Shown: piece by piece, positions 1-64,000 of the stretch
How positions within the stretch are numbered: position 1 is the first letter of the stretch
How the letters are laid out: each line of letters starts with the position of its first letter
Assembly: GCF_003289645.1 (NCBI RefSeq)
Contig: NZ_QLYX01000001.1
Coordinates: forward strand, 1-64,000
DNA: 64,000 nucleotides
Source of the DNA: Actinomadura craniellae
Lineage (GTDB): Bacteria > Actinomycetota > Actinomycetes > Streptosporangiales > Streptosporangiaceae
Direction of reading: 5' to 3'
Program-made: the position numbers and the translations under genes
Notes under the pieces: generated by a model
The model's input: only the letters and a program-made list of their open reading frames with translations
Database searches by the model: none
What the model was told of the DNA's origin: nothing

Positions 1-9
1 TGGGGCACG

Positions 10-70
10 AGGACCTCCTACGGGTGCGGAGTGGCTGTGTGGTAGCTCCACACCACACCTGGGAGGTCCT
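10..70. repeat. Nested inverted repeat (large hairpin) at the left edge
   Basis: AGGACCTCC at 10-18 is the exact reverse complement of GGAGGTCCT at 62-70. Nested inside, GTGTGG (37-42) pairs with CCACAC (48-53) around a 5-nt loop. The whole can fold into one long, imperfect stem. It lies outside any gene I can support, about 70 bp downstream of the stop of the leftward cyclase-like gene. It could be the terminator of that gene, of a gene beyond the window, or the end of a small mobile element; the sequence does not decide. Confidence 0.5.
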
Positions 71-138
71 CCCTATTTCAACAACATCCGGCCCGTGTCG
101 CCGTCACCAACGTCCATGAGCAGTACATCTAGCCCGGG

Positions 139-1557
139 CTAGCTCCGGCCGGTGGGCGGGTTCGACAGGTACATCCAGCCCTCGGCGGCCATCTCCTTGA
201 CCTGCACGGTGACGCGCTGGTACCGGTCGGGGTCGATGCGCCCGGGGGTCTGCCGGACCGTCGTCTCGTAGACGAAGGCCGAGGTGATGAAGCCCAGGTC
301 GGCGGCGGTCTCGGCGAGCGCGCCCTTGAGGGCGGGAGCGTCCAGCAGCCGGGCGGCGTTGATGATCGCGTACCCGGTCACGCCGGCGTCGTCGGCGACG
401 ACCGGCCCGACGTCCAGCGCGGCCCGCAACTGGATGCGGGTGGCCGGGACCGCCCTGCGGTTGTGCTGCCGCAGGCGGGCGGCCAGGTCCGTCAGGAGCG
501 GGTCGGTGAGCGCGCGGGTGGGCGTTTCGGGGCCGGCGATCACCAGGACTCCGTCGCCCCGGTCCTCGTGGTGGCAGGCGTCCCAGGACAGTCCGCAGTG
601 TTCGAGGGCGTCCCGCAGCAGCGCGTACATGACGTTCCGGACGGTGCGCCGGTCCTCGTCGTCGCGGTGCCGGCCGCCGAATCCGGCGATGTCGGTGTAG
701 AGGATCGAGCAGTTCTGGCCCGCCCAGTGCTCCCGGCCGCCGCCGCGGGCGGGGAGTTCCCCGGTGAGCCGCTGGTAGATCTCGTGTTCCAGCAGGCTGA
801 GCACCCGGGGATGGGCGTTCAGGAACGCCCCGAAGGCCGCGGTGGACACCAGCATGGCGTGTACCGGGCCGAGCGCGCCGACCGTGGCGGAACGGCGCCG
901 CACCAGCAGCGCGGCGCGTTCCCCGATGATGTCGCCGGGCCCGCGCCGGGCGATGAGCCGCTCGCCGCCGGCCCTGGTCAGGATGATTTTCACCTGGCCC
1001 GTCCGGATGATCAGTACGTGGTCGGCGGGCGCCCCCTCCTCCCACAGCACGGCTCCCGCCGGGAAGGTCGCGTCGTGGGCCATCGCGTCCAGCGCGTGCC
1101 GTTCAGCTTGGGTGAGCCGCAGCCAGAACGGAAGGGCGTCCCCGGGACCGGCGCCGCCCAGGGCGTCCTCGTGGGCGGGCGGCCCGGCGGGCCCGGGGAC
1201 GGGCACGTCCGGCGGGCGGGTCGTACCGGCCGGGGGGAGGGCCGGACCGTGTCCGTCGCCGGTGCGGCGGAAGATCGCGGTGAAGGCCGCGGCGTCGCTC
1301 GCCTTGAGCGCCCGTACCTCCTCCACCGTCGTGGCGACCTCGCGCCCTCTGCTGGTCAGCTCCATCTGGTTGCGGGTGAAGCCCGCGACGGGGACGGCGG
1401 CCAGCATCAGCACGCCGGCGACGCAGGCGCCGAGGCCACCGGCGACCAGGCCGCCGGCGACGAGGGCCGACGGGATGCCGGCGAGCAGCACGAGCAGCCT
1501 CAGGTGGGCAGCCACGCGTGACCGACGGGACCCGCCGGGGGTGCGCGTCCGTGTCAT
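139..1557 (-). CDS. Membrane protein with cyclic-nucleotide-binding and nucleotidyl-cyclase-like domains
   Basis: 472 residues. Two hydrophobic helices lie at about 19-61, then a linker, a Crp-type cNMP-binding fold at about 150-260 (FPAGAVLWEEG, then GDIIGE), and a class III cyclase-like domain at about 280-465. The latter keeps the first metal Asp in YTDIAGFG and a GDG turn in EDRGDGVLVI, but I cannot see a clear set of base-specifying and transition-state residues, so activity is doubtful. The ATG at 1557 follows a GGGGG-type ribosome site; an open frame runs further upstream but has no such site. It is divergent from an XRE regulator. A sensor in which a bound nucleotide controls the cyclase-like module is inference. 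A shorter, similar cyclase-like protein lies at 58014-58661. Confidence 0.75.
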   Translation of the reverse strand: MTRTRTPGGSRRSRVAAHLRLLVLLAGIPSALVAGGLVAGGLGACVAGVLMLAAVPVAGFTRNQMELTSRGREVATTVEEVRALKASDAAAFTAIFRRTGDGHGPALPPAGTTRPPDVPVPGPAGPPAHEDALGGAGPGDALPFWLRLTQAERHALDAMAHDATFPAGAVLWEEGAPADHVLIIRTGQVKIILTRAGGERLIARRGPGDIIGERAALLVRRRSATVGALGPVHAMLVSTAAFGAFLNAHPRVLSLLEHEIYQRLTGELPARGGGREHWAGQNCSILYTDIAGFGGRHRDDEDRRTVRNVMYALLRDALEHCGLSWDACHHEDRGDGVLVIAGPETPTRALTDPLLTDLAARLRQHNRRAVPATRIQLRAALDVGPVVADDAGVTGYAIINAARLLDAPALKGALAETAADLGFITSAFVYETTVRQTPGRIDPDRYQRVTVQVKEMAAEGWMYLSNPPTGRS

Positions 1558-2040
1558 GCCCGCCCCCTCATCCGGGCGGGCCGGGACGGCCGGGGGAGGG
1601 GACGGCGGCCGGACGTGGCGGGCCCGTTGGGACGTGCCGGTCGGGGTGTGGGCGCATCGGGGGTTCCCTGTGCGGAGCGGTGGGGAGGGGCGGGAATGGG
1701 AATGCACGGCCGGTTCTCCGGTTCCCTCCGCGGCGCGGATCCGAGGCGGCTCCCGTGCGCCCGGATTCGCGATCTTCGCGAAGATGGTGTTTCTTAACGT
1801 CTCATGGCAACTGATGTCTCTATGTCTTATACCGTGATGCTACCTTGCATACACTAACCCGACTGTATGAAATAGGACAGAACGCTCGGGGGAGCAATGC
1901 ATGGAGGATCGGTGCATGGAAGCCATGTGTGCCGTGCCCTGGCGCCGGGTTGTAGTCTGAGATGGCCCCTGCTGTCGGCTGGCCTCCGGCTATCTGGCTG
2001 AACTTTGGCATCCTGTGACTACGGAGAGTGTGATCCATAT
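1558..2040. other. 483-bp divergent intergenic region
   Basis: Control region between the cyclase-like gene and the XRE regulator. The half next to the XRE gene (about 1786-1880) is much richer in A+T than the surroundings and probably holds promoters. It contains a 14-bp palindrome (1772-1785) and a direct repeat of TGCATGGA at 1898 and 1913. I see no convincing gene in it. Confidence 0.5.
1772..1785. promoter_or_regulatory. Perfect 14-bp palindrome, candidate operator
   Basis: ATCTTCGCGAAGAT reads the same on both strands. It sits at the edge of the A+T-rich part of the divergent region upstream of the XRE gene. An operator for that regulator or another dimeric protein is inference. Confidence 0.4.
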
Positions 2041-2913
2041 ATGGCGACCGGCTACGGACCTGTTGTCCAGAGCGCGCTGCTCAGGAATGAGCTTGTACGG
2101 CTGCGCAGGGAAAGGAAGCTGACGCAGGAGCAGGTGGCGCGGGATCTGGAGTGGTCGCCCAGCAAGTTGATCCGCATCGAGGGCGGCAAGACGAGCATCA
2201 CCAAGTCCGACCTCCAGGTGCTGCTGCTCCAGTACGGGGTCACCGGCGGTGAGCAGGCCGACCGGCTCCAGGAGCTCGCCCGGGGGGCCCGGGAGCCCGC
2301 CTGGTGGAACATCTACCGGGGGCAGATCCCCGACATCTTCTACGCCTTCCTCGGTTACGAGGCCGGGATGTCCTATCTGCGCGACTACCAGGGGTCGGTG
2401 ATCCCGGGCCTGCTGCAGACCCCCGAGTACGCCGAGATCATCACCTCCGGCGCGGTGGGGCCGGTGGAGGTCGGCACCGTGGTCCGGATCAGGCTGCAAC
2501 GCCAGCAGGAGGTCGCGCAGCGCGAGAATCCGCCGGAGCGCACCTACATCCTGGACGAGGCCGTGATCAGGCGGCACGTCGGAGTGAAGCGCGACCCCGG
2601 CATCATGCCGGCCCAACTCGCCCATCTCGCTCGGATCGCCCGTGAGGACGACCACGTGACGGTCAGGGTGATCCCCTTCAGCGTCGGTGCCCATCCGGGC
2701 ATGCGGGAGGGGTCCTTCGCGGTGCTGGAGTTCGAGGCCGGCCTCAGCGACGTGCTCTACCAGGAGGGCGGGCGAGGTCCGAGCGTCATGTTCACGGGCG
2801 ACGACCCCCTCATCTCCGACTACCGCGATGCCTTCGAGATCCTCCGTGAGGAGTCGCTGTCCCCGGAGAAGTCGGTGGCTCTGATCGAAGAGGCCGCCGA
2901 GGCCATGATGTAG
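2041..2913 (+). CDS. XRE-family transcriptional regulator with DUF5753 domain
   Basis: 290 residues. An N-terminal helix-turn-helix at about 13-68 carries LRRERKLTQEQVARDLEWSP, followed by a C-terminal DUF5753-type domain (LGYEAGMSYLRDYQGSVIPG, later VIPFSVGAHPG). I take ATG 2041, with GGAGAG 12 bp upstream; the frame also opens at a TTG 36 bp earlier. A DUF397 protein follows 233 bp downstream on the same strand. This XRE-DUF397 pairing is a hallmark of the whiJ-like loci of sporulating actinomycetes, where the small protein is thought to act with the regulator. A second such pair lies at 42045-43250. Confidence 0.9.
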   Translation: MATGYGPVVQSALLRNELVRLRRERKLTQEQVARDLEWSPSKLIRIEGGKTSITKSDLQVLLLQYGVTGGEQADRLQELARGAREPAWWNIYRGQIPDIFYAFLGYEAGMSYLRDYQGSVIPGLLQTPEYAEIITSGAVGPVEVGTVVRIRLQRQQEVAQRENPPERTYILDEAVIRRHVGVKRDPGIMPAQLAHLARIAREDDHVTVRVIPFSVGAHPGMREGSFAVLEFEAGLSDVLYQEGGRGPSVMFTGDDPLISDYRDAFEILREESLSPEKSVALIEEAAEAMM

Positions 2914-3146
2914 GGAGAGGGGAGATCGTCCGCTGAGTGAATAAACAGGCGGTTGTCGCCTCAAAGCGAAGAATCTGATCTTGTGCGGTGTATAGGCGGA
3001 CAAGGTTCTTCGTTTTACACTCTGATCGGGAAATCTCTCCACAGGGTCGTGGGCCCCTTGTTTCGCCTGCTCAGTTCTCCGAGTGTGGCGCGCTCTTCGA
3101 TCTCACGGCGAAGCAAGCCTGCTCGCTCGGGATGGAAGGTCGACAT

Positions 3147-3365
3147 ATGACGGTGGAGCCGAACCGGTCTACTGCGCCGGCCTGGCGCAAGAGCAGCCGC
3201 TCGCCGAACGTGGACTGCGTAGAGGTCGCCTCCCTCCGCGGAGCGGTCGCGGTTCGGGACTCCCGCGACCCGCAGGGGCCGGTGATCCTCCTTGCCGCGG
3301 CGGAGTGGCGGGCGCTCCTCACCGGAATCGGTGCCGGAGACTTCGACCCGGAGCGGGCCCGGTGA
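3147..3365 (+). CDS. DUF397 domain-containing protein
   Basis: 72 residues. It shows the family signature: WRKSSRS near the N-terminus, CVEVA, then AVRDSRDPQGPVI and a W-x-A-L motif. ATG 3147 has GGAAGG 7 bp upstream. The family is almost confined to actinobacteria and is usually encoded beside XRE/DUF5753 regulators, as here. A modulator of the upstream regulator is the family hypothesis, not shown by sequence. Confidence 0.9.
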   Translation: MTVEPNRSTAPAWRKSSRSPNVDCVEVASLRGAVAVRDSRDPQGPVILLAAAEWRALLTGIGAGDFDPERAR

Positions 3366-3371
3366 GCGCCC

Positions 3372-3403
3372 CCGGCCCCGCGGTCAGCTGCCCACGGGGC
3401 CGG
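3372..3403. terminator. Hairpin between convergent genes
   Basis: CCGGCCCCG (3372-3380) pairs perfectly with CGGGGCCGG (3395-3403) around a 14-nt loop, just after the DUF397 stop and before the convergent kinase stop. There is no clear U-tract. Confidence 0.45.
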
Positions 3404-3456
3404 CGAAGCTGCGGCGGCGGGCCGGGGAGCCGAAGGGCGGTTCGAAGGACCCCGCG

Positions 3457-5133
3457 CTAGCCCTCCGGGCTTTCGTTCAGCAGCACGATCACCTGGGCCG
3501 CCACCGTGGGGTCCATGCCGGCCAGGATCTCGGCGGCCAGCGCGGCGTCGGTGGCGGCCAGGACGGCGGCCGTCGCCCGGGGACGCACGTGGTTCAGCAC
3601 CCGGCAGACCCGGGGGACGAACCGCGTAGGCCGACCGGAACCGGGCGGCGGTGCGGGCCGGGCCGACTGCGCGGACCGGGTGAACATGGCTTCGATCACC
3701 GGCACGGCGGTATCCGTGTCGGGTGCCAGCGCCTCCACCACCAGCGCGGCGGGACGCAGGCTCATCCGCGTGAGGATTTCGGCGGCCCGGGCGGGTCCCA
3801 GCAGCGGCAGCAGCGTCACCGCGGTCCGTGTCCGAGCGTGATCGAAGATGCCGCTCACGGCCCGTGCCGGCATGAGGCGCAGGAGGGCGGCGAAGCGTTC
3901 CAGGTCGCCCGCGGCACCGACGATGGCCGCCGCGGGCTTGTCCTCCATCCGGGCCAGGATCTTGGCGGCGTGATCGGGCGGAAGGGAAATCAGGACTCGC
4001 GCCGCCGTCTGCGGCAGCGCATGACCCAGGACGCCGCCCGCGTTCTCCACGGACATCACGCCGATCACCGCTGCCGCGGCGGGCCCGGCCGACAACCTGT
4101 CCAGCATGTCACCGGCCCTGCGGTGACCCGCCCGGTACAGGATCTCGGCGGCCTTGGCCGGCTCCTTCTCGGCGATGGCCGCGAACCGGGAACGCGGGCC
4201 CGTCGGAGTGGACGGGTCCGGGGTGGGCGTGGGCGGCGGTGTCGGCGACGTTCGGCTGTCCGGCGGTGGCGGCCCGGGCTTTCCGCCGTTCCCCGGTCGG
4301 CGCGTCGGGGGGCCCGCCGCGATCGGCCCGAGCCGTTCCAGGGCCTCCCGCGCGCCGATCCGGGTGCGCGGGTTCTTGTCGAGCAACCGGAGGATCACCT
4401 CGGCGAGCCGGTCCGGGCGCGGCAGCGGCGGGGGGGCCTCGTGCAGGATGGCGGCGATGGTGGCGGCCTCGTCCCCGCGGCGGAAGGGTGACCGGCCGGT
4501 CGCGGCATGGTAGAGGGTCACTCCCAGCGACCAGAGGTCGGAGGGCTCCTCCGCGGGCGAGCGGTGGGCGAACCGTTCGGGGGCGATGAACTCGAAGGTC
4601 CCCACCAGCCGGCCCGTCCGTGTGATCGTCTCCTGGCCCGCGATGGTCGCGATTCCGAAGTCGACGAGGACGGCCTCGTTCGACTCCTGCTCGACGAGGA
4701 CGTTGGAGGGCTTGACGTCGCGATGCACCACGCCCACGGTGTGGGCGGCGCTCAGCGCTTCGAGCATGGCCCGGCCGATCCGGGCGATCCCGGATTCGTC
4801 GAGCGCCGGATGACGTCGGCTGATCAGGTCGTCGAGCGACCGGCCGTCGATGTACTCCATCACGATCCACGGGTCGTCGTCCTCGTCGAAGACGTCGTAG
4901 ATCGTGATGATGTTGCGGTGCCGTCCGAGCCGGGCGACGGCCCGGGCCTCCCGCTTGGCCCGGGCCCGGAGGTCGTCGAGTTCCCGGCCGCGCCGGGCGC
5001 GCTGCGAGAGGAGGATCTCCTTGAGCGCCACCCGGCGGCCGAGGGTCTCGTCGTGGGCGAGCCAGACGCTGCCCATCCCGCCCTCGCCCAGCTTCCGCAG
5101 CAGCCGGTAACGACCCGCGACGTAGTCGGTCAT
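3457..5133 (-). CDS. Ser/Thr protein kinase with C-terminal MgtE-N-like helical repeats
   Basis: 558 residues. The kinase domain spans about 8-270: glycine loop GEGGMGSV (16-23), catalytic Lys38, HRD 137-139, DFG 158-160 and APE 184-186, so it looks active. A Pro/Thr-rich linker (about 275-305) leads to an all-alpha region (about 310-555) with repeated A-A-x-I-L-x-x-M/L elements (AAEILYRAG, AAKILARM, AAEILTRM, AAEILAGM), resembling the N-terminal domain of MgtE/FliG-type proteins. There are no PASTA repeats and no obvious membrane helix, so this is not a PknB-type kinase. The next gene upstream on the strand, DUF4407, ends 34 bp before this start, suggesting one transcript. I infer it belongs with the divergent GTPase operon. 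Confidence 0.88.
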   Translation of the reverse strand: MTDYVAGRYRLLRKLGEGGMGSVWLAHDETLGRRVALKEILLSQRARRGRELDDLRARAKREARAVARLGRHRNIITIYDVFDEDDDPWIVMEYIDGRSLDDLISRRHPALDESGIARIGRAMLEALSAAHTVGVVHRDVKPSNVLVEQESNEAVLVDFGIATIAGQETITRTGRLVGTFEFIAPERFAHRSPAEEPSDLWSLGVTLYHAATGRSPFRRGDEAATIAAILHEAPPPLPRPDRLAEVILRLLDKNPRTRIGAREALERLGPIAAGPPTRRPGNGGKPGPPPPDSRTSPTPPPTPTPDPSTPTGPRSRFAAIAEKEPAKAAEILYRAGHRRAGDMLDRLSAGPAAAAVIGVMSVENAGGVLGHALPQTAARVLISLPPDHAAKILARMEDKPAAAIVGAAGDLERFAALLRLMPARAVSGIFDHARTRTAVTLLPLLGPARAAEILTRMSLRPAALVVEALAPDTDTAVPVIEAMFTRSAQSARPAPPPGSGRPTRFVPRVCRVLNHVRPRATAAVLAATDAALAAEILAGMDPTVAAQVIVLLNESPEG

Positions 5134-5167
5134 GGGGACCTTTCGTGTTCGTGTCCCGTGGTGCGCG

Positions 5168-6634
5168 TCAGTTCCGCCACTCGTCCGAGGGCCGGTGCCA
5201 GGGGGAGCCGAGGTCGAGGTCGTCGTCGAGGGCCCCGGTGTCGGTTCCGCCGACCGGCGCCCCGTTGGGAGGCGGCACGTCCCTCGGATCGCGGGGCGCG
5301 GAGGAGCGCGGCTCGGACTCGAACTGGTCGGTCATCCGGCGCAGCCGGTCGTCCTCCCAGGGATCGTGCGGCCCCTGGGCGGAGAAGGGGGCGGACTGGC
5401 CGTCGCCCGCCCAGGGATCCTCGTGCAGCGGCGTGGTGGGACGCGGTGGCCGCGGCGGCGGGACGGGGTCGTCCCAGATCTTCTCGATGGATTCCTGGCC
5501 GCCCAGGATCTTGTCCATCTGATCCTGCTTGATGTGCTCCTCGGCCACCCGCATCTGCGCGTTTTCCTTAATCTTGCGGATCTTGTCGTAGTTGCTGGGC
5601 GGGCCGAACGTCTGCATCAGCTTCACAATGATCGGCAGACACTCGATGGCCATGATGAAGGCCAGCAGGATGAGGCGCGCGGAGTTCAGGGTGTCGTTGG
5701 TCTTGGCCACCTCATCGAGGGCCTTGAGCCGGATCAGCAGCCCGGTGGACGCCTTGTTCTTGGCCTCGAAGGCCGTTTGGGCGGCCTGCTGTTGGTCGCG
5801 TAGCGCGGTGAGGCGCTCCTGGGCTTTGGGCAGTTCCTTCCGCGCATAGTCGAGGCGGGTGGCCCGGCTGTTTCTGTCGCCGGCGGTGAGTTCCTTCTTG
5901 CGGTCCTCGATCTGCCTGTTCAGGCTGCTCAGCCGGGCTTGGGCCTGGTCGTGCTTCTTTTTGGTGGCGTTGGCCAACGGCCCCTGACCGGCGTTGCATG
6001 TCCGGCCGTTGTAGGACCCGTCGAGTTGGCATCGCCATTCCGCGTAGAGGGCATCCACCGTCTTCTGCTGGTCATCGCGCTGTACGGTCAGCCCGCGCAC
6101 TTTCGGATCGGTGTTGGGGTCGATGCTGTCGGTGCCGCGGGATGTGATGACCTTCTGCAAGCCGTCGACTTCCCGCTGGCGCTGCGTGATCTCTTTACCG
6201 ACGTTGCCGCGCTGCTGCTCCGCGAGGAACTTGTCGGATTCGGCTCGCTGGATCTGGGAGATCTGGGCTTCGATTTCCGGCCGGAATATCTGAAGTACCA
6301 GGGGGTGGGATATGACGATGCCGAAAAGCAGGGCGAGGAGGAGCCGGGGAACGGCCGTCATAATGTTCTTCCAGGCCTTTTCCTGGCCCTGGATCGACCC
6401 CACCAGCCAGCGGTCGAGGCTCATGATCGCAAGCCCCCAGAGCATCCCGGCGCCGAGGGCCAGGGGCAGGGGGACGTTCAGTGCCGTGTTCAGGGCGAAG
6501 ACCATGGAGATGGCCGCCATGCAGGCGGTGATGAGGACGGCGCTGCCGATGCCTTCGTACTTGCCGCGGTCGGTCGGGCATTCGGCGAGGATTTCGGCCT
6601 GGGCTCCGGAGAGCCATATCAGAAAGCGTCTCAC
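5168..6634 (-). CDS. DUF4407 membrane protein with long coiled coil
   Basis: 488 residues. Hydrophobic helices lie at about 28-51, 58-77, 91-117 and 315-340. Between the third and fourth is a long charged coiled coil (about 118-310) with two cysteines (CQLDG, TCNAG). The tail (about 390-488) is acidic and Pro-rich. The order (RFLIWLSGA start, LDRWLVGSI, coiled coil, last helix) fits DUF4407, a family of unknown function. It opens the two-gene unit with the kinase; its acidic tail could be a phosphorylation or docking platform (inference). Confidence 0.85.
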   Translation of the reverse strand: MRRFLIWLSGAQAEILAECPTDRGKYEGIGSAVLITACMAAISMVFALNTALNVPLPLALGAGMLWGLAIMSLDRWLVGSIQGQEKAWKNIMTAVPRLLLALLFGIVISHPLVLQIFRPEIEAQISQIQRAESDKFLAEQQRGNVGKEITQRQREVDGLQKVITSRGTDSIDPNTDPKVRGLTVQRDDQQKTVDALYAEWRCQLDGSYNGRTCNAGQGPLANATKKKHDQAQARLSSLNRQIEDRKKELTAGDRNSRATRLDYARKELPKAQERLTALRDQQQAAQTAFEAKNKASTGLLIRLKALDEVAKTNDTLNSARLILLAFIMAIECLPIIVKLMQTFGPPSNYDKIRKIKENAQMRVAEEHIKQDQMDKILGGQESIEKIWDDPVPPPRPPRPTTPLHEDPWAGDGQSAPFSAQGPHDPWEDDRLRRMTDQFESEPRSSAPRDPRDVPPPNGAPVGGTDTGALDDDLDLGSPWHRPSDEWRN

Positions 6635-6972
6635 ATGCTGCTCTTTCTTGCGTGTTTGGTTATAGACGAACCGCGGAATAAGGGTTGGCCGAAACCCACT
6701 TGCGAAGGTTCCCCGTGCAAGATCGACGCTCGTTGCCCCGTTACCCCGTTGCCCCTGCGTGCCGGTGAAGCTCTAGTTTGCCCCCACTTGCATACCTTAC
6801 TTGTGTTACTTAAAGGTATTCCGGGACTGTGTAACATTACGCACTCGTGGCCCGGTTGTGGGTGTGTATGTTTTGATAGCTATCGGGCTCTACTGGTCAT
6901 AGGGGTGCATGGCCAATATGTGGGGGCGAGTTCCGGCATGGCCGGAATGTACATGAGGAGTCAGGCGCGGGG
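6635..6972. other. 338-bp divergent control region of the GTPase locus
   Basis: It separates the leftward DUF4407-kinase unit from the rightward vWA-GTPase-GAP1-Hsp70 operon. It is richer in A+T than its flanks, especially about 6780-6900. It holds GATAGCTATC (6875-6884) and a spaced palindrome (6931-6947). No gene is supported. Confidence 0.5.
6931..6947. promoter_or_regulatory. Spaced palindrome upstream of the vWA gene
   Basis: TTCCGGC (6931-6937) and GCCGGAA (6941-6947) are perfect arms around ATG. They lie 25 bp upstream of the first start of the operon and may be an operator or a short 5'-leader hairpin. Confidence 0.4.
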
Positions 6973-8778
6973 ATGAGATCGTCGATTCCGGCAGATTCGG
7001 AAGAACCCACCTCCATGGGATGTCCGGTCTGCAACCGGAAAATCGAGACGGGCCCGGCCTGCCGGCACTGCGGGTGGGCGCTGGAGACGCCCTGGTGGTT
7101 CGCCGACGAGCCCGAGGCCGAACAGCGCCGTTTCGACGAGCGGCTGGCCCGGGCCCGCCGTGCCTTCGACGCCGTCGCGATGGCGCGTGTCTCCCCGATC
7201 GAGGGCCGCTGGAGCCGCTGCATCCGAGGCGGAGCGCCGGACGAGCGGGAGTGGGCCCAGGCGGTGCGGGCCGCGCGCCCCGCCCAGCGGCCCGCCGATG
7301 TCGCACCGCAGGAGGCACTGTCGGACGCGCTCGCCGACCTGGGCGGTGAAGACGGCCTGACCGTAATCGAGGTCGGCGGGCAGGGGATCGCCGTGTTCGC
7401 CGTGTCCCCGGACCGGCAGGGCGCGCTGCGCGGCGGGCCCGCGGGTGCGCCGGCCCCGTGGACCGAACTGCTGCCGATGCTGGCGGCGGCCCCGGAGGAA
7501 CGGTCCTTCCAACTCGCCGGCGGTCTCGCCGGGTTCGACCACGACCGCCTGTGGGCGGCGCTGGAGACCGCCGTCCTGGAGATCGCCGGAACCCTCCCGG
7601 AGGGCCCCACCGTCGTGCTGTGCGGGGTACCGGGCTGGCCGGTGCCGGAACGCGCCGTGGAACTGCTACGGCTGAACCGCACCGGTGCCCAGGTCGTCCG
7701 GGGCGCCCTGCCGGAGATCGGCGGCCTGCTCGACGAGCTGATCGCGGCGGGTCCGCTGCGCCAGGCGTACGAACTCGTGCTGGCCGTGGTGGACCCGGAG
7801 TCCCGGCGGATCGGGCTACGCTCCCGCCCGCTGTTCTCCGCCGGTGCCCGGACCGGCGACGAGGCGTCGCTGACGGTGTACTGCGCGCCGTCCGACGCCG
7901 ACGGCACGGTGTTCGCCGTGGTCACCTGGAAGGGCAACCGCGAGCCGCGTCCCCTGTCGGTCTCCTCGGTGAAGCTGCCGCCCGGACCGCACCAGGTCCG
8001 GGCGGTGCTGGAGGCCGCCGGCCGGATCCGCTTCCTGGAGCCCGCGGGTCTGTCCCCCGACCCCCGGTCATGGGCCACGCTCGTCGGCCTGGTGCCCGAA
8101 CGCTACGACCCCCCGGCCCCCGCGGTCGACCTGATCTGCGCGGTGGAACTGGCGGGTGACCGGGACGACGTGGAGGCCCGGCTGCGGCTGCTCCGCGGGC
8201 TGGTCAAACTGCTGGACGGGGAGGCGGCCGAGCCCGGGCGGCTCAGGATCGCGCTGCTGGGCTACGGCGCCCACGCCTTCGACTCCCGGCTGGGGGAGGG
8301 GAAGGTCGTCCGCGGCGCCTGGCTGGCGCCTCCCGCGGAGGTGCTGGGCTCGATCTCGCGGCTGCGGTACGCCGGGCCGGGATACCCGGCGGCCGCCCCG
8401 GTGGAGGACATGCTCGTCCAGGTGGCGGGGCGATGGCGGCCCGCTGACGGGCGCAAGGCCGTCCTGCTGACCGTCGGCGGCCGGTCGCCGCACCCGGCCG
8501 AGGCGGGCGAGCACGCCGTTCACCCCTGCCCGCACGGCCATGACTGGGACCGGCTGCTGGGCCGGCTCGAACGCGCCGGCCTCGCCCGGGTGGCCGTGGT
8601 CGACCGACCGCAGGGCGGCGCCCAGAACGTGTGGCCGCGGCTGGGGGACACCGCCCTGCACGGCCTCGCGGACGCGGACCCCCGACAGCTCGGCATCGAC
8701 ATCGGCGTCCTGGCGCCGCGCGACAGCAGACTCCCTTTTCCCCTGCCGACGAAAACGAGGTATGCCGATGAACCATGA
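6973..8778 (+). CDS. Zinc-ribbon protein with degenerate C-terminal vWA-like domain
   Basis: 601 residues. A treble-clef or ribbon-like CPVC...CRHC zinc site lies at about 16-34. The middle is unassigned. The region from about 375 to 540 follows a vWA fold: VDLICAVELAG at the first strand, ALLGYGAH, then YAGPGYPAAAPVEDML, and VLLTVGGRSPHP at the position where active vWA domains have T-D-x-P-P-H. The MIDAS metal residues (DxSxS and the late Asp) are replaced, so the domain probably binds a partner rather than metal. I take ATG 6973 with GAGGAG 12 bp upstream; ATG 7015 is an alternative. The gene overlaps the GTPase by 11 bp. In known ternary systems a vWA protein, an NTPase and a GAP1/vMAP protein act together. 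Confidence 0.7.
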   Translation: MRSSIPADSEEPTSMGCPVCNRKIETGPACRHCGWALETPWWFADEPEAEQRRFDERLARARRAFDAVAMARVSPIEGRWSRCIRGGAPDEREWAQAVRAARPAQRPADVAPQEALSDALADLGGEDGLTVIEVGGQGIAVFAVSPDRQGALRGGPAGAPAPWTELLPMLAAAPEERSFQLAGGLAGFDHDRLWAALETAVLEIAGTLPEGPTVVLCGVPGWPVPERAVELLRLNRTGAQVVRGALPEIGGLLDELIAAGPLRQAYELVLAVVDPESRRIGLRSRPLFSAGARTGDEASLTVYCAPSDADGTVFAVVTWKGNREPRPLSVSSVKLPPGPHQVRAVLEAAGRIRFLEPAGLSPDPRSWATLVGLVPERYDPPAPAVDLICAVELAGDRDDVEARLRLLRGLVKLLDGEAAEPGRLRIALLGYGAHAFDSRLGEGKVVRGAWLAPPAEVLGSISRLRYAGPGYPAAAPVEDMLVQVAGRWRPADGRKAVLLTVGGRSPHPAEAGEHAVHPCPHGHDWDRLLGRLERAGLARVAVVDRPQGGAQNVWPRLGDTALHGLADADPRQLGIDIGVLAPRDSRLPFPLPTKTRYADEP

Positions 8779-9799
8779 TGACCGGACGATGCGCCGCATC
8801 GGGTTGTGGGGTGCGCCGACCAGCGGCAAGACCTCTTTCCTGGCCGCTTTGAACATCGCCGTCACGCAGAGCAGCGAGGAGTGGACGATCTTCGGGGTGG
8901 ACGACCCCTCCGTCGACTTCCTCGTCGACAGCACGACCACCCTCACCCACGAGCGCCGGTTCCCGCCGGCCACCGAGGCGCTGTCGGAACTGAGCTGGAT
9001 CCTGATGAGCGAGACGGAGGTGGAGATCGGCACCCGCCGGCGCAAGGAGACCAAGAAGATCCCGCTGGAACTCCACCTGGACGTGCTCGACGCCCCCGGC
9101 AGGGTCTTCGGCCACAAACCCAAGACGGACGCCCACCAGTCCCAGCTCGAAGGGCTCGGCTTCGACGACGAGGACGAGGGGATGGACGGCGCGGGCGGCG
9201 GCTCCGAACTGGACGAGGAGAAGCTGATCGACAACCTGGCGGACTGCGACGGCATCGTCTACCTCTTCGACCCGATCCGGGAGCGCGAGAAGGGGGACGC
9301 CTTCCAGTACTTCCAGCGCACGCTCGCGCTGCTCGCCAAGCGGTCACTGGAGGGCCGGCGGCTCATCAACGGGAGGCTGCCGCACCACTTCGCCGTCTGC
9401 ATCACCAAGTTCGACGAGCCGAGGGTCTACCAGACGGCGAAGGCCCGGGGGTACATCACCTTCGACCCCGACGACAAGCACATGTTCCCCAAGGTCCATC
9501 CCGACAACGCGGAGAACCTGTTCGAGGACCTGTGCCAGGTCGCCTCGGCGCGCGAGGCCGCACTGGTGCACGGCTCGATCAAGAGGTACTTCCGCCCGGA
9601 GCGGGTGCGTTACTTCGCGACCTCGGCGGTCGGCTTCTACCTCGCGCCCCGGACGGTGCGCTTCCGGGCCTCGGACTACCAGAACGTGGTGCCCGACGGG
9701 GGCGAGGGCTACCGCATCCGTGGCGACATCCATCCCATCAACGTGCTGGAACCCCTGTTGTGGCTGGGGCGCCAGCTCTCGAGCGAGACCGGGCGCTGA
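8768..9799 (+). CDS. P-loop GTPase of the ternary system
   Basis: 343 residues. G1 is GAPTSGKT at 15-22, a G3-like LDVLDAPGR lies near 105, and TKFD near 213 fits G4, which gives guanine specificity. An acidic insert (DDEDEGMDG) follows the G3 region. ATG 8768 is preferred over ATG 8762 because GAGG at 8757-8760 is 7 bp from it. It overlaps the vWA gene by 11 bp and is followed 15 bp later by the GAP1-like gene. It is probably the regulatory switch of the complex; in related systems a MoxR AAA+ ATPase can take this place. Confidence 0.85.
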   Translation: MNHDDRTMRRIGLWGAPTSGKTSFLAALNIAVTQSSEEWTIFGVDDPSVDFLVDSTTTLTHERRFPPATEALSELSWILMSETEVEIGTRRRKETKKIPLELHLDVLDAPGRVFGHKPKTDAHQSQLEGLGFDDEDEGMDGAGGGSELDEEKLIDNLADCDGIVYLFDPIREREKGDAFQYFQRTLALLAKRSLEGRRLINGRLPHHFAVCITKFDEPRVYQTAKARGYITFDPDDKHMFPKVHPDNAENLFEDLCQVASAREAALVHGSIKRYFRPERVRYFATSAVGFYLAPRTVRFRASDYQNVVPDGGEGYRIRGDIHPINVLEPLLWLGRQLSSETGR

Positions 9800-9814
9800 G
9801 GAGCGGGGGGATCC

Positions 9815-12517
9815 ATGGTGCGCGTCGAGGTGGAATGGGCGCTGTACGGAAAGCGCGCGGGAGAGCGCGACGACTACTCCGTGCTGGCGGCCAGCCGGGG
9901 CCTCTTCCAGCCCGCGCAGTTCGAGGGGATCATCACCCGCTTCTCTCCCGGCAACCCGGACGTTCCGAGCGCGCTGCCGAGGGTGACGTTCAGCTGGGTC
10001 GCCCCCAACGACCAGCCGTATCTGGGCATGGCGATCCAGGAGACGTCCGGGAAGAAGGACGGGGTCGGCCGGGCGATCACGCGGACCCGGTACTTCTGCC
10101 TGCCCTACGAGCAGGTCGCCCGGCACCCGGTGACCCTGCTGGGCCTGTACGAGGCGTTGCAGGGCCTGGAGCCGGCCGAGCCGGGCGGGGCGGCGCTGCA
10201 TGTGGATGTTCCCGAACTCGTACCGCAGGCCGTCGCCGACGACATCGCCAAATACGGGGACCACACCGTCCGTGAGACGGCGGCGTTGCTGCTCACCGGA
10301 CGCTCGGTCTGTGTCCTTCAGGCCGAGGACGTCCCGCTGCTCGACCGGCTGCGTTTCCTCGACGCAGTGCTGGGCCTGCTGCCCTACGGATTCCGCACCC
10401 GGCTCGCCGCCTCCACCTGGACCAACAGCGCCTCACCGCACCGGATCCGGCTCTCGTTCGCCAAGCGGGCCAGGGATTCCGCGGCGGCGGTGCCCTGGCG
10501 GACGCAGAAGGCCCTGGTGTCCCCCGACGAGGCGGTCGCTTACACGTACCTGAAGCAGCTCACCGGCCTGCTGGAGGGGAGCCGGGGGCATTCCGGCCTC
10601 GGCCCGGTGCAGCTCGTCCGGGCGCTGGCCGCCGAACGCGAGCCGCGGAAGTTCGACGAGCCGCAGGAGGCCAAGCGCACGTTGCTGACCATCGGCGGGC
10701 CGTTCACGGAACTACTCAAGATCCGCGAGGACGCCGCGGATCCCGCCCGGGTGTGGGAACTGTTCGGCGAGGACGCGCCGCAGATCTGGGACCTGGGACC
10801 CGCCGAGCGGCGCGAGGTGCTGACCTACCTGATCAAAAAGCATCAGGACCGCCAGGAGTGGGGGCGCATCCGGCGGTGGTGGGAGAAGGTCGTCGGGGAG
10901 ACGTCGTCCCCGCTGGAGGAGGCCCTGGTCGAGACGGCCGGCCACCGCCTGTGGGCCCGCCCCACCCGGGAGGTGGGGCACCTGCTGGAGCACGCTCGCG
11001 ACCACGGTTCGGTCGATCGCTTCCTGGCCGGGCTGCTGGACTTCCCCCGGACGCAGGACGCGCTCGAGGCCGGTACCGCGGCGATGTCCCGGCTGCTGCG
11101 CCAGGAGATCATCGAGGGGGCGGGGCCGGACGCGTTCTGGGCGACGCGGGACGGGATCGCCCGGAACCCATCGGTGTTCCACCGGCTGATTGCGGACCTG
11201 GTGGCCGGGGGGACGACCGAGGAGTTCACCCGTCTCCTGGACTGGCTGGCTCCCGTGATGCCCCAGGAGACGGCGCCGTTCCGTTCGATCCTGGAACTGC
11301 GCCGGCCCACCCCGGCGCAGCTCGACACCCTGGAACAGGGCGGCTATGACCGCGTCCGCGCCGCGCTGCTGATGAACAGGGGTTTCGGCAGGGGGCAGAA
11401 CCTGCTGACGCCGGCGTTCGAACGGTGGCTGGGCCCCCAGGGGCCACCGGCGCTGCGCGACCTGGTTCTGCGCGCCTTCCGGTGGTGGCTGGACGACACA
11501 CCGTCCCTCGGCCAGGAGGAGCGCGGCCGCTGGATCGCGCTGCTCGGGGACGCCCGGCCGCACCGGCCGGACCAGCGGGCGTCCATCGACGTGCTGCTGA
11601 TCGCGCTGGGCGGCCGGCCGGTCGCCCTGCCGCACGTGCCCACCAAGGACTGGCCCGCGTACGTGGAGGGGTTCGAGGCGGTCTGGACCGCCTCGTGGAC
11701 GATGGAGAGCCGGGCGAGGCTGATGGAGGGGACGCTGCGTTACCTCTCCGGCCCGGACTGGCGGAACCACTCCCGCGACCTGCTCGACGTCCGGCGGCTG
11801 GTCCGGCAGCTGGCCGACCGCACCGCCGAGAAGATCCCGGGCGGCGACGCGCGCCTGCGGGATCTCCTCTACGACCTCGATCGCCCGCCCGTGCCGCGAG
11901 CGGCCCTGCCACAGCCCTCCGGCCCCGCGGAGCAGAAGGCGCTCACCGACTGGATGGCGCAGGGCCACGGCCACCCGCAGGCGGAGCGCCGGCCGTCCCC
12001 GGAGAACGCCGACGACGTCCTGGAGTACATCACCCAGGCCCATCTCAACGGCCACGACCGCGAGCAGGTCTACGCCCTCCTGGCCCGGGAGAAGCGGCTC
12101 CAGTCGTCCGCGGTCGCCCTCGAAGTGCTGTGGCGGCTGAGGGGACACCTGGTGGAGAAGACCGGGATCGAGGGGAAGGAGGCGGTGTCCTGGTGGGTCG
12201 ACCTGGCCCTGGAGATCGAGGCCGAGCGCTTCGGCAGCCCCCTGGCCGGGCACTTCCGGACCCACGTCATGGTCGCCTTCCCCCGGCACATGCTGGACAT
12301 GCTGTACCTGATGGAACTGGTGGCCCGGCGGGGCGACTTCGACCAGCCCCCGGACTTCGCCGCCAAGGACCGTAAGGAACTGGAGGAACTCCGGCGCGTC
12401 ATCGACGGGCTGCTCTCGGAGGCCAGGCGCAGGGGCGGCCGGCGGCGCGGCAACCGCTCGGCCGGCCGGGAGGAGGACGCCAGGACCGAGCAGCGATCCG
12501 AGGAGCCGGCCGGATGA
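9815..12517 (+). CDS. GTPase-associated protein 1 (GAP1)-like large protein
   Basis: 900 residues, no membrane helix. The N-terminus (WALYGKRAGERDDYSVLAAS) and the following alpha/beta region resemble the GAP1-N2 type domain that comparative genomics has linked to GTPases in bacterial conflict systems. The rest (about 230-880) is largely helical with no catalytic motif I recognise. The basic tail (RRRGGRRRGNRS) could bind nucleic acid or membrane. The stop overlaps the start of the Hsp70-like gene by ATGA. The family assignment is from pattern memory and needs an HMM check; the link to the GTPase is firm from synteny. Confidence 0.7.
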   Translation: MVRVEVEWALYGKRAGERDDYSVLAASRGLFQPAQFEGIITRFSPGNPDVPSALPRVTFSWVAPNDQPYLGMAIQETSGKKDGVGRAITRTRYFCLPYEQVARHPVTLLGLYEALQGLEPAEPGGAALHVDVPELVPQAVADDIAKYGDHTVRETAALLLTGRSVCVLQAEDVPLLDRLRFLDAVLGLLPYGFRTRLAASTWTNSASPHRIRLSFAKRARDSAAAVPWRTQKALVSPDEAVAYTYLKQLTGLLEGSRGHSGLGPVQLVRALAAEREPRKFDEPQEAKRTLLTIGGPFTELLKIREDAADPARVWELFGEDAPQIWDLGPAERREVLTYLIKKHQDRQEWGRIRRWWEKVVGETSSPLEEALVETAGHRLWARPTREVGHLLEHARDHGSVDRFLAGLLDFPRTQDALEAGTAAMSRLLRQEIIEGAGPDAFWATRDGIARNPSVFHRLIADLVAGGTTEEFTRLLDWLAPVMPQETAPFRSILELRRPTPAQLDTLEQGGYDRVRAALLMNRGFGRGQNLLTPAFERWLGPQGPPALRDLVLRAFRWWLDDTPSLGQEERGRWIALLGDARPHRPDQRASIDVLLIALGGRPVALPHVPTKDWPAYVEGFEAVWTASWTMESRARLMEGTLRYLSGPDWRNHSRDLLDVRRLVRQLADRTAEKIPGGDARLRDLLYDLDRPPVPRAALPQPSGPAEQKALTDWMAQGHGHPQAERRPSPENADDVLEYITQAHLNGHDREQVYALLAREKRLQSSAVALEVLWRLRGHLVEKTGIEGKEAVSWWVDLALEIEAERFGSPLAGHFRTHVMVAFPRHMLDMLYLMELVARRGDFDQPPDFAAKDRKELEELRRVIDGLLSEARRRGGRRRGNRSAGREEDARTEQRSEEPAG

Positions 12518-13716
12518 CCGGCCCGCTGCACGCGGCGCTGGACGTGGGCGCCGCGACGACGAAGCTCGCACTGGTCGGCGCGGCGGCACCGGTGGCGCTC
12601 GAACGGCCGACGCCCGCTGGTGGCCTGGCCGGCTTCCTGCGGGACCTGCTGGTGGAAGGCCGCTCCCAGGTACCGGGAGAACCCGGCTCGATCACGGTCG
12701 TCACCCCCGAGGCGTGGTTCGACGGGGGCGAGCGCGGGGCACGCGCCCAGGAGGAGATGCGCGAGATCGTCGCCGGGCTCGGCTGGCCGGAGACGGCGTG
12801 GGTGGGCCAGGTGGCGGCCGCGGCGGCGCGGGCCGCCGCGCGGCACCGGTTCGAGGTCCCGGGCCCCTATCTGGTCTGCGACGCCGGGGCGAGCGGGGTG
12901 ACCGTCGCCAGGTGCGAGGTGACGGGCCGTACCGTCCTGCCGTGCGAGGTGGCCGAAGGCGGCCCCGGCGCGAGCGTCGGGGGGCGGGCCTACGAGACGA
13001 CGTTCGCCGGGCGCCGGCCGATGGGCACCGCGCTCGACCTGCCGAGCCTGGTGCGGGAGCACGGGGACCTGATCAGGAGGGTGCTCGACCGCACCGTGGA
13101 CGACCGGAGGGGACGGACGGAGCCGTTGCTGGGCGAGGGGGTGGTGACCGTCGCGGAACTGGCGCGAGGCTTCGCCCCGACCGCCGAGTGGATCGGTACG
13201 GCCGTACCCGTGCTGCTGGCCGCCCGCCCGCCGGCCCAGGCGGTGGTGACCGGCGGGTTCGGTGAGTTCCCGCTGGTGGAGCGGGCGGTGCGGGCGGCGA
13301 CGGGGGTGGAGCCGCAGGTGCTCGGCCGGTTCGGTGCGGTGGAGGGCGCGTTGCTCATGGCCCGGGGCCGGGCGCGCGCGGCGGTTTTCGACGTTCCCGA
13401 CGTGTCCGTCGCGGTGAGCCGGGTCAAGGACGGGCTGCTGGAGAGCCACTGGGTGCGGGTGAACCCGCGCTCGGCGCCGTACGCGTACTTCCGCGGCGAT
13501 CCGCTGGTGGTGGAGACCGGTGCGGAGAGCGCCCGGATCCGGCTGAAGGTGAGCGGGCGGATCACGGCCGTGGTGCCCCCGCCGCTGGCCGGCGGCCACC
13601 ATCTCGCCTTGCATCCGGCCCGGTCCGGCCCCGGGACGCTCGTCTTCAGACCGGTGGGAGGCGGACCGAGCGTCCTGGTGCCCCTGGGCCCCGGCCGGCC
13701 CCGCGACGACCCGTGA
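12514..13716 (+). CDS. Hsp70/actin-fold ATPase-like protein
   Basis: 400 residues. Three ATPase-fold signatures are visible: phosphate-1 LDVGAATTKLALVG (about 9-22), phosphate-2 VCDAGASGVTVA (about 119-130) and an adenosine-type VVTGGFGEF (about 244-252). It lacks the substrate-binding domain of DnaK; instead a beta-rich C-terminal part of about 100 residues follows. Translation is coupled to the GAP1-like gene by a 4-bp ATGA overlap. A chaperone-like or polymerising component of the same complex is inference. Confidence 0.78.
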   Translation: MTGPLHAALDVGAATTKLALVGAAAPVALERPTPAGGLAGFLRDLLVEGRSQVPGEPGSITVVTPEAWFDGGERGARAQEEMREIVAGLGWPETAWVGQVAAAAARAAARHRFEVPGPYLVCDAGASGVTVARCEVTGRTVLPCEVAEGGPGASVGGRAYETTFAGRRPMGTALDLPSLVREHGDLIRRVLDRTVDDRRGRTEPLLGEGVVTVAELARGFAPTAEWIGTAVPVLLAARPPAQAVVTGGFGEFPLVERAVRAATGVEPQVLGRFGAVEGALLMARGRARAAVFDVPDVSVAVSRVKDGLLESHWVRVNPRSAPYAYFRGDPLVVETGAESARIRLKVSGRITAVVPPPLAGGHHLALHPARSGPGTLVFRPVGGGPSVLVPLGPGRPRDDP

Positions 13717-13721
13717 CCGCG

Positions 13722-13751
13722 GCCGGGGTCAGCCGGGATCAGCCGGGGTCA
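13722..13751. repeat. Three tandem 10-bp repeats
   Basis: GCCGGGGTCA, GCCGGGATCA and GCCGGGGTCA lie head to tail between two convergent genes; the last copy contains the stop codon of the acyl-CoA dehydrogenase. Confidence 0.7.
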
Positions 13752-14834
13752 GATGCCCACAAGGTCGGCGAAGTTACGGCGGTGGTGGGCCGGGGAGCCG
13801 AAGAGCAGTTCGGCCGACTTGGCCCGCTTGAAGTGCAGGTGGGCGTCGTGCTCCCAGGTGAAGCCGATCCCGCCGTGGATCTGGATGTTCTCGGCCGCGG
13901 CGGTCAGGTAGGCCTCGGAGCAGTACGCCTGGGCCAGCGCCGCAGCGGCGGGCAGGGCGGCCGGGTCCGTGTCGGCGACGGTGGCGGCGTACAGCACCGC
14001 CGACCGGGCCGACTCCACCGCCAGCAGCATGTCGGCGCACTTGTGCTTGATCGCCTGGAAGGAGCCGATCGGCCGGCCGAACTGGTGCCGGACCTTGGCG
14101 TACTCCACGCTCATCTCCAGCACCCGCTGTGCTCCACCGACCTGCTCGGCGGCCAGCGCGACCGCGGCCAGGTCCAGCGCCCGGGCCACCGCGGCGGCGG
14201 AGTCCGCGACCGGGCGGGCGGGCACGGAGGCGAAGTCGAGCCGGGCCAGCCTGCGGGTCTGGTCCAGGGTGGTCAGCGCGGTCCGGTCCAGGCCGGGGGC
14301 CGTGCCGTCCACCACGAAGAGCGCCGGCCCGTCCGGGGTGCGGGCGACCACCAGGAGCAGGTCGGCGACGTGCCCGTCGAGGACGTGCGTGCGGGTGCCG
14401 TCGAGCGCCCAGCCGGCCTGGGCCGGTGCCGCGGTCACCCGGCCGTCCTCCTCGCCGGCCGCCAGCGTGGCCAGCGTGGTGCCCGCCGCGATGCCGGGCA
14501 GCAGTTCCCGGCGGGCCGGCTCGTCGCCGCACGCCGCGAGCGCCCCCGCGGCCAGCACCGCGCTCGACAGGTAGGGGGCGCAGACGAGCGCCCGGCCCAT
14601 CTCCTCCAGCGCGACCGCCTGCTCGCGCATCCCGTACCCGGCGCCGCCGTACTCCTCGGGGACGGCCAGCCCGGGCAGCCCGAGCTCGCCCGACAGCCGG
14701 GCCCAGAACGCGGGGTCGTACCCCTCGGCCGTCGCCATGCGGCGGCGGACCTCGGCGCTGGGAGAGGTGTCGGTGAAGAAGCGGCGCAGCGCGGTGCGCA
14801 GTTCGGCCTGCTCCTCGGTGACGGCGAGTTCCAT
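13749..14834 (-). CDS. Acyl-CoA dehydrogenase family protein
   Basis: 361 residues, close to the usual length. The N-terminal helical domain has VPEEYGGAGYG; the C-terminal domain has RHQFGRPIGSFQAIKHKCAD and IHGGIGFTWEHDAHLHFKRA, typical of FAD-dependent acyl-CoA dehydrogenases. The middle beta domain is divergent and lacks the usual F-x-x-T-E-P motif. It stands alone, converging on the Hsp70-like gene and 31 bp from the histidine kinase stop. The substrate cannot be told. ATG 14834. Confidence 0.9.
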   Translation of the reverse strand: MELAVTEEQAELRTALRRFFTDTSPSAEVRRRMATAEGYDPAFWARLSGELGLPGLAVPEEYGGAGYGMREQAVALEEMGRALVCAPYLSSAVLAAGALAACGDEPARRELLPGIAAGTTLATLAAGEEDGRVTAAPAQAGWALDGTRTHVLDGHVADLLLVVARTPDGPALFVVDGTAPGLDRTALTTLDQTRRLARLDFASVPARPVADSAAAVARALDLAAVALAAEQVGGAQRVLEMSVEYAKVRHQFGRPIGSFQAIKHKCADMLLAVESARSAVLYAATVADTDPAALPAAAALAQAYCSEAYLTAAAENIQIHGGIGFTWEHDAHLHFKRAKSAELLFGSPAHHRRNFADLVGI

Positions 14835-14865
14835 GCCCGGCCTCCTCGGCGATCGCGCCGGCAGC

Positions 14866-16080
14866 CTATCCGGGCAGCCGCACGGTGACGATCAGTCCTC
14901 CCCCTGGCCGGGACTCGGCGCGGACCTCCCCGCCGTGCGCGGTGGCGATCGCGCGGACGATCGAGAGCCCCAGCCCGGCCCCGCGGTCGGAACCGACCCG
15001 CTCGGTGCGCAGCCGGCGGAAGGGTTCGAACGCGGCCTCCACCTCGTAGGGGGGCACCACCGGCCCGGTGTTGCTCACCACCAGCTCGGCGCGGCCGTCG
15101 CGGTGGCCGGTGGACACCCGGAACTCGCCGCCGGGGACGTTGTGCCGCATCGCGTTCTCCACCAGGTTCTGCACCAGCCGCTCCAGCAGGACCGGATCGC
15201 CCGAGGTGGGCGCGGGCAGCAGCGACCGGCGCGCGACCACGTCGGGGCCGGCGCCGGCGTCCTTGGTCACGTCGATGACGTGGCCGGCGATGTCGGCCAG
15301 GTCCACCGGGGCGCGCTCGATGACCGTGTTCTCACCGCCGGCCAGCGTGAGCAGCCCGTCGATCAGCCGTTCGTGCCGCGTGTTGACGACGAGCAGCGCG
15401 TCGCCGAGCCGCCTGACGTCTTCGGTGGCATCGGGGCGGCGCAGTGCCACGTCCACCAGGGTCCGGTTGATGGCCAGCGGGGTGCGCAGCTCGTGCGAGG
15501 CGTTGGCGACGAACCGGCGCTGCCCGTCGAAGGAGCGGGCCAGCCGGGCCAGCATGACGTCGAAGGTGTCGGCCAGTTCCTTGACGTCGTCGCGCGGGCC
15601 GGTGTAGCCGATCCGCTCGGTGAGGTTGTGGCTGGCGGCGACCCGCCGCGCCGTCTCGGTGACCTGGTGCATGGGGCGCAGCGCCCGCCCGGCCATCAGC
15701 CAGCCCAGGCCGCACGCCGCGGCGCCGACCAGTCCCAGCGCCAGCCCGCCCTGGGTCAGCAGCGAGTTGAGCGTGTCGCGCTCGTACTCCTTGCGGGCCT
15801 GGACCAGGTCGCCGCGCAGCCGCTCGAAGAAGATCGCCTGTTCCGGGGTGAGCCGTAGCTGGCCCTTGTCCACCGCGAACGTCTTGTTCGCCGGGTCCTG
15901 CTGGAGCGCCACCAGGTCCGGCAGCCGGGAGGCCACCGGCCCGTTCCGGCGCTCCAGGCTGTGCGCCATGAGCACGTACGTGAGGCCGAGCAGCAGGGCC
16001 CCGGCCGCGAAGAACAGCCCCCCGTACAGCAGGGTGAGCCGGCCCCGGATCGTCAGGCCGGGCAGGCGGAACCGGCTCAT
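14866..16080 (-). CDS. Two-component sensor histidine kinase
   Basis: 404 residues. Membrane helices at about 13-37 and 121-143 flank an extracytoplasmic loop of about 85 residues. HAMP follows, then the H-box ASHELRTPL with the phosphoacceptor His near 198, N-box NLVENAMRHN, and G-box GAGLGLSIVRAIA. ATG 16080 overlaps the response-regulator stop by ATGA, so the two are translationally coupled. With the divergent MacAB-like operon it probably forms an envelope-stress or drug-sensing unit (inference). Confidence 0.93.
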   Translation of the reverse strand: MSRFRLPGLTIRGRLTLLYGGLFFAAGALLLGLTYVLMAHSLERRNGPVASRLPDLVALQQDPANKTFAVDKGQLRLTPEQAIFFERLRGDLVQARKEYERDTLNSLLTQGGLALGLVGAAACGLGWLMAGRALRPMHQVTETARRVAASHNLTERIGYTGPRDDVKELADTFDVMLARLARSFDGQRRFVANASHELRTPLAINRTLVDVALRRPDATEDVRRLGDALLVVNTRHERLIDGLLTLAGGENTVIERAPVDLADIAGHVIDVTKDAGAGPDVVARRSLLPAPTSGDPVLLERLVQNLVENAMRHNVPGGEFRVSTGHRDGRAELVVSNTGPVVPPYEVEAAFEPFRRLRTERVGSDRGAGLGLSIVRAIATAHGGEVRAESRPGGGLIVTVRLPG

Positions 16081-16733
16081 CGGATCCGGTACCCCGCGCC
16101 CGGCACGGTCTCGATCACCGCGGGCTCGCCCAGCTTGCGGCGCAACTTCATCAAGGTCACCCGCACCGTGTTGGTGAACGGATCGATGTGCTCGTCCCAC
16201 ACCTTCTCCAGTAGTTCCTCGGCCGACACCACCGCGCCGTCCGCCCGCAGCAACTCGGCCAGCAGCCCGAACTCCTTGCGGGCCAGCGGGACGGGCCGCC
16301 CGTCCCGGCGCACCTCGCGGCGGGCGGGGTCCAGCCGGATGCCCGCCCGCTCCAGGGTCGGCGGGTCGGCCGGCCGGGCCCGGCGGGCCAGCGCGTGCAC
16401 CCGGGCGACCAGTTCCTCGAACGCGAACGGCTTGGTCAGGTAGTCGTCGGCGCCCAGCCGCAACCCCGCCACCCGGGCCGGCACGTCGCAGGCCGCGGTC
16501 AGCATCAGCACCCGGACGTGGGCCCCGGACTCCACCACCGCCCGGCACACGTCGTCGCCGTGCACCACGGGCAGGTCGCGGTCCAGGACCAGCACGTCGT
16601 AGTCGTTGACGCCCAGCCGTTCCAGCGCGGTGTCGCCGTCGTAGACCACGTCGACGGCCAGCGCCTCGGCCCGTAGCCCCTCGGCGAGCGAGTCCGCGAG
16701 CATCCGCTCGTCCTCGGCGATCAGTATGCGCAC
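16077..16733 (-). CDS. OmpR-family response regulator
   Basis: 218 residues. The receiver domain has acidic E7/D8, phosphoacceptor D51 and K101; the winged-helix effector has EFGLLAELL and TVRVTLMKLRRKLG. I place the start at GTG 16733 (VRILIAEDE) because GGGAGG lies 5 bp before it; an upstream ATG adds 20 unlikely residues. It is cotranscribed with the kinase. Direct-repeat boxes in the divergent promoter (16773-16812) suggest that it controls both itself and the transporter operon. Confidence 0.93.
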   Translation of the reverse strand: MRILIAEDERMLADSLAEGLRAEALAVDVVYDGDTALERLGVNDYDVLVLDRDLPVVHGDDVCRAVVESGAHVRVLMLTAACDVPARVAGLRLGADDYLTKPFAFEELVARVHALARRARPADPPTLERAGIRLDPARREVRRDGRPVPLARKEFGLLAELLRADGAVVSAEELLEKVWDEHIDPFTNTVRVTLMKLRRKLGEPAVIETVPGAGYRIR

Positions 16734-16772
16734 CACGACCTCCCTGTCCGCGCCCATCCTGACGACCGGGAG

Positions 16773-16812
16773 GTAACACCGGCATAACCTCACGTGGTTA
16801 CGCCCTGGTTAC
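16773..16812. promoter_or_regulatory. Paired 11-bp-period direct repeats, likely response-regulator boxes
   Basis: On the + strand TGGTTAC occurs at 16795-16801 and 16806-16812, start to start 11 bp. On the - strand GGTTAT (16789-16784) and TGTTAC (16778-16773) also have an 11-bp period. Tandem half-sites at about one helical turn are typical for OmpR-family dimers. The two boxes point in opposite directions, one toward each divergent operon. Confidence 0.65.
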
Positions 16813-16871
16813 CGCCCACCCGCTGGAATCGCCGTCTGTCGGGAACCCGCCCGGCACGGTGAGGAGGAACC

Positions 16872-17399
16872 ATGCGGAGAACCAGGGTCGCCGCGGCGGC
16901 CATGATCCCCCTGCTGGCGCTGGGCCTGACGGCCTGCGGCGGGGACGAGACCGCCACGGCCGCCGGTCGCAAGAGCCCGGCCGCCGGCGACACGGAGAAG
17001 ATGCGCGCGTTCGCCAAGTGCATGCGCGAGAACGGCGTCGACATGCCCGACCCCGAGGTCGGCCCGGACGGCAACATCACCTTCGGCGGGAACGGGAACG
17101 CGCGCCGGCTGCTGTCGGCCGACCGGGAGAAGCTGCAGGCAGCGATGGACAAGTGCCGGCACCTGATGCCCAACGGCGGTGAGCTGCGCGCATTCTCACC
17201 CGAGGACACCGAGAAGATGCGCCAGTACGCCAAGTGCATGCGCGAGAACGGCGTCGACATGCCCGACCCCGACCCCGAGGGCCGCCTCCGGCTCGACCAG
17301 GACACCTGGCGGCGGCTCGACCCGCAGGACCCGGAGTTCCGCGCGGCCAACAGCAAGTGCGCGCAGTACCGGCCCAAGCGGCTCGGGAGGGGGCAGTGA
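16872..17399 (+). CDS. Lipoprotein with duplicated C[11 protein letters not shown] motif
   Basis: 175 residues. Signal peptide with lipobox LTAC (Cys22), so it is probably a lipoprotein. A module containing [14 protein letters not shown] occurs twice (about residues 40-61 and 112-133), each followed by a further Cys, suggesting two small disulfide domains. A 45-bp stretch is identical at 17012-17056 and 17228-17272. It is the first gene of the MacAB-like operon; its stop overlaps the next start by GTGA. Such lipoproteins commonly precede adaptor and ABC genes in actinomycetes; their role is unknown. Confidence 0.85.
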
Positions 17400-18451
17400 G
17401 CCGGATGCGACGGATACGACCCCGGACGGTGGCCCTGGCCACCGGCGGCGCGGTGGTGCTGGGCGGTGCCGGGCTGGTCGCGGTGGGGGTCGGCGGCGGA
17501 GCGGACGCGGCCCCCGCCCGCGGCGCCCTGCCGCCCGCCACGGCCGACGTGGTCCGCACCACGCTGACCGACACCGAGCAGGTCGACGGCACCCTCGGTT
17601 ACGGCGAGCCGCGCACCGCGACCGGCGCCGGCGGGGGCATGCTGACCTGGCTGCCCGCCGAGGGGGGCGCGGTCGGCCGCGGCGAGCCCGCCTACCGGGT
17701 GGACGGGGAGGCCGTGCCGCTGCTGTACGGGTCGCTGCCGGTCTACCGGGCGCTCCGGCCAGGGGTGTCCGGCTCGGACGTGAAGCAACTGGAGCGCAAC
17801 CTGAGCGCGCTCGGCTACACCGGCTTCACCGTCGACGACGACTACACCTCCGGCACCGCGGACGCCGTCCGGAGCTGGCAGGACGACCTGGGCCTGCCGG
17901 AGACGGGCACGGTGACCCGGGCGCTGGTCGCCCCCGGCCGGATCCGGGTGGGCGAGCACAAGCGGGCGACCGGCGACCCGGCCGGCGGGGTGCTGTACAC
18001 CTACACCGGCACCACCCGCGTCGTCGTCGTGGACCTCGACGTCAAGGACCAGCGGCTCGCCGAACGGGGCGCCACCGCCACCGTCGAGCTGCCCGACGGG
18101 AAGACCACCGAAGGGAAGATCACCCGGATCGGGACCGTGGCGACCAAGGCCGGCCAGGACTCCGACGTCTCGACCGTCGAGGTCACGATCACGGTCGCCG
18201 ACCAGAAGGCGCTGGGCGGCCTCGACCAGGCCCCGGTGGACGTCCACCTGGCCGCCGAGCGCCGGCAGAACGTGCTGGCCGTGCCGGTTGCCGCGCTGCT
18301 GGCGTTGCCCGAGGGCGGGTACGGCGTCCAGGTCGTCGCGGGGGGCGGTACCCGGACGATCGAGGTCGAGGTCGGGATGTTCGCCGCGGGACGGGTCGAG
18401 GTGAGCGGTGCCGGGCTGGCCGCGGGCATGAAGGTCGGGGTCCCCCGGTGA
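17396..18451 (+). CDS. Periplasmic adaptor with peptidoglycan-binding-like domain (MacA-like)
   Basis: 351 residues. One N-terminal membrane anchor (about 10-36), then a PG_binding_1-type segment ([33 protein letters not shown]) and a C-terminal HlyD/MacA-like beta domain ([23 protein letters not shown]). I prefer GTG 17396 because GGGAGG is 5 bp away; ATG 17405 is an alternative. It links the ABC transporter to the cell wall or extracellular side. Its stop overlaps the ATPase start (GTGA). Confidence 0.88.
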
Positions 18452-19134
18452 CGCCCGTGGCGGAACTGGTCGAGGTGACCCGCACCTACCCAGGCGGGGT
18501 CACCGCGGTGGACGGGGTCTCCCTTGCCGTGGGACGCGGTGAGCTGGTCGCGATCGTGGGCCCCTCCGGCTCCGGCAAGTCGACCCTGCTGCACCTGCTG
18601 GGCACGCTCGACCTGCCCGGCTCCGGCACGGTCCGGATCGAGGGCCGGGACGTGGCGGAACTGTCGGACCGGGGGCTGTCGGCGCTGCGGGCGCACCGGC
18701 TCGGGTTCGTCTTCCAGCAGTTCCACCTGGCCGCCGGGGTGCGCGCCCTGGACAACGTGGCCGACGGGCTGCTGTACGCGGGAGCGCCGCTGGCCGAGCG
18801 GCGCCGCCGGGCCGCGGCGGCGCTGCGGCGGGTCGGCCTGGGGCACCGGATGGACCACCGCCCGCACCAGCTCTCCGGCGGGGAGAAGCAGCGGGTGGCG
18901 ATCGCCCGGGCCGTGGTGGGGGAGCCGTCGCTGCTGCTGGCGGACGAGCCCACCGGCGCGCTGGACACCGCCACCGGGGCCGGGGTGCTGGACCTGCTGC
19001 GCGAGCTGGCCGGCGGCGGGACCGCGGTGGTGGTGATCACCCATGATCGGGACATCGCCGCCTCGCTGCCCCGCCGGGTGGAGATGCGCGACGGCCGGGT
19101 GGTCCGCGACACCGCGGCGGTGATGGTCCCGTGA
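18448..19134 (+). CDS. ABC transporter ATP-binding protein (MacB/LolD type)
   Basis: 228 residues, a single nucleotide-binding domain. Walker [11 protein letters not shown]-loop FVFQQFHL, signature [14 protein letters not shown], Walker [13 protein letters not shown], and H-loop VITHD are all intact. GTG 18448 overlaps the previous stop; its own stop overlaps the permease start (GTGA). It powers the adjacent FtsX-like permease. Confidence 0.95.
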
Positions 19135-20336
19135 CCGCGCGGGAGGAGCGGGCCGCCCGGCTGGGCTTCCGGGACGTGCTGCGGGTGGGCGCGGCCGGGC
19201 TGCGGGCCCGCCCGCTGCGGGTCTTCCTGTCCGCGCTGGGCATCGCCATCGGCATCGCCGCCATGGTCGGGGTGGTGGGCATCTCCACCTCCAGCCGCGC
19301 CGAGCTGCGGGCCGAGCTCGACCGGCTCGGCACGAACCTGCTGACCGCGGCGCCCGGCAACGACCTCTTCGGGGCGGAGGCGTCCCTGCCCGCCGAGTCG
19401 GTCGGGATGGTCGGCCGGCAGCCCGGCGTCATCTCGGCGTCGGCCACCGGCCGGGTCGCCGACGCCAAGGTCTACCGCAACGACCGCATCCCGGCGGCCG
19501 AGAGCGGCGGGATCAGCGTGCAGGCGGCCCGCACCGACCTGCCCGGCACCGTCGGCCTGACGGTCGCCAGCGGCGGCTGGCTGAACGCGGCCACGGCGCG
19601 GCACCCGGCGGTGGTGCTGGGCGCGGCGGCGGCCGAGCGGCTGGGCGTCGGTGCGGCGGGGCCCGGCGTGCAGGTCTGGCTGGGGGAGCGGTGGTTCACC
19701 GTGATCGGTGTCCTCGCCCCGGCCGAGCTGGCCCCCGAGCTCGACGGCGCGGCGCTGGTCGGCTGGGCTCAGGCCACGACGGCGCTGGGCTTCGACGGTC
19801 ACCCCACCACCGTCTACACCCGGGCCGCCGAGGACCGGGTGGAGGCGGTGCGGGATCTGCTGGCCCCGGCCGTCAATCCCGAGTCGCCCAACGAGGTCAA
19901 GGTGAGCCGGCCGTCCGAGGCGCTGGAGGCCAAGGCCGCGACCGACCGGGCCTTCACCGGCCTGCTGCTGGGGCTGGGCGGGGTGGCGCTGCTGGTCGGC
20001 GGGGTCGGCGTGGCCAACACCATGGTGATCTCGGTGCTGGAGCGGCGGGCCGAGATCGGGTTGCGCCGCTCGCTGGGCGCCACCCGGGCGCAGATCCGGA
20101 TCCAGTTCCTCACCGAGTCGCAGCTGCTGGCCGCGCTCGGCGGGGCCGGCGGGGTACTGCTCGGCATCGCGGTCACCGCGGTGTACGCCTTCGGCCAGGG
20201 CTGGCCGGCGGTGGTGCCGCCGTGGGCGATGGTCGGCGGTGTCGCCGCGACCCTGGTGATCGGCGCGGTCGCCGGTCTCTACCCGGCGATCCGGGCGGCC
20301 CGGCTGGCTCCCACCGAGGCCCTCGCCGCCCCCTGA
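19131..20336 (+). CDS. ABC transporter permease (FtsX/MacB type)
   Basis: 401 residues. One helix near 25-45, a large extracytoplasmic domain (about 46-275), then three C-terminal helices with the FtsX signature [19 protein letters not shown] between the first two. The topology matches MacB split from its ATPase. It is the last gene of the operon and is followed by a strong hairpin. Export of a peptide, lipid or drug, or mechanotransmission, is possible. Confidence 0.93.
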
Positions 20337-20341
20337 GACGC

Positions 20342-20372
20342 GCCGCCCTCCGGTGGCGCGCCGGAGGGCGGC
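20342..20372 (+). terminator. Hairpin terminator after the ABC operon
   Basis: GCCGCCCTCCGG (20342-20353) and CCGGAGGGCGGC (20361-20372) form a perfect 12-bp stem with a 7-nt loop, starting 5 bp after the permease stop. Confidence 0.75.
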
Positions 20373-20474
20373 GTCCCGGCCGCCGGGCCGGGCGGATAGC
20401 CTGCCGACCGTGCATGGTCCGGCCGCCCGGCCCCGGGAACGGCCGTCCTCGGGAACGTGGGAGGACCCGTCCAG

Positions 20475-21215
20475 ATGAGCTGGCTGCGCTGCCCGGAGCC
20501 GCGCCCGTGGGCGTCGCTGCGGCTGTTCTGCTTCCCGCACGCGGGCGGGTCGGCCGCGTTCTACCGGCCCTGGTCCCGGCGGCTGCCCGCGGCGGTCGAG
20601 ATGCACATCGTGCAGTACCCCGGCCGCGCCGACCGGATGCGGGACCCCTTCGTGGACGACATGGGGCGGCTGGCCCGGCTGGTCGCCGGGGAGCTGGGCC
20701 CGCTGCTGGACCGGCCGGTGGCGCTGTTCGGCCACAGCATGGGGGCGGTCCTGGCCTACGAGGTGGCCCGGCTGCTGCAGGAGCGGGGGAACGCGCCCGG
20801 CCACCTGTTCGCCTCGGCCTCCCGCCCGCCGCACCGCCGCGGCGCGGGCAAGAACATCGCCGGGCTGGACGACGACGCCCTGGTGGCCGAACTGGCCGAG
20901 CTGGGCGGCACCGACGTCGAGCTGCTCCGGGACCCGGAGTTGCGCGAGCTGGTGCTGCCGTACGTGCGCAACGACTTCGCCCTCATCGAGGCTTACACCG
21001 AGCTCGCCGGGCCCCGGCTCGGCGTCCCGGTCACCGCGCTGGTCGGCGACGCCGACCCCCGCGTGGACGCCACGGGGGCGGGTGGCTGGGCCGAGGCCAC
21101 CGACGGCGCCTTCGCCCTGCGGACGTTCGAGGGGGACCACTTCTACCTCGTCCCCCGCCGGGAGCAGGTGATCGCCGAGATCCTGCGTGCGCTGCACGTC
21201 CCCGCCGGCCCCTGA
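20475..21215 (+). CDS. Type II thioesterase (alpha/beta hydrolase)
   Basis: 246 residues, normal for the family. Motifs: LFCFPHAGGSA near the N-terminus, QYPGRADR, nucleophile elbow GHSMGA, catalytic Asp in VGDADPRV, and His in GDHFYL. ATG 20475 follows GGGAGG by 10 bp; a GTG start 18 bp earlier is possible. Such enzymes remove stalled acyl groups from polyketide or peptide synthetases. No synthase is in the window, so it either acts in trans or has been separated from its cluster. Confidence 0.9.
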   Translation: MSWLRCPEPRPWASLRLFCFPHAGGSAAFYRPWSRRLPAAVEMHIVQYPGRADRMRDPFVDDMGRLARLVAGELGPLLDRPVALFGHSMGAVLAYEVARLLQERGNAPGHLFASASRPPHRRGAGKNIAGLDDDALVAELAELGGTDVELLRDPELRELVLPYVRNDFALIEAYTELAGPRLGVPVTALVGDADPRVDATGAGGWAEATDGAFALRTFEGDHFYLVPRREQVIAEILRALHVPAGP

Positions 21216-21219
21216 GGGC

Positions 21220-24123
21220 TCAGCCGTCCACCAGACCCTCGCGGTGGGCGATCGCGGCGGCCTGGGTGCGGCTGGCGGCGCCCAGCTTGCCCAGGATGTT
21301 GGACACGTGCACGCTTGCCGTCTTCGGCGAGATGACCAGGGCGGCGGCGATCTCGCGGTTGTTGCGCCCGGCCGCGACCAGCCGCAGCACCTCCCGCTCC
21401 CGGCCGGTCAACCCGGCCGGGCCCGCGCCTGGCCGGCCGCCGCCGCCCAGCCGGGCACGGCGGCCCAGCCGGTCCAGCGCCCGTGCCAGCGGGGCGGCGC
21501 CGAGCCGTTCGGCCGTCTCCAGCGCCCGGCGCCACTCGGCGGTCGCGGCGGCGCGGTCGCCGTGCGCGGCGAGCGACTCGGCCAGCCGCAGCCGCGACCG
21601 GGCCACCTCGTAGTCGAACCCGTAGTCGAAGGCGTCCACCACGGCCCGCCACAGGTCGGGCCCGTCGTCGCCGCGCGCCCGGTGCCACTCGGCCTCGGCC
21701 CGCGCCAGCCACGCGACCCCCTCGACGCCGAGCCAGCCCCGGGGGATCCCGGCGGCGGCGTCGGCGGCCGTTTCGCGGGCCCGCCGAACGAGGTCGTCGG
21801 CGGCCCGCACGGCCTCCAGGGCGGTGGCGTCGTCCCCGGCGGACCGCGCTCCGGCCGCCCGGTCGGCCTGCGCCCACAGCCCGGTGGCGGCGATCCGCAG
21901 GATGCCCGGGTCGTAGGGTTCGAGCGCGTCCAGCGCGGTCGTCACGTGCTCGATCGCCGCGTCCACCGCGCCCTCCCACAGGGCGTGCTCGGCGGCCAGG
22001 CCGTGCGCGATGTAGACGTTGAACGCGTCCGCGGGCCGGAACGCCGCCAGCCGGTGCAGCCGCTCGGTGACCGTGCCGGCGCCGCGAGCCACCTCCAGGA
22101 ACAGCGCGTACGCCGATTCGGTGGCCTCGGCCCGGGTGCGCGGCCGGGTACCGAAGCCGGCGGCCAGCTCGGCGGTCCGGTCCCACTCTCCGGAGGTGTA
22201 GTGGATCAGGTAGCGCAGCAGGCGTAGGAACATGCCGTAGGTGCTCTGGCCGAGCCCGCCGTCGAGGACGAGCCGCACTCCTTCTTCGGCGGCTTTCGTC
22301 GCACCCGGCAGGTCACCGCGGTCGAACGCCGTCCGGGCGTGGTGGAAGGCGGCCCGGAGCGCGATCTGCGGGTCGCCCGCCTCCCGGGCGAGCGCGACGG
22401 CGGCGGCGAACGCCGTCGCCGGTTCCGCGCCGGTGTGCGACTCGCGGTGGATGGCCAGCGAGACCCGGGCGCCGGCCTCCGCGTCGCCGGCCCCGGTCGC
22501 CCGCGCGGCGGCGATCGCCTCCTCGGCCCACCGCGGAACCTCGTCGTGCTGGTCGCTCCACAGCAGGGTGCGGGCATAGGTGGACAGCGCCCGGGCCCGT
22601 TGCGGGGTGGGCGGGTCGGCCGGCAGCAGGTCGACGGCGGTGCGGGCGGTGGCCCGTGCCTCGGCCTCGGCGCTCAGGTCGGCGAGGTGGTAGGCGAGCC
22701 GCTCGCCGAGCTCCGCGCGCAGCGGCAGGTCGGCGGGATCGGCGTCGTTGAGCAGCCGGCGCAGCCGCCCGACGGCCCGGTGCGGGTCACCGCCGTGGGC
22801 CAGGGCCGCCACCGCCCGCAGCGCCAGCCGGCTCCGGTCGAGCCCGGCGGCGGCCTCGGGGTCGCCGACCGCGTCCCACAGCGACAGCGCCCGGTCGTAG
22901 TGCTCGCACGCCTCGGCCGGGGCGCCCAGCCGGTCGGCCTCCCGGCCCGCGGTCACCGAGGCGGCGAAGGCGGTGGCCAGGTCGTGCGCGGCCAGGCTGT
23001 GGTGGGCCAGTTCGGCCGCGGCCCGGGAGCGCCCGCCGGGTGGCGCGGCGGCCAGCAGCCGGGCGAAGGCGGCGTGCAGCCGGGTCCGTTCCCCGGGCAG
23101 CAGGTCGGTGTAGACGGCTTCGCGTAGCAGCGCGTGCCGGAACGTGTACCCGCCGGGCCCGTCGGGCACCAGCAGCCGGTGCGAGACGATCTCGCGCAGT
23201 GCCCGCTCGCATTCCGCCTCGTCCAGCCCTGACACCGTGCGGACCAGGGTGTCGTCCACCCGGCGGCCGGCCACCGCGGCCGCCCGCACCACCCGCTGGG
23301 CGGGTTCCGGCAGCTGCTCGATCCGGGACAGCAGCAGGTCGGTGAGGACCGCGGGCAGTTCGTCGCCGGCGTTCGCGGCGGCCAGCAGTTCCGCCGCGTA
23401 GAACGGGTTGCCCTCCGAGCGCTCGTGCACCCGGGCCACCACGTCCGCCGGGAGCGGGGCGCCCGCCAGCGCCGTGGTGTAGTCGGCGGTCTCGGCGGGA
23501 CCGAACGGCCGCACCTCGACCGAGGTCACCTCGGGCAGCCGGGTCAGCTCGGCCACGACGAGCCGGAGCGGGTGCCGCCGGTGCAGGTCGTCGGAGCGGT
23601 AGGTGCCGACCAGGCACACCCGCTCGTGTTCCAGCACCCGGCTCAGGAAGACGAGCAGGTCACGGGTGGAGCGGTCGGCCCAGTGCAGATCCTCCAGCAC
23701 CACCAGTACGGGCCGGTCGTCGGCGAGTTCGCCCAGCAGGCCGAGCACCGCGCCGAACAGCCGCTGCCGGGCCAGCTCGGCCGGCCCGTCGGCGCCGGCC
23801 TCGCCGTCGGGGAGCAGCCGCGCCAGGACCGGCCGGTCGTGCAGCGCGGTGTGCAGTACCGGGGCGGTGCGGGGGTCGCGGCTCGCGGTCCACAGGGCGT
23901 CGGTCAGCGGCAGGTAGGGGATGGTGTCGCCGAGTTCGGCGCACTGGCCCGTCAGGACGGTGCCGCCCCGGTCGCGCACGGTCGCGGTGAGTTCGTTGAT
24001 CAGCCGGGTCTTGCCGATCCCCGCGTCGCCGCCGACCAGCACGGTCACGGCGTGACCCGTGGTGGCCCGGTCGAAGGCGCCGAGCAGTTCTGACAGCTCC
24101 GCTCTCCGCCCGATCAGTTCCAC
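21220..24123 (-). CDS. LuxR-family regulator with N-terminal AAA/NTPase domain (LAL type)
   Basis: 967 residues. Walker A GGDAGIGKT at 31-39, Walker B-like VLVVLEDLHWAD, then a long TPR-like helical region, and a C-terminal LuxR helix-turn-helix (LTGREREVLRLVAAGRNNRE, about 900-960). I choose GTG 24123 (VELIGRRAEL), the standard family start; the frame remains open to a GTG at 24219. It ends 4 bp from the convergent thioesterase. LAL regulators often sit in or near biosynthetic clusters; its target here is unknown. Confidence 0.92.
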   Translation of the reverse strand: MELIGRRAELSELLGAFDRATTGHAVTVLVGGDAGIGKTRLINELTATVRDRGGTVLTGQCAELGDTIPYLPLTDALWTASRDPRTAPVLHTALHDRPVLARLLPDGEAGADGPAELARQRLFGAVLGLLGELADDRPVLVVLEDLHWADRSTRDLLVFLSRVLEHERVCLVGTYRSDDLHRRHPLRLVVAELTRLPEVTSVEVRPFGPAETADYTTALAGAPLPADVVARVHERSEGNPFYAAELLAAANAGDELPAVLTDLLLSRIEQLPEPAQRVVRAAAVAGRRVDDTLVRTVSGLDEAECERALREIVSHRLLVPDGPGGYTFRHALLREAVYTDLLPGERTRLHAAFARLLAAAPPGGRSRAAAELAHHSLAAHDLATAFAASVTAGREADRLGAPAEACEHYDRALSLWDAVGDPEAAAGLDRSRLALRAVAALAHGGDPHRAVGRLRRLLNDADPADLPLRAELGERLAYHLADLSAEAEARATARTAVDLLPADPPTPQRARALSTYARTLLWSDQHDEVPRWAEEAIAAARATGAGDAEAGARVSLAIHRESHTGAEPATAFAAAVALAREAGDPQIALRAAFHHARTAFDRGDLPGATKAAEEGVRLVLDGGLGQSTYGMFLRLLRYLIHYTSGEWDRTAELAAGFGTRPRTRAEATESAYALFLEVARGAGTVTERLHRLAAFRPADAFNVYIAHGLAAEHALWEGAVDAAIEHVTTALDALEPYDPGILRIAATGLWAQADRAAGARSAGDDATALEAVRAADDLVRRARETAADAAAGIPRGWLGVEGVAWLARAEAEWHRARGDDGPDLWRAVVDAFDYGFDYEVARSRLRLAESLAAHGDRAAATAEWRRALETAERLGAAPLARALDRLGRRARLGGGGRPGAGPAGLTGREREVLRLVAAGRNNREIAAALVISPKTASVHVSNILGKLGAASRTQAAAIAHREGLVDG

Positions 24124-24288
24124 GCCGCCGAGTATCGCACTATGGGGCGGATGATCCGTTATGTCCGGCCAGGTGGGGAGTCCTACCACCGGCCGGGCCC
24201 CGGGGCGGGGGCGGGACACGCAGCATTCCGGTCAACGCCTGGTCATCATTTGGTTCCATAGCGTATTCGACCCAGGTTGGCGGGTATG

Positions 24289-24300
24289 ACCGCTAGCGGT
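24289..24300. promoter_or_regulatory. Perfect 12-bp palindrome in a divergent promoter
   Basis: ACCGCTAGCGGT lies between the LuxR gene and the small helical-bundle gene, 89 bp upstream of the latter. A candidate operator. Confidence 0.4.
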
Positions 24301-24388
24301 TGGTGAGCCCGCGGCGCTGCCGACCTCTGGCAGCCGTGCTGAGCGGGCCATGACCCGATGTCTCCGATCAGCATGAGGTGATCCGTTC

Positions 24389-24712
24389 ATGTCCTCGATG
24401 ATGGCGCTTCACCGGCGGCCCGAGATGGCCGACCGGCCGGCTCCGGAGCCGGCACCCGCCCGCAGGCCACCAGGTCGTATCGCCACCGGTGATCCGGAAC
24501 ACATCGCCGTGCGGCTCGCGGCGGAGTTTCCGTTCCTGGACCGGCACACCATCAGCACCTGCGTGCGCGACACGTGCAACTGCCTCGCGCATCTGGGCAT
24601 CGCGGTGAGCCCGGACGTCATCGAGCGGCTGGCCCGTGAACATCTCACCACCCTGGCCTCCTCGCCGCTGCTGGAGGATCCGGTTCCGTTCCGGGACGTC
24701 CGAGAAGGCTGA
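24389..24712 (+). CDS. Small protein with three-helix-bundle (DUF3562-like) domain
   Basis: 107 residues. A Pro-rich N-terminus is followed by a compact helical region: VRLAAEFPFLDRHTISTCVR, then LAHLGI, then IERLAREHLTTL. This pattern fits the small three-helix dimerisation domain of actinobacterial proteins of unknown role. ATG 24389 has GAGG 10 bp upstream; ATG 24398 is also possible. It converges on the glycosyltransferase gene across a shared terminator. Confidence 0.7.
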   Translation: MSSMMALHRRPEMADRPAPEPAPARRPPGRIATGDPEHIAVRLAAEFPFLDRHTISTCVRDTCNCLAHLGIAVSPDVIERLAREHLTTLASSPLLEDPVPFRDVREG

Positions 24713-24806
24713 CCGCAGGTGGCCCATCCGAGGGGAAGCGGCTGGGCCGCCGCTCTTTCAGGCTTTTCGCATTCTGCCCGTCGGGCACGGGGGCCGGACA
24801 AGGGAA

Positions 24807-24836
24807 GACCCCCGGCCCTGCCCGTGGCCGGGGGTC
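24807..24836. terminator. Bidirectional hairpin terminator
   Basis: GACCCCCGGCC (24807-24817) pairs with GGCCGGGGGTC (24826-24836) around an 8-nt loop, between convergent genes and 19 bp past the glycosyltransferase stop. Confidence 0.7.
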
Positions 24837-24855
24837 CTGGTCCAGGAGGGGGCGG

Positions 24856-26103
24856 TCAGGCGGTCGCGCCGACCGGCTCCCGCGGCGCGTCCACATCGGT
24901 CTCGCCGTCGACCTCGACCTCCGGCTCGGGGTCGGGCAGCAGCCGGGCGTAGGCGCGGGCCGTCTCGGCGGCGATCCGCTCGACGGAGTAGCGCGAGTGG
25001 GCCCGGTCGGCGGCGGCGATCGCGAAGCCGGCCACCGTGGTCGGCTCGGCGAGCAACCGGCGGATCGCCCGGCCGATCTGGGCGGGCCGGCGGGCCGGCA
25101 CGTGCAGGCCGGTCACCCCGTCGAGCACCGTGTCGGCGTTGCCGCCCACCGGGGTGGCGACCACCGGCACGCCGCAGGCCATGGCCTCCAGCGCCGCGAG
25201 CGCCGAGGGCCGGTGCGGGGCCAGGCTGAGCGCCAGCCGGGCCGACCGCAGCAGCTTCGGAACGTCCTTGCGGGGGAGCCGGCCGAGAAAGATCACCCGG
25301 TCGTCCACGTGGACCTCCTTGGCCAGCAGCCGGAGCCGGTGCACGACCGGGTCGTTCTCCAGGTCGTCCCGGGACGGGCCGCCCGCGATCACGAGTTCGG
25401 CGTCCGGAACGTGCACCAGGGCGCGGATCGCGGTGTCGAGCCCGCCGCAGGCCAGGTCGGAGCAGACCGCCACCAGCCGGGCCCGGTCGCCGCGGGGCAT
25501 CGTCGGGCCGGTCTCGCGGAAGCGCTCGCCGTCCACCGCGTAGGGCACCGTGCGGATGGCGCGCCGCGGGACGCCCATCCGGACGAGGTCGTCCGCCTCG
25601 TCGGCGCTGCACGCGTGGATCGTGTCGGCGGTCCGGCCGAGCACCCGCTCCAGCCGCTCGCGGGCCGGGTGCGGGGCGAGGCCGTCGCGGCGTGCCGCGA
25701 TGCCCAGCCCGTGGAAGCTCTGCACCAGCGGGAGGCCGGTTCCCTCGACGGCGGCGTGTGCGGCCAGGCCGCCGGTCCACCCGTGGGCGTGGACGAGGTC
25801 GGGACGGGTGCCGGCCAGCCGGCGGGCGAGCTCGGTGCCGAACTCGCGCAGGTACGGCAGCACCTCGTCGTCGCGCAGCGGGCGGGCGGGGCCGGCGGTG
25901 AGGTAGTGGATCGTGGCGCCCTGCCCCAGCCGGGTGCGGTCGCGGGCGGCGTCGTCGTGCCGCCGCGTGTAGAGGGACACCCGGTGGCCCTGGCGGCCCA
26001 GTTCGCGGGCGAGTTCGACGACGTGCAGGGACTGGGTGTCCTCGACGCGGCCGAGGGAGGTCGAGACCAGGGCGATGTGCAGGGGAGCAAGAGAAACGGG
26101 CAT
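24856..26103 (-). CDS. Glycosyltransferase family 4 (GT-B) protein
   Basis: 415 residues. N-terminal Rossmann half with H-V-V-E-L-A-R-E-L-G-R-Q-G-H-x-V and HAHGWTGG; C-terminal half with VIAGGPSRDDLE, FLGRLP and the nucleotide-sugar motif ALEAMACGVPVVATPVGG. ATG 26103 has GGAGG 7-8 bp upstream. The C-terminal tail is acidic and has no membrane helix. Mannosyl- or glucosyl-transfer to a lipid or small molecule is typical; the acceptor is unknown. It stands alone between small secreted proteins. Confidence 0.9.
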   Translation of the reverse strand: MPVSLAPLHIALVSTSLGRVEDTQSLHVVELARELGRQGHRVSLYTRRHDDAARDRTRLGQGATIHYLTAGPARPLRDDEVLPYLREFGTELARRLAGTRPDLVHAHGWTGGLAAHAAVEGTGLPLVQSFHGLGIAARRDGLAPHPARERLERVLGRTADTIHACSADEADDLVRMGVPRRAIRTVPYAVDGERFRETGPTMPRGDRARLVAVCSDLACGGLDTAIRALVHVPDAELVIAGGPSRDDLENDPVVHRLRLLAKEVHVDDRVIFLGRLPRKDVPKLLRSARLALSLAPHRPSALAALEAMACGVPVVATPVGGNADTVLDGVTGLHVPARRPAQIGRAIRRLLAEPTTVAGFAIAAADRAHSRYSVERIAAETARAYARLLPDPEPEVEVDGETDVDAPREPVGATA

Positions 26104-26328
26104 GGCGCAGCCTCCGGGATTCACTCAACGGGAAACCAGGAGGTGTCTGCGTCTTAGACACCCACTCGGCGATCATTCTTTCCGGGACGGGACGATATCA
26201 AACCTGGAACACCGAAGTGTTCCGCGTCACAGCGGTGCCGGCGGGCTTGCCGACTGGGACGTGGGCGCCCGGCGACCGGTTCCACGGCGCGGGGGTCCGT
26301 CCGTGCGCGGCCCCCGCGCCCGCGGCCC

Positions 26329-26595
26329 TCAGGGACGTGCCCGGCTCACGGTCCGGACCACCTTGGAGCCGTTCGGCCCGACGATACGGATCGTGTGGAT
26401 GTAGTAGACCCGGCCGTTTTTGACCTGTGTCCGGACCAGGTGGTGGCGGGCCCCGTTGGGGCCGGCCACGGCCCATTTGCGTTCGAACTTGGTGTCGGCC
26501 GAGGCCGGGGCCGACGAGCCGGCCGCCATAACCGTCGCGGCGATGACGGCGATGACGGTGGTGACGGTGATGACATGGCAGATCGCGCTCTTCAT
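26329..26595 (-). CDS. Small secreted protein, unknown function
   Basis: 88 residues. MKSAICH start, hydrophobic core and an ASA-DT cleavage region form a signal peptide. The mature part of about 55 residues is basic, with two similar halves (WAVAGPNGARHHLVRTQ and IRIVGPNGSKVVRTVS), each with a GPNG turn. ATG 26595 follows GGGAGG by about 6 bp; the longer open frame is not needed. I do not recognise a family. Confidence 0.65.
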   Translation of the reverse strand: MKSAICHVITVTTVIAVIAATVMAAGSSAPASADTKFERKWAVAGPNGARHHLVRTQVKNGRVYYIHTIRIVGPNGSKVVRTVSRARP

Positions 26596-26733
26596 CGGAG
26601 CCTCCCTCGCGTCGAGCGCTGTGGCCACGGGCCCGGCGGCATGCGGTGCGCCGGGCCCGCGGCCTGGGAACCGGTGGTCGGCGGCCTGTACCAGACCGGT
26701 CGGCACCGGTTCCCCACCTCAGCGGGGCGCCGC

Positions 26734-27270
26734 TCAGTCGGCCCCGCTGAAGATCCCGGTCGACCAGGCGCCCCACGGGCCGGCGAACTCCGCCTTCGTG
26801 CCGAAGAAGGTGCCCGGACCGTGGCCGTGGTGGTCGCGGTCGCGGTGGTCGCGGTCGCGGTGGTCACGGTCCGCCTCTTCGAAGCCCGTTCGCTCCTGGA
26901 GGAAGACCTGCTGCGGTCGGTGGTCGCGGCCGCGGCCGTGCCCGCGGGCCTCCTCGCGGCCGAACCTCTCCCGGACGAAGTGCTTCTTGTGGCCGAAGCC
27001 GCGGCCGCCGCCACGGCCGAAGCCGCGGTTGAAGTGGCGGCCGCGGTGGCAGCGCCGGTGCTTGTGGCACCGGCGGCAGCCGCAGCCGAGCTGTGCCTGT
27101 CGGAGACCCTGGCCGGTCTCTGTGGCGGTCTTGTGTGAGAAGGCGCCGGTCACACCAGCGCTCTGATTCTTCCCCTTGTGGACGGTGTCGGCCATCGCGA
27201 GTCCTGGTACACCGAGGGACAGGCCGGTGGCGACGATCCCAGTCACCGCGAGGCGGTGCAGCTTGTTCAT
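26734..27270 (-). CDS. Secreted His/Arg/Gly-rich protein with DRDH repeats
   Basis: 178 residues. Signal peptide (LAVTGIVATGLSLGVPGLAMA), then a Cys/His cluster CGCRRCHKHRRCHRGRHF, a Gly-Arg-Phe-rich stretch and short tandem D-H-R-D-R repeats before a hydrophobic end (GPWGAWSTGIFSGAD). The Cys/His density suggests metal binding, and the start resembles small actinomycete cell-surface proteins, but I assign no family. ATG 27270 follows GGGAGGGA. Codon usage follows the repeats, so it has few homology handles. Confidence 0.65.
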   Translation of the reverse strand: MNKLHRLAVTGIVATGLSLGVPGLAMADTVHKGKNQSAGVTGAFSHKTATETGQGLRQAQLGCGCRRCHKHRRCHRGRHFNRGFGRGGGRGFGHKKHFVRERFGREEARGHGRGRDHRPQQVFLQERTGFEEADRDHRDRDHRDRDHHGHGPGTFFGTKAEFAGPWGAWSTGIFSGAD

Positions 27271-27552
27271 GTGCTTCCCTCCCGTCGCGGTGATGATCGC
27301 TCCGCGACTCACAGCCACCTCTACCCCGGCGTTTACGCTAAAACACGCACCGTAGTGGATAAATAACTAAGGGTGAGTTAGAGGGGTTTTCTTGGTCGTT
27401 GAAGCCGTTTCACTAGCGGATTCGTGAGTAAGCGACCCGCCATGCGGTTTGGCCCGACCCGCCTGCCCGGTACGCCGGTAATCGCTACGATCGGCCGGGT
27501 TGTAGTGAAAGATCATTTTCGGGAGGGAGAGGTCGAGTGACAGAGGTGCGCG

Positions 27553-28620
27553 GTGCCTGATCCGCTGGATTGGGGGAGGGTCGCCATCGCCGCCGTCGTG
27601 GTGGTGGCCGCCCTGTTGATCGGTTTCGTACTGCGCGCGGTGCTGCGCCGGCTGACGCATCGGGCGGCGGGCACCCGCTGGGCCTGGGACGACCTCATCG
27701 TCCGGCTGGTCCTCGACCTGGTCCTGGTGCTGACCGTCGCCGGGAGCACCTGGGCCGCCGTGCGGATCATCGAGTTCCAGCACGGGGTCCAGGACGTCAT
27801 CGCCCGGGTCCTGTGGTCCCTGGTCGTCCTGGCCGTTTCGCTGGCCGTCGCCCGGCTGGCCGCGGGCGTCGTCTCGTCGGTCACCCTGGCCCGGTCCGGG
27901 GTCGCCCAGTCGGTTTCCATCTTCGCCAACATCACCCGGACCGTGGTGATCGTCGTCGGTCTGCTGGTGTTGCTGCAGAGCCAGGGGGTGTCGGTCACCC
28001 CGCTGCTGACCGCGCTGGGCGTCGGTGGCCTGGCGGTCGCGCTGGCGCTCCAGGACACCCTGGCCAACCTCTTCGCCGGGGTGCACATCCTGGCCTCCAA
28101 GACGATCGAGCCCGGCGACTTCGTGCGGCTGAGCACCGGCCAGCAGGGCTACGTCGTCGACATCAACTGGCGCAAGACCACGATCCGCGAGTTGACGGAC
28201 AACCTGGTGATCATCCCGAACGCCAAGTTCGCGGACGCCATCCTCACCAACTACAACGTGCCCGCCCCGGACATGGGGCTGCTACTCCAGGCCAAGGTCG
28301 GCTACGGCAGCGACCTCGAGCAGGTGGAGCGGGTGACCATCGAGGTGGCGGAAGAGGTGATGCGCGAGGTGGAGGGAGGTGTGCCCGACCACGAGCCGCT
28401 GGTGCGCTTCCACACCTTCGGCGACTCCAGCATCGACTTCACGGTGATCCTGCGCACCCGCGAGTTCGAGGACCAGTTCCGGGTGCGGCACGAGTTCGTC
28501 AAGCGCCTGCACCTGCGTTACCGCCGCGAGGGGATCGACATTCCGCTGCCGGTGCGCAAGCTGGTCTTCGACGGCGACCCCGGTGACGTCCCCGGGATGG
28601 AACGTCTCGGCACGGGCTGA
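27553..28620 (+). CDS. Small-conductance mechanosensitive channel (MscS family)
   Basis: 355 residues. Three N-terminal membrane segments at about 8-33, 50-75 and 85-112 are followed by a pore helix region and the MscS signature GVGGLAVALALQDTLANLFAG, then the beta domain (FVRLSTGQQGYVVDINWRKT, VIIPNAKF) and C-terminal alpha/beta part. GTG 27553 has GAGG 6 bp upstream. It releases solutes under hypo-osmotic stress. Its stop abuts the convergent ankyrin gene with no gap. Confidence 0.93.
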   Translation: MPDPLDWGRVAIAAVVVVAALLIGFVLRAVLRRLTHRAAGTRWAWDDLIVRLVLDLVLVLTVAGSTWAAVRIIEFQHGVQDVIARVLWSLVVLAVSLAVARLAAGVVSSVTLARSGVAQSVSIFANITRTVVIVVGLLVLLQSQGVSVTPLLTALGVGGLAVALALQDTLANLFAGVHILASKTIEPGDFVRLSTGQQGYVVDINWRKTTIRELTDNLVIIPNAKFADAILTNYNVPAPDMGLLLQAKVGYGSDLEQVERVTIEVAEEVMREVEGGVPDHEPLVRFHTFGDSSIDFTVILRTREFEDQFRVRHEFVKRLHLRYRREGIDIPLPVRKLVFDGDPGDVPGMERLGTG

Positions 28621-29025
28621 TCAGTCGGCGGGGGCGTCGAACCAGGCGAGGAACTCGGTCTGGCCGAACATCCGGGCGGCGTCCACCGCCGACGGGTGGC
28701 CCGCCTGGGGGTCGGCCCCCGCCGCCAGCAGGGCCTTGACCACCTCGGGCTCCTTTTTGAAGACGGCCCCGGCGAGCGGGCGCTGCCCCCGGTCGTTGGG
28801 CCGGTCGGGGTCGGCGCCCAGGTCGATCAGCGCCTGAACGGTTTCGGCGTGCCCGTGGTAGGCCGCGAGCATCAGCAGCGTGTCGCCCGCATCGTTGCTG
28901 AGGTTGACCGGGACCCCGGCCCGGACGTAGGCGGAGAGCCGTTCGGTCTCGCCCGCTCGTGCCAGTGCGAACATCCTGGTCGCGAAATCCACCAGCTCCG
29001 AGTCGATCTCCTCCATGGATTCCAC
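28621..29025 (-). CDS. Ankyrin-repeat protein
   Basis: 134 residues. About three ankyrin repeats are visible: DAGDTLLMLAAYHGHAETVQ, NDRGQRPLAGAVFKKEPEVV and a final degenerate one. I take GTG 29025 because GGGAG is 8 bp away; ATG 29016 (MEEIDSEL) is an alternative. No signal peptide, so cytoplasmic. It lies 22 bp after the anti-sigma-type ATPase and may be cotranscribed; it would act as a protein-binding adaptor. Confidence 0.85.
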   Translation of the reverse strand: MESMEEIDSELVDFATRMFALARAGETERLSAYVRAGVPVNLSNDAGDTLLMLAAYHGHAETVQALIDLGADPDRPNDRGQRPLAGAVFKKEPEVVKALLAAGADPQAGHPSAVDAARMFGQTEFLAWFDAPAD

Positions 29026-29047
29026 GGTAGTTGCTCCCGCGGCGGGG

Positions 29048-29482
29048 TCAGCCCGCGAGCAGGTGCCCGGGGGTGTCCTCGGCGAACCGCAGGCATTTTT
29101 CCAGTCGCACGATCGCGCCGTGGTCCTGCTGGACGGTGAATCGGACGTCATCGGCGAGCGCCTTCATGATCAGCAGACCTCGGCCGTTCTCGGAAGTGGG
29201 GGCGGGGGGCGTCCCGTCGGTGCGGCCGGGGTCGAAGCCGCCGCCGGTGTCGAGGACCTTGATGACGCAGCGTTCGTCGACGATGTCGACCTGAACGGTG
29301 TATTCGTCGCTTTCCCGCGCGTGCTTGATCACATTGGTGCACGCCTCGGTGAGCATCAGCTGGATGTCGGTACGGGAGTGTGTGTCCGCGCCGAGCACCG
29401 CCAGTGCGGCGTCCATCAGTCGCCGGATGACGGGCACGCTCGCGGCGTCTCTCGGTAGGCGCAGCGCAAGCTGGATGTCCAC
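29048..29482 (-). CDS. Anti-sigma/serine-kinase-type ATP-binding protein (HATPase_c_2)
   Basis: 144 residues. Fold signatures: LTEACTNVIKHA (N-box), VLDTGGGFDP (G1) and NGRGLLIMKALADDV (G2), as in RsbW/SpoIIAB-like proteins. GTG 29482 (VDIQLALRLPRD) follows GAGGA closely and AGGAGG at 14 bp. It probably binds or phosphorylates an anti-anti-sigma factor; no such partner is adjacent. Confidence 0.88.
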   Translation of the reverse strand: MDIQLALRLPRDAASVPVIRRLMDAALAVLGADTHSRTDIQLMLTEACTNVIKHARESDEYTVQVDIVDERCVIKVLDTGGGFDPGRTDGTPPAPTSENGRGLLIMKALADDVRFTVQQDHGAIVRLEKCLRFAEDTPGHLLAG

Positions 29483-29662
29483 GATTCCTCGTTTCCTCCT
29501 GTCCGGTTCACTCTCATGAGCTGCCCGATCAAGGAGGGTCAAACCAGCCGTACCGGACGGACTAGTTCAATCAAGGCGGTTATCGGCGGTGACCAGGGCG
29601 TACGCGCGGTGAAGATCACGGAGATGGTGCTCATCTTTCACCGCCGCCCCCGGAGCGAAGGC

Positions 29663-30136
29663 TCACGCCGGATCTCTGGAGGGCTCCCTCAGGTCGGCGG
29701 GGCGGATGGGCCACCGGCCGGGAAGCGGGGCGGCCATCCGGTACAGCCGGTCCCGTGGGTCGCTCGCGACCCCGCAGGACCACTGCCGGGCGGCGGCGGC
29801 GTTCTCGGTCTGGACCTTGATCGCGACACTGGCCAGCGTGAGCACCAGCGTCACGTCGGACTCGCTGTCCAGATGGACGGTCACCCAGGCCCCGCCGGGA
29901 CTCACCACGGCCCGGCCGGAGTCCTCCAGCGCGTCTCGTAACCGCGTGACGATCTCCGGGACGAGGCGCAGCTCGGCCTCGTCCCCGGAGTGGAGGTGCA
30001 CGATTTGTTGCGTTCCAAAGATGAGCCCGCGGCCGACCCCGCACTCGGCCCCGGTCACCCGTATGCCGGGCCAGGCGATCATCTTCGTGATCACCTGATT
30101 GGCCAGCGAGGTCCCGGTTCTGCCGTAACCGCTCAC
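29663..30136 (-). CDS. DUF5519 (luciferase-like) family protein
   Basis: 157 residues. The core WPGIRVTGAECGVGRGLIFG, QQIVHLHSG, then SGRAVVSPGGAWVTVHLDS matches the small DUF5519/luciferase domain pattern (W-P-G, H-x-H, G-W-V-T). No catalytic role is established. GTG 30136 is chosen by frame; ribosome-site evidence is weak. Confidence 0.65.
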   Translation of the reverse strand: MSGYGRTGTSLANQVITKMIAWPGIRVTGAECGVGRGLIFGTQQIVHLHSGDEAELRLVPEIVTRLRDALEDSGRAVVSPGGAWVTVHLDSESDVTLVLTLASVAIKVQTENAAAARQWSCGVASDPRDRLYRMAAPLPGRWPIRPADLREPSRDPA

Positions 30137-30248
30137 CCGCTCATGGTCGCGTTGGCAACGAGGTTACGGAACCACTCGAAGTGAAATCGTTATCTGAATG
30201 GACATAAGCCGGACACCTCCCATTCCGCGCCGGTGTCCGGCTGCGGCG

Positions 30249-30866
30249 TCAGCCGGAAGTCGCCGCCAGATGGTCGGTCTGGACCGCCTTGTGCACCGCC
30301 GGGACGGCTGGACCGCTCCGCGCGGTCAGCTCGGCGATGCGGCGGCGGTGCCGGCGCCGGTCGGCGCGCGGCAGCACGGTGCGCAGCCCGCCCGCGGCGG
30401 CCAGCGCCACCGTGGCGGCGTCGTAGCTGTGCACGCGCGCCACCGGCCGGCCGTGCAGCGCCGACGAGGCGCCGCCCCACAGGTTCTTCACCACCCGCGG
30501 GTCGCGCACGGTGACCCGGTGGCAGGGAAAGATCCCGAACCTGCGCCGGAACTCCACCCGGATCCAGCCACCGGCCGCCAGCTCGGCGCGGACGGTCGCG
30601 ACCATCTTCCGGTTGTCCTTGCGGACCCAGTACTGCCAGGAACGGGCCCGCGACCCGGCGATCTGCCCGCGGATCCCGTAGGGGTCGTCGCCGTCGGTCG
30701 CCGCCTGGGGGCGCTTGTCGCCGGTCAGCCGACCGTCCAGGTACAGCTCGGTCAGCGCGGCTCCGCGCAGGATGTAGCCGAGCCGGTCGCGGGCTGTCAT
30801 GCGCTGCTTGTTGAGGTCGTAGGCCAGCAGGAAGAGCCGGCCGGGCAGGGAGTCGGGCGGTTTCAT
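30249..30866 (-). CDS. GPP34 (GOLPH3/Vps74-like) family protein
   Basis: 205 residues. LPGRLFLLAYDLNKQR, YILRGAALTELYLDGRLTGD and later WGGAS / AATVALAAAGGLRTVL follow the all-helical GPP34 fold, which in eukaryotes binds phosphatidylinositol-4-phosphate on membranes. ATG 30866 overlaps the RHH stop by ATGA. With the SPFH protein upstream in the same operon, a membrane-associated role is likely (inference). Confidence 0.85.
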   Translation of the reverse strand: MKPPDSLPGRLFLLAYDLNKQRMTARDRLGYILRGAALTELYLDGRLTGDKRPQAATDGDDPYGIRGQIAGSRARSWQYWVRKDNRKMVATVRAELAAGGWIRVEFRRRFGIFPCHRVTVRDPRVVKNLWGGASSALHGRPVARVHSYDAATVALAAAGGLRTVLPRADRRRHRRRIAELTARSGPAVPAVHKAVQTDHLAATSG

Positions 30867-31111
30867 GGCGAGGGGTGCTCCTTGTCGGGGTCTGCGTGGT
30901 CCGGAGAGGTCTGCTCGGCCCGGCGGGGCCGGCCGGGCCGGCGCATCCGCCCGACGTCGCCGGGCAGCCGTCCCGCGTCGGCCAGCGCCCGGCGGAGGAC
31001 GAACTCGATCTGCGCGTTGGTGCTGCGCAGCTCGTCGCCCGCCCACCGGGCGAGCGCGTCATGCACCGCCGGGTCGAGCCGGAGCAGGATCTTCTTGCGT
31101 TCGGTGGCCAC
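30863..31111 (-). CDS. Arc/ribbon-helix-helix-type DNA-binding protein
   Basis: 82 residues. RKKILLRLDPAVHDALARWA gives the beta strand and first helix, and STNAQIEFVLRRALADAG the second helix of an RHH fold; the tail is charged. It sits 3 bp after the SPFH gene and overlaps GPP34 by 4 bp. It probably represses its own operon through the palindrome at 32044-32059 (inference). Confidence 0.85.
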   Translation of the reverse strand: MATERKKILLRLDPAVHDALARWAGDELRSTNAQIEFVLRRALADAGRLPGDVGRMRRPGRPRRAEQTSPDHADPDKEHPSP

Positions 31112-31114
31112 GGT

Positions 31115-32011
31115 TCACTGGTAGAGAGAGCCGGTGTTGACCACGGGCTGGGCGTCACGGTCACCGCACAGCACGACCAGCAGGTTGCTCACCATGGTGG
31201 CCTTGCGCTCCTCGTCGAGGTCGACGACCTCGTGCTCGGTGAGCCGGGCCAGGGCCGCCTCGACCATGCCGACGGCGCCCTCGACGATCCGGCTGCGCGC
31301 GGCCACCACGGCACCCGCCTGCTGGCGGCGCAGCATGGCCTGGGCGATCTCCGGCGCGTACGCCAGCCGGGTGAGCCGCGACTCGATGATCTGCACGCCC
31401 GCCGAGGCGACCCGGGCCATGATCTCTTCCGAGAGCTGGGCGGTGATCTCGTCGGCGTTCTCGCGCAGGGAGGTCCGGTCGTCGGCGTCGTAGGGGAAGC
31501 TGCCGGCGATGTGCCGGACGGCGGCCTCGGTCTGGAAGGCCACGAACTCCACGAAGTCGTCGACCCCGAACTTGGCCCGGGCGGTGTCCTTCACCTGCCA
31601 CACCACCACCGCGGAGATCTCGATGGGGTTGCCGTCGAGGTCGTTGACCTTGGCGATGCCGGTCTCGTGGTTGCGGATCCGGGTGGAGACCCTGGCGCGG
31701 GTGGAGATCGGGTTCACCCAGCGCAGCCCGTCCGTGCGGAGCGTGCCGGAGTAGCGGCCGAGCACCTGGAGCACCCGGGCCTCGCCGGGCGCCACCGGGG
31801 TCAGCCCGCAGGCCACCACCAGGGCGGCCAGCAGCAGCAGGACGCCCAGCCCGGCGATGATCCAGCCCGCCGGGCTGAGCTGCGCGATGCCGAAGATGGT
31901 CATCGCTGTGGCGATCAGCGCCGCCAGTGCGGTCAGGGCGAGGACGGGCCAGCCGTTGCGGTCGCGGGCGGGGCGCTCGGAGATCGGGGGGGTCGGCATG
32001 TCGATGGTCAT
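31115..32011 (-). CDS. SPFH/Band 7 (stomatin-like) membrane protein
   Basis: 298 residues. Two adjacent hydrophobic helices (about 22-68), then the SPFH domain: [53 protein letters not shown] and [17 protein letters not shown] 32011 follows a strong AGGAGG. It is the first gene of the SPFH-RHH-GPP34 operon. Such proteins scaffold membrane microdomains. Confidence 0.93.
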
Positions 32012-32043
32012 GGGGTCCTCCTCAGGTCTATCTCAAATCTAGC

Positions 32044-32059
32044 AAAGTGATATCACTTT
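32044..32059. promoter_or_regulatory. Perfect 16-bp palindrome, operator of the SPFH operon
   Basis: AAAGTGATATCACTTT is fully self-complementary and flanked by CTAG on both sides (32039-32042 and 32062-32065). It lies 32 bp upstream of the SPFH start, in an A+T-rich patch where the promoter should be. The RHH protein of the operon is the obvious candidate ligand. Confidence 0.7.
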
Positions 32060-32076
32060 TACTAGTCGCGAAAACA

Positions 32077-32115
32077 CCGGAGCGGCCGGCACCGCATCGG
32101 TGCCGGCCGCTCCGG
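32077..32115 (-). terminator. 18-bp perfect hairpin terminator of the AAA+ gene
   Basis: The arm at 32077-32094 (CCGGAGCGGCCGGCACCG) is exactly complementary to 32098-32115, with a CAT loop. In the leftward direction it starts 17 bp after the AAA+ stop and is followed by TGTTTT, so it fits an intrinsic terminator insulating the SPFH promoter. Confidence 0.85.
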
Positions 32116-32132
32116 GGGCCTCGGGCGCACGG

Positions 32133-35100
32133 TCAGAGATACAGGCCCACCCGCTCCTCGCCCTTGGGCAGCGGGGGCAGGTCGGCGGCGCGCAGGGTCA
32201 GGATCTCGGCGTCCGCCGGCCGCGGCCCGGCGGTGATCCGCTGCGCCTGCCGGGCGATGGTCTCGTCGAGGACGTTGCGCATCAACCGGCCGTTGCCGAA
32301 CGTGGGGCCGCGCTCGGCGCCCGCCAGCCGGAGCAGCAGCGCGTCCCGGAAACCGGGCTCCAGCGTGAACCCGTCCCGCTCGGCCAGGTGCTCCAGGATG
32401 GCCGCCAGTTCCTCGTCGGTGTAGTCGGCGAACCGGATCGTCCGGGGGAACCGGGAGGCCAGGCCGGTGTTGGCGGTCAGGAACCGCTTCATCTCGGCCT
32501 CGTAGCCCGCCACGATCACCATCAGGTCGCTCCGGTGGTCCTCCATCAGCTTGATCAGCGTGGCCAGCGCCTCCTGCCCGTAGTCCTCGCCGAGCGGGCT
32601 GTGCAGCGCGTACGCCTCGTCGATGAACAGCACCCCGCCCAGCGCCCGGTCGACGGCGGCCTCCACCTTCGGCGCGGTCTGGCCGATGTACTCGCCGATC
32701 AGGTCGGCCCGGCCCACCTCCACGAGATGGCCGGACGACAGCAGGCCCAACTCGGCGTACACCCCGGCGATCAACCGGGCCACCACCGTCTTGCCGGTGC
32801 CCGGGCTGCCGGTGAACACCATGTGCCGGGTCGGCATGGCGAGCGTCAGGCCGGCGTCGCGCCGCAGTTCCGCGCTGCGCGCCTCGGCCACCAGGCGGTG
32901 CACCTCGCTCTTGACCTCGGCCATGCCGACCATGGCGTCCAGCGTGCCCATCGGGTCGTCCTGCGGCCGGTTCCGGATCCGTCCGGTGATGGTGTCGGGG
33001 AAGTCCTCGGGCCGCACCTCGCCGACCGCGCCGGTCCCGCCCACCACCCGCGGGGCCTGCAGGGCGATCGCCCGGTCGAGCAGGTTGCGCATCAGCCGCG
33101 CGTTGCCGAACGCCCGGCCGCGCGGCGCCCGCCGCAGCAGTTCGCGGACCTTCTCCTCGACCCCGTCGGTCAGTACCACGTCGGCCTCGGCCGCCTGGGC
33201 GCGCAGGATCTGCACGAGCTGGTCGTCGGTGTAGTCGGCGAACCGCAGCGACACCGGGAACCGGGAGGCCAGCCCCGAGTCGGCCGACAGCAGCCGCTGC
33301 ATCTCCCGCTCGTAGCCCGCCACGATCACCACGAGGTCGTCGCGGTGCCGCTCCATCTGGGTGAGCAGCTCGCTGATCACCTCGCGGCCGTAGTCCTCGT
33401 TGGCCCCCTGCATCAGGGTGTACGCCTCGTCGACGAACAGCACCCCGCCCAGCGCCTGGTCGACCACCCGCCGGGTCTTGTCGGCGCTCTCCCCGGTGTA
33501 GGAGCCGATCAGCTGCGACCGCGAGACCTCCACCAGGTGCCCGGACGACAGCACGCCCAGGGTCTGGTAGATCCGGGCCAGCAGCCGGGCCACCACGGTC
33601 TTCCCGGTGCCGGGGTTGCCGGTGAACACCATGTGCCGGACCGGGGCGGCGGTGCGCAGCCCGGCCTCCTGGCGCATCCGCGCGGCCCGGGCGCCGGCGA
33701 CCAGCAGGTCGACCTCGTTCTTGACCTCGGCCAGGCCGACCAGGGTGGCGAGTTCGGCGCGGGGATCGGCCGCGCCGCCCTCCGGGTCGAACCGTTCGGG
33801 GAGGTCGGCGGCGGTGACCACCACCTCCGCCCCCTCCTTGGCACGTTCGCGGACCGCGGGGACGACCAGCTCGGCCAGCCGCTGGGCCAGCCGGGCGTTG
33901 CGCAGGTTGCGGATCGGGGCGGTGGACACCAGGATCCCGCCCGCCGCGGCGGCGGCGTCGTCCGTGGCCCGCGCGCCGCGCTCGGCGACCGCGCGGCGGA
34001 ACAGCTCGGCGTGCCCGTCCGCGTCGAACGGCCGGGCCCGGGCGATCTGGAAGCGCTGCATCATGGCGGGGTTCACCCGGCGGATCAGGGTCTCCGCGCC
34101 CTCCTCGCCGAGCGCGACCACGTGCAGGTTGTCGAGGACGTCGAGCATCCGGTGCAGTTCCTCGATCACCGGCTCGCCGACCACCGGGTCCCGGGCCACG
34201 TTGTCGAGCCCGTCCAGGACGAGCAGCGCGGCGTCGTCGCACTCCATGGCCGAGGAGAAGACCTGGTTGATCGCGCCGGGGACGCCCTTGCCGATGAACA
34301 TCTGTTCCGACAGCCAGGTGGGCCGGCCGGTGTAGCCCCGGCTCGCCAGCAGCTTGGCGACCTCCTGGGCGGCGTCGCGCTTGCCGGTGCCGTCCGGTCC
34401 GGTGATCAGCAGCCGGACCGGCCCGGTGCCGTACGCGATCCGGCGGACGGCCTCGACCACCTCGGGCTGCCCGATCAGCCGCTCGCCGGGGCCGCCGAGC
34501 AGGGACCCGTCCGCGCTGGGCCCGGCCAGCCGGCGGACCAGCGGGTTGACCACCCGGCGGTGTGGCTGGGCCAGCCGGCGCAGGTCGTCCTGGAAGGCCA
34601 CGATCGGCAGCCAGAAGGAGTCGGGCGCGCGCAGCTCGCCGGGGAAGCTGCTCACCGCCGAGGTGAACCGCAGCGCCATGTCCATCCAGGCCCGGCAGGT
34701 GTCGGCCTCGCCGGCGAGCAGCCCGCGCGCCAGCCAGGCCCGGATCCCGTTGGACCAGGTGCCGCCCTGGAAGTCGGCGGCCTCGTCGTGGTAGATCCGG
34801 TGGATCTCGCGGTACCGGTTGGAGTCGAACACCAGGCCCAGCTCGCTGGGCAGCGAGCTCACCTCGGCCTGGAGCACCAGGCGGGCCAGCGAGGTCTCCA
34901 GCGAGTTGCCGGTCGGTACCGCCCGCTCCAGCCGCTCCTGGGACGCGATCAGGCCCGCGCAGATCCAGTCGAGCAGGCCGACCGGGCCGGCGAACTCGGG
35001 GATCGCCGCCAGCGTCTCGTCGTCGGCGTTCCGGGCCCAGTCGTCGGGGAGCGCCGTGGCGTCGGCGGTCAGGTCGAACTTGTGCTGCGCGGCGTCGGCG

Positions 35101-35624
35101 GCGCGCCGCTCGTGCAGCCGCAGCAGTGCCTGGCGGCGCGGCTCGAAGGGTTCCAGCCCCTCGAAGACCGCCAGGCAGTCGCGGGCCAGGAGCAGCGCGT
35201 CCTCCCGTTCGAGGCTTTCGAGACCGCCGAGCCGCTGGAACGGCGGGCGCCAGGGGGTGGTGTAGACGCCCCATCCCGTCGGGCTGCGGTTGGGCGATCG
35301 CTTCTTGGACATGAAGGTGCCGAACAGCTCGACGCTGAGGTGGCTGCGTGAGCCGGTGACCAGGGCGGCCGGGCCGAACAGGAACTCCATCACCGACAGC
35401 AGCTCGGACAGGACGGGGGAGTTGCCCATCTCCCACATGGAGTTCTCGTCGGGTTGCACGAGCTCCTGGGCGCGCGGCTCGTTCACCAGCGCCTCGATGC
35501 GCCCGGCGATCTCTTCCAGCCGGCCGTCGGGTACCCGCCACGGGGGCGCTTCGGTGTAGGCGTCGATCACCGGCTCGTCGCTGAGCAACGGCTTCAGGTG
35601 CTCCGGCAACCGCAGCTCGCCCAC
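32133..35624 (-). CDS. Large triple AAA+ ATPase with tandem CbbX/SpoVK-like modules
   Basis: 1163 residues. An unassigned N-terminal region (about 1-385) is followed by three AAA+ modules. The first has GPDGTGKRD near 408 with a weak Walker B (LLVLDGLDN) and may be degenerate. The second and third have GNPGTGKT (about 671) and GSPGTGKT (about 941), VLFVDEAYT/VLFIDEAYA and SRFP arginine regions, and resemble each other closely. The start is GTG 35624 with GGGGG 7 bp upstream; the open frame continues but the earlier part is not coding-like. No ESX genes are nearby, so EccA is unlikely; a remodelling ATPase of unknown target is the safe call. Confidence 0.88.
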   Translation of the reverse strand: MGELRLPEHLKPLLSDEPVIDAYTEAPPWRVPDGRLEEIAGRIEALVNEPRAQELVQPDENSMWEMGNSPVLSELLSVMEFLFGPAALVTGSRSHLSVELFGTFMSKKRSPNRSPTGWGVYTTPWRPPFQRLGGLESLEREDALLLARDCLAVFEGLEPFEPRRQALLRLHERRAADAAQHKFDLTADATALPDDWARNADDETLAAIPEFAGPVGLLDWICAGLIASQERLERAVPTGNSLETSLARLVLQAEVSSLPSELGLVFDSNRYREIHRIYHDEAADFQGGTWSNGIRAWLARGLLAGEADTCRAWMDMALRFTSAVSSFPGELRAPDSFWLPIVAFQDDLRRLAQPHRRVVNPLVRRLAGPSADGSLLGGPGERLIGQPEVVEAVRRIAYGTGPVRLLITGPDGTGKRDAAQEVAKLLASRGYTGRPTWLSEQMFIGKGVPGAINQVFSSAMECDDAALLVLDGLDNVARDPVVGEPVIEELHRMLDVLDNLHVVALGEEGAETLIRRVNPAMMQRFQIARARPFDADGHAELFRRAVAERGARATDDAAAAAGGILVSTAPIRNLRNARLAQRLAELVVPAVRERAKEGAEVVVTAADLPERFDPEGGAADPRAELATLVGLAEVKNEVDLLVAGARAARMRQEAGLRTAAPVRHMVFTGNPGTGKTVVARLLARIYQTLGVLSSGHLVEVSRSQLIGSYTGESADKTRRVVDQALGGVLFVDEAYTLMQGANEDYGREVISELLTQMERHRDDLVVIVAGYEREMQRLLSADSGLASRFPVSLRFADYTDDQLVQILRAQAAEADVVLTDGVEEKVRELLRRAPRGRAFGNARLMRNLLDRAIALQAPRVVGGTGAVGEVRPEDFPDTITGRIRNRPQDDPMGTLDAMVGMAEVKSEVHRLVAEARSAELRRDAGLTLAMPTRHMVFTGSPGTGKTVVARLIAGVYAELGLLSSGHLVEVGRADLIGEYIGQTAPKVEAAVDRALGGVLFIDEAYALHSPLGEDYGQEALATLIKLMEDHRSDLMVIVAGYEAEMKRFLTANTGLASRFPRTIRFADYTDEELAAILEHLAERDGFTLEPGFRDALLLRLAGAERGPTFGNGRLMRNVLDETIARQAQRITAGPRPADAEILTLRAADLPPLPKGEERVGLYL

Positions 35625-36016
35625 GGCAAACCCCCATCTCAGGTCGAATAGGGATAACAGCCTACGGATTGTGACGACGTGCCGGAGCCAGATGCGGCAT
35701 CGGACCTTCCGGAAGCCCGCTTCCGGCCGGACCCGGCCGCGCATCCGGGACGGACGGGACCCGCGAGCGGTCTGGCGTTTCGTGATAAAGCAGATATTTC
35801 TGGAACGTTCTTTCGCTGGAAATGGCGGTGATGCCCCCGGTGGGAGGTTTCGGAAAATGGCGCGGTCCAAAGAATTTACCGGGCGGTAGTTGGGCTATCT
35901 TTAACTGCTCGGATATATGGATGACACACGGCGATGGCCCAATACGGGGAGAGCCGCGTCCGCTTTCCGGTGACCACCGGCCGGACGGGACGGCTGAACT
36001 CGAATGGAGGGCTCGC
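35625..36016. other. 392-bp divergent intergenic region
   Basis: It lies between the AAA+ gene and the small rightward gene. It is A+T-rich at about 35775-35930, with a TGGAACGTTC element near 35800 and a possible rightward promoter around 35890-35920. No gene is supported. Confidence 0.4.
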
Positions 36017-36301
36017 ATGCGCAAGGAGACGTTCCGCTACACCTTCGACGTGCTGGCGGCGTTCCCCCGGGCTCGGGCGCATGCCCGCGGCTCGGGGTGG
36101 ATCACCTATCTCGCCGAGCGCGACGGGATGCCGTACATGATCGTCGATTCGAGGATGCTCGCCGACCGCTACGAGGAGGGGGATCCGATCCTCGACAACA
36201 TGGTCACGGTCATCTCGTTCGAGGACGAGATCGAGCGCGACGACTACCTCGCCGAGCACGAGCGCCGGGCCGAGCGGTACCGCGAGACCGTCAGCTTCTA
36301 G
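36017..36301 (+). CDS. Hypothetical small acidic protein
   Basis: 94 residues. RYTFDVLAAFPRARAHARGS, then ITYLAERDGMPYMIVDSRML and a charged helical C-terminus (FEDEIERDDYLAEHERRAER). ATG 36017 has GGAGG 6 bp upstream. I recognise no family. The stop overlaps that of the convergent methyltransferase by 4 bp. Confidence 0.7.
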   Translation: MRKETFRYTFDVLAAFPRARAHARGSGWITYLAERDGMPYMIVDSRMLADRYEEGDPILDNMVTVISFEDEIERDDYLAEHERRAERYRETVSF

Positions 36302-37113
36302 TCCTTGCGGGCCATCGCGGCGACCATCTGGGTGTGCAGTTCGTGCTCCAGCGGTCCCGCCGGCCCGTTGGGGCGCCACTCGGTCACATGGCGCACCCCG
36401 GGCTCCAGCAGCGTCAACCCGTCGAGGAACCCTGCGACCTCGGCCGCGGAACGGAAGTACGAGCCGCCCAGCCCGGTCTGCAGGATCTTCCGGGCCTCCG
36501 CGATCCGCGGGTCGTCGCCGGAATCGTGCAGGTGGGTGAGCACGAAGTGGCTGCCCGGCGCCACGAAGTCGTGCAGCCCGCGGACCACCGCGGCCGGGTC
36601 CCGCTCGTCGGGCACGTGATGGACGATCGCGGCGAGGATGATCCCCACCGGGCGATCGAGGTCGATCAACGCGGTCAGCGCCGGATCGTTGAAGATCTTC
36701 TCCGGCTCGTACAGATCGCCCTGGATGACCGTGGCCACCCCGACCTCGGTGAGCAGTGCCCTGCCGTGCGCGAGCACGATCGGATCGTTGTCGACATACA
36801 CGGTGTGCGCCGCCGGGTTGGTCTGGTAAGCGGCCTCGTGCACGTTGCTCGCAGTGGGCAGCCCCGAGCCGATGTCGACGAACTGGTCGATCCCGCCCGC
36901 GCCGGCCAGATACCGGACCGCCCGGTCGATCGCGCTGCGGTTGCCGCGGGCCACCACCGGTGCCTCCGGGACGAGCTGCATGACCATGTCGGCGACCTGG
37001 CGGTCGGCCGCATAGTTGTCCTTGCCGCCCAGGAAGTAGTCGTAGACGCGGGCGAAGCTCGGCGTCGAGACGTCGATGCCGGCCGGGGCCTGCTCGGGGA
37101 CCTCGGGGGACAT
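36298..37113 (-). CDS. SAM-dependent methyltransferase (DUF574/Methyltransf_19 family)
   Basis: 271 residues. Family marks: ARVYDYFLGGKDNYAADR at the N-terminus, SAM motif FVDIGSGLPTASNVHE, VDNDPIVLAHGR, and the C-terminal VTEWRP. Actinomycetes carry many paralogues, mostly of unknown substrate; a second copy is at 45458-46255. ATG 37113. Note the overlapping convergent stop codons with the small gene. Confidence 0.92.
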   Translation of the reverse strand: MSPEVPEQAPAGIDVSTPSFARVYDYFLGGKDNYAADRQVADMVMQLVPEAPVVARGNRSAIDRAVRYLAGAGGIDQFVDIGSGLPTASNVHEAAYQTNPAAHTVYVDNDPIVLAHGRALLTEVGVATVIQGDLYEPEKIFNDPALTALIDLDRPVGIILAAIVHHVPDERDPAAVVRGLHDFVAPGSHFVLTHLHDSGDDPRIAEARKILQTGLGGSYFRSAAEVAGFLDGLTLLEPGVRHVTEWRPNGPAGPLEHELHTQMVAAMARKD

Positions 37114-37200
37114 GAGGCTCCTTCGTCGGGGGCTTCGAGATTACGCATTCACCCCTATTCCAGTCAGCACCAGGGTCAAGCATGGCCATATCCGGCTATC

Positions 37201-37222
37201 GGGGTGTGGAAAACCACACCCC
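37201..37222. repeat. Perfect 9-bp hairpin with AAAA loop
   Basis: GGGGTGTGG (37201-37209) and CCACACCCC (37214-37222) flank AAAA, inside the divergent promoter region of the methyltransferase and DedA genes. It may be an operator or transcript hairpin. Confidence 0.5.
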
Positions 37223-37300
37223 CCGCGTTGCGGGAGACCACCGGAAAGGCGACGGCCCGCTTCATGGTGCGAGAGGAGCCGCCTTTCTAGCGTTTTCCGC

Positions 37301-37939
37301 ATGATCGAGGGCACTGAGACGAGCGGTATCACCGGCTGGGCGATCCACCTGATGGAGCTGATGGGCGCCCCTGGGGCGGGGCTCGCCATCGCGCTGGAGA
37401 ACCTGTTCCCACCGCTGCCCAGCGAGGTGATCCTGCCGCTGGCCGGCTTCACCGCCGCCCGGGGCGAACTGGACCTGCTCGCGGTGATCGTGTGGACCAC
37501 GCTGGGCTCGGTGGCCGGCGCCCTGGCGCTGTACGCGGTCGGTGCGCTGGTCGGGCGCGACCGCACCCGGGCGCTGGTCGAACGGCTGCCGCTGGTCAAG
37601 GTCGCCGACTTCGACCGCACCGAGGCGTGGTTCGCCCGGCACGGCACCAAGGCGGTGTTCTTCGGCCGGATGATCCCGATCTTCCGCAGCCTGATCTCGA
37701 TCCCGGCGGGCGTCCAGCGGATGTCGCCGCCGGTGTTCCTGGCCTACACCACCCTGGGCAGCCTGATCTGGAACACGGTGTTCGTGCTCGCGGGCTACCG
37801 GCTCGGCGAGCACTGGCACCGGGTGGAGGAGTACGTCGGCGTGTACTCCAAGGGCGTGCTCGCGGCCGTCGCGCTGCTCCTGGTGGTCTTCCTGGCGCAG
37901 CGGATCGCCTCCGCCCGCCGCACCCGTGATCGAATATGA
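37301..37939 (+). CDS. DedA family membrane protein
   Basis: 212 residues. ALENLFPPLPSEVILPLAGF is the hallmark first motif; FGRMIPIFRSLISIPAGVQR is the second; there are about four to five membrane segments. DedA proteins act in envelope lipid transport and resistance. ATG 37301 has no Shine-Dalgarno, but TAGCGT at 37288-37293 could be a -10 giving a leaderless message. The stop overlaps the histidine kinase start (ATGA). Confidence 0.92.
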   Translation: MIEGTETSGITGWAIHLMELMGAPGAGLAIALENLFPPLPSEVILPLAGFTAARGELDLLAVIVWTTLGSVAGALALYAVGALVGRDRTRALVERLPLVKVADFDRTEAWFARHGTKAVFFGRMIPIFRSLISIPAGVQRMSPPVFLAYTTLGSLIWNTVFVLAGYRLGEHWHRVEEYVGVYSKGVLAAVALLLVVFLAQRIASARRTRDRI

Positions 37940-39093
37940 CCATGAGCCTCCGGGGGAGCGTGCCGCGGACGGCGACGGGCCTGGTGCTCGGCGCCGTGTC
38001 CGCGGCGGTGGAACTCGCCTTCCTGGTCCTCACGGCACTGGGGACGGCGTACGCCCTGGTCTTCTCCCGCGGCCGGCGGATGATGCCCCGGGTGACGGTC
38101 GCCGGCGCGCGCTGGCTGACCGGACTGGAGCGCCGCCGGCTGGCGGTGTTCCTGGGCGACCGGTCCGCCGAGGAGTACGGCCCACTCCAGGCGCTGGCCT
38201 ACCTGGTGCTGCGGGTGCCGCTGGGCCTGCTGGGCGGCCTGCTGCTGGTACTGCTGGGATACGGCCTGGCGGTGGCGGTGGCGCTGCCCGTCCTCTGGCT
38301 CCGGGGCGAGGCCCCCGAAGGCATCCGGCCGACGCCGTTCATGCTGGCCTATCTGGTGGTCGCCGGGGCGGTGCTGCTCTTCCTCGACCTGGCGGGGCTG
38401 GTCGGCGTGGCCGAACTGGAGCGCCGGCTGATGCGGCGTTGCCTGGGACCCAGCCCGCTGGAGGCGTACGAGCGCCGGATCGCGCAGCTGGCGGTGACCC
38501 GGGCCGAGGTCATCGAGGCCGTGGACGACGAGCGCCGCCGGATCGAGCGGGACCTGCACGACGGCGTCCAGCAGCGGCTGGTGGCCCTGGCGATGCTGAT
38601 CGGGCGCGCCCGCCGGGCGGGCGACGCCGACCGGGCTGCGGAACTGCTCCGCCAGGCGCACGAGGAATCCCAGCGGGCGATGGACGACCTGCGCGAGGTG
38701 GCCTGGCGGGTCTACCCCGCGACCCTGGACGAGGAGGGCCTGCGGGCGGCGCTGGAGACGGTGGCCGAGCGCTCCGCCGTCCCGGTGGAGATCGACTACT
38801 CCCTGGCGGGCCGGCCGCCGCGGGCGGTGGAGACGGCCGCCTACTTCGTCGTCTGCGAGGCGGTGACCAATGCGGCCAAGCACTCGGGCGCCGGGCGGGT
38901 GACCGTCCGGGTGGCCCGGCGCGACACAATGATCGTCGTGCGGATCGACGACGACGGCTCGGGCGGCGCGGACCCCTCCGGCGGCGGGCTGGCCGGTCTG
39001 GCGCGCCGGGTGGCGGCGCTGGACGGCCGGCTCCTGGTGGACAGCCCGCCGGGCGGCCCCACCGCGATCACCGCGGAGCTGCCGTGCGGGTGA
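37936..39093 (+). CDS. NarL-type sensor histidine kinase
   Basis: 385 residues. About four N-terminal membrane segments (15-40, 90-125, 135-160) precede HisKA_3 with ERDLHDGVQQRLVALAM (phosphoacceptor His near 209) and an HATPase domain with VVCEAVTNAAKHSGA and GGGLAGLARRVAALDG. It is coupled to DedA upstream and to the response regulator downstream (10-bp overlap). It may sense a membrane state linked to DedA. Confidence 0.93.
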   Translation: MTMSLRGSVPRTATGLVLGAVSAAVELAFLVLTALGTAYALVFSRGRRMMPRVTVAGARWLTGLERRRLAVFLGDRSAEEYGPLQALAYLVLRVPLGLLGGLLLVLLGYGLAVAVALPVLWLRGEAPEGIRPTPFMLAYLVVAGAVLLFLDLAGLVGVAELERRLMRRCLGPSPLEAYERRIAQLAVTRAEVIEAVDDERRRIERDLHDGVQQRLVALAMLIGRARRAGDADRAAELLRQAHEESQRAMDDLREVAWRVYPATLDEEGLRAALETVAERSAVPVEIDYSLAGRPPRAVETAAYFVVCEAVTNAAKHSGAGRVTVRVARRDTMIVVRIDDDGSGGADPSGGGLAGLARRVAALDGRLLVDSPPGGPTAITAELPCG

Positions 39094-39728
39094 TCCTGGC
39101 CGAGGACTCGACCCTGCTGCGCGAGGGCCTGGCCCGCCTGCTCGCCGAGGAGGGCCACGAGGTCGTCGCCGCCGTCGGTGACGGCGCCGCCCTGGTCACC
39201 GCGGTGGCCCGGGACGTCCCGGACGCGGTCGTCGTGGACGTCCGCATGCCGCCCACCCACACCGACGAGGGGCTGCGCGCCGCGCTGGAGCTGCGCCGCC
39301 GCTGGCCCGAGGTGGGCGTGCTGGTGCTGTCGCAGTACGTCGAGCGGCGGTACGCCGCGGAGCTGATCGCCGACGCCACGGGCGGGGTGGGTTACCTGCT
39401 CAAGGACCGGGTCGGGCAGGTGGACGAGTTCCTGGACGCGCTGGAGCGGGTCGCCGCCGGCGGGGCGGCCTTCGACCCGGAGGTGGTGCGCCGGCTGGTG
39501 GCGCGCGGTACCCGGGCCGACCCGCTGAGCCGGCTCACCGCGCGCGAGCGGGACGTCCTCGACCACATGGCGCAGGGCCGTACCAACGCCTCGATCGCCG
39601 AACTGCTGCACGTGTCGCAGAGCGCGGTGGAGAAGCACGTGGCGGCCATCTTCGACAAGCTCGATCTGCCGGCTGCCGCCGGCTACAGCCGCCGTGTGCT
39701 GGCGGTTCTCCGCTATCTCGGGGCGTGA
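39084..39728 (+). CDS. NarL/FixJ-family response regulator
   Basis: 214 residues. Receiver with ED near the N-terminus, phosphoacceptor D52 (VVVDVRMPP) and KD (LLKDR); C-terminal LuxR helix-turn-helix LTARERDVLDHMAQGRTNAS. GTG 39084 has GGAG 5 bp upstream; GTG 39090 would give a GTGA overlap instead. It completes the dedA-kinase-regulator operon. Confidence 0.93.
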   Translation: MRVILAEDSTLLREGLARLLAEEGHEVVAAVGDGAALVTAVARDVPDAVVVDVRMPPTHTDEGLRAALELRRRWPEVGVLVLSQYVERRYAAELIADATGGVGYLLKDRVGQVDEFLDALERVAAGGAAFDPEVVRRLVARGTRADPLSRLTARERDVLDHMAQGRTNASIAELLHVSQSAVEKHVAAIFDKLDLPAAAGYSRRVLAVLRYLGA

Positions 39729-39766
39729 CATAACCCATTCATGGGCTTCGGTGGCCAAAGTTCTAA

Positions 39767-39784
39767 ATGCCCGTTTTTGGGCAT
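39767..39784 (+). terminator. Short hairpin after the dedA operon
   Basis: ATGCCC (39767-39772) and GGGCAT (39779-39784) flank GTTTTT, between the response regulator and otsA. Just upstream CCCATTCATGGG (39734-39745) is another small inverted repeat. A weak terminator is possible. Confidence 0.35.
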
Positions 39785-39826
39785 GCTGATCGCTGAATCG
39801 GCGCTGGTAGAAGGGGTGGGACCTGC

Positions 39827-41215
<1,389 letters not shown>

Positions 41216-41249
41216 AGGACCGCTGAGGGGTGACCAGGAGGTGACCGGC

Positions 41250-41265
41250 GGTCTGCGGGCAGACC
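41250..41265. terminator. Small hairpin between convergent genes
   Basis: GGTCTGC (41250-41256) and GCAGACC (41259-41265) form a 7-bp stem with a 2-bp centre, between otsA and the convergent ATPase gene. A weak candidate. Confidence 0.3.
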
Positions 41266-41288
41266 ATTACCCCGGTTTAGGTCCAGCT

Positions 41289-41828
41289 CTACGCTGAGGT
41301 GTGCGGCAGGTCGAACGTCGACCAGACGGCCTTCCCGCCGGACGGCAGGGGAGCCCAGCCCCAGGCGGTGCTGAGCGCTTCGACCACCCGCAGCCCCCGG
41401 CCGTTCTCGACGTACTGCTCCGGTGTCACGACCTCGGGGACGCGCTCTCCGGGGTCGGTGACGACCACGACCAGGCGGCGCCGGTAGCCCAGCAGCACCA
41501 GTTGCACGGGGTGCGACTGCGCGCTCTCGGGCAGACCCCCCAGGCCGTGCCGCAGCGCGTTGGTCACCAGTTCGGAGACCACCACCGAGAGGTCGTCGAA
41601 CAGGTCGGTGAGGTCCCATTCCGCCAGCGTGTCCCGGGTGAACTCGCGGGCTGCGCGGGGGGAGCCGATCGCCGCCCGCAGCACCCGGCGGGCCGTGCGC
41701 GGGTTGCCCGAGGGCGGGGTGGGCCACCCGGCGGCGGGCCGGTCGGCGTGGGCGAGCGTGGTGAGCCACCAGTGACGACTTTCGTCGGTGGGCGAGGCCG
41801 CGAGATCGTCTGCCTGGTCAAGAATCAT
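41289..41828 (-). CDS. ATP-binding protein (HATPase_c_2, anti-sigma type) of a whiJ-like cluster
   Basis: 179 residues. VVVSELVTNALRHG (N-box), VVVVTDPGERVP and NGRGLRVVEALSTAWG (G-box) define the RsbW-like fold. ATG 41828 with CAGGG 10 bp upstream. It is divergent from the DUF397-XRE pair; ATPase, DUF397 and XRE together form the standard whiJ-like trio. Confidence 0.9.
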   Translation of the reverse strand: MILDQADDLAASPTDESRHWWLTTLAHADRPAAGWPTPPSGNPRTARRVLRAAIGSPRAAREFTRDTLAEWDLTDLFDDLSVVVSELVTNALRHGLGGLPESAQSHPVQLVLLGYRRRLVVVVTDPGERVPEVVTPEQYVENGRGLRVVEALSTAWGWAPLPSGGKAVWSTFDLPHTSA

Positions 41829-41986
41829 GACGAAAAACCCTGGGGTCAGCGGGTGGCCGTGCGGGGTCACAGGGCACCGAGGGGTGGGTGGGACGGAAGG
41901 TAAGGGGCGGTCGGGTGAGCCTTGTATCGGGTGTTCGCTATCTTGCTCCTCATGCCGTGCAGGTGCAAGAGCGTCTGCAAGAACCG

Positions 41987-41998
41987 ATGCACGTGCAT
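41987..41998. promoter_or_regulatory. Perfect 12-bp palindrome upstream of the DUF397-XRE pair
   Basis: ATGCACGTGCAT lies 47 bp upstream of the DUF397 start, in the divergent region shared with the ATPase gene. A candidate operator for the XRE protein. Confidence 0.5.
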
Positions 41999-42044
41999 TC
42001 CGTACAGTGGGTACGGGGTGGGGCACTGGCACGAGGGGACACTG

Positions 42045-42275
42045 ATGTACGACATCGGCCTGCCGGCCAGCCGGATGAGCGAGCTCACCTGGCAAAAGAG
42101 CCGACGCAGCAACCCGAGCGGCAACTGCGTGGAGATGGCGGAACTGCCCACCGGCGAGATCGCCGTCCGGAACTCGCGTTACCCGCACGGGCCCGTGATC
42201 ATCTACACCCGGGCAGAGATCGAGGCCTTCGTGGGCGGGGCCAAGGACGGTGATTTCGACCATCTGATCGCTTGA
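42045..42275 (+). CDS. DUF397 domain-containing protein
   Basis: 76 residues. LTWQKSRRSNPSGNCVEMAE and IAVRNSRYPHGPVIIYTRAE match the family. ATG 42045 has GAGGGG 6 bp upstream. It precedes the XRE gene by 84 bp, the reverse of the order at 2041-3365. Confidence 0.92.
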   Translation: MYDIGLPASRMSELTWQKSRRSNPSGNCVEMAELPTGEIAVRNSRYPHGPVIIYTRAEIEAFVGGAKDGDFDHLIA

Positions 42276-42359
42276 CCTGCCCGGATTACGGACCAAGCGA
42301 CTATGCAGCGGCCCTGGGCGGGTGGGATACTGACCCGTCCAGCCGTTTCAGGAGTTCCG

Positions 42360-43250
42360 GTGACCGCTGCAGCGTCGCATGCCCATCACCAGCCCGACCC
42401 CCCACGGGGTGGACCGACCGTCCAACGCATCCTGCTCGGCGCCCAGCTGCGCCGGCTGCGCGAGGCGAGCGGCCACAGCCGGGAGGCCGCCGGGTACCGG
42501 ATCCGCGGATCCGAGTCCAAAATCAGCCGGATGGAGCTGGGCCGGGTCGGCTTCAAAGGCCGCGACGTCGCCGACCTGCTCACCCTCTACGGGGTGCAGG
42601 ACGAGAACCGGCGGGCGACGCTGCTCTCACTGGCTGAGGAGACCAACACACCCGGCTGGTGGCACCGGTACTCCGACGTGCTGCCGGGCTGGTTCGAGGT
42701 GTACGTGGGGCTGGAGGAGGCCGCCTCCCGCATCCGCTGCTACGAGGTGCAGTTCGTTCCCGGCCTGCTCCAGACCGAGGACTACGCGCGGGCCGTGGCG
42801 CGGCTGGACCCCGACGTGCGCCCCGACGACGTCGAACAGCGGGTCGGCCTGCGGATGGCTCGCCAGCGCCTCCTCGACCGACCCGACGCCCCGCACCTGT
42901 GGGCCGTGGTCGACGAGGCGGTGCTGAGCCGGCCGCTCGGCGGGCGCGAGGTGATGCGGGCCCAGTTGCGGCGGCTGGCCGAGTTCGCCGACCTGCCCGG
43001 GGTCACCCTGCAGGTGGTGCCCTTCGAGTGTGGCGGGCACGCGGCGGCCGGCGGCCCCTTCAGCATCCTGCGGTTCGCCGAGCCCGAACTGCCGGACGTC
43101 GTCTACCTGGAACAGCTCACCAGCGCCCTCTATCTGGACAAGCCCGACGACATCGAGCGCTACCTCGCGGTGATGGAGCGGCTCTGCCTGGACGCCGAGC
43201 CGGTCTCGGCCACCCAGGACGTCATCGCACGCATCCTCAACAGCCTCTGA
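42360..43250 (+). CDS. XRE-family regulator with DUF5753 domain
   Basis: 296 residues. Helix-turn-helix at about 20-75 (LGAQLRRLREASGHSREAAG, SKISRMELGR) and DUF5753 (YEVQFVPGLLQTEDYARAV, LQVVPFECGGHAA, VYLEQLTSALYLD). GTG 42360 has GGAG 5 bp upstream; the frame opens earlier at 42303. It resembles WhiJ-type developmental regulators. Confidence 0.92.
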   Translation: MTAAASHAHHQPDPPRGGPTVQRILLGAQLRRLREASGHSREAAGYRIRGSESKISRMELGRVGFKGRDVADLLTLYGVQDENRRATLLSLAEETNTPGWWHRYSDVLPGWFEVYVGLEEAASRIRCYEVQFVPGLLQTEDYARAVARLDPDVRPDDVEQRVGLRMARQRLLDRPDAPHLWAVVDEAVLSRPLGGREVMRAQLRRLAEFADLPGVTLQVVPFECGGHAAAGGPFSILRFAEPELPDVVYLEQLTSALYLDKPDDIERYLAVMERLCLDAEPVSATQDVIARILNSL

Positions 43251-43265
43251 CCACCGGAAACGGAC

Positions 43266-43294
43266 GGACCCCCGGGGTGTTTCCCCGGGGGTCC
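43266..43294. terminator. Bidirectional 12-bp hairpin terminator
   Basis: GGACCCCCGGGG (43266-43277), loop TGTTT, CCCCGGGGGTCC (43283-43294), between the XRE stop and the convergent efflux gene stop. Confidence 0.8.
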
Positions 43295-43316
43295 TCTTCA
43301 GGGCGTCACCGTGCGA

Positions 43317-44855
43317 TCAGTGCATCACCATCGGCTGCTCGGCCGGCACCTCGGCCCGCTTGCGCGGCAGCAGCAGCGCGGGCAGGAAGGCGAGCATCAG
43401 CAGGGCCAGCGCCCACCAGTAGGTGCTGCCGAACGCCTCCGCGATCGGCGGGGCCACCTGGGCCTGGACCTCCGGGGGGATGTCCTGGGTGGCGGCGCCC
43501 AGCCCGCCGCCCTCGCCCGCGCCGCCGGGCAGCCGGTCGGTGAGCTCGTTGGTCAGGATCACGGCCACCGCGGCGGTGCCGATGGAACCGGCCACCTGCT
43601 GGATGATGTTCAGCGCGGTGCTGGCCCGGGGCACCTCGTCGTGGGACAGGCTCTGGAAGGCCGCCGACATGGTCGGCATCATGGTCATGCCCATGCCCAT
43701 GCCCATGACCACCAGCGCGGTCCCCAGCATCCAGTAGGAGCTGTCGGCGGTGACCTGGGTGAAGCCGAACATGCCCACGATCACTAGGAGCAGCCCGCCG
43801 AGCACCACCCGGCCGGGGCCGACCCGGTCGGTGAGCTTGCCGCCGATCGGCATGGTGATCATCGCGCCGATGCCCTGGGGGGCGAGCAGCAGGCCCGAGG
43901 CGAACGCGGACTCCCCGCGCACGGTCTGGTAGTACAGCGGCATCAGCAGCATGGCGCCGAAGAACGCGCAGCCGAACAGGACCATCGTGCCGGAAGCGGC
44001 GGCCACCGAGCGCCGCTTGAACAGCCTGATGTCGATCAGCGGCGCCTTCGCCGTCAGTGCCCGGACCAGGAAGCCGATCACCAGTGCGGCACCGCCCAGG
44101 GTGAAGCCCAGCACCTCGGCGGAGTCGAAGGCACCGCGCTCGGCGCCGGTGGCCAGGCCGTAGATCAGGGCGGCCAGGCCGGGCGACAGCAGCAGCAGCC
44201 CGAGGAAGTCCAGCCGCTGGGTCGGCTGCGGAGTGTCGCGCTCCAGGATCTTCCAGGCCAGCAGCAGCGCGATCGCGCCGATCGGGACGTTGATGTAGAA
44301 GATCCAGCGCCACGAGATGTCGTCGACCAGCCAGCCGCCCAGGATCGGGCCGGTGATCGGGCCGAGCAGCATCGGGATGCCGACCACGCTCATCACCTGG
44401 CCGACCCGCTGCGGGCCCGCGGCCTGGGTGAGGATCGTCATGCCGGCCGGCATGATCATGCCGCCGCCGAGGCCCTGGAGCACCCGGAACACGATCAGTG
44501 ACTCCGCCGACCAGGCGGCGCCCGCCAGCGCGGAGCCGATGACGAACAGCCCGATCGACAGCATGTACAGCCGCTTGGTGCCGAACCGGTCGCACGCCCA
44601 TCCGGTGATGGGGATCACGGTGGCCAGCGCCAGCGTGTAGCCGGTGGCGACCCACTGGATCGTCGACAGCGGCGCGTTGAAGTCGGCGGACAGGTGCTTG
44701 AGGGCGACGTTGACGACGGTGACGTCGAGGATCGACATGACCGCGCCGAGGACGACGACCGCGGCGACGGCGAGCACACCGCGGTCGAGGCCGTCACCGC
44801 CTTCGGGTGGGCCGCCTGTGGGGACGGTCACATTGGGGGGAGAGGAGGATTTCAA
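43317..44855 (-). CDS. MFS transporter, DHA2 (EmrB/QacA) drug-efflux family
   Basis: 512 residues with about 14 hydrophobic segments. SILDVTVVNVALKHLSADF (motif D1-like), RVLQGLGGGMIMPAGMTIL (motif C-like), FGTKRLYM (motif A) are typical. The TTG at 44855 overlaps the MarR stop by TTGA, implying coupling; no Shine-Dalgarno precedes it, and GTG 44831 is an alternative. Under MarR control, it probably exports a toxic compound. Confidence 0.92.
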   Translation of the reverse strand: MKSSSPPNVTVPTGGPPEGGDGLDRGVLAVAAVVVLGAVMSILDVTVVNVALKHLSADFNAPLSTIQWVATGYTLALATVIPITGWACDRFGTKRLYMLSIGLFVIGSALAGAAWSAESLIVFRVLQGLGGGMIMPAGMTILTQAAGPQRVGQVMSVVGIPMLLGPITGPILGGWLVDDISWRWIFYINVPIGAIALLLAWKILERDTPQPTQRLDFLGLLLLSPGLAALIYGLATGAERGAFDSAEVLGFTLGGAALVIGFLVRALTAKAPLIDIRLFKRRSVAAASGTMVLFGCAFFGAMLLMPLYYQTVRGESAFASGLLLAPQGIGAMITMPIGGKLTDRVGPGRVVLGGLLLVIVGMFGFTQVTADSSYWMLGTALVVMGMGMGMTMMPTMSAAFQSLSHDEVPRASTALNIIQQVAGSIGTAAVAVILTNELTDRLPGGAGEGGGLGAATQDIPPEVQAQVAPPIAEAFGSTYWWALALLMLAFLPALLLPRKRAEVPAEQPMVMH

Positions 44856-45328
44856 CAGGAGGGTCCGTTCGTCAGTGCCCGGATCTCCGGGCGGTTCAAC
44901 ACGGGAACGAGCGCGTCGGCGAGGGCGGCGCGTTCCGTTTCGGTCAGGGACTCGGCGAACCGCCGCAGGTCCTCGCGATGGGCGAGGGTGAGCCGCTCGA
45001 CCAGGTCCCGGCCGGCCGGGGTGAGCGTGATTCTTTTCACCCGGCGGTCGGAAGGGTCCTCATGCCGCTCGGCGAGGCCGATGCGGACGAGGGCGTCCGC
45101 CGCTCGCCCGGCCGCGGCCACCGACAACCCGATGCCGCCCGCGACCTCGTGCAGCGCCGGGTCGTGCGGGACGGACTCGACGAAGAAGAGCGTGCGGACC
45201 TGCGACATGGACAGGTCGAGCTCCATCACCCGCTGGAAGGCGTCGTCGCGCGACGACGCCTTCAGGTAGGTGAACAGGGCGAACAGCCCCTCGGCGAGCC
45301 GGTCGGCGGATGAGGATGTTCCTTTCAC
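44852..45328 (-). CDS. MarR-family transcriptional regulator
   Basis: 158 residues. Winged helix: LDLSMSQVRTLFFVE, LHEVAGGIGLSVAAAGRAAD, and wing HEDPSDRRVKRITLTPAGR. The GTG at 45328 lies 7 nt after a TATATT element, so the message may be leaderless. It is the first gene of a two-gene operon with the efflux pump and probably a ligand-responsive repressor of it. Confidence 0.88.
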   Translation of the reverse strand: MKGTSSSADRLAEGLFALFTYLKASSRDDAFQRVMELDLSMSQVRTLFFVESVPHDPALHEVAGGIGLSVAAAGRAADALVRIGLAERHEDPSDRRVKRITLTPAGRDLVERLTLAHREDLRRFAESLTETERAALADALVPVLNRPEIRALTNGPSC

Positions 45329-45335
45329 ATACGCA

Positions 45336-45366
45336 AATATATCTGAGACGCAAGGAACCTCCGCAA
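45336..45366 (-). promoter_or_regulatory. Putative promoter of marR-efflux operon (leaderless)
   Basis: On the minus strand TTGCGG (45366-45361) and TATATT (45341-45336) are separated by 19 bp, and the GTG start lies 7 nt after the -10. Two TTGCGT repeats flank the -10, a possible MarR site. Confidence 0.45.
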
Positions 45367-45457
45367 CGGGTTTTCTGGCCAGGGGGAACCCGTCCGCTCC
45401 GAGCACGGAGCAGGACAAAGAGGGGATGCGGGGTCATTCCATGGTAGGTGGCGGGTG

Positions 45458-46255
45458 TCAGCGCCTGACGCCGACCCCTCCCACGAGCAACCCGGTCGGC
45501 GCGCGGTGCGGGCCGTCCGGGCGCCACTCGAGGACGTCGACCAGCCCGGGCTCCAGCACCTCGAAGCCGTCGAAGTACCGGACGAGTTGGTCACGGTTGC
45601 GCAGCGTCAGGGGTATACCGAGATACTTGTCGATCCACGCCTGCGGCGACATGCCCGGAGAGTCGAATTCATCGGTCAAGTCGGATAGCACCAGGTAACT
45701 ACCCGGTGCCAGCGCGTCGCGGAAGGCGGCCACGACCGCCCAGGGATCGTCCTCGTCCCCGACGAGGTGGAGCACCCCGGTCAGCAGCAGGCCGACCGGC
45801 TCGCCGAAGTCGAGCAGATCGGCGATCTCGGGATGCTTGACGATCGTCTCGGGCGCGCGGACGTCGGCCTGGACGGCGATCGGCCGGTGCCCCGGCCCCG
45901 CCGACATCGCCTGGCGGTGGCTGACCACCATGGGGTCGAGATCGGCGTAGGCCACCGCGGCCTCGGGGGCCGCCTCGCGCACGATGTCGTGGACGTCGCG
46001 CCGGGTCGGCATCCCGCAGCCGACGTCCAGGAACTGGCGAACCCCCGCGGCGAGCGGGAGCCGCAGCGCGCGGGCGCGGAAGGCGTGCCCCTCGGGGATC
46101 AGGCGCCGGGTCTCCGGCGCCACGTTGACCAGCCGGTGGGCGGCGCGCCGGTCGGCCGCGAAGTTGTCCTTGCCGCCCACCACGTAGTCGCAGACCCGGG
46201 CGTTGTTGGGCAGGCGGGTGTCGATCTCCCGTGGCAGTTCATGCGGCTCGCGCAC
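45458..46255 (-). CDS. SAM-dependent methyltransferase (DUF574 family), second copy
   Basis: 265 residues. ARVCDYVVGGKDNFAADRRA, FLDVGCGMPTRRDVHD, YADLDPMVVSHRQ and VLEWRPDG match the family and the copy at 36298-37113. Two GTG codons are adjacent; GTG 46255 is 5 bp from AGGAGG and preferred over 46258. It has no operon partner. Confidence 0.92.
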   Translation of the reverse strand: MREPHELPREIDTRLPNNARVCDYVVGGKDNFAADRRAAHRLVNVAPETRRLIPEGHAFRARALRLPLAAGVRQFLDVGCGMPTRRDVHDIVREAAPEAAVAYADLDPMVVSHRQAMSAGPGHRPIAVQADVRAPETIVKHPEIADLLDFGEPVGLLLTGVLHLVGDEDDPWAVVAAFRDALAPGSYLVLSDLTDEFDSPGMSPQAWIDKYLGIPLTLRNRDQLVRYFDGFEVLEPGLVDVLEWRPDGPHRAPTGLLVGGVGVRR

Positions 46256-46358
46256 CACGACCTCCTGGGACGAAGCCCACCTTTGCCACCAAATCTAAAC
46301 CAATGGCCGCCGGCCGGCACACGCCCCGGACGTCACCAGGTGATGACGGCGTGCGCCC

Positions 46359-47504
46359 TCACCCGCCCAGGCCCAACTCCCGGGCAATGATCATGCGCTG
46401 GACCTCGGAGGTGCCCTCACCGATCTCCAGGATCTTGGCGTCCCGGTAGAACCGGCCGACCGGGTACTCGTTCATGAACCCGTAGCCGCCGAAGATCTGG
46501 GTGGCGTCCCGCGCGTTGTCCATGGCCGCGTTGGAGGCCACCAGCTTGGCGATCGCGGCCTCCCGCTTGAACGGGCGGCCGGCCAGCATCTTGGCCGCCG
46601 CCGCGTAGTAGGCGACCCGGGCGGTGTGCGTGCGGGTCTCCATGTCGGCCACCTTGAACTGGATCGCCTGGTACTGGCCGATCGCCTGGCCGAACGCCTC
46701 CCGCTCCCGGACGTAGCGCAGGCACTCGTCGACGCAACCCTGTGCCAGCCCCACCGAGAGCGCGGCGATGGCGATCCGGCCCTCGTCCAGGATCCGCAGG
46801 AACTGGGCGTACCCCCGGCCGCGCTCACCGAGCAGGTTGCCGGCCGGCACCCGCACGTCGTCGAAGGACAGCTCGCGGGTGTCGGAGGCCGACCAGCCGA
46901 CCTTGGAGTACTTGCGGCCGACGGTGAAGCCGGGCGTGCCGTTCGGCACGATGATCGTGGAGATCTCGCGCTCGCCGGTCAGCGCGGTCACGGTCACGAA
47001 CTCGGTGATGTCGGTACCGGAGTTGGTGATGAACGACTTCGACCCGTTGATCACCCACTGGTCGCCGTCCAGCCGGGCGGTGGTCCGCATGCCGCCGGGG
47101 ACGTCCGATCCGCCGCCCGGCTCGGTCAGCCCGAACCCGGCCAGCCGCTCGCCGGAGCACAACTCCGGCAACCACCGCCGGCGCTGCTCCTCGGTGCCGA
47201 ACCGGAAGATCGGCATCGCGCCCAGCGAGACCCCGGCCTCCAGCGTGATCGCCACCGAGGAGTCCACCCGGGCCAACTCCTCCAGGGCGAGGCAGAGGGC
47301 GAAGTAGTCGCCGCCCATCCCGCCGTGCTCCTCGGGGAACGGCAGGCCGAACAGGCCCATCCGGCCCATCGCCGCGACGATCTCGTAGGGGAACTCGCCG
47401 CGCTCGTAGATGTCGCCGATCACCGGGGCGACCGTCTCGCGGGCGAACCGCTCCACCGTGCGCCGCAGCGTCTCGTGCTCTTCGGGCAGGGAAAAGTCGA
47501 TCAT
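46359..47504 (-). CDS. Acyl-CoA dehydrogenase (branched-chain/isovaleryl-CoA type, FadE19-like)
   Basis: 381 residues, full length. LPEEHETLRRTVERFARE, AGFGLTEPGGGSD (FAD/substrate loop), FITNSGTDITEF, ATQIFGGYGFMNEYPVGRFYRDAK and catalytic-region EIGEGTSEVQRMIIARELG. ATG 47504 has AAGGAG 9 bp upstream. It lies 4 bp after the carboxylase alpha gene in one operon. Mycobacteria have the same order fadE19-accA1-accD1 with a TetR gene, so oxidation of isovaleryl- or methylbutyryl-CoA in leucine/isoleucine breakdown is the best guess. Confidence 0.92.
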   Translation of the reverse strand: MIDFSLPEEHETLRRTVERFARETVAPVIGDIYERGEFPYEIVAAMGRMGLFGLPFPEEHGGMGGDYFALCLALEELARVDSSVAITLEAGVSLGAMPIFRFGTEEQRRRWLPELCSGERLAGFGLTEPGGGSDVPGGMRTTARLDGDQWVINGSKSFITNSGTDITEFVTVTALTGEREISTIIVPNGTPGFTVGRKYSKVGWSASDTRELSFDDVRVPAGNLLGERGRGYAQFLRILDEGRIAIAALSVGLAQGCVDECLRYVREREAFGQAIGQYQAIQFKVADMETRTHTARVAYYAAAAKMLAGRPFKREAAIAKLVASNAAMDNARDATQIFGGYGFMNEYPVGRFYRDAKILEIGEGTSEVQRMIIARELGLGG

Positions 47505-47508
47505 GGGT

Positions 47509-49491
47509 TCACTCCTTGGGGGTGATCTCGGCCAGCACGGCGTCCAGGGCCACCCGGTCGCCCGCCCGGACGGGCAGGCGGGCCACCGTCCCGGCGACCG
47601 GCGCGGTGACGGTGTGCTCCATCTTCATCGCCTCGACGACGACCAGTGGGCGTCCCTGCGCGACCTCCTCGCCCACCTGCGCGGGGACGGCCAGCACGGT
47701 GCCCGGCATCGGGCTGCGCACCACCCCGTCTCCGGCGGCCGTCGCCGCGGCGGCCGCGCCCGGTACGTGCTCGGCCAGCGCCCAGGCGTGCCCGTCCCGG
47801 CCCAGCCACACCGTGTCGCCGTCGCGGGCCAGCCCGAACCGCCGGGTGCGCCCGGCGTACATCAGCTCATACGTCAGGTCGTAGGTCAGGTCCGGCTCGC
47901 CGGGGGAGCCGGCGGGGCGCAGCGCGGCGGGTACGGGATCGGCGCCGCCGACGGACACTTCGGCGGCGTGCGCCCGGCCGCGGACGTGCACCTCGACCGG
48001 GGACCCGCCCGCCGGGGTGATGACCCACGTGGTCCGGGCGGGGCCGCCCAGCCGCCAGCCGTCCGGGATCGCCCACGGGTCGGGGTCACCGGTCTCCAGG
48101 GCCAGCATCCGCTCCAGCGCCGCGGCGGCGAGCACCTCGTCCGGCACCTCGCGGGTCACCAGGTCGCCCTGCGCGCGTTCCACCAGCCCGGTGTCCAGCC
48201 GCCCGGCGGCCACGTCGGGATGGGCCAGCAGGGCGCGCAGGAACGCCACGTTGGTCGCCAGGCCCAGCAGCCGGTAGCCGGCCAGCGCGCGGTCCAGCCG
48301 GGCCAGCGCGGTCGCCCGGTCCGGGCCCCGGGCGATCACCTTGGCGAGCATCGGGTCGTAGGCCCCGCCGATCTCGTCGCCGGCGGCGATCCCGGAGTCG
48401 ACCCGGATTCCGGGTCCCGCCGGTTCGGCCAGCGCCAGCACCCGCCCACCGGTGGGCAGGAAGCCCCGGGCGGGGTCCTCGGCGTAGATCCGCGCCTCCA
48501 CCGCGTGGCCGTCCGGCGCGACGTCGTCCTGCGTCATCGGCAGCGGCTCGCCCGCCGCCACCCGCAACTGCAACTCGACCAGATCCCAGGGCAGCAGTTC
48601 CTCGGTGACCGGGTGCTCGACCTGGAGCCGGGTGTTCATCTCCATGAAGTAGTAGTCGTCGGGGCGGTCGGCGGAGACGATGTACTCCACCGTGCCCGCG
48701 CCCACGTAGCCGACCGCCTTGGCGGCGGCGACCGCGGCCGCGCCCATCCGGGCCCGCCGCGCGGGGTCGAGCAGCGGCGAGGGGGACTCCTCGACGATCT
48801 TCTGGTGCCGGCGTTGCAGGCTGCACTCGCGCTCGCCCAGGTGCACCACGGCGCCGTGCGCGTCGGCCATGACCTGGATCTCGATGTGCCGGGGCCGGGG
48901 GACGAACCGCTCGACGAGCAGGGTGTCGTCGCCGAAGGCCGCCGCGGCCTCCCGCCGGGCGGAGACGATCGACGCGGCGAGGTCCGCCGCGTCCTCGACC
49001 AGCCGCATGCCCTTGCCGCCGCCGCCCGCCGACGGCTTGATCAGGATCGGCAGGCCGACGGCGAGGGCGGCTTCGGTGAGCTCGGCGTCCGACAGGCCCG
49101 GCTCGTCGCGGCCGGGCACCACCGGCACCCCGGCCGCCGCCACCGTGTTCTTGGCCCGGATCTTGTCGCCCATCGCCTCGATCACGTCGGCGGGCGGGCC
49201 GACGAAGACCAGCCCGGCGTCCGCGCAGGCCCGGGCGAACGCGGCGTTCTCGGCCAGGAACCCGTACCCCGGGTGGATCGCCACGGCCCCGGTCGCCCGG
49301 GCGGCCGCGACGATCGCCGCGCCGTCGAGGTAGGACGGGACGCGCACCGCCTCGTCGGCCTCGCGCACGTGCCGGGCCGCCGCGTCGGCGTCCTCATGCA
49401 CCGCGATCGCACGGACGCCCAGCCGGCGCAACGTGCGGAAGATCCGCACCGCGATCTCGCCGCGGTTGGCCACCAGGACGCTCTCCAGCAT
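47509..49491 (-). CDS. Biotin carboxylase/BCCP alpha subunit of acyl-CoA (3-methylcrotonyl-CoA) carboxylase
   Basis: 660 residues. Biotin carboxylase domain with VLVANRGEIAVRI, ATP-grasp loop IKPSAGGGGKGMR, MEMNTRLQVEHPVTEE; a middle linker domain; C-terminal biotinyl domain with EAMKMEH. ATG 49491; GTG 49497 two codons earlier is possible. It follows the transferase gene directly. It carboxylates biotin using ATP and bicarbonate. Substrate inferred from synteny with AccA1 of mycobacteria. Confidence 0.93.
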   Translation of the reverse strand: MLESVLVANRGEIAVRIFRTLRRLGVRAIAVHEDADAAARHVREADEAVRVPSYLDGAAIVAAARATGAVAIHPGYGFLAENAAFARACADAGLVFVGPPADVIEAMGDKIRAKNTVAAAGVPVVPGRDEPGLSDAELTEAALAVGLPILIKPSAGGGGKGMRLVEDAADLAASIVSARREAAAAFGDDTLLVERFVPRPRHIEIQVMADAHGAVVHLGERECSLQRRHQKIVEESPSPLLDPARRARMGAAAVAAAKAVGYVGAGTVEYIVSADRPDDYYFMEMNTRLQVEHPVTEELLPWDLVELQLRVAAGEPLPMTQDDVAPDGHAVEARIYAEDPARGFLPTGGRVLALAEPAGPGIRVDSGIAAGDEIGGAYDPMLAKVIARGPDRATALARLDRALAGYRLLGLATNVAFLRALLAHPDVAAGRLDTGLVERAQGDLVTREVPDEVLAAAALERMLALETGDPDPWAIPDGWRLGGPARTTWVITPAGGSPVEVHVRGRAHAAEVSVGGADPVPAALRPAGSPGEPDLTYDLTYELMYAGRTRRFGLARDGDTVWLGRDGHAWALAEHVPGAAAAATAAGDGVVRSPMPGTVLAVPAQVGEEVAQGRPLVVVEAMKMEHTVTAPVAGTVARLPVRAGDRVALDAVLAEITPKE

Positions 49492-49499
49492 CGTCACCC

Positions 49500-51119
49500 T
49501 CACATCCTGAAGACGCCGTAGCCGACCGGCTCCAGCGGCGCGTTCGCGGCGGCCGACAGCGCCAGCCCCAGCATCCGGCGAGTGTCGAGCGGGTCGATCA
49601 CCCCGTCGTCCCACAGCCGCGCGGTCGCGTAGTAGGGGTTGCCCTGCCGCTCGTACTGCTCGCGGATCGGCGCCTTGAACGCCTCCTCCTCCGCGGCGGG
49701 CCAGCCGTCGCCGAGCCGGTCGCGCCGGACCGTGGCCAGCACGGACGCGGCCTGCTCGCCGCCCATCACCGAGATGCGGGCGTTCGGCCACAGCCACAGG
49801 AACCGGGGGGAGTACGCCCGGCCGCACATCGCGTAGTTGCCCGCGCCGAACGAGCCGCCGATCACCACGGTGAGCTTCGGCACCCGGGCGCAGGAGACGG
49901 CGGTGACCATCTTGGCGCCGTGCTTGGCGATGCCGCCGGCCTCGTACTCGCGGCCGACCATGAACCCGCTGATGTTCTGCAGGAACAGCAGCGGGACCGA
50001 GCGGCGGTCGCACAGCTCGATGAAGTGCGCCCCCTTGAGGGCGGACTCGGCGAACAGGATGCCGTTGTTGGCCACGATGCCCACCGGGTGGCCGTGGATC
50101 CGGGCGAACCCGGTCACCAGCGTCGGCCCGTACAGCGGCTTGAACTCCTGGAACCGGCTGCCGTCGACCAGCCGGGCGATCACCTCGCGGACGTCGTAGG
50201 GCGTGCGCGGGTCGGGCGGGACCACCCCGTACAGCCCGGCCGGGGCCACCACCGGTTCCTCGGGCGGGGCGGTCTCCCACGGCCGGGGCGAGCGCGGGCC
50301 CAGCGTGTCCACGATCGACCGGACGATGCGCAGCGCGTGGGCGTCGTCGTCGGCCAGGTGGTCGGTGACCCCGGAGACGCGCGAGTGCAGCTCGCCGCCG
50401 CCCAGTTCCTCGGCGGTGACGATCTCGCCGGTGGCGGCTTTCACCAGCGGCGGGCCGCCCAGGAAGATGGTGCCCTGGCCGCGCACGATGACGGCCTCGT
50501 CGCTCATCGCCGGGACGTAGGCGCCGCCGGCCGTGCACGAGCCGAGCACCGCGGCGAGCTGCGGGATGCCGCGCGCCGACATGGTCGCCTGGTTGTAGAA
50601 GATCCGGCCGAAGTGCTCGCGGTCGGGGAAGACTTCGTCCTGGAGGGGCAGGTAGGCGCCGCCGGAGTCGACGAGGTAGATGCAGGGCAGCCGGTTGTGC
50701 AGGGCCACCTCCTGCGCCCGCAGGTGCTTCTTGACCGTCATCGGGTAGTAGGTGCCGCCCTTGACCGTGGCGTCGTTGGCCACGATCACGCATTCGCGGC
50801 CGGCCACCCGGCCGACGCCGGTGATGATGCCGGCCCCCGGGGCCTCGTCGCCGTACATGCCGTGCGCGGCCAGCGACGACAGCTCCAGGAACGGCGACCC
50901 GGGGTCGAGCAGCCCGGCCACCCGGTCGCGGGGGAGCAGCTTGCCCCGCTCCGCGTGCCGGCGCCGGGCGGCCTCCGGGCCGCCGAGGGCCGCCGCGGCG
51001 ACCCGGTCGCGCAACTCGGCGGCGAGGGCGCGGTTGTGTTCGGCGTTGCGGTCGAACTCCGCTCCGCCCGGATCGGCCCCGGTGCCCAGGACGACGGTGT
51101 CTCCTGACGCAAGGGTCAT
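49500..51119 (-). CDS. Carboxyltransferase beta subunit of acyl-CoA (3-methylcrotonyl-CoA) carboxylase
   Basis: 539 residues. Typical stretches: [92 protein letters not shown] and [13 protein letters not shown]. The Gly-Ala-x-Leu-Pro and MGGEQ details favour a methylcrotonyl-type over a propionyl-type transferase. ATG 51119 with GAGGAG 5-6 bp upstream. First gene of the operon, beside TetR operators. Confidence 0.93.
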
Positions 51120-51131
51120 GACGCTCCTCGC

Positions 51132-51173
51132 GTTAATGATCATTAACAACGACAGATGTTAATAGACATTAAC
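51132..51173. promoter_or_regulatory. Two TetR operator copies in the divergent promoter
   Basis: GTTAATGATCATTAAC (51132-51147) is a perfect 16-bp palindrome. A second copy, GTTAAT-AGAC-ATTAAC (51158-51173), has identical arms. Centres are 26 bp apart. They fill the gap between the carboxylase start (51119) and the TetR start (51197), so one regulator probably controls both directions. Confidence 0.85.
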
Positions 51174-51196
51174 AGAGGTCGTCTAGACTGCCGTCC

Positions 51197-51802
51197 ATGC
51201 CCGGGCCCGTACCCTCCACCAAGCGCCGCATCCTCGACGCGGCGGCGGAACTATTCGCCCGCCACGGATACCACGGAGTGTCCATCGGCGAACTGGGCCG
51301 GGCCGTGGGACTCACCGGGCCCGCCCTCTACCGGCACTTCCGCGGCAAAGAGTCGGTACTCGCGGAAATGCTGCTGGACATCAGCGAACGGCTGGCCGCC
51401 GAAGGCGCCCGGCGGGCCGCCGGCGAACCCGCCGCCGCGCTCGACGCGCTCCTGCACTGGCACATCGCCTTCGCCCTCGACCACCCGGCGCTGATCACCG
51501 TGCACGAACGCGAACTCGACAACGTGCCCGAACCCCAGCGGCACGCCGTACGCCGGGCCCAGCGGGCCTACGTGGAGCAATGGGTCGAGGTACTGATCGC
51601 GCTACGCCCCGAACTCGACAAGCCCACAGCCCGCGCCGCCGTGCACGCCGCCTTCGGCCTGCTCAACTCCACCCCGCACAGCGCGGGATCCCTCGACCGC
51701 GAGACCATGGCCCGCCTGCTGCACGGCATGGCCCGCACAGCCCTCGTGTTTCCCGCTCCGCCGCAGGGGGCTGTGTTTCCCGCTCCGCCGTATCGTCTCT
51801 AG
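51197..51802 (+). CDS. TetR-family transcriptional regulator
   Basis: 201 residues. HTH at about 10-55: RILDAAAELFARHGYHGVSI, GLTGPALYRHFRGKESVLAE. The C-terminal ligand domain is typical in size. The last 20 residues contain VFPAPP twice, from an 18-bp direct repeat (51746-51763, 51773-51790). Divergent from the carboxylase operon, matching Rv2506 beside accD1 in mycobacteria; the inducer is probably an acyl-CoA (inference). Confidence 0.93.
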   Translation: MPGPVPSTKRRILDAAAELFARHGYHGVSIGELGRAVGLTGPALYRHFRGKESVLAEMLLDISERLAAEGARRAAGEPAAALDALLHWHIAFALDHPALITVHERELDNVPEPQRHAVRRAQRAYVEQWVEVLIALRPELDKPTARAAVHAAFGLLNSTPHSAGSLDRETMARLLHGMARTALVFPAPPQGAVFPAPPYRL

Positions 51803-51803
51803 T

Positions 51804-52712
51804 TCAGGGCAGGAGGGACTTCAGGAGGGTGCGGGTGCGTTTGGCCTCGTCGCCGCGGCCGTACTCGCTGGCCACGAAGTCGGTGACGCCTGCCTCGGCG
51901 AGGTCCCTGATCTGGGCTGTGACGGTGTCTTCGTCGCCGACGATCGCGACGGCTCCGGGGCCTTCGGCGCCCTCGCGGTCGAGCATGGCGCGGTAGGACG
52001 GGAGGGTGTTGTAGATGGCGAAGGCCTGGTCCGCGGTGGCCCGGGCGGCCTCCGGGTCGTCGGTCACGCAGATCGGGAGGGAGCACACCACCCGGGGGGC
52101 GGGACGCCCGGCCTCGCGGGCCGCCGCGTTGATCGACGGGGCGATGTGGTCGCGGACGGTGGCGGGGCCGGTCATCCAGAGCACCGTGCCGTCGGCGCGC
52201 TCGCCGGCCAGCCGCAGCATCCGGGGCGCCATCGCGGCCAGCAGTACCGGCACCCGGCCCTCGCGCGGCACCGTCAGCCCGAGGTGGGCGCTCAGGGTCT
52301 CGCCGGTGAAGTCGGCGGGACGGCCCTCCAGCAGCGGCAGCAGCACCGACAGGTACTCGTCCATGTGCCGGGCCGGCCGGTCGAAGTCGTAGCCGTACAT
52401 GCCCTCGATCACGACCTTGTGGGACAGGCCGATGCCGAGCGTGAGCCGCCCGTTCAGGGCGAGCGCGACGGTCAGGGCCTGCTGGGCGAGCGCGGCGGGG
52501 TGCCGGGGGTAGGTCGGCACCACCGCGGTGCCCAACTCGATGCCGGGCACGGTGCTCCCCGCCACGGCCAGCGCGGTGAGCGCGTCCAGCGAGAAGATGT
52601 TGGACGTCCAGGCGGAGGGGAAGCCTTCGTCGGCGGCCCGCTGGATCTGGTCGCGGAACCGGCCCAGGGCGTCGGGACGGTCCGGCGGGTTGAGGGATAC
52701 TCCGATGCGCAT
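51804..52712 (-). CDS. LLM-class F420-type oxidoreductase
   Basis: 302 residues. Luciferase-like TIM-barrel pattern: ADEGFPSAWTSNIFSLDALT, TAVVPTYPRHPAALAQQALT, GIGLSHKVVIEGMYGYDFDR, MDEYLSVLLPLLEG, VPVLLAAMAPRMLRLAGERA. Actinomycete members usually use coenzyme F420. The stop is 1 bp from the TetR stop. Substrate unknown. Confidence 0.9.
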   Translation of the reverse strand: MRIGVSLNPPDRPDALGRFRDQIQRAADEGFPSAWTSNIFSLDALTALAVAGSTVPGIELGTAVVPTYPRHPAALAQQALTVALALNGRLTLGIGLSHKVVIEGMYGYDFDRPARHMDEYLSVLLPLLEGRPADFTGETLSAHLGLTVPREGRVPVLLAAMAPRMLRLAGERADGTVLWMTGPATVRDHIAPSINAAAREAGRPAPRVVCSLPICVTDDPEAARATADQAFAIYNTLPSYRAMLDREGAEGPGAVAIVGDEDTVTAQIRDLAEAGVTDFVASEYGRGDEAKRTRTLLKSLLP

Positions 52713-52744
52713 GCCCCGAGATTAGCCTGCGCGCCGAACGGCGT

Positions 52745-52858
52745 TCAGTGCAGCGTGGCCCGGTAGGACTCCTGGTAGCAGGAGGTCAGCCGGTCCACCG
52801 TGCTCGGCGGGCCGAGATGTTCCTTCATGATCCGGGCCGGCGAGGGCGGCGCCTCCAC
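52745..52858 (-). CDS. Possible 37-residue protein
   Basis: GTG 52858 to TGA 52745; an internal ATG gives 27 residues ending in DRLTSCYQESYRATLH. Third codon positions are almost all G or C, as in real genes here, and it starts 5 bp after the coiled-coil gene. There is no clear ribosome site, so coupling or a gene remnant is possible. Function unknown. Confidence 0.3.
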   Translation of the reverse strand: MEAPPSPARIMKEHLGPPSTVDRLTSCYQESYRATLH

Positions 52859-52863
52859 CGGGC

Positions 52864-53373
52864 TCAGGACAGGGGTTCGCGCTCGGGCAGCGGGTCGGCC
52901 GGGGTGAGGCGGGCGTGCAGCCGGTCGACCTCCTCGGCGAGGCCGGCCAGCGTGGCCTGGAGGTCGCGCCACAGGCTCGCCCGCTGCTCGGTGCGGCCGA
53001 CCCGCTCGCGCAGGTCGGTCAGGCGCTGCTCGGCGGCGCACAGCCGGGTCTCGCGCCGGTCCGCGTCCCGGTCGCCCCGCATCAGGCCGGTGGCCAGGCG
53101 GGCGAGGTCGCGCTCGGTCTCGTCCATCCGCTCGTCGATGCCGGGCAGCAACTGCTCGTTGAGCTGATCGACGAGCGCGTCGAGCCGGTGCCGGACGTCG
53201 GTCAGACCCGCCGCCTGCCCGGCGAGGACGTCCTCCAGCCGCTGGAGGCGTTCCATCAGCTCCGCCGTCCGATCGGGACCCCGGGTGAGCGTCACGAGGG
53301 CGTCCAGCCCGGTGTTCGCGCAGCGCTCCAACTCGGTGACGGCCCGACGGGCGAGGCCCAGGAACACGACCAT
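52864..53373 (-). CDS. Coiled-coil protein of unknown function
   Basis: 169 residues, nearly all alpha-helical and charged, with leucine heptads (MERLQRLEDVLAGQAAGLTD, LDALVDQLNEQLLPGIDERM, LRERVGRTEQRASLWRDLQA). The N-terminus is mildly hydrophobic (MVVFLGLARRAVTEL). ATG 53373 has GAGGAG 5-6 bp upstream. No family recognised. Confidence 0.7.
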   Translation of the reverse strand: MVVFLGLARRAVTELERCANTGLDALVTLTRGPDRTAELMERLQRLEDVLAGQAAGLTDVRHRLDALVDQLNEQLLPGIDERMDETERDLARLATGLMRGDRDADRRETRLCAAEQRLTDLRERVGRTEQRASLWRDLQATLAGLAEEVDRLHARLTPADPLPEREPLS

Positions 53374-53462
53374 GGCACTCCTCGGAGATGATCGGATCGG
53401 GTGGCGCACAACGGTCAGGTGAATTAAAGGTTAATGACAGTTGAACGCCGGAAGTATCCAGA

Positions 53463-53648
53463 TCATTCCCGCTGCGGCGCCCCCTGCCACTGTTGTGACG
53501 GTATCGGGTTGGACAACCTTGGTGGGGTGAATAGTTCCCGAAAGATGCAGATGCACAACCCGTGACGGGTGATGAGCCGTGCGCGAGCCGGTGTGTAGTC
53601 GTGCGGATCCCGGGCCGGCCGGACGCGCCGGCAGGTCAGGCACAACAT
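53463..53648 (-). CDS. Doubtful 61-residue Cys-rich ORF
   Basis: ATG 53648 follows GGAGGAG by about 9 bp and opens with MLCLTCRRVRPARDPHDYTP; a CxxC pair and later CIC are visible. Codon bias fits coding for the first half but fades after residue 35. Confidence 0.3.
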   Translation of the reverse strand: MLCLTCRRVRPARDPHDYTPARARLITRHGLCICIFRELFTPPRLSNPIPSQQWQGAPQRE

Positions 53649-53776
53649 GATCGGTTTCTCCTCCCGTGGAGGCGCGGCCGATCGCGTCCCGGGCACCCCC
53701 CTCCCGGTGCCCGGAACGCGGCCGGATCCCTGGAGATCCCCCTCCCGCGCCTTTCCCGCGGCACCTTAGGAGGCCG

Positions 53777-53796
53777 CACGTTGCATGCACGTTGCA
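53777..53796. repeat. 9-bp direct repeat with 11-bp period
   Basis: CACGTTGCA at 53777-53785 and 53788-53796, about 125 bp upstream of the GAF regulator start. The one-turn spacing suggests a regulator binding site. Confidence 0.45.
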
Positions 53797-53921
53797 CCGG
53801 ACAGGACACCGGTCTCCAACCGCTTCTCCGGAATCGCTTGCACGGCGCTCCGCGTGCGTTGATGCTCGGATCGGATGAGTCATCGGACGGCGACCCTGAG
53901 TAGCGACGAAGTGGAGGCGGA

Positions 53922-55391
53922 ATGGAGCAGAAGGCGCCGGTGATGCACGTGTGCCGGCGACCGGCGGACCTGGTCAGGCAGCTGAGCGACGCGAACGCGG
54001 CGGTCCTGGCGGGGCAGCCGGTCGACGCCCGGATACGTCCGCCGATCTCCCGGTCGTGGCGGCGCTCGCTGGACGCCGGGATCGACCCCAGGATCACCTC
54101 GGCGCCGCTGGTCCACGACCCCGGCACGCTGCGGCAGTTACGCGCCGAGCATCCGCTCGGCCGGCACCTGCTCGTGCTGCGCGGGATGCTGCGCTCGGCG
54201 ACCGACCAGACCGCGCACCAGATGGTCATCGCCGACGGCGAGGGGCACCTGCTGTGGAGCGAGGGCCCGCCCGGCCTGCGCCGCGCGGTCGACTCCATCG
54301 GCCTCACCGCGGGCGCCTGCTGGTCGGAGCGGTCGGTCGGCACCAACGGCATCGGTACCGCGCTGGCCGAGGGAAGCCCCCAGTACGTCTACTCCGCCGA
54401 GCACCTCGTCCCCATGCTGCACCGGGTGGCCTGCGCCGGAGCCCCGATCGCCGACCCCGACACCGGCCGGGTGATCGGCTGCATCGATGTCAGCGCCCGC
54501 GCGAAGGCCCTGCATCCGGCGATGGTCTCGCTGGTCACCGCGGTGGCCCGGCTGGCGGAGTCCCGGCTCGCGCTGGAGATGTACGCCGCCGACGAGCGGC
54601 TCCGCGTCCAGTACCTGAGCCGGTTGGGCGGGCCGGGCGCGCTGGTCACCGTGACCGGCCGGGTGCTGGCGGCCGAACCGGCCGGATGGTGCACCGGCCG
54701 GATCCCGCTGCTGGTCGATGAGGGCCCGGCGACGCTGCCGGACGGGCGCCTGGTCATGGTGGAGACGGTGGGCGAGGCCCGCCTGCTGCGCGCGCTCACC
54801 CCCGGCGAGTCCCGCCCGGCGCTGTGGCTGTCGCTGCTGGGGGGCGAGCAACCCCAGGTCCGGGTGGGCGAGCGCACGGTACCGCTGTCGCTGCGGCACG
54901 CCGAGATCCTGGCGTTGCTGATCTTGCATCCCCGGGGGCTGACCGCGGAGCGGCTCTCGGCGTACGTGTACGGCGACGAGGGCAACCCGGGGACGATCCG
55001 GGCTGAGATCCACCGGTTGCGGGCCCAACTCGGCGGCATCATCTCCGCCAAGCCGTACCGGCTCGACGTCGAGGCCGACGCCGACTTCCAGGCCGTGCGC
55101 CGGAGGCTGGCGGCCGGCGACGTGACCGGTGCGGTCCGCCTGTACGGGGGCGAGTTGCTGCCGCGCTCGGAGTCCCCGGAACTGTGCGCCGAACGGGCCG
55201 AACTCGCCGTCCGGCTTCGCCGCCAAGTGCTCGACGGGGGAGGCGTCGAGTCGCTGTGGGACTACGCCCAGGACGGCGCCTGCCAGGACGACCTGGAGGT
55301 GTTCCAGCGGCTGGCGGCCGTGCTGCCGCCCGGCGATCCGCGCCAGATCTCCGTGCAACTACGGGTGCGCCGGCTGACCCGCGACGGATGA
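53922..55391 (+). CDS. GAF-domain transcriptional regulator with C-terminal winged helix
   Basis: 489 residues. The N-terminal part (IRPPISRSWRRSLDAGIDP) and GAF-type domain (about 90-230: VIADGEGHLLWSEG, ACWSERSVGTNGIGTALAEG, CAGAPIADPDTGRVIGCIDV) are those of AcoR/DhaR-like activators. The AAA+ sigma54 domain is absent; instead an OmpR-like winged helix lies at about 313-375. ATG 53922 follows GGAGG by 4 bp. In relatives, it often controls aldehyde or alcohol dehydrogenases; none is adjacent. Confidence 0.88.
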   Translation: MEQKAPVMHVCRRPADLVRQLSDANAAVLAGQPVDARIRPPISRSWRRSLDAGIDPRITSAPLVHDPGTLRQLRAEHPLGRHLLVLRGMLRSATDQTAHQMVIADGEGHLLWSEGPPGLRRAVDSIGLTAGACWSERSVGTNGIGTALAEGSPQYVYSAEHLVPMLHRVACAGAPIADPDTGRVIGCIDVSARAKALHPAMVSLVTAVARLAESRLALEMYAADERLRVQYLSRLGGPGALVTVTGRVLAAEPAGWCTGRIPLLVDEGPATLPDGRLVMVETVGEARLLRALTPGESRPALWLSLLGGEQPQVRVGERTVPLSLRHAEILALLILHPRGLTAERLSAYVYGDEGNPGTIRAEIHRLRAQLGGIISAKPYRLDVEADADFQAVRRRLAAGDVTGAVRLYGGELLPRSESPELCAERAELAVRLRRQVLDGGGVESLWDYAQDGACQDDLEVFQRLAAVLPPGDPRQISVQLRVRRLTRDG

Positions 55392-55401
55392 GCGCGGACC
55401 G

Positions 55402-56115
55402 TCAGTCCTCCTCCGCCATGATCAGCGGATCGGGCAGGTGGCTCGGGTCGTTGTACTCCACCGGTGCCAGCCGGCCGCCGCGGCGCCGCCAGCGGCTGAT
55501 CGAGCAGTTCACGATGGGCGTCTTCTCGATCTCCATGATCTCCTGCTCGGTGCGGTTCTCGACGATGTAGCGGGTCAGCACCACCACCGCGTCGTGCGCC
55601 ACCACCAGCACCCGGCCGCCGGGGTGGTCGAGATCGAGGTCGCGGTAGGCGCTGCGCAACCGCAGTGCCATGTCCGCCCAGGACTCGCCGCCGGGCGGCC
55701 GGTGGTAGAACTTGCCGAGCCGGGCCAGCCGGGCGGCCTCCGCGGGGAAGCGGGCCCGCACGCCCGCCGGGGTCAGCCGGTCGAGCACCCCCAGTTCCCG
55801 GTCCCGCAGCCGCTCGTCGATCTGGAGGACGGGGGTGTCCGGCAGTTCGGCCAGCGCGATGCGGGCCGTTTCCAGCGCCCGGGTGTAGGGGGAGGCCAGC
55901 ACCGCGGTCGGCCGCTCGTCCGGAGGCAGCCCGGCCAGCCGGCGGCCCAGCGCCGCGGCCTGCTTCTGACCCGCCGGTGAGAGCGGCACGTCCGCGTCGC
56001 GTTCGGGGACGTCGATCTCCTCCAGCCCGTCGTGGGCGGCCGCGTACGCGACGTTGGCCGTGCTCTCGCCGTGCCGGGTCAGGATCAGCCACTCCAGACT
56101 TCTCACGCCCGTCAT
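55402..56115 (-). CDS. Histidine phosphatase superfamily protein (phosphoglycerate-mutase-like)
   Basis: 237 residues. LILTRHGESTAN carries the catalytic RHG; later VLASPYTRALETA, acidic ERLRDRELG, and VLVVAHDAVV with the second His. ATG 56115 is preferred; ATG 56139 adds eight residues. Converges on the GAF gene 10 bp away. Substrate unknown. Confidence 0.9.
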   Translation of the reverse strand: MTGVRSLEWLILTRHGESTANVAYAAAHDGLEEIDVPERDADVPLSPAGQKQAAALGRRLAGLPPDERPTAVLASPYTRALETARIALAELPDTPVLQIDERLRDRELGVLDRLTPAGVRARFPAEAARLARLGKFYHRPPGGESWADMALRLRSAYRDLDLDHPGGRVLVVAHDAVVVLTRYIVENRTEQEIMEIEKTPIVNCSISRWRRRGGRLAPVEYNDPSHLPDPLIMAEED

Positions 56116-56204
56116 GCTGCCATGGCGCCCACCGGACATGGGCCGGAAGTTCGTATAGGTGCTGACATAGGCGGAAACGGTCTAGCGGAACCGGACAACC
56201 TCTG

Positions 56205-56221
56205 TACTACGGCCCGTAGTA
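56205..56221. promoter_or_regulatory. 17-bp palindrome just upstream of a small membrane protein
   Basis: TACTACGG (56205-56212), C, CCGTAGTA (56214-56221): perfect 8-bp arms ending 13 bp before ATG 56235. It may be an operator overlapping the promoter. Confidence 0.5.
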
Positions 56222-56234
56222 GTCTCGGGGCCCT

Positions 56235-56600
56235 ATGACCGACGTCCTGACAATCGCGATCATCGTGGTCTCGCTCGGCGCGGCGCTGTACAGCCTGGTG
56301 ACGACGTTCCGCGACCGGCCCATGGGCTGGCCGGACATCGCCGCGATCGCCGTGGTCGAGGTACTGCTGATCGTGCAGGCCGTGATCGCCGGTATCAAGA
56401 TCGCCGGTGGGGAGGGGCCGCAGGACTCCGTCACCTTCGTCGGCTACCTGGTCGGCATCCTGCTGATCCCGACGGTCGGGGTGGGCTGGGGGCTGCTGGA
56501 GCGCTCCCGCTGGGGCCCGGCCGTGCTGGTGGTGGCGGCGCTGTCGGTGGCCGTGATGACGGAGCGGATGCGCCAGATCTGGACCGGCACCGGTGGCTGA
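56235..56600 (+). CDS. Small four-helix membrane protein
   Basis: 121 residues. Four hydrophobic segments at about 4-24, 34-57, 66-86 and 91-110, with short charged links (FRDRPMGWPD, ERSRWG). No family recognised. ATG 56235 lacks a clear ribosome site. It overlaps the next membrane gene by 8 bp, so the two probably work together. Confidence 0.75.
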   Translation: MTDVLTIAIIVVSLGAALYSLVTTFRDRPMGWPDIAAIAVVEVLLIVQAVIAGIKIAGGEGPQDSVTFVGYLVGILLIPTVGVGWGLLERSRWGPAVLVVAALSVAVMTERMRQIWTGTGG

Positions 56601-56979
56601 GGCGACCGGCCGGGGCCCCGGCCGGCTGCTGGTGGCGGTATACGCGATCTTCGCGGTGGCCGCGGGTGCCCGGGCCGGAGTGCAGATCGCGACCCGGTTC
56701 GACGACGCCCCGGTCGCCTACACGCTGTCGGCCTTCGCCGCGGTGGTGTACGTGCTGGCCACGGTCGCGCTGGCGCTGGGCGGCCGGACCTCCCGGCGGG
56801 TGGCGCTGACCGCGTGCTCCGTCGAACTCGCCGGGGTGCTCGGGATCGGCGCCTACAGCCTGGCCGACCCCGCCTCCTTCCCCGACGCCACCGTCTGGTC
56901 GGAGTTCGGGCGCGGTTACGGGTTCGTCCCGCTGGTGCTGCCCGTCCTCGGCCTGCTCTGGCTGCGCCGGACCCGGTGA
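56593..56979 (+). CDS. Small four-helix membrane protein, partner of the preceding gene
   Basis: 128 residues. Hydrophobic segments at about 11-30, 40-64, 70-92 and 107-124, ending in LWLRRTR. GTG 56593 overlaps the upstream stop by 8 bp. No family recognised; a two-subunit membrane complex is inference. Confidence 0.75.
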   Translation: MAEATGRGPGRLLVAVYAIFAVAAGARAGVQIATRFDDAPVAYTLSAFAAVVYVLATVALALGGRTSRRVALTACSVELAGVLGIGAYSLADPASFPDATVWSEFGRGYGFVPLVLPVLGLLWLRRTR

Positions 56980-56982
56980 CCC

Positions 56983-57747
56983 TCAGTCCTCGTCGACCAT
57001 CATCCGGCCGCCGATCGGCAGTACCTGGATGGCGGCGCGCATGATGTATTCGACCTGCTTGGGGGTGTGCTCGGTGAAGGGGTGGCGGTCGGGCCAGCGC
57101 ACCAGTTGCAGGGGACGCAGGATGGCGATGCCGTCGGCGTTCAGCGGCCCTCTGCGGATCCTGCCGCCGTGCACCGCGAGCAGCGGCCGGACCAGGACGT
57201 CGGTGCCGATCCGCTCCGACAGCAGGTAGCCGATCGCGTCCGCCGAGGCGTTGAGCCCCTTGACCATCTTCGACGGGGTCTTCCCGTCGATGAAGAGGTG
57301 GCCGCCGTGCTCGGCGAGTTCGGCGTCGGGGTGCCAGGCCTGGTTGTCGATGAGCCAGACGCCGGTCGGACCGATCAGCAGCTGGTCCACCTGCCCGTGC
57401 CCGGGGACCATCCGGGAGTGCAGCACCCGGTAACCGCGCCGTTCCAGGGTGAGCCGGAGCAGCCGCGCTATCCGCTCCTCGCCGCGCAGACCCCGCCGCC
57501 AGACGCTCGCCCGGGAGTACCCCCACCAGTCCCGGCCGGTGTCGACGGCCGCCACCACGACGGCCAGGATCACTCCGAACAGCGGGGAGACCCCCACGGC
57601 CCCGATGACCAGCGCGAGCCCGCTCATGATGCCGCGGTTGCGCAGCCGGTTCCTGCGGTCGCGTGACCGCAGTTCCTCGTAGATGGCCTGGGGGGAGCCG
57701 CCGGTGAAGGCGGCCCTGTCGCGCAGGTAGATCGAACGGCCGATCAT
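56983..57747 (-). CDS. NERD (nuclease-related) domain membrane protein
   Basis: 254 residues. One hydrophobic hairpin (about 42-68: SGLALVIGAVGVSPLFGVIL) then a NERD domain: GLRGEERIARLLRLTLERRG, HSRMVPGHGQVDQLLIGPTG, VWLIDNQAW, which keeps a D-x-x-x-x-x-D-x-(Q) core but has Asn-Gln where many have E-x-K. ATG 57747 follows AAGGAGG by 9 bp. The nuclease activity is not certain. Confidence 0.85.
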   Translation of the reverse strand: MIGRSIYLRDRAAFTGGSPQAIYEELRSRDRRNRLRNRGIMSGLALVIGAVGVSPLFGVILAVVVAAVDTGRDWWGYSRASVWRRGLRGEERIARLLRLTLERRGYRVLHSRMVPGHGQVDQLLIGPTGVWLIDNQAWHPDAELAEHGGHLFIDGKTPSKMVKGLNASADAIGYLLSERIGTDVLVRPLLAVHGGRIRRGPLNADGIAILRPLQLVRWPDRHPFTEHTPKQVEYIMRAAIQVLPIGGRMMVDED

Positions 57748-57973
57748 TCCCCGAACCTCCTTGGCCCTCTGGTCGTCGCCGCCATTATCTGGATACCTCG
57801 GAGACGTCCCGACGACCATGGCCGGTAACTGAACTAAGTCAGCTTGGGTAGGCGGGAGAAAGAGATTGCGCACAGCGTGCCTGGGGAAGGATTATCTTTC
57901 GCTGAATTCCCGGTATTGAGGTAATAGTTTCTCGTGTTTCGCGGATCGCAAAAAATGCAAGAGGTGCGACCGC

Positions 57974-58014
57974 ATCCGGCCGGGTGGGGTGTCTCACACC
58001 CCACCCGGCCGGAT
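57974..58014 (-). terminator. 19-bp perfect hairpin terminator of the cyclase-like gene
   Basis: Arms 57974-57992 and 57996-58014 are exactly complementary with a CTC loop. The stem begins at the stop codon of the leftward gene (58014-58016) and a T-run (TTTTTT) follows about 17 nt on. Confidence 0.85.
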
Positions 58015-58661
58015 CACCGTCCGTCGTGGTAGAGGTACCCGCTGTACCGGATCCCCTTGACGCTGAGCTCGACGGGTTTGAAGCCGGACGGGTCCAGCGC
58101 GCAGAAGCCCGACTGGACGACCTCCTCGTACAGGGCCGCGGAGATGGCGAAGACGAGCGGGTCGGCCGTCCGCTCGCCGAGCAGCGCGCGCAACTGGTCG
58201 GCGTCGAGCAGCCGGGTGATCTCGACCGGCGCCTCTCCGGCGGGCCCGAACGGGCCCTCGATGAGGGTGCCGTGATGCATGGCGAGCCGAACGCGCAGGG
58301 GCCGCCCCTCCGTGCGCAGCCGGTTGTATTCGTTCAGCTCCTCGGTCAGCCGGCGGGGGAACTCGCCGACGATCTTCGGGATGTCCGCCCCGGGCGGGAG
58401 GATCGCGAGCTCGCCGTCGCCACCGACCTGCTTGTCCCACAGGTCGCGGTCGAGCCCGAGGTCGTTGGCGGCACGGGACAGGGCGGCGGAGAGCTCGCGC
58501 TGCGCGACGAGCTGCTCCTTGGCGTTCCGGGCGCTGTAACCCTGGATGTCCACGGCCAGCAGCAGTCGGTAGACGAGTTGTGCGTCGGTCACGACGGTGC
58601 CTCCGGCTTCGAGCGAACGCCGGGGGGTGTATCGGACCGCGTAGGGGGTTTGGCGGGTCAT
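58014..58661 (-). CDS. Degenerate nucleotidyl-cyclase-like protein
   Basis: 215 residues, soluble. LLAVDIQGYSARN has the first-strand metal Asp, VGGDGELAILPPGAD the hairpin with GDG, and RLAMHHGTLIEG the later strand of the class III cyclase fold, with an insert around 60. The full catalytic set is not visible. ATG 58661 has GAGGAGG 8 bp upstream. It resembles the cyclase half of 139-1557. It may bind a nucleotide or a partner instead of making a messenger. Confidence 0.7.
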   Translation of the reverse strand: MTRQTPYAVRYTPRRSLEAGGTVVTDAQLVYRLLLAVDIQGYSARNAKEQLVAQRELSAALSRAANDLGLDRDLWDKQVGGDGELAILPPGADIPKIVGEFPRRLTEELNEYNRLRTEGRPLRVRLAMHHGTLIEGPFGPAGEAPVEITRLLDADQLRALLGERTADPLVFAISAALYEEVVQSGFCALDPSGFKPVELSVKGIRYSGYLYHDGR

Positions 58662-58953
58662 GGACTGGCCTCCTCGGCGACGCGGGCAGGGCGCCCGCCT
58701 TCGCTCACCACCGGGTCGAAGTTGCCGGGAAGGTTCGTCTGGTTCGTCCACGCGGGGGGTGATCTCCTTTCGTAGGATGCGGATTGGACGGCCTGACCAG
58801 CCGGTACCGTTCCGTAGGGGGTGTAGGTAAGGAACTGCTAGCGAACAAGTCAGGTGCGCACTGGATCGCGGACCCGTTGAACCTGCCCGGCCGCCCCCGC
58901 GTACTCCCTGGCAGCGTGGCCCCTGACCCCCCGACCCCGCCGGAGAAGCCCGC

Positions 58954-59538
58954 ATGGCACTTCCCGCATCCCGCGACCGGACGGCCGGCGCACCGTGGAG
59001 CTGGTTCCGCGGCGTCCGGCCAGGTGCCGTCGTGGACGACCAGGTCATCGTGACCGAGCTCTACCGCGTCTACGGAAGGCCGTTGCTGTCGATCGTGCTG
59101 CGACTCACCGGCGGCGACCGGCACTGGGCCGAGGACGTGGTCCAGGAGACGATGATCCGGGCCTGGCGCAGCGCGGACCGGCTCGATGCCGACGCCGCCT
59201 CGCTGCTTCCCTGGCTGGCGACCGTGGCCCGCCGTGTCGTGATCGACGACCAGCGGCGCAAGAACGCCCGGCCGCGGGAGACGGGCGAGGCCCCGCTGGA
59301 GAACCTGAGCGCCCCCGACGGGCTGGAAGACCTGCTGCGGTCGGTGGTCATGTCCGAGGCGCTGGGCTCCCTGTCACCCGCGCATCGCGAGATCCTCGCC
59401 GAGACCTACTTCCGGGACCGCTCGGTCAACGAGGCGGCCCAGACGCTCGGCATTCCCGTCGGCACCGTGAAGTCGCGGGTCTACTACGCGCTCCGGGCGC
59501 TGCGCGTCGCGCTGGAGGAACGGGGGATGACGCTGTGA
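58954..59538 (+). CDS. ECF-subfamily RNA polymerase sigma factor
   Basis: 194 residues. Region 2: LYRVYGRPLLSIVLRLTGGD, EDVVQETMIRAWR; region 4: LSPAHREILAETYFRDRSVN, LGIPVGTVKSRVYYALRALR. A short extra N-terminus precedes it. ATG 58954 has GGAG 8 bp upstream. Its stop overlaps the anti-sigma start by GTGA. It resembles SigL-type ECFs with a zinc anti-sigma partner. Confidence 0.95.
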   Translation: MALPASRDRTAGAPWSWFRGVRPGAVVDDQVIVTELYRVYGRPLLSIVLRLTGGDRHWAEDVVQETMIRAWRSADRLDADAASLLPWLATVARRVVIDDQRRKNARPRETGEAPLENLSAPDGLEDLLRSVVMSEALGSLSPAHREILAETYFRDRSVNEAAQTLGIPVGTVKSRVYYALRALRVALEERGMTL

Positions 59539-60302
59539 GCCCGCAGATCGAGCACACCGACGTCGGCGCGTACGCGCTCGGCCTGCTGGAGGAGCCCGAC
59601 CGGCGTGCCTTCGAGGTGCATCTGGCTGGGTGCCGCTCCTGCGCCGCCGAGCTCGCCGCGCTGTCCGGGGTGGCCACCGGCCTCGCCGGCCTGACGCCTC
59701 CCGCCACCGAGCCGGCCGCCCCGGCGAGCCCGGCGCCCGCTCCCGCCGCCGACCCGATCGGGCTCGACGGTGCGCAGGTGGCCGACCTGGTCCGCCGCCG
59801 GGCGGCCGTGGAACGCCGTCGCCGGCGGGCCCGGGTCCTGCTGGGCGCGGCCGCCGGAATCGCGCTGCTGGCCGGTGGAGCCGCCACCGGCGCCGCGGTC
59901 GCCGGGCGGGACGACCCCGCCCCGACCCCGGCGGTGACGGTGGCGGCGCCCGACGGCGCCCAGGCGCTGCTGGCGGGCGGCCGGCGGCTGACCGCCACCG
60001 ACTCCGGGACGGGCACCGCGGGAGTGGTGGCGGTGGAGCCCAAGCTCTGGGGCACCCGGGTGGCGCTGCGGCTCGGCGGCGTCCGGGGGCCGCTGCGATG
60101 TGAGCTCGTCGCGGTGGCCCGGACGGGCGAGCGGCACGTCGTCACCGGCTGGTCGGTACCGCCCCGCGGGTACGGGGTGCCCGGCGCGCCCGATCCGCTG
60201 GTGGTCCAGGGCGGCACCGCCCTCCAGCCCGGCGGCATCGACCGCTTCGAGGTGCGCACCCTCGACGGCCGCACCCTCCTGTCCGTCCCCAACACCGCCT
60301 GA
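59535..60302 (+). CDS. Zinc-binding anti-sigma factor (membrane)
   Basis: 255 residues. N-terminal ZAS motif H-L-A-G-C-R-S-C (about 32-39), an Ala/Pro linker, one membrane helix (about 101-123) and an extracytoplasmic beta domain (about 130-255) of anti-sigma-K type. GTG 59535 is coupled to the sigma gene. It holds the sigma factor at the membrane until a signal releases it. Confidence 0.9.
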   Translation: MSPQIEHTDVGAYALGLLEEPDRRAFEVHLAGCRSCAAELAALSGVATGLAGLTPPATEPAAPASPAPAPAADPIGLDGAQVADLVRRRAAVERRRRRARVLLGAAAGIALLAGGAATGAAVAGRDDPAPTPAVTVAAPDGAQALLAGGRRLTATDSGTGTAGVVAVEPKLWGTRVALRLGGVRGPLRCELVAVARTGERHVVTGWSVPPRGYGVPGAPDPLVVQGGTALQPGGIDRFEVRTLDGRTLLSVPNTA

Positions 60303-60416
60303 GCCGAGGGAGTGAGCGGAGTGGGCCGTGAGGGACGAGCGGTCCGCGGAGCGAGCGAGTGAGGTGAGGGCGGCAACTGGCACCGCCTGAGCCGAGGGAC
60401 CGCCTGAGCCGAGGGA
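60294..60416. repeat. Three copies of an 18-bp repeat at the 3' end of the anti-sigma gene
   Basis: ACCGCCTGAGCCGAGGGA occurs at 60294-60311 (containing the stop codon), 60382-60399 and 60399-60416. Between copies are further GAGCGAGCGAGTGAGG-like purine-rich repeats. Confidence 0.8.
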
Positions 60417-60450
60417 ATGAGCTGGCGGCGGGCTGTGGGAGCCTGAAGAG

Positions 60451-61182
60451 GTGAGTCCCAAGAGCCGCGGCCGGACCCGGCCGCATCCTGCACGCCGTCT
60501 TCCCGCCGGTGTTCCCAGCCAGGGCGGCGGGCTCGCCCTGCCGGCGCTGGCCGAGGTGTATGCGGCATATGTGCGGGCGGCCGACGAACTACCGGGGCTG
60601 CCCGGTGCGCTCCAGGCCGAGCTGTGGGTCTCCGCCCAGCTCGGCGCGCTGGAGTCCGCCGCCCCGCATGCCGAGGGTTTCCGGGTGGCGCTGGCCGACC
60701 TGGCGGGCCGGCTCGACGCGGCCGGCTCGCCCGGCGCCCGGCTCTTCCTGCGGGTGCTGGCCGCGATCGGCCCGCGCCCGCTGCGCCCGCTGGCGGGCCG
60801 GCTCGCCGGGGAGGGGACGGAACCGGGCTGGGCCGGGGAGCTCGGGCAGGTCACTGCGGGGCCGGCCTGGCTCATCCAGGAGGGCCCGCTCGACGGCGAC
60901 CGGCTGATCTGCGAGTACCGGTATCCGGGCGGGACCGGCCAGCACGCCCTGGCGGTCCGGCTCTCCGCTGAACTCCCCACGGAGATCGTCGTGGTCGGTG
61001 ACGTTCCCGGCATGTTCGCCGACGTCCGCCGGGCGGTCCAGGCGGAGCTGTGCGTGATCATGCCATGGGATCCCACCGCGGCCGCCGCCCGCCTGCGCGC
61101 GTCCCTCGACGCCCCCGGCGGTCTGCCCGCCGACTGTTACCCGGCCCTGACCCTGGCCCGGCACCGCGTCGAACCCCGTTGA
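60451..61182 (+). CDS. Hypothetical protein, actinobacterial type
   Basis: 243 residues. A basic Pro-rich start, then a mostly alpha-helical region (LAEVYAAYVRAADELPGLPG, RLFLRVLAAIGPRPLRPLAG) and a mixed C-terminal half (YRYPGGTGQHALAVRLSAEL, IVVVGDVPGMFADVRRAVQA). No membrane helix or catalytic motif. GTG 60451 follows GAAGAG. Family not recognised. Confidence 0.7.
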   Translation: MSPKSRGRTRPHPARRLPAGVPSQGGGLALPALAEVYAAYVRAADELPGLPGALQAELWVSAQLGALESAAPHAEGFRVALADLAGRLDAAGSPGARLFLRVLAAIGPRPLRPLAGRLAGEGTEPGWAGELGQVTAGPAWLIQEGPLDGDRLICEYRYPGGTGQHALAVRLSAELPTEIVVVGDVPGMFADVRRAVQAELCVIMPWDPTAAAARLRASLDAPGGLPADCYPALTLARHRVEPR

Positions 61183-61208
61183 GGCTCGCGCGGCCCGTCC
61201 GGACGTGG

Positions 61209-61248
61209 GTGCAGGGCGAGGGCACCCCGCAGTTCCCTCGCCCTGCAC
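61209..61248. terminator. 14-bp hairpin between convergent genes
   Basis: GTGCAGGGCGAGGG (61209-61222) pairs with CCCTCGCCCTGCAC (61235-61248), loop 12 nt, between the hypothetical gene and the GMC oxidoreductase stops. Confidence 0.75.
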
Positions 61249-61269
61249 GTTCCGGTTCCCCCGGTCGGA

Positions 61270-63672
<2,403 letters not shown>

Positions 63673-63673
63673 C

Positions 63674-64000
63674 TCAGGCCGCCTTTCGCTTGAGGAAGTC
63701 GATGATCGTGGGGAAGACATCGGCGTGGGCGTTCTTTCCCAGGAAGGGGTCCATGTGCCCGTAGCCGGGCAGGATCTGCAGTTCGTGCAGACCGGGCATC
63801 CGCTCCGAAAGCCACCGGTGGCAGATGACGTTGGAGTCGGCGAAGGCCTTGTTGCGGTCGCCGGTCAGCAGCAGCAACGGTGTCTGAACCTCGGTGGCGC
63901 CGGCCAGGTAGTCGTCCGGCAGGTCCGCGTGCCGCGGCTCCTTCCGGTTGTACTTCACCGCCCGGCCGGCCTCCACCATCTTGTGGACGTGCCGGTAGTA
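63674..64000 (-). CDS. Alpha/beta hydrolase, C-terminal part (cut by window edge)
   Basis: 109 codons are visible; the frame runs past 64000. TPLLLLTGDRNKAFADSN carries the acid-loop Asp and GYGHMDPFLG the catalytic His. The nucleophile is outside the window. Just upstream of and coupled to the GMC oxidase; in relatives the two activities are also found fused, suggesting a joint role in lipid or sterol breakdown. Confidence 0.85.
   Translation of the reverse strand, partial: YYRHVHKMVEAGRAVKYNRKEPRHADLPDDYLAGATEVQTPLLLLTGDRNKAFADSNVICHRWLSERMPGLHELQILPGYGHMDPFLGKNAHADVFPTIIDFLKRKAA

Follow-up and report, generated by a model that had tools for sequence, protein, structure and literature searches.

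A locus of six genes at 3457-13716 of Actinomadura craniellae contig NZ_QLYX01000001.1 may encode a membrane-linked signaling module built on a GTPase switch, drawn from the stock of predicted GAP1-N2/DO-GTPase conflict systems and likely to produce a conflict-type response at the membrane, a reading that we prefer tentatively. Judged from its sequence, the locus is plausibly a divergent relative of predicted bacterial defense systems with a conflict-type function. We favor a GTPase-switch conflict module because gene order is fixed in 80 loci, the GTPase is kin to the DO-GTPases, the neighboring large protein has relatives matching GAP1-M, a tail with high dN/dS and a head with structural matches to TagF, DENND1A, and DENND1B, and the membrane protein DUF4407 both co-occurs with these genes and recurs with nSTAND3-matching and dynamin-like genes. 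The six genes fall into three parts: a core, an arm made up of the kinase and the membrane protein, and an Hsp70-like gene that is optional.

Genes in the window (the whole 64,000-nucleotide stretch analyzed, positions 1 to 64,000 of the contig) and in its relatives were called by an in-house script, which confirmed all six open reading frames. The features of the locus are as follows.

3457 to 5133, minus strand: Ser/Thr kinase and MgtE_N protein (Pfam)
5168 to 6634, minus strand: DUF4407 membrane protein (Pfam, hydropathy scan)
6635 to 6972 (to 7014 with the later vWA start), no strand: divergent intergenic region (gene calls, sequence)
7015 to 8778, plus strand: zinc ribbon and degenerate vWA protein (AlphaFold2 model, fold match)
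8762 to 9799, plus strand: DO-GTPase-related GTPase (hhalign, motifs)
9815 to 12517, plus strand: GAP1-like gene, whole (gene calls)
9815 to 10696, plus strand: GAP1-like protein, conserved head, residues 1 to 294 (AlphaFold2, fold comparison)
10697 to 12517, plus strand: GAP1-like protein, fast-evolving alpha-helical tail, residue 295 onward (secondary structure, dN/dS)
12514 to 13716, plus strand: Hsp70-like actin-fold ATPase with a C-terminal extension (hhalign, motifs in alignment A9)

The gene calls agree with the original prediction of a rightward operon joined by overlaps or a 15-bp gap and a divergent kinase/DUF4407 unit. The vWA and GTPase genes overlap by 17 nt, with a second in-frame ATG 6 nt inside the GTPase gene; 15 bp separate the GTPase and GAP1-like genes, and the latter overlaps the Hsp70-like gene by 4 nt. 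Leftward, DUF4407 is followed after 34 bp by the kinase. Between the two divergent units lie about 340 to 380 bp, an in-frame ATG at 6973 being a possible alternative start of the vWA gene; this region yielded no sigma-70-like site and two terminator-like patterns that overlap each other at 6838-6868, against an expectation of 0.5. The next rightward open reading frame, 13713-14888, was rejected as the shadow of an acyl-CoA dehydrogenase gene on the opposite strand. Because the vWA-like, GAP1-like, and Hsp70-like proteins had no Pfam match at E ≤ 1, their identities were judged by model and profile comparison; the predicted vWA, GTPase, and Hsp70-like assignments held in a fold model, in hhalign with DO-GTPases, and in hhalign with DnaK-type proteins, respectively.

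Queries with the GAP1-like protein retrieved no relatives in the genome contigs; a GTPase alignment did retrieve them, and the 80 highest-ranking of 140 relatives supplied 79 distinct loci (L079 to L157), which with the window made up the 80 loci compared. The GAP1-like gene lies directly downstream of the GTPase in 79 of them and the vWA gene directly upstream in 69, an arrangement far beyond chance. Two classes were recognized, in shares that are not natural frequencies, the loci having been picked for their resemblance to the GTPase of the window. The divergent kinase-DUF4407 pair is found at the 46 loci of class A; the 16 of class B have a radical-SAM protein, a double-AAA ATPase carrying AAA_lid_6, an Hsp70-like ATPase, and coiled-coil proteins. 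The Hsp70-like gene was present at 22 of the 80 loci, namely the 16 of class B, the cut-off loci L086 and L131, three Frankia loci, and the window, which is its only class A bearer (1/46). The proposal of a single six-gene system thus does not stand, since this gene is a hallmark of class B. The window looks intermediate between the classes: it alone in class A carries the Hsp70-like gene, and its GTPase branches beside class B in a tree of 82 of the 84 GTPases.

Aligned by hhalign with a DO-GTPase set of six canonical-locus GTPases and five related genes from Frankia-like (f17) loci, the GTPase gave a probability of 99.5 and E = 1.2e-22. Among 27 relatives, 23 matched DO-GTPase2, at E values down to 5.3e-5; for the window GTPase itself, E was 0.094. 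Motif G1 was found in 83 of 84 homologs, G4 and G5 in all 84, and DxxG in 80. The Walker-B glutamate of DO-GTPases, seen in comparison set A5 as the invariant G200 E201, is absent: the window has DAPGR, and E directly follows DxxG in 4 of the 80 homologs with that motif. N-terminal zinc ribbons are also lacking, the start being a few residues before the P-loop, and the zinc ribbon of the window sits on the vWA protein instead. By sequence comparison, then, the GTPase is a sister lineage of the DO-GTPases and not a family member, being kin to them without the Walker-B glutamate.

The vWA protein gave a confident AlphaFold2 model (pLDDT, 90.9), in which residues 365 to 567 (about 8107-8715) are predicted to adopt the vWA fold, with a match to a vWA/integrin I domain at Z = 18.6 and 2.2 Å over 168 residues. 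The MIDAS motif (DxSxS) is broken, reading E-x-A-x-D in the window with the MIDAS serines lost; across alignment A8, which holds 65 of 74 vWA proteins (the rest omitted by length and contig), an acid at position 378 is kept in all 65 (E in 62, D in 3) and Ser at 380 in 10. The zinc-ribbon pattern, CxxC-x9-CxxC in the window, occurs in 3 of 47 class A and 15 of 16 class B vWA proteins with starts extended upstream, so that the window is not the sole class A locus with one. The Hsp70-like protein aligned with four DnaK/Hsp70 proteins (hhalign probability, 95.75; E = 8.4e-9) over residues 29 to 303, where the alignment ends. The protein has a C-terminal extension and is predicted to have an actin-fold nucleotide-binding domain; alignment A9 holds 18 of the 22 Hsp70-like proteins, the rest omitted by length and contig. 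Together with the class B double AAA ATPase and radical-SAM enzyme, this ATPase raises the idea of a chaperone or assembly complex, in which the vWA, Hsp70-like, and double AAA proteins would remodel a client, the radical-SAM enzyme would modify it, and the GTPase would time the cycle. Foldseek matches of the whole vWA-protein model to DnaK (E from 7.9e-8) agree with such a complex. Against it, 45 of 46 class A loci are without the Hsp70-like gene, none of the 46 has the AAA gene of class B within the locus, and the N-terminal part of the vWA protein showed no sequence kinship to DnaK; we regard it as quite improbable. The vWA-protein model has an unassigned run of seven strands at residues 252 to 342. 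The DnaK matches also prompted the idea that residues 110 to 345 conceal part of an Hsp70, with an actin lobe and a substrate-binding sandwich; it was set aside as a lead only, profile comparison giving E = 0.25 and 0.15.

The kinase has a Pfam Pkinase domain at residues 9 to 266 (about 4336-5109; E = 4.6e-51) and a C-terminal MgtE_N/FliG-like helical domain at residues 324 to 408 (about 3910-4164; E = 1.1e-13). HRD and DFG motifs occur in all 46 class A kinases and MgtE_N in each of the 29 scanned. PADLOC matches to PD-T4-6 (3.5e-70) and mad6 (4.4e-68) cover the kinase domain and were not taken as membership. The DUF4407 protein (Pfam E = 6.8e-84) has hydrophobic segments near residues 27-72, 90-118, and 315-343 in a hydropathy scan, and the stretch between membrane segments looks coiled-coil when read from the sequence. 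That this arm belongs to the system was upheld: rather than failing to co-occur with the GTPase operon, the pair was present at 45 of the 64 loci in which a vWA gene is adjacent and the sequence reaches 3.8 kb or more upstream. At the genome level, DUF4407 was found in 20 of 22 genomes with a GAP1-like gene versus 35 of 274 without one (Fisher p = 1.6e-14, kinship ignored). Among GTPase-free DUF4407 loci, 5 of 11 have a look-alike operon with a protein of 663 to 770 residues, of which the three scanned all matched nSTAND3 (E = 4.5e-5, 1.9e-4, and 0.031, all below the curated cut-off), and one further locus has dynamin-like and SrfB-like proteins.

The GAP1 identity of the 900-residue protein, proposed in the original prediction, is weakly indicated by synteny and weak profile matches; the window protein itself has no match in Pfam or NCBIfam. 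GAP1-M matched 10 of 26 GAP1-like proteins (best E, 0.013, below cut-off) and was the sole Pfam model to match more than one; in 3 of 10 relatives scanned for position, it matched at E < 0.05 and lay at residues 164 to 274. In the hhalign comparison with GAP1, the smaller alignment gave 21.9% probability and E = 0.00097, and the larger was weaker at E = 0.071. It is conceivable that the protein is instead an unrelated GTPase partner in the usual position of GAP1, as the silence of both databases for the window protein, the weak and weakening hhalign scores, and the inconspicuousness of canonical GAP1 proteins would suggest: head-profile searches of the neighborhood-protein pool did not clearly rank these proteins and retrieved only one (E = 0.036, smaller alignment). 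We think this unlikely, as the recurrence of GAP1-M, the overlap of the stretches aligned in the two hhalign runs, and the clear kinship of the partner GTPases to DO-GTPases all tell against it. Profile searches did not place the protein in an unrelated family. Searching the PDB by sequence yielded no more than six weak matches, with E above 1 and named as designed proteins. The alignments hold 26 of 29 (A1) and 27 of 28 (A2) cluster members, with cut-off or fragment rows omitted, and 65 of 66 listed GAP1-like proteins (A7), preselected from 94 by length and contig.

New here are the TagF/DENN-like head fold of the GAP1-like protein, a lead only, and its fast-evolving helical tail. The AlphaFold2 model (pLDDT, 87.0 overall) predicts an alpha/beta head followed by a helical solenoid, with tail helices to about residue 877. 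Conserved residues of the head include D82, R86, R178, D183, and an LPYG stretch. The modeled head aligned with TagF (PDB 9t0n) at Z = 8.8 over 239 residues, its best structural match and a likeness of fold only, and with DENND1A and DENND1B, both as complexes with Rab35, at Z = 7.3 and 6.4, values that the tool rates as ambiguous. Among the 50 VIA matches listed, these were the three covering the head, such lists being uninformative on folds absent from them; Foldseek placed TagF at E = 3.6e-3 and gave no match to the model at E ≤ 0.001. We take TagF to be a type VI secretion accessory protein, and its gene context presumably differs from that of the GAP1-like locus. The modeled order of elements (longin-like, alpha/beta, helices) fits the DENN module. 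As a lead only, residues 1 to 294 may resemble TagF and the DENN-domain Rab exchange factors in fold. Identity falls between residues 240 and 320. In all seven groups, mean dN/dS was higher for the tail than for any other part compared (0.55 to 0.94, versus 0.17 to 0.39 for the GTPase). The fast tail is new evidence in favor of the predicted conflict-type function. The values below 1 may reflect relaxed constraint, the raised tail dS in most groups hints at alignment error, and in Lentzea (one pair) head and tail do not differ; these points weigh against a conflict module, as do the ambiguous DENN-like Z scores and the weakening GAP1 comparison.

Also weighing against it are the behavior of the genes as a resident set and the constancy of their content. 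The main class A group of the GTPase tree is mostly sorted by genus, and the gene is nearly absent from mobile DNA (one plasmid record, no phage match). Class A loci, spread over many Streptosporangiales genera, vary in content only by an additional GAP1-like gene, seen at 10 of the 46, and by the Hsp70-like gene of the window, unlike systems with swapped effectors; as predicted, Pfam found neither a toxin nor a nuclease nor any other known effector domain in the six proteins. All of this would suit a resident growth, envelope, or development module of mycelial actinobacteria, in which the GTPase, kinase, and DUF4407 protein would respond to a cue from the envelope or the cell interior, and the tail would evolve fast only as a loosely constrained scaffold. 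We consider that account possible but doubtful. The GAP1-like gene is patchy, found by a single-protein query in 22 of 296 class genomes, a count that misses some carriers (G162, with locus L176, carries the GTPase yet was scored as without); the identity lost from head to tail exceeds that from kinase domain to helical kinase C terminus in each of seven class A groups; and DUF4407 recurs beside STAND-like genes.

Under the conflict-module model, the conserved head would bind the GTPase and control which nucleotide it carries, perhaps acting as a DENN-like exchange factor. The solenoid tail would recognize a changing target, either a protein of a phage or competitor or a variable partner within the cell, and binding of this target would switch the GTPase. 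The vWA protein might serve as an adaptor or chaperone, aided by the Hsp70-like ATPase where present, and the kinase might transmit or tune the signal via its MgtE_N domain. DUF4407 would be the membrane input or output, and perhaps the effector, since it recurs with other NTPase modules; the likeliest outcome would be a conflict-type response at the membrane. The lineage offers a precise handle on these roles, as the head is expected to touch the GTPase and the variable tail the target, and DUF4407 is recurrent in other operons. A bolder and, in our judgment, unlikely version holds that the GAP1-like protein is a bacterial counterpart of the DENN module, with a longin plus DENN-like head controlling a DO-type GTPase and a solenoid under diversifying selection sensing invaders, that DUF4407 is a membrane effector shared by GTPase, STAND, and dynamin operons, and that the window is a living intermediate. 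If true, it would give bacteria a DENN-like GTPase regulator and DUF4407 a function, and a DENN-like head would bear on the origin of the eukaryotic Rab exchange factors.

The closest known systems are the GAP1-N2-type DO-GTPase systems predicted as conflict systems by Kaur et al. (2020, PMC7159879), with themes including HSP70/GrpE and kinase/PP2C/vWA. Like them, the window lineage pairs a related GTPase with a neighboring GAP1-like protein, is accompanied by genes for HSP70, vWA, and kinase proteins, and has a membrane link and an actinobacterial setting, and a canonical-type copy lies elsewhere in the A. craniellae genome. Unlike them, the window GTPase lacks the Walker-B glutamate and the zinc ribbons of its own usual in the GAP1-N2 type, the six proteins gave no Pfam match to GrpE or PP2C, and the GAP1 domains of the lineage fall below Pfam thresholds. 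FNIII, too, had no match at E ≤ 1 in the six proteins, but the vWA-protein model has the unassigned seven-strand run described above. DUF4407 and MgtE go unmentioned in PMC7159879; in a limited literature collection, the term DO-GTPase was barely used, and the full name of GAP1 unused, beyond that paper. The "vWA-NTPase-GAP1 ternary modules" of the original prediction merge two kinds of system, since PMC7159879 applies "ternary" to MoxR-vWA systems and discusses the GTPase-centric ones (DO-GTPase/GAP1) separately. Class B resembles the MoxR-vWA FtsH ternary systems described there in its divergent vWA, two-AAA-domain protein, and radical SAM gene, and differs from them in having a GTPase and GAP1-like protein and no recognized MoxR gene; Pfam likewise gave no MoxR-type match in the six proteins of the window. 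According to PMC3521125 (2012), DENN and d-DENN are found only inside the DENN module, many homologs of which trace to the ancestral eukaryote. The modeled head differs from that module in that the likeness is structural only (Z = 6.4 to 7.3) and its exchange activity putative, and shares with the Rab exchange factors described there both the order of secondary-structure elements and a GTPase partner.

The locus in the window is made up of two divergent units, with gene calls as follows.

7015-8778, + strand: vWA-like protein, first gene of the rightward unit
8762-9799, + strand: GTPase, overlapping the vWA-like gene by 17 nt
9815-12517, + strand: GAP1-like protein, beginning after a 15-bp gap from the GTPase gene
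12514-13716, + strand: Hsp70-like protein, overlapping the GAP1-like gene by 4 nt
5168-6634, - strand: DUF4407 protein of the leftward unit, above the Pfam cut-off
3457-5133, - strand: kinase with an MgtE_N domain, leftward unit, above the Pfam cut-off

The kinase, including its MgtE_N domain, and the DUF4407 protein were the only two of the six to exceed Pfam cut-offs, and no NCBIfam match above cut-off was found for the vWA-like, GTPase, GAP1-like, and Hsp70-like proteins. The GAP1-like protein has one match in the window's genome, an assembly of approximately 7.5 Mb over 41 contigs. When named genomes were scanned with the GTPase alignment, the closest named relative was Actinoallomurus purpureus (64% GTPase identity). 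Adjoining the kinase gene is an HTH/DUF5753 regulator (2041-2913, + strand), and also close to this end of the locus is a protein with a cyclic-nucleotide-binding domain (139-1707, - strand). Elsewhere in the window are a bacterial GPP34 (Golgi phosphoprotein 3) domain protein (30249-30866, - strand; E 2e-35) and a DUF397 plus HTH/DUF5753 pair (42018-43250); one section of Kaur et al. 2020 (PMC7159879) covers linkage to DUF397 systems.

The GAP1-like gene was present in 22 of 296 genomes of the class, belonging to 9 of 115 genera, and in the window's family all seven matching genomes, the window's among them, have kinase and DUF4407 genes that diverge from vWA-GTPase-GAP1. Scanning named genomes with the GTPase alignment supplied 79 loci, taken from the best 80 of 140 relatives by GTPase likeness, and the window brought the set to 80. 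The GAP1-like gene directly follows the GTPase gene in 79 of these loci, and a vWA gene lies directly 5' of the GTPase gene in 69. Sixty-four loci have an adjoining vWA gene and 3.8 kb or more of upstream sequence; of these, 45 have the divergent kinase-DUF4407 pair (class A), 16 have a second architecture (class B), and 3 have DUF4407 without such a kinase; over all 80 loci, class A accounts for 46, of which 10 contain a second GAP1-like gene. Class B genes are ordered radical SAM, coiled coil, double AAA, vWA, GTPase, GAP1-like, Hsp70-like, and coiled coil, with the radical SAM and first coiled-coil genes in 15/16 loci, the last gene in 14/16, DUF4407 in 10/16, and a kinase in 1/16.

One class B cluster (L088:3472-15948) displays the full eight-gene order from radical SAM through the terminal coiled coil and represents a larger system worth separate study. 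The window encodes a large protein with two AAA modules plus AAA_lid_6 (32133-35744, - strand) that shares 44% identity across about 500 residues with the AAA protein of that cluster, a likeness that may reflect only the common CbxX-type family. Two loci of the Frankia-like family f17 (L043 and L045) each hold two GTPase-GAP1 units facing each other, and nearby are kinase-like genes along with GTPase genes grouping with canonical DO-GTPases.

The window's locus looks INTERMEDIATE. It is the only one of the 46 class A loci with an Hsp70-like gene; inspection of the A. purpureus locus revealed none 3' of GAP1. In a GTPase tree built by a quick method, with some long branches, the window groups with A. 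purpureus, Thermomonospora, and two Actinomadura loci (support 93). This group lies next to 33 rows drawn from class B, Frankia, and other loci (support 92), and the two make up a set of 38 separate from the 41 remaining class A rows. With upstream extension of the gene start allowed, an N-terminal zinc ribbon pattern was found in 15/16 class B vWA proteins, in three of the five from the window's group (window, A. purpureus, and Thermomonospora), and in 0/42 other class A proteins.

Profile comparison relates the GTPase to DO-GTPases (probability 99.5, E 1.2e-22). Its homologues retain G1 (83/84), G4 and G5 (84/84 each), and DxxG (80/84), and only 4/80 have a glutamate immediately after DxxG. 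In the predicted model of the vWA protein (pLDDT 90.9), residues 365-567 match integrin I domains (Z 18.6), and the MIDAS serines have been lost. The Hsp70-like protein compares with DnaK and three other Hsp70s (95.75%, E 8.4e-9), and class A kinases carry HRD and DFG motifs (46/46) and MgtE_N (29/29 scanned).

Direct evidence for the GAP1 identity of the GAP1-like protein is modest. The GAP1-M Pfam model matched 10 of 26 relatives at E<=1 (best 0.013, below cut-off) and, among ten relatives scanned for its place, four at E<=5, with three of the four falling under 0.05 and lying at residues 164-274; hhalign against canonical GAP1 gave E 0.00097 and a probability of 21.9% with one alignment and E 0.071 with a larger one. 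The predicted fold (pLDDT 87.0, pTM 0.66) begins with strand, strand, helix, three strands, and helices over residues 1-115, the secondary-structure order of longin domains, followed by an alpha/beta stretch and then helices until about residue 877. A Foldseek search of the PDB returned no match at E<=0.001, the top match being TagF (E 3.6e-3). By VIA, in which a Z below 8 may signify merely a common arrangement, the head (residues 1-294) aligned with TagF (Z 8.8, 4.5 A, 239 residues), DENND1A (Z 7.3, 5.9 A, 240 residues), and DENND1B (Z 6.4, 6.2 A, 240 residues); among the 50 rows listed, these were the only matches to the head, the others falling on the helical part. The DENN module is described (PMC3521125) as having three parts: a longin, an alpha/beta DENN domain with five strands, and a helical d-DENN that diverges rapidly. 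The words longin, DENN, and GEF do not occur in Kaur et al. 2020 (PMC7159879), and, judged by titles and abstracts, none of the literature listed in searches was on point for DENN with TagF or for DENN with bacterial longin.

The GAP1-like protein appears to evolve at two speeds, its identity beginning to fall between residues 240 and 320. Head identity within each of five class A genera is 80-89%, compared with 54-70% for the tail (the helical rest from residue 295), and the same direction holds in Acrocarpospora (49 vs 27), Actinoallomurus (62 vs 33), and two class B Actinomadura groups (87 vs 56 and 85 vs 68); Lentzea, a single pair, had no such fall (61 vs 60). The helical kinase C-terminus fell less in all seven class A groups, and in one of these not at all. 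Mean dN/dS of the tail (0.55-0.94) exceeded that of every other part in the comparison in 7/7 groups, with the kinase represented by its catalytic part only and the GTPase at 0.17-0.39. Tail dS is also raised in most groups, so misalignment may supply part of this signal, and relaxed constraint may be another source.

DUF4407, found in 3 papers of the literature searched, one of which tabulates it among Pfam names, has hydrophobic regions on either side of a putative coiled-coil stretch. It occurs in 55/296 genomes of the class, 20/22 with the GAP1-like gene vs 35/274 without (Fisher p 1.6e-14, ignoring kinship). Eleven of 13 further DUF4407 loci fetched have no GTPase. Five of these (L164, L165, L166, L170, and L172) have a look-alike operon 5' of DUF4407 encoding proteins of 222-379, 663-770, and 322-431 residues, and all three large proteins scanned matched nSTAND3 below the curated cut-off (4.5e-5, 1.9e-4, and 0.031). 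Several of the five also have a CRP-like gene close by, as read from sequence. L174 encodes a Dynamin_N protein (4.9e-10) and a SrfB-like protein (0.0059, below cut-off). The domain scans covered the look-alike operons and L174; in the other five GTPase-free loci no such partner was recognized. DUF4407 is thus a membrane component shared with other loci rather than confined to this system.

Our best reading, at somewhat less than an even chance, is that the locus is a membrane-linked GTPase switch, in which the conserved head would set the GTPase state, the fast tail would meet a changing target, and the kinase and DUF4407 would carry the signal in or out. Weighing against it are the finding of no known effector domain in the six genes, the near-constant class A content, a GTPase tree that runs mostly by genus in the main class A group, and the recovery of one plasmid match and no phage match; the chief alternative is a resident module for signalling in growth or at the envelope.

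For the GAP1/DO-GTPase systems that they predicted, Kaur et al. 2020 (PMC7159879) gave themes with HSP70 or with kinase/PP2C/vWA. A locus of this canonical type also occurs elsewhere in the window's genome (G000:C9:187526-197581; L070:7527-17582), with two DO-GTPase2 matches, one GAP1-M protein, one HSP70 gene (PF00012), a GrpE-sized gene, and an 864-residue gene that clusters with HSP70 genes by BLAST. As for two further features of such systems, no FNIII match at E<=1 appeared in the six proteins, though the vWA-protein model has seven unassigned strands at residues 252-342, and the GAP1 domains may be present in a form that stays below Pfam cut-offs. The window lineage has its logic in common with those systems but fails two of the features compared, the Walker-B glutamate of the GTPase and the ribbons on the GTPase, and we therefore call it a divergent sister variant.
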